Shown here in pieces: positions 1 through 64,000 of a stretch of DNA of 64,000 nucleotides; position 1 is the stretch's first letter; every line of letters begins with the position of its first letter. Made by a program: the position numbers and the translations under genes. The notes beneath the pieces were generated by a model. The model was not told where the DNA came from, made no database searches, and saw nothing but the letters and a program-made list of their open reading frames with translations. Origin of the DNA: Scenedesmus sp. ARA3 (Eukaryota > Chlorophyta > Chlorophyceae > Sphaeropleales > Scenedesmaceae); assembly GCA_004335835.1 (NCBI GenBank), contig RWJK01001752.1:1-64000 (forward strand). The letters are read 5' to 3'.

Positions 1-2411
1 AAATGCCGGTCTGTCGGGACTGCACTGTGAAGACAAGCTCCAGCCGCTGGTGCTCCTGCCTGACGCTGGTGCTGCTGCGGCGCCTGCTGCTTGTGTCACT
101 TATCTACACCCCTAAGCGGAGATAGCTGACCTTAAGAAACTGCGGAAAGCGCATTAACTCAAGCCCAGCGTGCCAAAAGGGCTGAAAGAGCACGCGACGG
201 CCGCAGGTAGCCGTGCGTTCAGCTGCCTCTGGCCGACCTAAAGCAGGTCCTTAGTTTGTTCTCAGATATACGTAAGAACGATCTGGAGATATTCGGAGGT
301 ATTAATGGATCGATTTCAGAGAAGTGATGAAAAATAGGACGTGTGCAACACTCCAAACGCTACCGAAGTAGCGAGTCGAGTTGCAGTTCGCATGAACAGC
401 AACGAAACGTGCAGGGCTAGACGCCTGCGCATGCTAAGTGGCCTTCGGCAGCAGTGAGGTAATGACGTGTTATGACTGTCACCTCACCCACTGCTTGCCT
501 TTGACCAGGCAAGCAGGGATACAGCTACGCTGCATTAACCGCAATGAACAAGTCCATTGCACATTAATAGGTAGCTGGCCCAGCCAGGCGGCCTAGCCGC
601 AAAGCTGCTGCTGCTGCGGTGGCTTGCCATCCGCGTGTGAGCATTGAACGCGTATATACAAAGCAGTTCAGGCGCCATGTGGCATGGCTCAGGCGTTGTA
701 ATTTGTCAGCAGCCTCTCCTGCTCGTTCAGTAGGTGACATGCACTGCATGGCATGCAGCAGCAGGTTTGCAGCTGTACAGCATAAGGGTGTTACATCGCG
801 GGAACACAGCCCGTTTCTGAGCCAATGCATTCATTGACAAATTGTCATACGACAGGCTCATTGGGCAGCTACCGGTATTGTGTCAGTGCAAGTCACCATG
901 AACCTCCCACACGACAGACAAATTCAAACACAAACATATACATTCCTGGGGCATCAAAGAACGGTGGCAGGCATCTGGAAGCCTGCAATACCCATACGAA
1001 AAACAGCATGCTACCTAGAGGCTGCGATCCGCGCAAGCTGCAACTTTGTACAATACCAAGCCGATCACAGCAGCTGGACACTGCAGTCGAATGTGATCGC
1101 CACGGCCATGCCCATGCCAATAACAACTACCGCAGCACGCACAGCAGCCTTGCACACTTGCACCTGAACTGCACAGCGATGCATGCGGTAGGCGGCGCAT
1201 TTGCTGCTGCTGCAGCAGCAGCAGCCAGCCTGCTGTCGAGCAACTGCTGGCCAGCGCACCGCCACCCCACCCAAGCATGTTGAGCCGTGTGCAGCCTGTG
1301 ATGCATACTTGCAGACCCTGATACTCCTATGGGCCCTTGCACCCCCATCCATGCAGGCCCCGTATGCATCGCATGTCATCCCATCTTGGCTGCGCGAAGC
1401 CACAGGATCGCTATGCCGCAACAGCCCTCCGTCATGCTGCACGCTCTACTGGCATGCACCTGCCTTCACCTCAACATTGTATGCATTGAAAGCCACCGGA
1501 TGCACTGAACTGCGGCTGCATCTCCACTGGCAGCTGTCTTGACCAAAACTGTGTTGATGGTGCTTGCGCATCCCATCCCAATTTGCAACAGTACCCAGAT
1601 GCCTGCTGCAGCTCAACAAACGCCTCGCATTCGGGCATGGTGTGCAGGTTGTGTGGCATACCATAAGCTGCACGTGGCAGTGTGTTCTGTGGCACGCTGC
1701 TCTGCCACAGGCACGCTGACCAGCCACCACTAAGAGGGCCTGCATGCTGCGGCACACAGGCCCACATGAACACTGTAACCGCAACTCCAAGATCATATCA
1801 AGGGAACCTGTTGAATCTGATGGACAAGACGTATGCGAACATCACACACCGCATCTGCCAGCTGCTGTTGCCAGCAGCCAGTAGAGCTGCTGTTACCAAC
1901 TTGTTGCCACAGGCTGTTGCCGGCCCCATCCACTCAGCAGCACTCAATGGCGTCCTGTTCCGCAACAGGATTTCAGCCTGAATGATAACCAAAGAGAGAA
2001 GCAGGCCAGGCTGACCTCAGAATCCAAACAAAATGATGCCACCTACAGAGGGGGCCACATCAACAGCTTGCCACATGTACACATGCAACTGCCCGGCACC
2101 CAAGCTGTACCTGCCTGCAGCGTACTACGCTCGTCGCTTCTGCCTGCACACCTGTGTTCTGCTGCCGCTGCTGCAGCCCCTGCTGCTGCTGCTGCTGCTG
2201 CTGCTCAATAACATCACTGCAGCTTCTCAAAGAAAGCGTCTCCAGCAGCTGACTCCACAGCACCTGTGCTGTTATTGCGCCCTGTCCATGCTGCAGCTGT
2301 GCTGTTATTGCGCAGTGTCCTTCACTGCTACAGCGATGTTGGCGACCTGCAACACCGACAATGGCAGCAGCAGCATTCCACAACAGTACATGGAACTGAG
2401 TATTGGCAACT
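1..2411. other. Region with no recognisable gene
   Basis: I find no reading frame with a recognisable domain and no phase-consistent chain of exons on either strand. The short open frames here are rich in Cys, His and Ala, as expected from chance translation of CA/TG- and CTG-rich DNA. A run of eight to nine CTG units lies near 2177-2205. The right end probably holds the 3' flank of the minus-strand zinc-finger gene. It may be intergenic, UTR or part of an unrecognised gene. Confidence 0.4.
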
Positions 2412-2416
2412 TTACA
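2412..2416 (-). terminator. Possible TGTAA polyadenylation signal
   Basis: TGTAA on the minus strand, about 180 bases past the LSD1-like stop codon. TGTAA is the usual green-algal polyadenylation signal. A 5-base motif is common by chance, so support is positional only. Confidence 0.3.
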
Positions 2417-2485
2417 ACAAACGAGGACCACTTCTCCAGTGTTGCAATCACTCACATCACTGCCCCGCCTCACTGTCATGCGCGG

Positions 2486-2515
2486 GCTGCATGCTTGCAG
2501 CTGCAAGCATGCAGC
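2486..2515. repeat. Perfect 30-bp palindrome
   Basis: A 14-base arm beginning GCTGCATGC and its exact reverse complement flank a GC centre. It lies about 80 bases beyond the LSD1-like stop codon, so it could form a hairpin in that 3'UTR or a cruciform in DNA. Confidence 0.7.
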
Positions 2516-2596
2516 TGCACGCTGGATGATTGTGCCTTTTGTGAAAGCCACCTCACAATGCCCATTGCAGCAGACTACTCATTGCAGTGTGCATGC

Positions 2597-3657
2597 TCAC
2601 TGCCTCACCTCATTGCCCTGCTCATCTAGTGTTGGCGGGTTCTCCACTACTACTGTCTGCATCGACTTGGGAGGTACAGCTGGCCGCTGCTGCACTGGGC
2701 CTGGCGGCGCTGCGCCGCCTGGCGGCCATGCTGCGTGCGGGCACACGTTTGTCACAAAGTGACACACGCTGCACTTGACGGACTGCGCGCCTAGCGGGTA
2801 CATGAGCATGATGCTGCAGCCCCCGCACTGCACATGGCCGTAGACAGGCACCTGCGCACAGTACGGACATGACAGGCAGCAGCGTCTGCACATGAACAAG
2901 CTGCTACAGGGTGCCGGCTGCTCTGTTGAGTTGGCATCCATTGGCGCACTGCTGCACATGCAACACAACTGGGTGCCATGGCTGCTGCCGGTAGTGACAG
3001 GGTAGCTGCTTCATGCCACGCTCGTGCCAACGCTACTGCTGCTGCTGCTTGCAGGAACAGCAGCTTGCAGGAAAGCGCCATCAGCCGCGCACCTGCGTAA
3101 CTGTGTGGCACAGTGAGCACTGCACGCTCTGTGCACCACGCGGGTACGACAGCAGTACCCTGCAGCCGTTGCACACTATCTGCGACTGGTCTGGGCTGTC
3201 CACTGCAACACAACAAAGCAGCACATGGTGCAAAACCCTGTGAGTGGCTAGAGCTTTATAGGATTGCTAGTCAGAAGGTCTGCTGACACACATGGTTTGA
3301 AGCACACATGCAAGGACAGCTGCAAGTAATGCGGCACCTGCGTGTATGCTTGCACAGCTGCGGCAGCACTGTTACCAGATCTAGATGTAACAGAGGCACC
3401 ACGCACCTGTCTGCGGCGCTTGCGTGATGTGCCCACAGCGCGAGCACCTGACTTGACTGGCTCCTTGCTGCAAGCACAAAAACAACATGCATGCAGCACA
3501 AAGTCAGCAGCTGCTGGCAGGGCGCGTCCCACAGTACAACAGCTGCAGCGCAGCAACAGGCTGCTTAACTCACCTGCGGGTACATCAGTAGTGTGCTGCA
3601 GCCGCCACATGTGACGTGGCTGTGTGGTCCTGGAGCTATAGGCGGTATGGGCGCCAT
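2597..3657 (-). CDS. LSD1/LOL-type triple zinc-finger protein
   Basis: Four minus-strand exons, 3657-3574, 3467-3407, 3202-3093 and 2851-2597, join in frame to give 169 residues. Three zf-LSD1 fingers follow one another: [11 protein letters not shown] with CSRC near residues 17-40, [19 protein letters not shown] near 58-76, and [19 protein letters not shown] in the last exon. Each has the CxxCxxxLxYPxGAxxVxCxxC pattern of plant LSD1 and LOL1, which are nuclear or cytosolic regulators of cell death and stress responses. The size is close to the plant proteins (about 150-190 residues). The tail is proline-rich and lacks other domains. Intron 1 cuts finger 1 between YPQ and QGA, leaving one extra residue there. 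The start is the first Met in frame; a short upstream exon is possible because an acceptor-like TGTGCAG precedes it. The family is clear; the biological role in algae is inference. Confidence 0.82.
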
Positions 3658-4312
3658 GCCTGCACATAAAAAGCATCGAAAGCACAGTGAGGAAGCTGCA
3701 GTGAGTGAGGAGAAGCATGGCCACTGCGATGCACGGCAACCTCCGAGGCGTGAATGACTTTGGGAACTGACAAATTACTACCAACGGTGGTTTGACGCCT
3801 CACCGCTGCTAGTTGGGGTGGGGTACTGCATGGTTTGCGTCGACCAGCAGCTGCTTTGCTGCAAGCTCAATAGCTGTGAACTAATACGTTTTATACTTCG
3901 TCGAAGTTCCTGGAACGACGGGGTTCACCACTGAACAGAATGTACTGAGTTGTGTTCGGAGCAGCAGCAGCAGAGGCAGCTAGGTACAGCTCAAGGTGGA
4001 TAGTTTGGCAGCAGCAATGGCTGTGAGTCACGACACAGACTTCACAGGTACGAGACAGGTGTCACCTCTCCAGACCCACATGATCATCCCTGGGGACCAA
4101 GGGGTCCAAAACCACGTTACTATTTGTAATCGCGCTGGATCAAGATGGATCTCCACACAAACAGGCATGCTCTGAAACTTCAAGGGCGTCAACAACACAA
4201 AACTGCAGCTAGCTGGCTCAAAACCGTGTGGTTCAGGCTCCTGCAGAGACCGTGCTGGCCACCGGTGCCCGCTGCAGGTGCAAGCCTGCACATGTGCAGT
4301 GGACACAGCGGG
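3658..4312. other. Spacer between two minus-strand genes
   Basis: About 650 bases between the stop of the lysine-rich gene and the start of the LSD1-like gene. It should contain the former's 3'UTR and the latter's promoter. I see no TATA box, no minus-strand TGTAA and no coding exon. Confidence 0.4.
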
Positions 4313-5777
4313 TTACTTCTTCTTGGCGCCCTTGCCATCTTCTTTCTTCTTGGGCTTGTCTGCCTTGGGTGGTGGTAATAAGTGCTCTGGGATTGGCAGC
4401 CCTTGCTGTTTCAGCTTCAACACCTCCTCCACCACTCGCCTGGAGCCACGCGCAACAAACAGCAGTGCACCACAACGTGCAGGGGCAAGCTCAGCAGAAT
4501 TCGAGGCTTTCTGCAACATGTACGATCTGAAGCACAAGGGGTGTCGTGCAGCAACCTGGAGACGGTGCCCAGACAGATGTTGACGTCATGCTGATGGCAC
4601 ATGCTGGCAACTGCTGCACACCCGTAGCTCTGCAGCAGCTGCTGTGACTGCTGCGACTGCTGTGCAACTGCGCACAAACAGCGCGCAGGCCTGATGCAAT
4701 TTGTATGTGGCTGCTGCCTCACCGCTTCTCCTCCAGCTTCTGCAGCTCCACCTCCTGAGTCAGCACATCTCGCCGGATGTGGTCTGCCTCGGTGCAGCGG
4801 CGGAACCTGTTGCAAGTGTAGCACAAGGTGGGGACGATTAAGCTGCACTGTCAGGTGCCTCAGCACTTGTTGCTGCTTCCAGGGTGTTGTGTTTCAGCCT
4901 GCTCAGCTTCGGATGAGCTGTACTCTTTCAGCAGCTGCTTGCTGGCCACAAATGCATTGTCCGCAGGTCAGCTACTGACAGGCACCCGGCTCCTGACAAG
5001 CATGCGCCTCGAAGCGCTGCAGGCAGGGCCTCCTGCAGGCACTGCAGCCCAGCGCGCCTGCCTGCACAAGAGCACGTCCTGTCCAAACTCACCCAAGCGC
5101 TGCTGCATTGCTGCCTCCCTCCAGCGGCGCCTCATGGCCGGTGCTGTATCGCACCCACACCTGGCCACCCTCCTTGGTGGTGGGATTCTCATACCTGCAG
5201 CAGCAGATGTCGGCATCACAGCATAAACGCAGTGGCAGCTCAAGGCCAGCTGGGTTTTACTGCATCAAGCATGCTGAGCTGAGCATGACTCAGTTGCATG
5301 ACCGACTACACCGCTGGCCAACTGAGCTATCACAAAATGCCAGCTGCTGCTTTTGTGATGCCTGCGCAAGCCCTGGCTGCCGTTTGAAGCAAGCAGACGG
5401 TCACGTTTGTTGCGATGCACACTGCACTGCAACGCCACTGCAGTCTTGAACCAGGCTGGTGTTGACGATGTGCTGCGCTGCGTGGTGCTGAACTCACTTG
5501 ACGCCAATCACAGTGACTTGCAATCCTAGTGGCGTACGCACAATTTCATGTAACTGCGGCAGAAGTGCACTATCCTGGTGAGGGTGCACTGAACAGCAGC
5601 AGCATGAGCATGTGTTTGCGCACACTGAGGTGGCAGCAGAAGCAGTCAGTCCGCCTGGGAGGAACGATGGTTGCTGCAGACTCTGCCCACCTTCAAGCCA
5701 AACTGGCCTAGCACATCGCTGGAAGTCTCATAAGCTGGCTCCTTCTTCTTGCTGCCTCCCTTCTTCTTAGGAGCCAT
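4313..5777 (-). CDS. Small lysine-rich protein, unknown function
   Basis: Six minus-strand exons, 5777-5691, 5553-5498, 5194-5093, 4941-4867, 4806-4723 and 4439-4313, join with matching phases to give 176 residues. The start is the Met of MAPKKKGGSKKKEP and the end is a second lysine cluster, GKGAKKK. Between them lie a hydrophobic stretch (residues about 30-48, ending VTVIGVKYENPTTKEGG), a segment QVWVRYSTGHEAPLEGG that looks like paired beta strands, and a charged helical, possibly coiled-coil region (FRRCTEADHIRRDVL to EEKRRVVEEVLKLKQQG). I see no signal peptide or membrane segment. I do not recognise the family. The tight joins across five introns argue that it is a real conserved gene. 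Exon 4 uses a weak donor (GTGCTG), the least certain junction. Confidence 0.72.
5319..5330 (-). other. Box-A-like (tRNA D-arm) sequence in intron
   Basis: The minus strand reads TAGCTCAGTTGG, a perfect match to the RNA polymerase III A box (TRGCNNAGYNGG). It sits in intron 2 of the lysine-rich gene. I find no B box (GGTTCGANTCC) at tRNA spacing and no acceptor-stem pairing, so it is not an intact tRNA. It could be a tRNA-derived SINE remnant or chance. Confidence 0.3.
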
Positions 5778-6233
5778 GGGCCAAGAACAGCGAGTTCTAC
5801 AGCACTACAATGGTACTGGATGCTTTGACTGATGCAGTGCAGAGCTACACCCTCCACAGAGGTCAAGCGTGTCTGAACAACGCTGTAAGTATAGTTTTCT
5901 TTGTCATTCACTGATTGCGCACTGGTCATCAGATATGCTCAAGAAGGCGCCTCTCGCTCCGGACATCTCGAAGCACTCATCCGCCCCGTGATGTTGATTC
6001 ACCACGCGAAGCATACTCAAGACTTCTTGATCAATCTCACAATGTAAAACCACCACATGCACTGAGATGGAACTTTTTGGCAGTGACAGATGTGCCTGTA
6101 ACACACCTTCGGCCCAGAGACAGGGTGGCGCCCTGATAGCAGTCCTTGCGCTCTTACGCGATCGTATTGCTGCCCAGCTTCACCCACACCTCTTTGTCCC
6201 GCTTGCAGAATCAGATCTCTGCAGCAACACACC
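5778..6233. promoter_or_regulatory. Divergent intergenic region, two gene starts
   Basis: About 455 bases between the start of the minus-strand lysine-rich gene and the start of plus-strand CAS, so it probably carries both promoters and both 5'UTRs. No clear TATA box is visible on either strand. Confidence 0.4.
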
Positions 6234-9200
6234 ATGGCTCTGCTCAGCCAGACTCGCATGGGCCGTGTGTCCGGCACAAGGGCCAGCAGGACCACCTGCG
6301 TGCGCGTGCAGGGCGTTCAGGAGCGCAAGGCCGGCTCTGGTGAGGCTGGCATGGACAGGACAACTGCAGCTCCAGACCGTTCAGTTGGCGCCAGCAAGCA
6401 GCTCGGCATGTATGTTTGTATATCAACCGGCAATCAGCCGGTTTACATGTGGATTTGACATACAATTAGCAGAGGCGCAGCAGCGAACAGTGTAAACAGG
6501 CTTCAGTGCAAGCAGGCACTGATCCCCCTGCAGTGACCAGTTGACTTGCTTGCGCATTGAAAAACACGACACTTCAAAAATTGATCATGATTTTTAGGGG
6601 CTTCGAGCTCTCAGTGCACCAGAACTTGCCAGAGTGTTTGAGCGCAGCACCCAACACGAAGGTACAGCCATGCCCTCGCTTTCAACTCGCCGCCCTGCTG
6701 TGTTCACCTGTTGAACTACTTGCAGCTGGTCGCGCCCTGCTGAGCGGTCTGGCTGGCTCCGCCCTGCTGGCGCAGCCCGCCCTGGCCCAGGAGTCAGACG
6801 CAGTTGACTCTGCAGTGGCCAACCTGACCGAGGCAGTCAAGGTGGGCTGCAGCTGCATGGCGTGATATTGACCAGGCCGCAGGCCAGGATCACCAGCAGC
6901 TGTCGTAAGCGCTATTGTGCAAGCGCCTATATCTTGCCAGGGCAGCAGGCGCTGCACGCAGACAGCGGGTGACTGGACACATGCCAGACCGTGCTGCAGC
7001 AGCAACGTGCATATGCATCAGGTGTATGTTTCCCATTCAAAACCATACTCCCATCTACTGCGACGCAGTGACCTTTATCAGCGGTCACAGTCTGGCAATG
7101 TGCCTTCGCTGTTATGTTTCCTGCAGGCTGCTGGCCAGGGCGTGAAGGCAGCCATCGACCTGGTGGGTGCTGGCGTGAAGATTGCCCAGGAGGGTTACGA
7201 GGTGGCAGCGCCTGTCATCAAGCAGGGCGTGGATGTGGCTGCCCCTTTTGTGAGCGAGGCTGTCAAGGTCACCACCGAGACTGCCGCACCGCTGCTGTCC
7301 AGGGCAACCCCAGTGGTCAAGGTGAGCAGTGAGCCGGCTGCTGCTGCTGCTGTGCTTCAGGAAGCTGGCAGAAGACAGGCAACATGGGGCGGCAACGAGC
7401 AAGGGTAGCGGGCATGCAGTAGCAGCGGAATTGGCCGCCAAACAGCTGGCTACTGCAGCAGTGCAAGGATATGACATTGTGATTACAGACATCCTGAGTT
7501 TGCTACACCACCAGCAGATGCACCCGTGCCCAAGGGCGTCCCATCCACTGCAATTACTGAGCCGCCAACTGCACAGCAGTTTCCTGTCTTGTTACTGATG
7601 CGCTGCGTGCCATGCTAGGCCTCCACTGCAATTTATAACCACCCATACTCATCTTTATCGTCACCATTTCTGCTTGCAGGACTCGCTGCAGTCTGCCATC
7701 AACTCTGTTGGCGTGGATGTGGACAGCATCTCCCGCACCACCAACGTGGTGACCAAGACCGCCACTGAGGGCGCCACCGCAGCGCAGCCCTTCATCAGCA
7801 AGGCGCTCACCTTCCTCACCACCACCGAGCCGGTGAGTGACAGCATCGTTGCAGCAGCAATAGCAGCAGCACAGGTTTGTGCCGGCGCAGCAGGCTAAGA
7901 AAGCATGCATGTGTGCCGTCCAGGTCGGAGGTGCAGACTCGGCACAAAGAAGCACCACTCAGCATCGTCAGCAGCAGCAGAACTGCAGACCCCTCTTTGT
8001 TCGCATCCTGCGTGGTTTCACGCGTCTGTTCCTGTGTGCCTGCCTCTGCGCAGTTGTTATCCACACCTGTCTCCTCATGCATCTGTGTTGTCCCTGTGTT
8101 CCTGCCTCATCCCCGGTTCATCCCCTGCAGGTGCTGCTGGCCGAGTACGGCCTGGGTGCCGTGGCGCTGTACTACCTGGCCCCGTACCTGGTGGGCGGGC
8201 TGTTCGGCAGCCTGCGCGGCTTTGCCGGCGAGGTGACCGCTGCGCAGGCGCTGGACCTGGTGGGCAGCGACGGCAGCGCCGTGCTCATCGACATCAGGAC
8301 TGAGGTGCGCGGTGGATTCTGAATTGAGTTTATGGTGGTTTGTATGTTATGCTGCTGGCGGTGGTGACATGGGATGGATGGGTTAGTGTTTTGGCGAAGT
8401 CAGCTAAAGTTGGTGTGGCATCATATCTGGCAGTGTGCACATTGCCGATGCACTTCAGCCGGCTTACCAAAATCTGCTGGACATGTGTCTGTGGTCGCGC
8501 CTTCGGTTCAATACTGACGTGGCTGCTGTCTACCTGCCCATCTCGTGCTGCTGCAGCGCGAGAAGGAGGCTGCGGGCCTGGCTGATGTGCCTGGTGGCGC
8601 CAAGGGCAAGCTGCTGGAGGTGGAGTACGCCTTCACAGAGGACAAGAAGCTGCGCGGCCAGCTGCGCGACGCCAACGCCATCGAGGCACAGGTGCGGCGC
8701 AGTGCAGTGCTGCGATGCTGCAATGTCGTTTTTGATGGCAATTGTGATGAGGCGCATGCTTTAGACTTGGTGCTGGCACATTATGCACAGCCTGGCGCGT
8801 CCATCGCCAGTGGGTGCACCGCCCATCTCTTGATGCAGCATGTAGAATGGCGCGTTATCTTCCGCCATGGCTGCTGCCATTGTGGTGCAAGCTTATGTGT
8901 ACCCTGCTGCTGCTGCTGTCCCTTTGCGCTGCTGCAGATCACCGCGCTGCAGATCGCGTCGCTGAAGAAGATCGGGCGCGGCAGCAAGATCGTGCTGCTG
9001 GACCGCTACGGCAGCGCCTCCAAGGCAGTGGCCAAGGAGCTGGCCCGCAGGGGCTTCGGGCGCGTGTTCGTGGTGGCAGGTGCGCTTTGTACACTGCGGC
9101 TGCTTTCAGCAAGCTTTGGACCTTGCGCCATAGCCTGTCTTCCTGCGCTGCATGCTGCCAGCAACAGCGCTAGCATCCTGCGATAGCCCAACTTGACCTG

Positions 9201-9591
9201 TCCAGGGGGCTTCGGGCGCGTGTTCGTGGTGGCAGGTGCGCTGCTGTGTTTCTGTTTCTGTTTACCAAGCTTCAAGTTGTTTGCTGTACATCTCTTCTGC
9301 ACCCAGCTGCATGCATTGGATGCATTTGTTTGCATTTGTCCGGCCTGCTCAAAGATCATGCTTCTCACTGTGCTGCTGCGTTTTTGCTGCTGTGACTTCA
9401 TTTGGTGTGCGGCTGCAGGCGGCTTTGACGGCCGCGGCGGCTGGGTGCAGAGCAAGCTGCTGGTGAAGCCCACCGCCAGCATGTTCAGCGGCGTGTCCAG
9501 CAGCCCCCTGCCAGCCAGCCTGGCCCGCACCCTGAGCACACGCACGGAGAGCACCCGCGGCCGCAGGGCGCTGCCTGCCCCCAGCAAGTAA
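6234..9591 (+). CDS. CAS: Chloroplast calcium-sensing receptor CAS
   Basis: Eight exons, 6234-6339, 6726-6841, 7127-7321, 7680-7832, 8131-8304, 8557-8691, 8938-9079 and 9419-9591, join in phase to 397 residues, the normal CAS length. Order: an Arg/Ser/Thr-rich transit peptide; an AGRALLSGLAGSALLAQPALA segment (split in this entry as AGRALLSGL then AGSALLAQPALA) resembling a thylakoid-targeting peptide; the lumenal repeat-like region (AVKAAGQGVKAAIDLVGAG onwards); a hydrophobic span GAVALYYLAPYLVGGLFG; and a stromal rhodanese-like domain (VLIDIRTE to ELARRGFGRVFVVAGGF). In plants and Chlamydomonas CAS is a thylakoid protein needed for calcium-dependent photoacclimation and, in algae, for the carbon-concentrating mechanism. 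The rhodanese site lacks an evident catalytic Cys, as is usual for CAS. The tail is Ser/Thr/Arg-rich, where plant CAS is phosphorylated. The last intron contains a second copy of the end of exon 7. Confidence 0.93.
9205..9242 (+). repeat. Intronic copy of CAS exon-7 end and donor
   Basis: About 36 bases in intron 7 repeat positions 9049-9086, covering the codons for GFGRVFVVAG plus the donor GTGCGCT. The copies are about 156 bases apart. Both donors look usable, but splicing to the second would add intron sequence to the message. Confidence 0.9.
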
Positions 9592-10939
9592 ACGCTTGGA
9601 GGTTGATCCTCTGCTCCTCTTGCATATACAGCTATTGCTGTGGCGGGGTGAGGTGCCGGCATGTTGATCTCGCCGCAGTGGTTGGATTGCTGTTGTGGTC
9701 CAGCAGGGCGAGCGGCGTGATGGACGGATGTGTAAGAGGATGCGGCACAAGGGTGTGGTGGTTGTGGCGCAGCTGTGTTTGGCTACAGCAGCCTCCATTG
9801 CAGGCTGTGTGTTAGCCCGGCAGCTGTGGCGGTCTGCCTCTGCGTACAGCAGCTGCTGCAGCATGCAGCTGATGGCGTGGTTTGGCCGACGTGTGCCTGC
9901 GGTGTGTGAGGTGAAGTGTGCTTATTCACGTAGAGTGCCGCACCATGTGTGTGAGTGGCATGGGTGCGCACCCGTGACATACAACATACATTGTTTGAAG
10001 GGTTCCTCAGCACCAGCTGCTGCCATGTGTATGGGCAGTGCGGTGTGAGGCCCTAGAGAGAGTGAATGATGCAGAGGCGACAACTCGGCCTAATGCGTGT
10101 GCTGCCATGCTTGCCAATGACAACAGGTTGGCGGAGCATGCAGGCGCATGGCATATTTGAGCTATTGGTCAGCCGTGTTTGCAGTGTGTAGTCAGCGTAT
10201 GTGGGTTACTTGTGGAGCGATATTGATACTGGTAGGTGGCATGAGGATCTTGAGAGGGCCATGCATACAATCAGCCTTTGAGAAGAGGCCTGCAGTGTTC
10301 ACAGCCCGTGCTGCAGTTAGTGCACAGCAAGTGTATTTCACGATGGATGTGTCCTGTGTATATCTTTGTGTTGGACGTGTAACTGAGTCAGCTGTCAAGT
10401 CCAAACTCGAGCAGCCTCTGCTGATTATGCACTGGCTACTGTACGCTACGACCTTCCTGATGTTGCATTGATGCTGTCGCAATATGCAATGTCTTTCCTG
10501 CAACTCATAATACTACGACCTTGCTTATGTTGAAGCGCAGATACAAACGAACTGAGAGCTGGGAGTGCTCCCTCATGGTGGTGGTCCAAGGTGAATGGCG
10601 TGCCCCTTCCATACAGCATCTGTTCTGCTCAACAGCACTGCTGCAGCAACCAACGCAGAAGCCATTGCTGCATGAGGGCCTCTGATGTTCGCTCACATCA
10701 CCAGTAGACCACATTCAAATGGCGATAGGCATATGCAGTGCAGGATGCCGCGTAAGCTGCAGTATGCACGTGAACTGTAGCGAAAAGGCAGTGCACTACC
10801 TCCACGTGGTCCAAAGTATCCGAGGTGCGACTAGAAGTCGGCGCGGCAAATGCGCTCAAGACATCATCATTAGCAAATAATCACATCTACGCACTTCTTT
10901 AAATGACTTAGGCTCACAGTTCGTGCCTAGTCGAGGACT
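9592..10939. other. CAS 3' flank and intergenic region
   Basis: About 1.35 kb, same-strand spacer between CAS and the small heat-shock protein. It should hold the CAS 3'UTR at the left and the heat-shock promoter at the right. No exon chain or RNA gene is visible. Confidence 0.4.
9731..9735 (+). terminator. Likely TGTAA polyadenylation signal of CAS
   Basis: TGTAA 140 bases past the CAS stop codon, a typical 3'UTR distance for a green alga. Confidence 0.45.
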
Positions 10940-10952
10940 TTCCGGAACCTTC
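10940..10952 (+). promoter_or_regulatory. Heat-shock element
   Basis: The sequence TTCcgGAAccTTC is three perfect alternating nGAAn/nTTCn units, the binding site of trimeric heat-shock factor. It lies about 40 bases upstream of a TATA box and 165 bases upstream of the HSP20 start codon, the expected place for heat induction. Confidence 0.85.
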
Positions 10953-10980
10953 TAGGCGTGACATCGCAGCGTGCTCAGCG

Positions 10981-10989
10981 AATATATAT
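10981..10989 (+). promoter_or_regulatory. TATA box of the HSP20 gene
   Basis: AATATATAT lies about 135 bases before the start codon and just downstream of the heat-shock element. It implies a transcript start near 11010-11020 and a 5'UTR of about 100 bases. Confidence 0.75.
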
Positions 10990-11116
10990 CTCGCTGCTGG
11001 CTCGGACCGGACCAGTTGTTTTTCAAAGGTGCAGAAAGCTATCAAGCAATCCCACAGCGTTTTCAACTGCCGCTCTGCTGTCGCGAGCTCGTACTACGAA
11101 ACCTTCGGCAGACACA

Positions 11117-11390
11117 ATGTTGACCACCTGCGCAGTGCGTGCCGCTCCCGTGTTTGTGAGGCGTGCGTCTCGCATGCATTTGAAGGCTATGGCTCCTCGT
11201 GTGCCGCTGCAGATCCGTGCCTTCCAGGAGGAAGCCAAGCATGAGCAGCACGATGAGAAGCACGATGAGAAGCAGGTGCAGAAGCACCAGCCAGGCCAGG
11301 GCTCCTCGATGATGCGTGCTGACCCATACAGCAGGTGAGCGGGAGCAAACGACGCGAAGAGTGGTTCGGCTGCACCTTTAACGACAGCAG

Positions 11391-11443
<53 letters not shown>

Positions 11444-12666
11444 TGATGCCTGCTGCTGGCAGTTCATGCTGGCACTGCATGCATTGCAGCCCCAAGACTA
11501 CTCAAGAGCCATCTAGAGGCAATCACACGAGCAACCAGTCCACTGATACCTCATGCACAGCAGACCATGCAGCTTCCCATGTCACCATGCACTGCTGCAG
11601 CATCCCCCAATCACCAGCAACTACTGCTCACCACCTTAGGTGCCGCCATTCCTACCTCACCCCTGCTCTGCTGCTGCCTGCTCGCCCTCATTAACCCCAA
11701 CTCCCACCCCCACAGGTTTGGCCGCCTGCCCAGCATCTTCAGCGAGATGCAGCGCGAGATGGACGCCCTCACCCGCAGCTTCGGCCTGTTCGACGATTCC
11801 GACTTTCTGATGGCCCCTTTCCGCAGCAGCCCCCTGCTGGCTGACATGCAGCGCCACTTTGACATGCCGGCAATGGAGGCGAAGATGCCGCTGCTGCGGC
11901 TGGCCACTGACATTGAGGAGGATGAGGGGGCTTTCACCATCAAGGCTGACATCCCTGGCATGTGAGTGCAAAAGCAGCAGGCAGCAATGCTTGGCATGGC
12001 AAAGGCAACTACAGAAAAATCCTTGTTTAGTGCTGCATGCTGGTCTGGAAAGTCCCAGAACACTACAGGCATGCAGCAATGTGCAGCCGTCCATGTAGCA
12101 ACAAGTGCTAGAAGCGCAAGCTCTGCATGGCAGGCTGCATGTACCCGTGCCCAGTGTAAATGGTGTCGACATTCCAGAAGCTTCTGGCAGCTCTGCCAGC
12201 TCAAGCGTGATGCTGCTGCTCTGGCGCTTGTTTGACAGCTGTCTTTGTGCTGCAATGGCCATCCGGCCGCCCAGCATAGGACACAAACAGCAATTTCACC
12301 TTGCTGTTTACGGACATGCTCTCACCACGTCCTTGCTGCTGCTGCTGCTCTCCTCCCAAACCCCGCACTCTCAACCTTTCAAACCTCTCATCCCACAGGA
12401 GCAAGGAGGACGTCAAGATCAAGGTGCTTGACGGCACCCTCACCATCAGCGGCGAGCGCAAGGAAGAAAAGAAGGAAGGCGAAACTGCTGAGGGCAAGGC
12501 CGCGCGCATCGAGCGCAGCTACGGCTCCTTTGTGCGCAGCTTCAGCCTGCCGGCCAATGTGGATGCTGCCGGCATCAAGGCCACTGCCAAGGACGGCGTG
12601 CTGACTGTGGTGGTGCCCAAGGTGGAGGTGCAGGAGCCACAGGCGCAGGAGATTGCCATCGAGTAG
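11117..12666 (+). CDS. Organelle-targeted small heat-shock protein (HSP20)
   Basis: Three exons, 11117-11334, 11716-11961 and 12399-12666, join in phase to 243 residues. The first 40 or so residues are Arg/Ala/Val-rich without acids (MLTTCAVRAAPVFVRRASRM), a chloroplast or mitochondrial targeting signal. A charged Lys/His/Gln linker follows, then FGRLPSIFSEMQREMDAL, close to the N-terminal motif of plastid HSP20s. The alpha-crystallin domain runs from about residue 125 (LATDIEEDEGAFTIKADIPGM, split here as LATDIEEDEGAF and TIKADIPGM) to DGVLTVVVPKVE, with the GVLTV signature. It is an ATP-independent chaperone that holds unfolding proteins under heat. The start at 11117 is chosen because the in-frame ATG at 10958 lies upstream of the TATA box. 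Intron 1 carries a (CAG)17 tract. Confidence 0.94.
11392..11442 (+). repeat. (CAG)17 tract in HSP20 intron 1
   Basis: Seventeen uninterrupted CAG units shortly after the exon-1 donor. It lies in an intron and is not translated in the spliced model. Confidence 0.95.
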
Positions 12667-14972
12667 GCTGGGTTCAGGCTGGCCTGCGCGAGTTGAATTG
12701 CAGCGCTGTTGTGTTGGACTGGTGGACTCCGACAGCACTGGCACCTGTACCTGTGTGGATTTTGAGTGCAACTGTGGAGCTGAGCTGTTTGTTAAGAACA
12801 ACAGCATGCTCGTCCAGCAACCCGATATGGCGGGGTTGCGTGCGTGCTAGTGGTGGTGGTGGCCACCATGGTGTTGGACTGGTGTGTCTATGACGTGGCA
12901 GAAATTTGGTGTTGACGTTAGACAGTTGCCCAGCTTGTACTCGGCATTCATAGAAGATTGCATGTGTGGCTGTGCGGTGGCAGCGCAGTGCTGTCAGTTG
13001 TTGATGCATTCATGCTGGCAATGCTGGCAATGCCAGTGCTTGTGACCTGGGACTCTGCATTTGGGTGGTGTGACATCACTTGTTGTCGGGCCGCGCAGTG
13101 CTTGGGTGTGCTTAGGCAGAGACGCAGAGGCTGCTCTGTGGCTGTGCATTCTAGGCCACCTGTGTAGACTTGGCAACTGCTGACAGCAGCAATGCAGAAG
13201 GAGTTACAGACTGGAGCTAGTGAGCATGCAAGTACCAATGACTGAATGGCGATGATGTTGTTACAATGCGAGAGCGAGATGGCAGTCCGTTCAACAGCCT
13301 GGTGATGTGTTGGTGGTTTGTTGACATTGAAGCGCCACATTTTGCCTGACTGCTGACCCAAGTAGCGGTCAACTGGAGTTGGTGCTGTGCACATACATGT
13401 GTTTGATTTGGGTGCTGGGATGACAACACATGTGCTCTTCATGTCATGTGCAGCTCAGAGAGGCCATTTGTAGTGCTACAGTTGGGCTATAGGTTTGCAC
13501 AGTATGCACTACAGGTTATGCTTGCCGCAGAACTGTGCGGTATGTTGCATACAGCAACACATCACACACAGAGTTGCATCCAGCGGGACAGTACTATGCA
13601 CTAGAGCCATGATGTTGAGCGCAGCCGCATGTCTTGCAGGCAAGCTTGAGGCTGCTGCATGGCATGTGTTTGCGGCTTGCATATGAACGCATGTCGTCAT
13701 GTCTTAGCATGCTGTTTATGTCGAAAACAAAGGCTGCAGAAGGCTGCGGGACATTTTTTGCTGACAGTGCTGTTCCTCACTGTGTTAGACTGTCTATAAC
13801 GCATGGCACTATTGTGCAAGTTTTGACTTAGGTTTGTACAGCTTGCTGCTTGCTGGTGAGGTTGGCTGATGAGGTGTGCTAGGATGGTTTGTGCGGCATG
13901 TGATGGGTGAGCCACAAGTACATGCCATTGCATGGCAGCAGTCATCTTGCAGCTGTGCTGTGTGGGCTCCCTCTGCATATGTCGTGCTGCAGCATACAAC
14001 ACCCTCTGCTGTGATGCAGTAAAAGCGTGCTTGCCATATCTGCGTTCCCGCATGCAGAAAGTCGTGGTATGTTTTGCAACAGCACTTACATCATTATGTA
14101 TTTGCATGCGCAGGCCATGCAGATTGATGCATTGGGCGATTCTGTATAGTTCCCCATGTTTTTCTGATAGCAGCTGTTGCTGTTGTGCTTGCCATGTGCC
14201 GTATTATTGCCATTGCAGTGTGCATGAGCGCATTGGTGCAAATTCTGTTTTCATGTCTGGGATGTCGATTGCTATTCAGACAGCTGCAAAGCATGTGAGA
14301 TGGAATAGTATTGACTGCTGAATCTGGATATGTAAGTGGTTTTCTGATGTAGCGTAAGGTAGACGCTGAGACAATTGTAACCTGAGGCACACCACAGAGG
14401 TCTTCTGTTCATCCTCTGAATCCTTGAAGGCAAAGTTGCAGGCATGCTGCGCAACATGCTTGCCGCAAAAAAATCACAGGAGCTGTCTAAATTTCAATAT
14501 TTATAAACTGATTATTGTCTGCACCGCTGTAACGGCCGCGGCTATGAGCTTTTGGCACGATAGCAAGCTGGATTTGAATGTGCGGTACCCGGTACTGGCA
14601 GTTTCTTTTTGTGTCTGCCGAGCTACGAAGACATGTACTGGCACTGCTGCCCTGGTCCTGCGTTCTGATAATACAATGACTAACTAGATTCAACCATTGA
14701 AACCTGCAAAGGCACATAGCACTAAATGGATCCCCACTCGGGCTTGTGTTAAACACAATGTGATTTGTCACCAGTGACGAGGGTTCTATCGAGGGGTCTG
14801 GCGAGTACTGGTGCCTCGTCCATATCAATGTCGCTTTTGTTTGCTTTAAAAGTTTTGAAGGCTGCTTGCCTGCAGCGGCAGCGCACACCTGAACAAAATG
14901 GACCATTTCACGCAGCACAGATAGTGCGCACGGTTATACAGCAGCGCCAGCTGCTGTCAGCGAGCTGAAGAG
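12667..14972. other. Intergenic region between HSP20 and helicase genes
   Basis: About 2.3 kb. The left part is HSP20 3' flank, the right part the promoter and 5'UTR of the giant gene. Composition falls toward AT around 14.48-14.55 kb. No exon chain, tRNA or TATA box is recognised. Confidence 0.4.
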
Positions 14973-44079
<29,107 letters not shown>

Positions 44080-46115
44080 TCAGACTCTTATTGGTGGCTG
44101 TCGGCTACTGGTGTCCTGTCCTGTGAGGTACGAACATCACATTGGGTTGACGCAGGGGTCACTCAGTGCAGTGGATGCAAGCTGACGAATGTTGTTGGAC
44201 ATTTGGCGTGAGTCGGTACTGCTACACAGGTTGATTGTCGCCATGGTGTACAGATTCAAAAGGACCCCATGCCGTGATCTTTGATGGCTTGCAATCGTGA
44301 CCTGATAAGGTCACCACAGCTGGCATGTAACAAGCAAAGGTGCTGCTGTGCAATCAACAATCACTATTTGACGGTCAAGGCTGGTTGCAGGCAGGGCTGC
44401 CACAAATGTGACATCTGCTAAGCACTATTCGTGGCAAATTAGGGAGTCGGTGACTCCGTATCCCGAACGATAGTCTCCTTGCTTATGTGCGAGGCGCATG
44501 GCTTGACATGGCTACAGTCGTCTGGGGTGGCAGATGAAGCCCTCCGGCCACCACCCAACCCTCCCACCATCTTCGAAGCGCACTATTTCTTTTGCTCACA
44601 TCTACATTTGCTGTTTCTGACTTCCTAGATTAAAAAACCAGCGCGCAACCTCTGGCAAAGTCAAAACCCAAGCACACAAACACCAGAGGCCATTGAACGT
44701 GTCGACAAAGCAGAACCAGGGGTCGTGATTATTGCACTTGTTTTGGAACAACAATGTGAGAGATTCAAGGCAGATTTGCTGGCCTGCTTCGACGTATCCA
44801 GCGACTGTTACTGCCCTTCTACACTCTGCAATGCCAGCGCCTCGCGCAACAGCAATTCCGCTATAATAACCGTGTTTTTGTCTTCATGGATTTGCGCATA
44901 CGAAATTTGTCTCAGGCTTAGACATGCGAGCGCAATTGTCGATGACACGTCAGCTGTAACAAAAAAAGTAACCCTGCCGGAAGGCCACAGTCTCCGTCCT
45001 CATTCTCATTCGTCCGGGTAAACGAGCGCTGATAACTTGAGCTACAACTGTTCCTGCAGTCTCCTCACCGCTGTGCGTCACATCAACACTGACAACAGTT
45101 GCTGACAACGTACTGTCACTGTCGCCCAAAGAACCCTAGGCAGCAGTGACACTGCTTTTGATGGACAAAACCTCGTAGAAGCAGCTCGACACGGATATGA
45201 TTGTAATGTATGTTGTGGTCGTCGACGATCTATGCTCCAGGAGCCTTTGGGACTAAGGCAAAGTTGTCGGCGACTACTTGTTCACTGAGCAGGTGAGAGT
45301 GCACTGCCATCCCGAGCAATAAAGTGTTCATCACGAAAATCAACTTTGATCGGCGGTGTGTGCTTGATCGAGGGCGCTACGACCGGAAGTGCGTGGAAGC
45401 CTGCCTGCACAGCGACAGCACTGCCTGCAGGCGGCATGCGGCATTTGTCAGGGTGTATATAGCACTCAACAATCACCGATAACGACTTTTGACACCAAGA
45501 ACGTGCTGATCAACTCACCCCGCGATTGTTCACAGCGTGAAGTAAGCAGCGCAGCCAACTCAGCACGCCTCCTTAGCCGCGATCACTTAAGTTGACACCA
45601 ATGTGTGTTCTTCCTGCGGTGCTGCGGTGATGCAATGCAGTGCAGCTCAGCTGGCGATTGGTGAGTCAGCTGCTGCTCTGCTGCTGGGGCAGGCTGATTG
45701 GACGTTTGAGTGATGTGCTGCGCAGCACCATCAGGGCAGAATGCCAAGGATAAAAATGCAGCTGTGCCAGTTCAAAAGCACCTGCCGATGACTGTGATTC
45801 TGCTTGTATGGTGATTGGCAAACATAGCACAGCAGAGGTATTGCTGGACTGCAGTGGTGCTCAGTGAGGCGTGGCAGGTCACTCAACCAATGCAGCAGTA
45901 GTGCGCAGGTCGCCACTTTAGGTGTTGCACACCTTGCGGCTGAGTGAGATCTGGTTAGCTAGCAACAGTAAGCGAATGGAGCAGAGCTGTGGTGCAGCGC
46001 TGCTCGTCAACGCAGCATGCTGCACATCAGCCACGCCGTCACATGCCACCCTGCTGCTGTACCGCCTCTTTGCAGAGGCCACCTCCCAAACCACGTAACG
46101 CTGACCAAACAAGAT
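44080..46115. other. Intergenic region between helicase and propeller genes
   Basis: About 2 kb: 3'UTR of the giant gene at the left, promoter and 5'UTR of the propeller gene at the right. No exon chain or RNA gene is recognised. A TATATA at about 45455 is the nearest TATA-like sequence upstream of the propeller gene. Confidence 0.4.
44326..44330 (+). terminator. Likely TGTAA polyadenylation signal of helicase gene
   Basis: TGTAA about 250 bases past the stop codon at 44079. Confidence 0.4.
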
Positions 46116-47180
46116 ATGCTGCTGGGCTGCAAGGCACCACGCCCCTGCCGCAAGCTGCGGCTCTGTGCGCTGCTGCTGCTTCTGCTGTCAGAGCTGGCGC
46201 TGCAGCATGCTGCTGCTAGGCAGGAGGAAGAGGGGGAGGGTGAAAAGTGAGCTGTTGCACTGGCAGCACAGTGCATAGGTGAAGGCACCACGCAGTAGGT
46301 TTGTGTGCAGCTGCACTGCTTGCAGCTTGCCTGGCTGAAATTGCCATAGCAGAGGCCGTGTGCTGCTCTCCTGTCAGCCGTGCCTGCTGCCTGGCACTGC
46401 ATGCTTGACACGTGCCATGCCCAATGCTGCTGCTGCTGCTGCTAAACGCCCTGCCACCACACTACATGCCGTCCCCTGCTGCCACATGCACAGGCCCAAA
46501 CCTGAGGTTAATGGCTCCTACATGACAGACAGCTACAAGAAGAACATCCTTGAGTATGCAGCCAGCTTGGGCAGCAACAGGGCTGAGCGCAGGCGGGCTG
46601 CAGCACCTGGGCAGGCCTTTGAGCCTGGGTGGCTGCAGATTGGCCCGGATGCGGCGCGCTGGCAGGCGCAGGGTAACACGCACCAAAACGCAGGCAGGGT
46701 GAAGAAGATTCTGCAGGTGTGTGTTCGCCTCATTGTGTCATTGTGCATGTTGATGAGCAGCTCCTGAGCACTGCATCTGTACAACTGGCTGCATGTGCAG
46801 CAGCAATGCGGCTGGGTGGTGCTACTGCTTGTTGGACATGGTCTGCAGCAGCAGCAACGGCAGTGCTGCACTGTATGCTGTCTTGCTGCAGATTTTCCAC
46901 ATGCTTCAAAAGCACGGGCAGTGAGGTAGCAGGCAGCCACAGGGTCGGACCACAGGCCGTTGCGCAGCAGCCAGCAGCAGCCTTGACAAATGCAGCCGGC
47001 TGTTTACACACAGATCTTGCAGATTGGCCCTTGCATGAGCATGTGTGCACATGTGAGCTGACAGCTGCAGCAACTGGTTGCGTGTGTTGCCCTCTTACTG
47101 CCACACAGAAGGAGCAAGGACATGCCTAAAGGCATCCCGACATGCATGCTGCACAGGGTGGCCCTCACACAGTTTGTTGC

Positions 47181-47221
<41 letters not shown>

Positions 47222-49377
47222 AGGATCCCAACAACCTGAACAGGGTAAGCATTGACTTGGACGGCAGTAGAACTGGTATCACCCCGCTACATGCATCGAG
47301 TGGTAACCGCACTGGCAGACTTGCACACTTGGCGGCTGTTTGCATCGTTCTGACGGTATGCCTTGGTTAGAAAGCGAGCCTGTCACGTCTCAGGCTTGCA
47401 GTTGGCATTATTGTAGACCCGGGCCACATTAAGCCCTTTGGTAAAGCACATCATTATTGCGTCACATGTTGCCTCGAGTGTCACCAGCTGTCACTTACAC
47501 AAACCCCAGATGCCTCCACAGGCACTCACCCACGCCAACCCCATGCCTGCCACCTGTACCACTGCAGGTGTATGTGGCATTTTCTGCGGGCGGCGTGTGG
47601 CGCAGCGACAACTTCTTCTCTCAGGCGCCCACCTGGCGCGCCCTCACTGACAGCGCATTCGTGTCTGTGCCCACCACCTCGGTTGGCGCCATGGCTCTGG
47701 GCGCTGCTGACTCAAAGATGATCTACCTTGGTCTGGGTGAGGCTGCTTGCCATAGTTGGCTTATAAACCTGCATCTCTGAAGTTGCACTAGGACTAGTAC
47801 TGCTGATGTGTGGTGTTACGCGCTGAGTGGCATGCTATGGGCTTTCAAATCATGATTGGTTGGCGCCATGGCCCTGGGCGCTGCCGATTCAAAGATGATC
47901 TACCTGGGCCTGGGTGAGGCTGCATGATGTGCTTGGCTTTTGAACCTGCATCTCCAAAGCCGTTCGTACTGCTGATGTGTGGCGTTACACGTTGAGTGGC
48001 GTGCTATGGGCTTTCGAATCATCAATGGTTGGCGCCATGGCCCTGGGCGCTGCTGACTCAAAGATGATCTACTTAGGCTTTGGTGAGGCTGCCTGACACA
48101 GTTCCTTTTTGTTTGTAACAGATTGTAAGTTTTAGCGTTGCTTGCTGCTGTGTGTGCTGTTGCATGTTGAGTAGCGCGTTTCATGCTCTTAAACCATCAA
48201 TGGACTGCACCCCATGGCCCTGCCCAACCTGGGCGCTGCTGACTTAAATATGATCTACCTGGGCCTGAGTGAGGCTGCATGCCACGTTTTGTTGCAGCAG
48301 ATTGTAAGCGCCTCGCCTGCTGCTTGTGTGTGCTGTTGCATGTTGACCAGCGCACTTCAGGAGCTTGTGTCGTCAGAGCCCGGCGCCATGGCCGTGGCAG
48401 CTGCTAATCGGAACATGATGTACTTGGACCTGGGTGAAGCCGGGCACAGGAGCGTGCAGTAGGGCACATGTTGTGTGTTGTCACCAGCTTGAGATCACAC
48501 ACTCTTGTTGTACTGCAGCGACACCAGCCAGCTGTGCGCTGCCATGCACTGTGCATTTGCCGCTGCAGGTGACTTTTATGATGTGCGGCCCACACTGGGA
48601 GGCGTGGTGTGCACCTCCCTAGACGCCACCGCCACTCAGGGCGTTGTGTTCACTGCAGATGAGTGCAAGGCGCTGCCTGGGCAGACGGCAATCAGGTGCG
48701 CGCTTGCATGCAAGCGAAACAGTATCTGTGCAATAGTGAGAGGATATTTACATGTGGGTCCTGGCACCATCTGTTTTGAATCTGTGCGATAAATTATGCA
48801 CCCGCTTTCAGCAATCGGCCGGAAGGTTCCACTAAAGGTTGAACTAATGGTGCACCTTCACTGGTTACAGATTTGTCCCTCTGCCCAGGGACATAACTGT
48901 TTCGAAGGGTGCTGGCGTCAACAGGCAGGACCAGGCCAGTGTGGCAGCCATCTCCTGCTGCCTCTTCATGACAAGTCGACCCTAAACTGCCTTCTTGTCC
49001 AATGTGCAGGGACATCAAGGTGGCGCCGGGTGCTGGGCTCAACAGGCAGGACCAGGTCATTGTGGCGGCCAGTGCAGGCAGCTGGCAGGATGGTGACGAG
49101 GCGCAGGGGGGGATGTGGGTTAGCCGTGATGCAGGACAGACGTACCAGGCGGTGAGCACTCTGGTGCACCTACACAGTTCTTCATGCTGTGCATGTTCAA
49201 CAGCAGGATGGGAGTGGCAGAGTGCAAGTGCAAGGCCTACAGCAGCGCTTTGCTTCATGACGTATTGCTGATGCCGCATTGCATAACAAATCACAACAGC
49301 GGAGATAACGTTGCCTCCACTGCTGCACGCAACATGCTGCACCTGCTGCTGCACCGCTGCCTCCAACGCTTGCCGCC

Positions 49378-49409
<32 letters not shown>

Positions 49410-52400
49410 GGCCACCGTCATCACCACTGCTGCATCCAACAACAGGCAAAGCTCGGCGCCAACTGCTGGAGCATCGCACAGACCATCATAGCTGGCAGCG
49501 TTGGCTGGCTGGCGGCGTGCACAATCGATGGACGATCTGAGATCTGGCGCAGCAGCAACCAAGGGCTCACATTCACACGCATTGCTGCAACCCCCTTTGG
49601 CCCAGATGCTGGCAGGGCTACACTGGCAGTGCTCAGTCCAGGCAGCAACATTGTGTATGCTTTGGTGGCGAAGAAAGGCGACAGCGGACTCTACCTTGAC
49701 ATTTTCAGGTGAGCTGTCAATTACTGATGCTGCAGCATTTGGGAGTTGTGTTGTTCAGCAATAACCTCACATGCGCTGCCGGGTGGCCTGTCTGTTGTCT
49801 ATCAAATGCAGCACTAGTAACGTCAATTCAACCTCACTTGCATGCTACACTGTGTGAACCTGTTGTGCTGCTGTGCCTGCTGCTGCTGCAGGTCCAACGG
49901 GGGTGGTGCGCCTAACACCTGGACTGCGCTCAAATTCCTGAGCAAGCGAGTCATCAACCCACCTCCACGGAATGAGTGGAATAATTGGACCGCCACCACA
50001 GTCGGGGGAACCTTCTGGGGCAATGGTGACCCCATTGCACAGGTAGGACACGGCAGCGGCAGCAGCAGCAGCAGCGGCGCTGTGGCGCTGAGAGCATGGC
50101 GGAGCGGAAACAGGTTTGCTGGCTATGCAAGAGAGTAGTTGCACATTGTATGTGGCCCAGTGCTATGTATGGAGGGACGAGGCGAAGCAACTCTGCAGGT
50201 TGCAGACTATGTGTATCAGCTATAAGCTGCTGGCTACTAGACGGGCAGCGTTTCGGCTGCCAATTGCTGCTGCATGCGGACTGCATTACGTGCAATTTGG
50301 CTTTGTGTGGAGAGATGGGAGGCCTACATCGTATGATGCACACGTTTATGACCTCAAGCTAGTCGACACACGCATGTCCTTTGCTGCTGCAGGCGTCATT
50401 CAACCAGATGTTGTTGGTGGACCCTGCTGATAGGTGAGCGGGGGCTGCGTACTTCTGCCAAGTTATGCATGACACCCAGTTATGCGCAGCTGCTGTACAT
50501 GTGCGCCACAAGGCCTTTATAGTGTGCCAGCTGCATGTTGCGTCAGCACAGCACAATTTACTCGATGCAGTGCAACCACTTTATGTGTGCTCCTGCGCCT
50601 GCAAAATTGACAACACATTTTACTTCATGTGTGCTACTGCGGTTGCAGAACTGGCAACACATTCTTTTTTGGCGCCAATCTCATGAGCGCCAAGACAACA
50701 GATGGTGGCAGGACCTTCAGTGTAGTCAGCTACTGGCTTGACACCTTGGGTGGGTGGGCAGCCGAGTAGATTTGTGAATCACATTTTGAGTTTTGTATTG
50801 TCATAATCTTAAAGCATATGGTTGGGACGGTTGGCAGCTGCCGCAATACTGAAGGGAACAGTCTTAGCTTTTGCAGCAGCGGTTACAGCTCGCCGACCTA
50901 CTGCTGCTGCTTCTGCTGGGTCAGCCTGTGCCTCTTCCTCTACAATCTACTGCTGCTTCTGCCCGCATTCAACTGCTGCAGAGCAATACCGCATCCCCTA
51001 CAACCACGCTGACCACCACACCGCAGCATACATTCTCCTGCCTTTCACTGCTGCTGCTGTGTCCATTCGCATCCACTTGCTGCAGAGCAATACGGCATCC
51101 CCTACAACCACGCCGACCACCACACAGCTGCATACCTGCTGAAGCCTCCCGCTGCGCTGCAAGCTCCAGGCAGCAGGCCAGCCAGCATGCAGGACATTGG
51201 CTTGCCAGCCACTGGCTCAGGATATGGAGGAGGATTCAGCGGCATACATCAGGACGCAGATGCTGCTGCTGCTGCTGCTGTTGCGGCAGCTGAGACAGAG
51301 GGTGTAGCACAGGCGGCAGCTAATGTGCAAGCTGCTGATGGTAATGTGGAGGCGGCTGATGCTGCCCAGGTGCAGCAGGCTGGCGCCAGGGTGGTTGTCT
51401 TTGGCACTGATGGCGGCATCTTTGTCAGGTGAGGGGTAGTTGGAAAGTATGATGGAATGAGACTGACTGACTGCTGGACAACACCAGGCCTGTCCATGTC
51501 CTGTCGTTACTCATGCAATGCCAGGTTTGTGTGCAGCAGCGATATGGCTGAGCAGGCGCCGTGTTACGCAAAAACACAGCTGTGTCAAAAACATGTGCCG
51601 TATGACATTCTTGTGTGCGTAATCCATGGGTGAATGCTGCAGCGATGACGGCCGTGGAGGCGCCATGGATAAGGGCGAAAAGAATATCGGCATATCCACC
51701 ATGCTGGTGGACCTGATTGCAGCAACGCCGCTGTTTCCTGACCTAGTGGCAGTTGGCTTACAGGTGCGGCTTGCCACCTCAAAATGCAAACCCCCAAAAC
51801 ACATAGCCCACAAAGCCCACAAAGCCGCACCGCATTCAGCCAGCTGCAGCTTGACCTGGTTGCAGCGGGGCCAGTGCTGCCTACAGGCAGGGGTTGCTGT
51901 GGTGGCTTGTGTGGCTGCTGCTGCTGCTGCTGCAGCAGCAAAAGCGCTGTTGCAAGAACAGAGCAACGCAACACACTGACCGCATCTCTTCTCTCATTGC
52001 TGTACACATGTGTTTGTTGCTGCAGGACAATGCTGTCCGGTCACGCGTCGGGAAGACTTCAGACTGGAATGCGGTGAGGCAGATTATAGTGCAATTTGTA
52101 TGCTGCTGCTGCTGCTACTGCTGCTCGGCACCAGCCTAGCAGCCTGCACAGAGCATGCTGCAATGCTGCTGCGCTACTGTTGCTGCTGCTGTGGTGCCAG
52201 CAGGGCCCAGATTGAAGAAGGGTGACAGATTCTCTTGCAACTCTTCTTGCTGCACATGTTGCAGGTGTCCAATGGTGATGGCACAGGCATTGCAATGAGT
52301 CAGGCTGGCAACCCGTTGCGCGGTGAGCTGCTGCCGGTGGATTTATGCTGCTGCTGCAACTTGTTGCTTATCAGTGCTGCTGCAGCTGCTGCAGCTTGCG

Positions 52401-55100
52401 TCATGTAGCTGCTGGGGCAGCTGCTGCAACCTGTTTGTTGAAGCTGCTGGGGCCAGCTGCAGATTTAGTTCAGCCGCCAACTCACTTACGTGTGTCTTCG
52501 CGTGTGTTTGCTTGCAGCGTGTGCTCTGGGCCAGACCAATTGGGCAGGTGGGTGTTGCTACCACAGCAGCTTTAGCGTGTCTGTGTGCATCTGTGTGCAG
52601 CTGATGTGCAGCTGTTGTGCAGCTGTTGTGCATCTGTGTGCCTCTGTACGCAGCCGTGCATGCAGCTGCATCTGGCTGCCCTGCAGCGCACCATGGAGAG
52701 GCCCAAGTTGGGTTTTAACACAGGATTGAACCCTGAACTGCAAAGCCCTCTTTGCCAGCTGCACCCATGGCGATGCCTTGTGCGGGAGGTAAGGAGAACA
52801 ACCATGCTTTGCCTCCAATCAACATGCTGCTCAGGCAGCAGAATCAGACAGTCGTTTGCCACAGTCATATTCACTTTTGTAGGTCTTAGGCTTCAGGTTC
52901 AGAAGTAACAAGTGACTGTACCGCTCCACCTGCTGCCCTTGATCTTTTGCCTCAGGCTGCCCCTGGCGCTACAACCTGTCTGTTCTGGCCAGCAACACAA
53001 ATGAGATCCTTGACACCCTCATTGAAAATAACGGTGCTGTGTGTGGCACTGGCACGCTGAGAATTATCCCTGAGGACAGCATTCCGAACAGGGCAGCTGG
53101 GTTTGTGGTACCACCTCCAGCACTGGACAGAACGGGCCAGGTAAGCAGCAAGTTACAAGTTGCACGTCCTGTTACTTTACGGATCAGAAGCAGGCGAGCC
53201 CGCTTTACCCTAAGCTCGTCCGGGTGTACTGTAAGGTGGTTGATGGGGACAACAATATGCCTGGTGTGGGCATTACTGGGCAGCAGCACAAACCAGCACA
53301 CCCGCTGCTGTAGGGAGTGCATGGCTGTACTGCATGTGTAGCTTCTGCCGGCCTGCACAACGTGCTTTTTGTGGTAAAGAGAGAGGGGTTGAGAGTGGTT
53401 GGTCGATCAGCGTTGCGCATTGCTGGGGCAGAACAAGTGGGAAGAGGTGTGGTGACTTCCCACCCTTGCTAGATTCAAGTACTCTGATGCCCCCTGATGC
53501 AGCGCACATAGCTTCCAGATCACTCCATGCTGCACCGGCCTGAAGCCTGTGCTTGTTTGTGCTTGCTCCTGTAGACTTTCTACATGAAGTTTGCGCGCAA
53601 CATCTTCAGAACAAAGGTGCGAAGTCCTGCTGCCGCCAGCCCAGCTTGTGTCCTAAGACAATACATGCGGATATGTAGAGGGCGTGGAGCCCAGGGGCGC
53701 CGCCCTACAAACACCCTCTCCAGCCTCAACTTACCTAGAAGCTGCACAGCGGCCTAAATAGCTACTCACTCATCTACTCAATCAATCTTTCACTACTGTC
53801 CTGCAAGGCGCCCCAAAGGGCCTATTATGCTGTCAAGTAGGCTAGGGAGCAGCTGTGTTGTGCTGCAACCAGCTGAGTTTCTCCGCAGGGTGTTATATGT
53901 TGGCAGCAGGAGCGGCTGCTGAGCGCTGTCACAGCAAAGTTATGTCACTGGCGCTCCTGCAAACTCACCTGAGTTGTGGTGGTTGCTGTATTACTGGCGA
54001 CAGCGTACGCCCGCTGCTGTGCAAATGCACGTCACAACGTATTTGTGCTTCTGCTGCTTGCTGCTGCTGCTGCTGCTGAACCGCGGCATCTGCATCTGCC
54101 TGCGGCTGCGCACTAATGCACGCCACAGCTTCCACACACTGATGGGGTGTGCCTGCTGCTGCAGAACTGCGGCAACGAGTGGAGCATTTGGGCTGGTGTG
54201 TTGCGGGGCACCGGCCTGCCTGCACCCGTAGTGCAAATCACAGGCGATGATGACCCCTGCTTGGATGCCGGCTGTGAGTGCGCATTCGGCAAACACATGC
54301 TTGGGGTTTACAGCTCCTATGACGTGTGCTTAGGGTTCAGGGTTTTTGGTTTTGAGGATTAGCGTGCCTATCACAAACCCTGCCTGGATGCCGGCTGTGA
54401 GTGCATGTGCACTGCTGCCTTTGCTATGCAGATGCTGAACGTTTGTTATGTTCATGACAAAATAATGGCGGCTTGGCGTGTGTCACTTTTGGAGGGTTAA
54501 GGCTCTTTTGACGACCCCTGCTTGGATGCCGGCTGTAAGTGAATGTGCACTGCTGCATGTGGCTAACAGATGCTTGGGGTTTACAGCTCGCGTGGCATGT
54601 GCAAGAGGTGTAGGTTTAGGAGCGTTTGAGGACGTGGTGTACTTGATGATGTTGCTGCTGCTGCTGCTTTGGCTTGTGGTGTGCAGGTGACAACACAGGC
54701 TCTGCACTGTGGGGCGGCTGGGGTGACTCAACAGGTGGGGCAGCCAGCCAGCTGTTACAAGCAGCCAGTCCTGTTACTTTTGCAAAGCGTCTGCTTTGAG
54801 CAAGCCTGCTGCAGCCTGTGCCCCCTGCTGCGCGTGAAGTGTACATGAAGTAGAAAGAGATGAGCACGAGCCTGGTGCGGGCTTGTGAGTACTATCGTCG
54901 TGATTCATGCCTATCCTTCTACCAGCCAGATGTCCCTGGCTTTGTCAGCCCAGGTGCTGCCATGCACTGGCCTGCAACTTGTCAACAACCACAGATTTGC
55001 TGTCAAAGGAATGGAATGTTGACCCCCCTTGAGGCACACTTGCATGCTGTAGAATTGTTATGCACAATCCACTGCTGCGCGGGCTCTGCTCAACTGTCGC

Positions 55101-55134
<34 letters not shown>

Positions 55135-55937
55135 GCAGGCAGCATCACGCTGGGCCTGCACCCCCGCAACATCCTCAGGGCCGCCTCGCTGCTCTTTGTG
55201 AGCCACACGAAAGATGACCCGGCCACTCCCGCCATTGCCATCACTGCGAATGATGGAGCCAGCTGGATCACGCAGAGCTTCAATGTGAGGCGGTGCAGCA
55301 GCAACAGCAGCAGCAGCGCAGCTAGCTACAGTAACAGAGTGTACAGCGATTACGACAGCATCTTGAACAGGCATGGACAACAAACAATGCCTTGACAGCA
55401 TCAGCTGCAGCGACCAGACCGGCAGATCCCACTTACCATTGTGGTCTGCGCACGCCACTGCTGCTGCTGCTACCGCTGCTGCTGCTGCTGCTGCTGCTGC
55501 AGGTCCCAAACTGGTTCCCCCGTTCCACCACCTCCCCTACCTTCTCATCAGATGGCAGGCGCCTCTTTGTAGCATACACATCCCCAGGGACAGGCGCACC
55601 GGCTCGCATCCTGGCCAACAACAACCCTTTTGCAGCCGGCGCAGCTGGCGCAGTGTGGCGGCCGCTGCCTGCTGCTGGCCTGCCGCGAGATGTGCCTGTG
55701 CTGCGCATTCTTGCGCACCCGACCATTGCCAGGACGCTGTTTGTGGCTAACTGGCTGGGTGTGTATGTTACATTTGATGGTGGGCTGACCTTTTCAAGGG
55801 CGGGTGATGATACAGATGAGCCACTGCCGCTGGTGCAGGTTTCAGATCTGGCGATCATTCCGCGCGCAGCAGGGGGCTTTGTGTTGCGTGCTGGCACCCG
55901 CGGCAGGTCCGTGTTTGAGTATGACAAGGTGCTGTGA
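46116..55937 (+). CDS. Secreted BNR/Asp-box beta-propeller protein
   Basis: Twenty-one exons join in phase to 977 residues: 46116-46246, 46494-46716, 47224-47244, 47568-47736, 48569-48695, 49010-49151, 49446-49708, 49892-50042, 50393-50433, 50649-50749, 51086-51428, 51643-51763, 52026-52073, 52265-52322, 52518-52547, 52956-53140, 53575-53616, 54165-54273, 54687-54734, 55139-55284, 55503-55937. A signal peptide (Arg/Lys then LCALLLLLLSEL, cleavage after AAA) is followed by propeller blades with Asp-box motifs: VSRDAGQTYQ, RSSNQGLTF, KTTDGGRTF, ITANDGASW and VTFDGGLTF. DPNNLNRVYVAFSAGGVWRS and YLGLGDFYDV match the blade pattern of GH74, sialidase and sortilin-like propellers. It is probably extracellular or in the secretory pathway and binds or cuts glycans. 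I cannot assign catalytic residues, so enzymatic activity is open. Exon 3 is a 21-base microexon (DPNNLNR). The short exons 13-15 and 17 are the least certain. Confidence 0.85.
47182..47220 (+). repeat. (CTG)13 tract forming an acceptor
   Basis: Thirteen CTG units run directly into CAG, the acceptor of the 21-base microexon. The repeat itself takes the place of the polypyrimidine tract. Confidence 0.95.
47681..48445 (+). repeat. Five tandem ~175-bp units carrying an exon end
   Basis: Units start near 47681, 47858, 48027, 48205 and 48380. Each holds GGCGCCATGG, the codons for ADSKMIYLGLG or variants, and a GTGAG-type donor. Only the first is in the exon (ends 47736). Units 4 and 5 are most diverged. 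The period is 169-178 bases. This is not CRISPR: the repeated part is coding sequence with splice sites and the spacers are related to each other. Confidence 0.92.
48868..48953 (+). repeat. Degenerate copy of exon-6 acceptor (propeller gene)
   Basis: Resembles 48985-49070, containing CAGGGACATAA in place of CAGGGACATCA, then GGTGCTGGCGTCAACAGGCA and AGGACCAGG. The real exon 6 starts at 49010, about 120 bases later. Confidence 0.8.
50974..51137 (+). repeat. Duplicated exon-11 acceptor and start (propeller gene)
   Basis: TGCAGAGCAATAC followed by codons for IPYNHADHHTAAY occurs at 50974-51030 and again at 51081-51137. The second has the real acceptor (51085); the first is a near-identical decoy 106 bases upstream. 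Confidence 0.92.
54247..54610 (+). repeat. Three copies of exon-18 end (propeller gene)
   Basis: The codons DDPCLDAG plus donor recur at about 54247-54279 (real), 54373-54400 and 54507-54540. Copies 1 and 3 also share following sequence (ATGCTTGGGGTTTACAGCTC). Spacing is about 126-134 bases. Confidence 0.88.
55104..55133 (+). repeat. (CTG)10 tract before exon-20 acceptor
   Basis: Ten CTG units, then TGCAG at 55138, opening exon 20. A similar CTG run precedes exon 21 at 55479-55502. Confidence 0.9.
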
Positions 55938-56165
55938 GGCCTTGGAAATGTTTGAATGTTTGAGTTTGGCAACGTCCTGTCAGGTCTTTTTGAATCTGCC
56001 AAGACCCTGTGGGGCCTGCGATTGAGTAAGGCAGGGTCCTGTGAGGCCTTGAGAATGTTTGAATGTACACGAACGTCTAATATTGGCAAGGTGCTGTGAG
56101 GCCTGTGTGAATTTGGCACGGTTCCGGTGGGCCTGTGTTTGCGTAAGACAGGGTGCTGTGCGCCA
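55926..56165 (+). repeat. Tandem repeat of the stop-codon region
   Basis: The end of the propeller CDS and its stop (AAGGTGCTGTGAGGCCT) recurs in degenerate form near 56030-56050 and 56085-56105. The linked GAATGTTTGAATG and TTTGGCA(A/C) elements alternate between. It forms a 40-60-base irregular tandem array in the 3'UTR. Confidence 0.8.
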
Positions 56166-57700
56166 AGAGCGCATGTGATTTTACACGCCACACAGCACTG
56201 GCAGCGGCAGCACTGGCTCTTGCACGCTGCTTCAATTCTGTGCAGACGTGTTGGCCCTGGCAGGCTCAAGGTGCAGCAGTTTCTGGAATGTGGCATGTGG
56301 TTGCCAGCGACTGCTGTTGCAACGACGGCTGGTTTGACGCGGGCATCAGTGACAGTTGTTGGGCACATGGAATGCATACAGCCTCAGCAAACAGTAGCAG
56401 CAGGCAGCTCCGCCCTGCGCTCTGCTAGGCTGTGGTGCTGGGACATATGTGACTCCGGTGTGCTGACTCGCAACCTTCAAGATCTAGTTGTTGAAGTTCT
56501 CCTGGTCTGGCATGCATCTTCTGGGCGGGAACACAGCCTGGTGTTACAGTGCATGCCACACACCGTATGTTGCTGTCTAATATTGATGAGTGCTTGAAGC
56601 ACGCGGCAAGGTAGACGCAACGCAACATGCTGCGCTGGTCAACTGAAACAAAAGAGCATCCGGAGCTGCCGTCTGGATGCAACTGATTTGGGTGCTTTCC
56701 AATGTATGCAGTAATGCTACAGTTTGCTATGGTCCTACACACAATCATGGGGCTTGGATGCTGTGAGCTGGCACAATGTTGCACAGTTCTTTGCCTTTCA
56801 TTGTGCCAGCAATGAGTGCTGTTTGTGGCAGCGCACGTATGAATGCAGTTCAGCTCGCAAGGTTGGTGGTTGCGCATGCGCTCCATGCAGGGCGTGGTGC
56901 ATAACTGCGCAGCAGAATTACTCTTACACCCCACATGCCCTGCCTACACATGTTGAGTTGGTGGCAATGCGTGACAGAACAAGTTTGCTTGATGTGAAAC
57001 AATCACATGGTTGATTGCTGACACGAACTGGTGCACGTGTATGGGAGCTGCAGTGTCAACAGCAGGACCGATTTGAGCAAGTGTTGGTGATGCGTTCAGC
57101 TTGAGATGCATTCAGCAGCATTACACATCAACCCATTATCCGCCACTCGCGCTGCAGGTGTTTTACATAATCAACGGGGAGGGCTTGCTGGTTACATATA
57201 AATAGCTCAAAAAGGCCATCAAAGTGTCTGCGGACCACAATGCATGGTTGATGGCTGGGCGGGTTGCATAAGCCCTGGCGCTGTGCAAGGTTTGCGGGTG
57301 GTTGTGGGGGCAGGGCGCGATATCTCCCGCCATCTGCATGGCTGTGTCGATTGCCGCCACAATGAGGAGGTGTGGGCCGACGTATTTTCAGCTCTAGCAC
57401 GTGCAGTGTGATACGAACAGCAACGCCTGTGAGCATCATTGACGCTTGATATGGGTGCAGGCTCGCTGCTGCTAATCATCCATATCAGTTATGGTGTGAA
57501 GTTTGCCACTTGTCCATCTGCGCAAGTCAGGCAACATGTTGAGCTTCCAACAGCAGTGCAACATGCAGGTAACAGTGTACCGCAGCTGCCTGTGTTTTCC
57601 GCAGCATGCCATAAGCTGTTGTGCGTGCAGCACGTGGTTGTGAGAGTTGCATCACAGCGAGGGTGCAGCACCAGCTAACGTTCCAACGATACCACAAATG
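56166..57700. other. Convergent intergenic region
   Basis: About 1.5 kb between the 3' ends of the propeller gene and the kinase-IFT57 gene. No coding exon chain, tRNA or other structured element is recognised. Confidence 0.4.
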
Positions 57701-57705
57701 TTACA
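57701..57705 (-). terminator. Likely TGTAA polyadenylation signal of kinase-IFT57 gene
   Basis: TGTAA on the minus strand 35 bases past the stop codon of the kinase-IFT57 gene. Confidence 0.5.
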
Positions 57706-57739
57706 ACAATCGACTGCACACCGAAAACACTAATAAGGG

Positions 57740-60700
57740 TCAACCCACAGCAGCTGCCCGAATCTTGGACTGCTGATCGCGCTGCCGCTGCCTGTCTGCC
57801 TGCTGCTGCTTGCACTTCACCAGCTGATGCGACAGCAGCCCAAGCCGCAGCTCCATCTGCTGCAGCTCATCCCGCAAGCTGCCAACAGCAGAGCGCTGCC
57901 GCTGCAGCAGCACAGAGCCCTGCAGCTGGTCGGTGCGCTCGGCTATCTGCTGCTGCACGTCCTCCATGCGGCTGCTGATCTGGTGCAGCTGCTGCTGCGC
58001 TGCCTGCACTGCATCCTCTAGGCCTTGTCGCTGCTGCACCACTGCCTCCAGCTGCTGCCGCGCCTGGCTGAATTGTCCTGCAATAGCACGCGACACAGTA
58101 AAGGGCATCTCACATACGACATGCAGGTGCACTGCAGTCAGGCAAGCCTGCCCTTGGCCTGCAACATGGCCTGTTTCATGATGAATTGTGCAGTGAAAGC
58201 TTGACACGCTGCAGCCTGCAGCCTCTCACCATATAAAAATACCTCAAAAGGCATGATAATCCTGGTGACTGTACAGTGCAGCAGTCCACTTCAAACTTCA
58301 TCCCGCTCACCTAGCGGCTCATCCATCTCCTGGTTTATGCGCTGCTCCACCTGCACCAGCCGCTGCATGTCTGCTGCAACGCGCTGCTGCACCCCAGGCA
58401 GAGCTGCGCCGCCCTGCAGCTGCTGCACCAGCGTGGCCAGCTGCTGCTGCAGCTGCCGCGTTGCCTGCCAGCGTGCTAGCCACTCCTGGTCCAGGCCTGC
58501 TGCTGCTGCTGCTGCCTGGCCAGGTGGTAAGTAAATGCGTGCTAGCTGCGGGGCAAGGCGCTCCGCCTCAGCCTTCCAGGCTAGTGGGTCCACCTGCCAC
58601 AGGTTCATATGGGCCATACACAGCATGACACATGTAACACATGCAAGCTGGTCAAGCTGCGGGGCATCTACAAGATAAAGGGTGCTTCCTTGCTACTGCA
58701 TGGTGACCAGCTGTGCGCATGGTCTCACCGGCTGCTACCGCTGCAGTTCTGGCTGTTGTTGGATGCACAGCGCTGCACAAACACATGCAAACAGCATTGA
58801 TGTGCACTGCATAGCGCAGATGGCAGGTCGTACCTGTGTTTTGATAACAGCAGTGTGGCCAGCAGCTGCTGGCTGTGCCTGCCTGCCTGGGCTGCCGTGC
58901 GGCCTCTCTTGCAGCTGGCCACCAATCATCCCTGCAAACCCAGCTTCATCCAAATCCTGCGAGCTGTCTGCTGCCGCAGCTGCAAGAGCTGCTGCTGTGG
59001 CTGCTATGTCTGCCTCATCCTCTGCATCATCCTGCTGCAGCTCCTCCTTACAAGGCGCTTCTTCCTGTGCTGTTCTGCTGCCAGGTTGCTTGCAGGCTAG
59101 CTGCAGCTGCCCCCACACAATGTCCGCCATGCCCTGCAGCAGCCAGCACACTGCCCTGCCGTGGCCCTGTGCAAGCTGCGCTGCTGGCACTGCATCCACT
59201 CCTTGCAGCCCTGTGCTCTGTGCTGCTCTGCGGGCCACCTCAGCAGCAAGCATGCAGTCTTTACACAGCGGCAAGCGCCTCAGGCTGCTGCTGCTGCTGC
59301 TGTTGCCATCTGCACTGCGTGGGGCTTTCAGCTCAGCTTCAAGCAACTGAGCAGCATCCAGCTTGTTGGCCAGCCTGGCTAGCCATGCACACACCTGGCA
59401 ACAAGGGCGAAGCGCACAACATCCCAAGCATTGTTAGGTGTGAGCATGCGACATAGGCTTGTGCTGCATGTGCTGCTTGCTTGGGCGCCCCACACACGCG
59501 CACCCTCCAGCAGGCTGCCTCAAATGCTGTGCTTTTGCACTTGACAGTAATATTCTGCCAATGCAACCTACATGCTCAGGTACTCACCGCTACTGCGACA
59601 CCCATCTGCTGCTGCTGTGCCCGCTCCTCTTGCAGCACTCCTGGCAGCGCCGCACTGCCTTTGCTGCTGCCAAACGCCGCCAGAGGCTGGGCAAAGAACA
59701 ATGGGTGCAGCTGCTTGAGCAGAGCTGCTGCGCCATTTGCCGCGCTGCTGCCACTGCCAGATCGTTTTCTGCTGGGGCTTTTGCTGAGGCTGCTGCTGCT
59801 GCTTCTGCTGCCGGTGCTGCTGGCTAGCACTTGCAGTGAGTGCAGCAGCTGCTCTGACAGTAGGCAAGCATCCTCTGCAGCCGCGTCCTGCACATGCAGC
59901 CGCAAATTTTGTGAGGCACGATATGGCAGCAACAAGAGCTGGCATGCCTAGTTTGCACGGGATGCATGCGAGCAACCCATCACCCAGCGAGAAAAGCTTC
60001 TGTAGAACAACACCTGATGCCCGCCTTGTCCCCAAGCTCACCTGCTTCTGCCTGGCAGACCCACTCTGCTGCAGCTGCCGCGGTGGCTGCCCTGCTTGCT
60101 GCTGTGGCTGAGCCAGCTGCCCCGGCACAGCTGCCAGCTGCTGCAGCTGCTGCTGCACCAGCAGCACCTGCTGGTAGCACTGCTCGGCACTGGGCCGTGT
60201 GTTGGGGTCCTGTGCCAGCAGCTGCTGCACTGCCCCGCGCATTGCAGGGCTGAACCTGTCTGCTGGTAGTGGCTGGAAGTCGCCGCGCCCAATCTTCTGG
60301 AACACATCGAATAAGTTTGCGCCCTCCATCTGCACAGCGGCAAGCAGCAGTACAGCAGCATGTGCGACAAGATGCTGGCACAGCGCGTGGCTTGATCTGC
60401 AGCTGGACATGTGCTACGTGTCACCAATTGCATGCACCCCTCAGAATAGGTCCGAGGACGCGAGGCACACGCGCCCTGTGCTGTTATCTAGCAATTGTGT
60501 CACCAGGTGTGACCTGGCCTGCAGCCCTGACCTCGAAGGGCGACTTGAGCATGGCCAGCTCGTACAACAGGCAGCCCATGCTCCACATGTCACTCTTGAA
60601 GTCGTACTTGACACCCTTGACCACCTCGGGGCTGCAAAGGAAGATTGCCGCAACATCAACACCATCATCAGAGCAGCAATGCCTCACATCAGGGATAGCA

Positions 60701-62276
60701 AGCTCATCAAGTGCCCCTGCTTCATGCTCATGGTGGCATCTGGCGCTGGTGCTGCTCTGCTGTAAGTGTGCTGCCGCTACTGATGCCTCCTGCCAGCTGC
60801 GCTGCCGTTAAACTAGCGGCGCATCTCACCTGCAGTAGTAGGGCGTGCCAACCTGCAAACACCAAGAAAGACAAGCGTCAGCCAACGTGTTAAACAACAA
60901 CCGTGCATAGTGGCTGGCTGCACACAGCACACGAAAAGACATGCACAGCAACAATAACACCATCGAAGCACATCTGCAGCATCCACCTGCAGCTTACCTT
61001 GCTGGCCACATCAACTGTCTGTGGCCCCATCTTCCTGCCTAAGCCCAGGTCACCCAGCTTCAGCACGCCCGCAGCACACACCTGCAGCCCCATGAAGCAC
61101 GTCGTTGCCACCAGCCTGTTGGATAAAGCACGGCGTACATGCACATGCAAAAAGAGCCTGTTGAACGCATGCTGTGCGCTGGTCGTGCAGTTCAGTTGGC
61201 TGCTGCTGCTACCGCTGCTGGTGCTGCTGCTTAGGCTAGGCTGAAGCAGTTGCAGCAGAACCTCGTGTCATCAGTGCTGCTCAGCCCCTGCTCACCAGCA
61301 CGTTTGCTGGCTTGATGTCCCTGTGCAGGATGCGCGAGGCGTGCATGCCGCGCAGGCCGTCCAGGATCTGGCTGAAATAGAGCCATATCTCAGGCTCATC
61401 GAAGCTGCGGCCCGCCTCGCCCATGCGCCTGATCAGGCGCTTGAGGTCTCCTGCAAGATACAGCCGGCAATGCGTATGCGCACGCTATCGGCACAGCTGC
61501 GTTGCTGCGGGATGCCGACCAGCTTTGCATGGAGGCATCTGGTGGTCGCACTACTTCTGACCATGTGCTGCTGCTCCTGCTTCTTGTACCAGCACAAGCA
61601 GCTATGCCCCTTGACATACTCGCTGCTGGTACAAATTGGTGCAGAACGCTGCTGCTGCTGTCCACAACCCCAGCGTGCACGCACCGCCTGGGGCCCACTC
61701 CGTGATGATGACCAGCTGGTCGCCATCCACAAAAGCATCAAACATGGTGATGATGTTTGGGTGGCTGAGCTGCTGCAGCAGGTGCACTTCCTTGATGCAG
61801 CGCTCCCGCTTCTTGGGCGGCATGTCTGCAATCTCAACGCTGCATACACACCGTTTGCAGCAGCATCAAGCAGGCAGGCAGACCACTGCAATTGCGGGCT
61901 GGGCGTACCACGGTGGTGATGTAGTGCATCAGAGTAGTGTGTGTATATGTTCTGGCGCTATACACATGTGATACGCATGACTGACCCAGGCAGCACGCTA
62001 GGCTACGCCACTTGCAGGAACACAGCTCTACAAGGCTGATTTCAACCACTCGTCACACGCCATGTACATATGCTAGTAGCAAGCAACGGCTCACCGTTTG
62101 ATGGCCACCACTTGCCCATCAGACTTCCTGCGTCCTTTATAGACAACAGCATAGCCGCCCTTGCCTATTGCCTGCTCAACATCATAGTCAGCAAGGCCGC
62201 CAGTGACTATTGGGACTGTGCCATCCTTTCTGCTAGCCTGCTGCTGGTTAGACTGATGTTCTGATTCGTGAGCCAT
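57740..62276 (-). CDS. NEK6/7-like kinase fused to IFT57
   Basis: Eleven minus-strand exons, 62276-62095, 61839-61685, 61450-61296, 61081-60998, 60852-60830, 60631-60532, 60329-60042, 59887-59588, 59394-58834, 58593-58311 and 58077-57740, join in phase to 822 residues. Residues about 32-300 are a NIMA-related kinase: IGKGGYAVVYKG loop, VAIK Lys60, HRDIKPAN (Asp157), DLG (Asp175), GTPYYCSPE and a Ser (about 191) at the NEK7 Ser195 position. All catalytic residues are present. Residues about 330-822 match IFT57: LLKQLHPLFFAQP, CAWLARLANKLDA, LAQGHGRAVCWLLQGMAD, VDPLAWKAEAERL, a coiled coil with INQEMDEPLG, and SLRDELQQMELRLGLLSHQL. IFT57 is an IFT-B subunit in cilia. A Ser-rich linker (RSSSSSLSKSPSRKRSGSGS) joins the halves. 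The upstream TTG codon was not used as start. Two separate overlapping genes remain possible. Confidence 0.83.
60830..60852 (-). other. 23-base microexon encoding kinase GTPYY motif
   Basis: A CAG acceptor and GTGAGA donor bound the codons for VGTPYYC plus two bases. It is required in frame between the DLG exon and the SPEVVKG exon. Skipping it would remove the P+1 loop and shift the frame, killing the kinase. Confidence 0.85.
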
Positions 62277-62848
62277 GCTGCTTTTTGACAATCAGCAGCT
62301 GCCACTGTGCGCTCACAGCGCTCATGCAGCTGCCAGCACTGCACAAAGCAGCAGGACACCAAGCTGCACTGTGTTGCAGACCATCCGAGGCAGTCTGTGC
62401 TATCAACCTATTAGAAAAGGGGAGCAAACGGTATGACAGCCCACAGCCAAGTTCTCTCGTGTTCTGGGAGCTGGGTGGAGAACCCTGCAGAGATGGAGGG
62501 AAGAGACCTTGGCGTGGTGATGTGGCACGACTGGCTGGTGCTCAGTCTTGCAGGATATAAAAGGAATACAGTGAACATAAACCGTTCGGCCCGACATCTG
62601 CAACCTCTGCCTCGGCTGTCATCGTAGTTTCAAGTTCATCGCAGGGGTTAGTCATGGTGCGTCTTCTTATGCAGGGACGTCGAAAGTCGCCCATGTATTG
62701 TTATTTGGTATAAGCGTTGGGTTGTAGCGAAGCAACTGGTGGTGAAGAAGCCTGGCGCTCCGAGTTTAAGGAAGCAAAGCAGTGAAAGGACGACCTGCTA
62801 TTCTGTGATTGTAATATAATTACAGCAGTTTTGTACACGTGTTCAGCC
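62277..62848. promoter_or_regulatory. Divergent promoter, kinase-IFT57 and hydrolase
   Basis: About 570 bases between the minus-strand kinase start and the plus-strand hydrolase start. It contains one strong plus-strand TATA box at 62556. No minus-strand TATA box is evident. Confidence 0.5.
62556..62563 (+). promoter_or_regulatory. TATA box, hydrolase gene side
   Basis: Perfect TATAAAAG on the plus strand. It predicts transcription from about 62588 toward the hydrolase exons. Confidence 0.65.
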
Positions 62849-63624
62849 ATGATCTTGCGGGGTCGGCCTGGACTTGCAGCACAGCAGCACCGTGGGTGGG
62901 TTGGTGTGGCTGTGCTGTTTCACCTGCCTTGAGAGCCATGCAGCTTCTCAATGTGCTTGCATTGAGAAAACATGCTGTTATGTCTCATATGTGCAGCTTG
63001 TATGGCGGATTCATGATGTTAATCACCTGACTTTGCTGCTGCTGCAGCAGGTGCTCACATGACAAGCCAGCTGTGCTTGTTGGCCAGCCAGCAACAGCAA
63101 GGAGGCAAAGAATAGTTGCTCGTTCGAACACAGCGTCTGAGCCTACCAGCACACAGCAGCCTGTACAACCCAGCAGCAGTGAAAGGATCAACCCTGGAGT
63201 AACCACGTTTGATGATGACCTGCAGCACCAGCTGGAGTTTTGTGAGTTATGCTTGCGCCAAGCGTTTGTTACACCACAAGCAGAATTTGCCACAGGTAGC
63301 ATAGCACACAGCAGCGGCGCGTGCTGCCTCATGCAATGCAGTCCTTAGCTTTGCAGCCCACGCCAAGCAGTCAGCATGCAGTACAGATCCGAGTGTTGCC
63401 GGTGCACTTGAGTATTTGTTTTTCTCCGCAATTGCACTGCACGCACGCAGCCCATCACTCACAGCTTGCTGCCTGCCTTGCAGATGACTGGAAATGGGGC
63501 AGCAAAATCAGCTACGTCCGCGCTGGCCGCACAGGGCCGCCGCTGCTGCTGGTGCATGGCTTTGGTGTGGGGGCCTACCACTTTGACAGAAACATACCAG
63601 AGCTAGCACGCAACCACAAGGTGC

Positions 63625-63656
<32 letters not shown>

Positions 63657-64000
63657 GATGCAGTGATGGCAGTGCCTGACAGCAATGGTGTAGCCCAGCT
63701 GTGCTACGGCAGTTATGCAGGAAGGGACGGCGCCCTGCAGAAGTCTAGTGCATGCACGCTGCAGCTGCATAAAACCGGTGCCCTGCATGTGCTTCTTGTC
63801 CGCACTAGCAGCAGCCGCCTTTATACCTGAAATCATCATTCATTCAAAGCTTGCCCATGAGAGCAGCAGCTGTGGGCTTGGTTTACAGCTACTTCACATC
63901 TTCACAAACCAACATCGTTTCTGAGGGCCTAGTGTTGCTCAGAACATGCTATGCCATTGTCATCCTTATCGCATGATGTGCCACCCTGTCTTTAGAGGTG
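62849..64000 (+). CDS. Alpha/beta hydrolase, chloroplast type, 3' truncated
   Basis: The window holds only the first exons. Exons 63051-63241 and 63484-63620 join in phase and encode an Arg/Ala/Ser-rich stretch (ARRQRIVARSNTASE) typical of a transit peptide, then FDDDLQHQLEFYDWKWGSKI and GPPLLLVHGFGVGAYHFDRN. The W-x-W and HGFG oxyanion-hole motifs with GAYHFDRNIPELA match plant and algal plastid alpha/beta hydrolases of the pheophytinase-like and HAD-linked group. The nucleophile elbow and catalytic triad lie beyond the window, so the substrate cannot be named. Exon 1 is placed at 62849-62895 (MILRGRPGLAAQQHR) because its donor GTGGGT has the phase required downstream. An ATG at 62654 would need a weak donor. 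A CAG run follows the last donor. Confidence 0.72.
63627..63656 (+). repeat. (CAG)10 tract in hydrolase intron
   Basis: Ten CAG units begin six bases inside the donor of the exon ending at 63620. Confidence 0.9.

Follow-up and report, generated by a model that had tools for sequence, protein, structure and literature searches.

Pieces of coding sequence that recur inside the neighbouring intron, often with a splice site attached, raise the question of how exon edges are copied and why the copies stay recognisable. Such pieces are found in three genes of the window (the whole 64,000-base stretch of DNA analysed, bases 1–64000 of contig C1346): a CAS gene, an ankyrin/UvrD gene and a propeller gene. 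They had been attributed in a preliminary description to intron growth by local tandem duplication across splice sites.

Sequences and gene models

The assembly comprises 87.3 Mb in 1567 contigs. Together with the window, further stretches were analysed, including 50 kb more of contig C1250, which amounts to a sample of ~238 kb in 15 sequences or ~0.3% of the genome; four of the further stretches are short and reach the end of their contig. In sequence L010, 5,852 bases are N, and L005 (475 bases) was excluded from gene prediction. Gene models were obtained with an ab initio gene finder trained on the sample sequence itself, independently of annotation and RNA. The finder learned the donor MAG/GTGAG and the acceptor CTGCAG/G and gave an initial output of 58 genes with 524 exons. 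By rule, 28 predicted exons were dropped as edge copies of a longer exon that the finder had first taken as exons, and the gene set after this step contains 57 genes, 468 exons and 411 introns. Three cases of the window (18169, 22144 and 23292) still fall into the class ‘other’ after exon removal, so that the edge counts given below are low ones.

The identities originally proposed for the three genes hold, since domain content and homologue names agree with them. The CAS gene encodes a rhodanese domain and has homologues named calcium sensing receptor. The gene formerly described as TRANK1-like contains ankyrin and UvrD-type domains, and the propeller gene is sortilin-like by the name of its homologue. 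For the latter gene, no Pfam family scored above threshold, and a paralogue search returned, among the matches listed, only short dispersed ones and no paralogue. The predicted propeller protein is 98% identical to a protein of Tetradesmus obliquus (955 of 978 aligned columns), to which the organism is therefore close; the two align without a gap the size of an exon and share their final residue. In the CAS model, 14 extra residues near 7874–8131 are absent from a homologue, which means that one exon border in this region is wrong.

Copied exon edges in the window

A self-Blast and a diagonal scan of the window yielded 19 copied edges in the three genes, namely 14 clear splice edges, four weaker ones and one stop codon, where at least 18 places had been claimed. 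The reported one to four copies per edge were also recovered (four at donor 47736), as was the described range from near-identical to barely recognisable copies, with identities in the window of 73 to 100% and all ages represented. All features lie on the plus strand.

In the CAS gene, the exon end with donor 9079 (9050–9086) is repeated in the intron at 9206–9242. The two segments are identical over 37 of 37 bases, and the 119-base spacer shows no homology to the sequence downstream.

The ankyrin/UvrD gene harbors most of the remaining cases. Exon ends with donors are found at 18185–18222 (donor 18219; copies at 18323–18353, partial, and 18484–18521) and 23292–23324 (donor 23318; copy at 23430–23462), both in class ‘other’, furthermore at 22411–22436 (donor 22434; copy at 22528–22553), at 33584–33636 (donor 33631; copy at 33705–33757) and at 34142–34170 (donor 34165; copy at 34219–34247), the last with a spacer homologous in tandem register. 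Exon starts with acceptors are copied upstream: 30377–30418 (acceptor 30379) at 30183–30224 and 30273–30319, 38435–38473 (acceptor 38444) at 38304–38342 as a full tandem unit of 131, and 41269–41298 (acceptor 41278) at 41173–41202 with a spacer lacking homology. The four weaker edges are located in this gene as well. One is an exon piece at 25347–25382 that stops six bases short of donor 25388 and is copied at 25461–25496; the others are 22151, 23802 (score 15, with a cut-off of 16) and 31208 (73% identical).

In the propeller gene, the exon end with donor 47736 (47681–47757) is followed by four intronic copies near 47858, 48027, 48229 and 48382, and that with donor 54273 (54248–54281) by two (54378–54404 and 54509–54541). 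Copies of exon starts with acceptors are located at 48886–48950 (source 49007–49071, acceptor 49009) and 50964–51031 (source 51068–51135, acceptor 51085). A copy of the region of acceptor 50648 (50578–50619, source 50622–50663) has lost its AG. The end of the coding sequence (55911–55959), with the stop codon at 55935–55937, has downstream copies near 55957, 56022, 56084 and 56135. At 55937 the copied edge is a stop codon rather than a splice site, and the homologue stops at the same residue.

Abundance, orientation and position of local repeats

Scanning the ~238 kb for repeats with a score of at least 16 and offsets of 30 to 600 bases gave 265 direct local repeats (raw counts) compared to 3 in the control, for which far offsets or pairs between loci were used, and chance is excluded as their source. 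Inverted repeats were scarce under the same scoring (8 raw, three of which represent one structure). After grouping, 197 pairs formed 99 families, of which 18 were assigned to donors, 20 to acceptors, four to stop codons and one to a start. Nine families join an exon interior to an intron, 16 are intra-exon, 14 intra-intron, five intergenic and 12 unplaced.

In 38 of the 99 families the unit thus crosses an exon edge and carries the donor or acceptor into the adjacent intron. Random relocation of the 83 non-exonic families gave a mean of 9.7 donor-plus-acceptor families, although the comparison is somewhat in favour of edges, each observed family being scored by its most edge-like pair. A self-alignment against a null had been proposed as a check, and in this ~0.3% of the genome the frequency of edge families (38 vs 9.7 expected) lies far above it. 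At offsets of at least 75 bases, 37 edge families face four intron-only or intergenic ones (ratio 9.25; null 0.38, 95% range 0.12–0.77). The offsets of edge families have a median of 123.5 bases (quartiles 104 and 145.5), compared to 53 for intron-only and intergenic families; they mostly fall between about 75 and 210 with a centre at ~120, in line with the spacing first noted in the window.

Copies were present at 19 of 426 donors and 21 of 428 acceptors, so that both sides of the intron are affected, as had been observed for the three genes. For stops the value is 4 of 42, with one verified case among the four families (55937 in the window, checked by the homologue), and for starts 1 of 40. 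The stop family of sequence L016 may come from a gene truncated where the stretch ends. One or more edge copies were found in 16 of the 57 predicted genes, and the pattern appears in 10 of the 15 sequences including the window. Exon-edge copying extends beyond the window.

Structure of the copies

Among the 40 donor and acceptor edges, homology on the exon side extends over 11 to 127 bases (median 38), while on the intron side the median is 6.5 bases and 23 edges have 7 bases or less. For donors considered separately, the intron-side median is 7.0 bases, with 7 bases or less in 11 of 19. Positional identity drops at +6 to +9 past donors and at −4 to −10 ahead of acceptors.

At 18 of 38 edges (14 of 34 at offsets up to 260), homology in tandem register extends to the intron part; the register test, carried out as in the simulation described below, covers 38 of the 40 edges. 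A stricter cross-pair test spanned 30 of the 40 edges and omitted those whose match fills the whole unit; 13 of the 30 exceeded three standard deviations and 13 of the 30 ranked first, and the other 17 had a mean z of 0.42 (standard error 0.27). Gapped spacer identity was dropped as a measure, as shuffled spacers score about 0.77, and cross-pair ranks and shuffled local scores were used instead. In many cases the copies, described as tandem at first, therefore do not amount to full tandem repeats. The exon part shows a mean identity of 0.911 both with and without a homologous spacer (15 vs 15 edges, p 0.85), and an age derived from the core is therefore uninformative for the spacer.

Mismatches of the copy to its exon were counted at 57 source edges, a set that also contains the exon-interior and stop cases. 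They amount to 81 of 849, 74 of 840 and 147 of 848 sites at codon positions 1, 2 and 3, respectively (p about 3e-9 for the third position). Such an excess at third positions is expected if the copy drifts without constraint and most changes in the exon are silent. Changes per site from G/C to A/T were slightly in excess of the reverse (0.070 vs 0.051).

Several arrays contain more than one copy. In L006 (4544–4870), the second and third intronic copies share 94% identity, while their spacers are no more alike than shuffled sequence. In L016 (7666–8170), the spacers pair copies 1 and 3 (94%) and two linked core variants pair copies 1 and 4 and copies 2 and 3; this mosaic of core and spacer pairings points to exchange. 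The propeller copies 2, 3 and 4 share the silent variant GGC in place of GGT, which is not present in the exon and argues against recent overwriting of these copies by the exon. Mismatches in the cores are clustered to some extent (109 close pairs vs 86.7, sd 6.7), with a similar tendency in other repeats (94 vs 83.6 and 90 vs 82.0).

Splice sites in the copies

GT or AG is retained in 31 of the 40 copies, and the site in the copy scores at least as high as the real site in 14 of 40. The supply of many potential decoy sites suggested in the preliminary description is thereby borne out. Its emphasis on the splice site as the focus of the process is not, given that a stop-codon edge and exon-interior pieces (9 of 99 families) are copied too and that no excess conservation of the splice dinucleotides over the rest of the copy was found. 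Use of the site in the copy would cause a frameshift or a premature stop in 33 of 40 cases.

The contig that encodes a CAS homologue of 397 residues is no longer than 2055 bases and most likely represents a transcript; here the two exons are joined without the copy. The same intron is read through in a more distant relative, where it measures about 120 bases by residue count and has no copy; the T. obliquus propeller protein does not contain one either. Homologous proteins thus show use of the outer splice site in the CAS and propeller genes, and in the other genes the outer site is probably used as well. The copies do not look like alternative exons, as those of the donor type that were inspected lack a copied acceptor and the CAS homologue omits the copy. 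The splice sites in the copies can be regarded as passengers, and selection on the copies as splice sites is unlikely because of the dinucleotide and frame data.

Origin of the copies

The real gene models served as the template for a simulation of random tandem duplications, in which decay was neutral, indels were included and exons and splice motifs were constrained; the indel and rate values are assumptions spread over a range. If plain duplication and decay of this kind were sufficient, which is near the view first taken of the window, the bias towards edges would come from the constrained exon half of the unit. Full tandem units of different ages (34165, 38444 and 47736), a codon-position pattern that fits a neutral copy and the exon-side homology lengths (median 38 observed, 27 to 44 simulated) are consistent with it. 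Nevertheless, it fails on three counts. The ratio of edge to intron-only cases is 1.0 to 2.0 in the simulation (from its counts) and 37 to 3 in the sample at offsets of at least 75, or 37 to 6 if three unplaced pairs lying in introns are added; intron-only counts were compared because the simulated GG counts are inflated by opposite-strand genes, which count as intergenic. Intron parts are homologous in 87–100% of the simulated cases compared to the 18 of 38 observed. The simulated donors have a median intron-side homology of 16–44 bases (observed 7.0, and 6.5 for all edges), with 7–22% of them at 7 bases or less compared to 11 of 19. The similarity of many copies to their exon exceeds what duplication followed by ordinary decay would leave. 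In its simple form this explanation is rejected, unless spacer turnover is driven by some process that leaves exon-like sequence intact, and overall it is improbable. The tandem-duplication explanation is retained for what is local, direct and, at 18 of 38 edges, in register, but plain duplication with decay is insufficient.

A plausible account, which we put just short of probable, is that duplication occurs across coding edges and that the exon-derived part is kept similar by recombination with the exon. Short direct duplications, with offsets of mostly about 75 to 210 bases centred on about 120, would repeatedly straddle the border between coding and non-coding sequence. The outermost splice site or stop codon would remain in use, while the extra copy would land in the intron or the downstream region, where it would be released from coding constraint and lengthen the intron. 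The intron-derived part of the unit would then diverge, and the exon-derived part would often be recognisable far longer. Exon and copies, as well as the copies among themselves, would recombine by gene conversion or unequal exchange, and the constrained exon would serve as the anchor. A tandem origin of at least 18 of 38 edges follows from their intron parts being homologous in register. Homology ends at the border of constraint, which takes in the exon and its splice motif or, for the stop edge of the window, the coding sequence as far as the stop codon. This suggests that similarity is maintained wherever constraint acts on the exon. The likeliest reason for the persistence of the cores would be recombination of the copy with its exon, as it would explain the decoupling of core and spacer, the offset range that partial cases share with full ones, and arrays like L006 4544–4870. 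With regard to gene conversion, core identity is decoupled from flank divergence and a mosaic is present in one array (L016), while mismatch clustering is weak. Intron-only repeats are rarer than even the edge cases with still-homologous spacers would predict. This scarcity is not predicted by homogenisation alone and hints at a possible preference of the duplication process itself for edges.

The high identity of cores next to dissimilar spacers could also arise if an exon edge with its splice motif alone were dropped ~100 bases into an old intron through some mechanism linked to transcription, splicing or repair at exon edges. This would account for the 20 of 38 edges without clear homology of the intron part, despite cores of up to 100% identity (CAS, 37 of 37), for homology that reaches no further than 7 bases past the junction at 23 of 40 edges and 11 of 19 donors compared to 7–22% of simulated donors, and for a ratio of edge to non-edge families about 24 times the relocation value at offsets of at least 75. 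Spacers without homology were dropped as proof of such copying, given the matches in tandem register at 18 of 38 edges, and the offsets of cases with homologous and non-homologous spacers overlap. The copying of a stop-codon edge and of exon-interior pieces likewise speaks against it, as does the almost purely direct orientation, since patch repair would not predict near-exclusive direct orientation. We consider it rather unlikely. Retention of the copies by selection as alternative or regulatory splice sites is in agreement with the GT or AG kept in 31 of 40 copies and the 14 of 40 whose site equals or exceeds the real one in score, but the dinucleotides are conserved no better than the rest of the copy, 33 of 40 copies would give a frameshift or premature stop, and the transcript-like CAS homologue skips the copy, which makes selection improbable to a slightly higher degree than plain duplication. 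Collapsed or repeated segments in the assembly could produce the few identical copies such as CAS 9206–9242; most copies, however, differ from their exon, the two spacers searched have no match other than themselves in the 87 Mb, and the pattern recurs in 10 of 15 sequences, so that an artefact is very improbable.

Beyond duplication with homogenisation, the exons may be standing templates that re-imprint their own edges on the adjoining intron about one 120-base step away. Introns would then be renewed from exons and grow without transposons, by a process that sees the border between coding and non-coding sequence, splice site or stop alike. This wider proposal is a speculation that we regard as doubtful. 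A mobile-element origin was considered and set aside for the two spacers searched genome-wide, those of CAS (119 bases) and L016 (95 bases), which match only themselves, although the lack of a further match is no proof of rarity.

Relation to known systems

Repeated exon sequence within one gene is known from tandem exon duplication with mutually exclusive exons. In the present case it is not whole exons that are repeated; each copy comprises either the end of an exon together with its donor or the start of one together with its acceptor. Internal tandem duplication across an exon-intron boundary has reportedly been treated by Gao and Lynch in 2009, who are cited for it in a study on potato. 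According to the portion of that study considered, a tandem duplication over an intron end and the following exon start in the RdRp gene put an exon piece into the intron, and a new intron was made (PMC4974935). The cases share with it the border-spanning, tandemly duplicated segment whose exon part ends up in an intron. In potato, a single event with a new intron is described there, whereas dozens of copies within existing introns were found here, at donor, acceptor and stop edges, with about half of the spacers lacking detectable homology. In the Rogers model (see also Hellsten 2011), as described in passages of PMC3443670 and PMC4974935, introns are gained by tandem duplication of an AGGT segment. 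Extra splice sites arise from local tandem duplication in both systems, but in the window cases inspected the copy lies inside a longer intron and is not the far end of a new one.

Introners, as far as outlined in an excerpt of PMC9860276, are a widespread form of intron addition reported in green algae too. They resemble the copies in that intron sequence is added widely in a green-algal lineage, and differ in that each copy here derives from its own exon and the two spacers searched are single-copy, with no dispersed family. In Daphnia, introns were gained at staggered breaks with short flanking repeats, according to the relevant part of PMC3443670. Short direct repeats around unrelated sequence are common to both, but the repeats studied here are mostly 25–90 bases long, are located at coding edges and in part form regularly spaced arrays. 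A literature search based on titles and abstract openings, with subscription journals mostly outside its range, found no description of exon-edge copies in algal introns. The parts of the Coccomyxa genome paper considered (PMC3446292) report no such copies, and the main text of a comparison of Sphaeropleales genomes including T. obliquus (PMC12571836) contains no word starting with intron, exon or tandem.

According to sections of the same comparison, several T. obliquus strains have been sequenced (PMC12571836), and birth, loss and homogenisation of copies can therefore be timed directly. Moreover, a near-perfect duplicate about 120 bases away provides a natural test of site choice by the spliceosome. 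The copies represent a dense natural record of intron lengthening by events of different ages in one genome, with no mobile element found so far. In accordance with the intron growth originally proposed, introns with copies are longer (median 389 bases, 37 introns) than those without (230 bases, 291 introns of the same gene set).

Other repetitive sequences

In the region of the sortilin-like propeller gene, a dispersed repeat of approximately 130 bases is located at 53627-53795. A genome search found at least 39 further sites with 74-81% identity. The repeat matched no Rfam family at the gathering threshold, and a tRNA search at the site found none. At 47175-47226, a stretch of approximately 45 bases adjoining a CTG tract is 88-100% identical to sequence on several other contigs among the matches listed. 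CAG/CTG triplet tracts are numerous in both exons and introns of the window (e.g. 15781-15961 and 43102-43248).

The span of the ankyrin/UvrD gene harbors a compact palindromic structure (39819-39975), classed as intronic on our gene models. It comprises an inverted pair (39819-39853 with 39941-39975), which overlaps and flanks a perfect direct repeat of 23 bases at 39862 and 39925.

Two tandem arrays were observed in further stretches of the same genome, sampled beyond the window. One is a perfect array of a 27-base unit spanning short predicted exons (L022:7955-8120; L022:7955 is position 57955 in the joined C1250 sequence). The other, with a 139-base unit and 92-95% identity, lies between genes (L011:1-400) and was, in the family classification, the sole intergenic family with an offset inside the range of the exon-edge copies.
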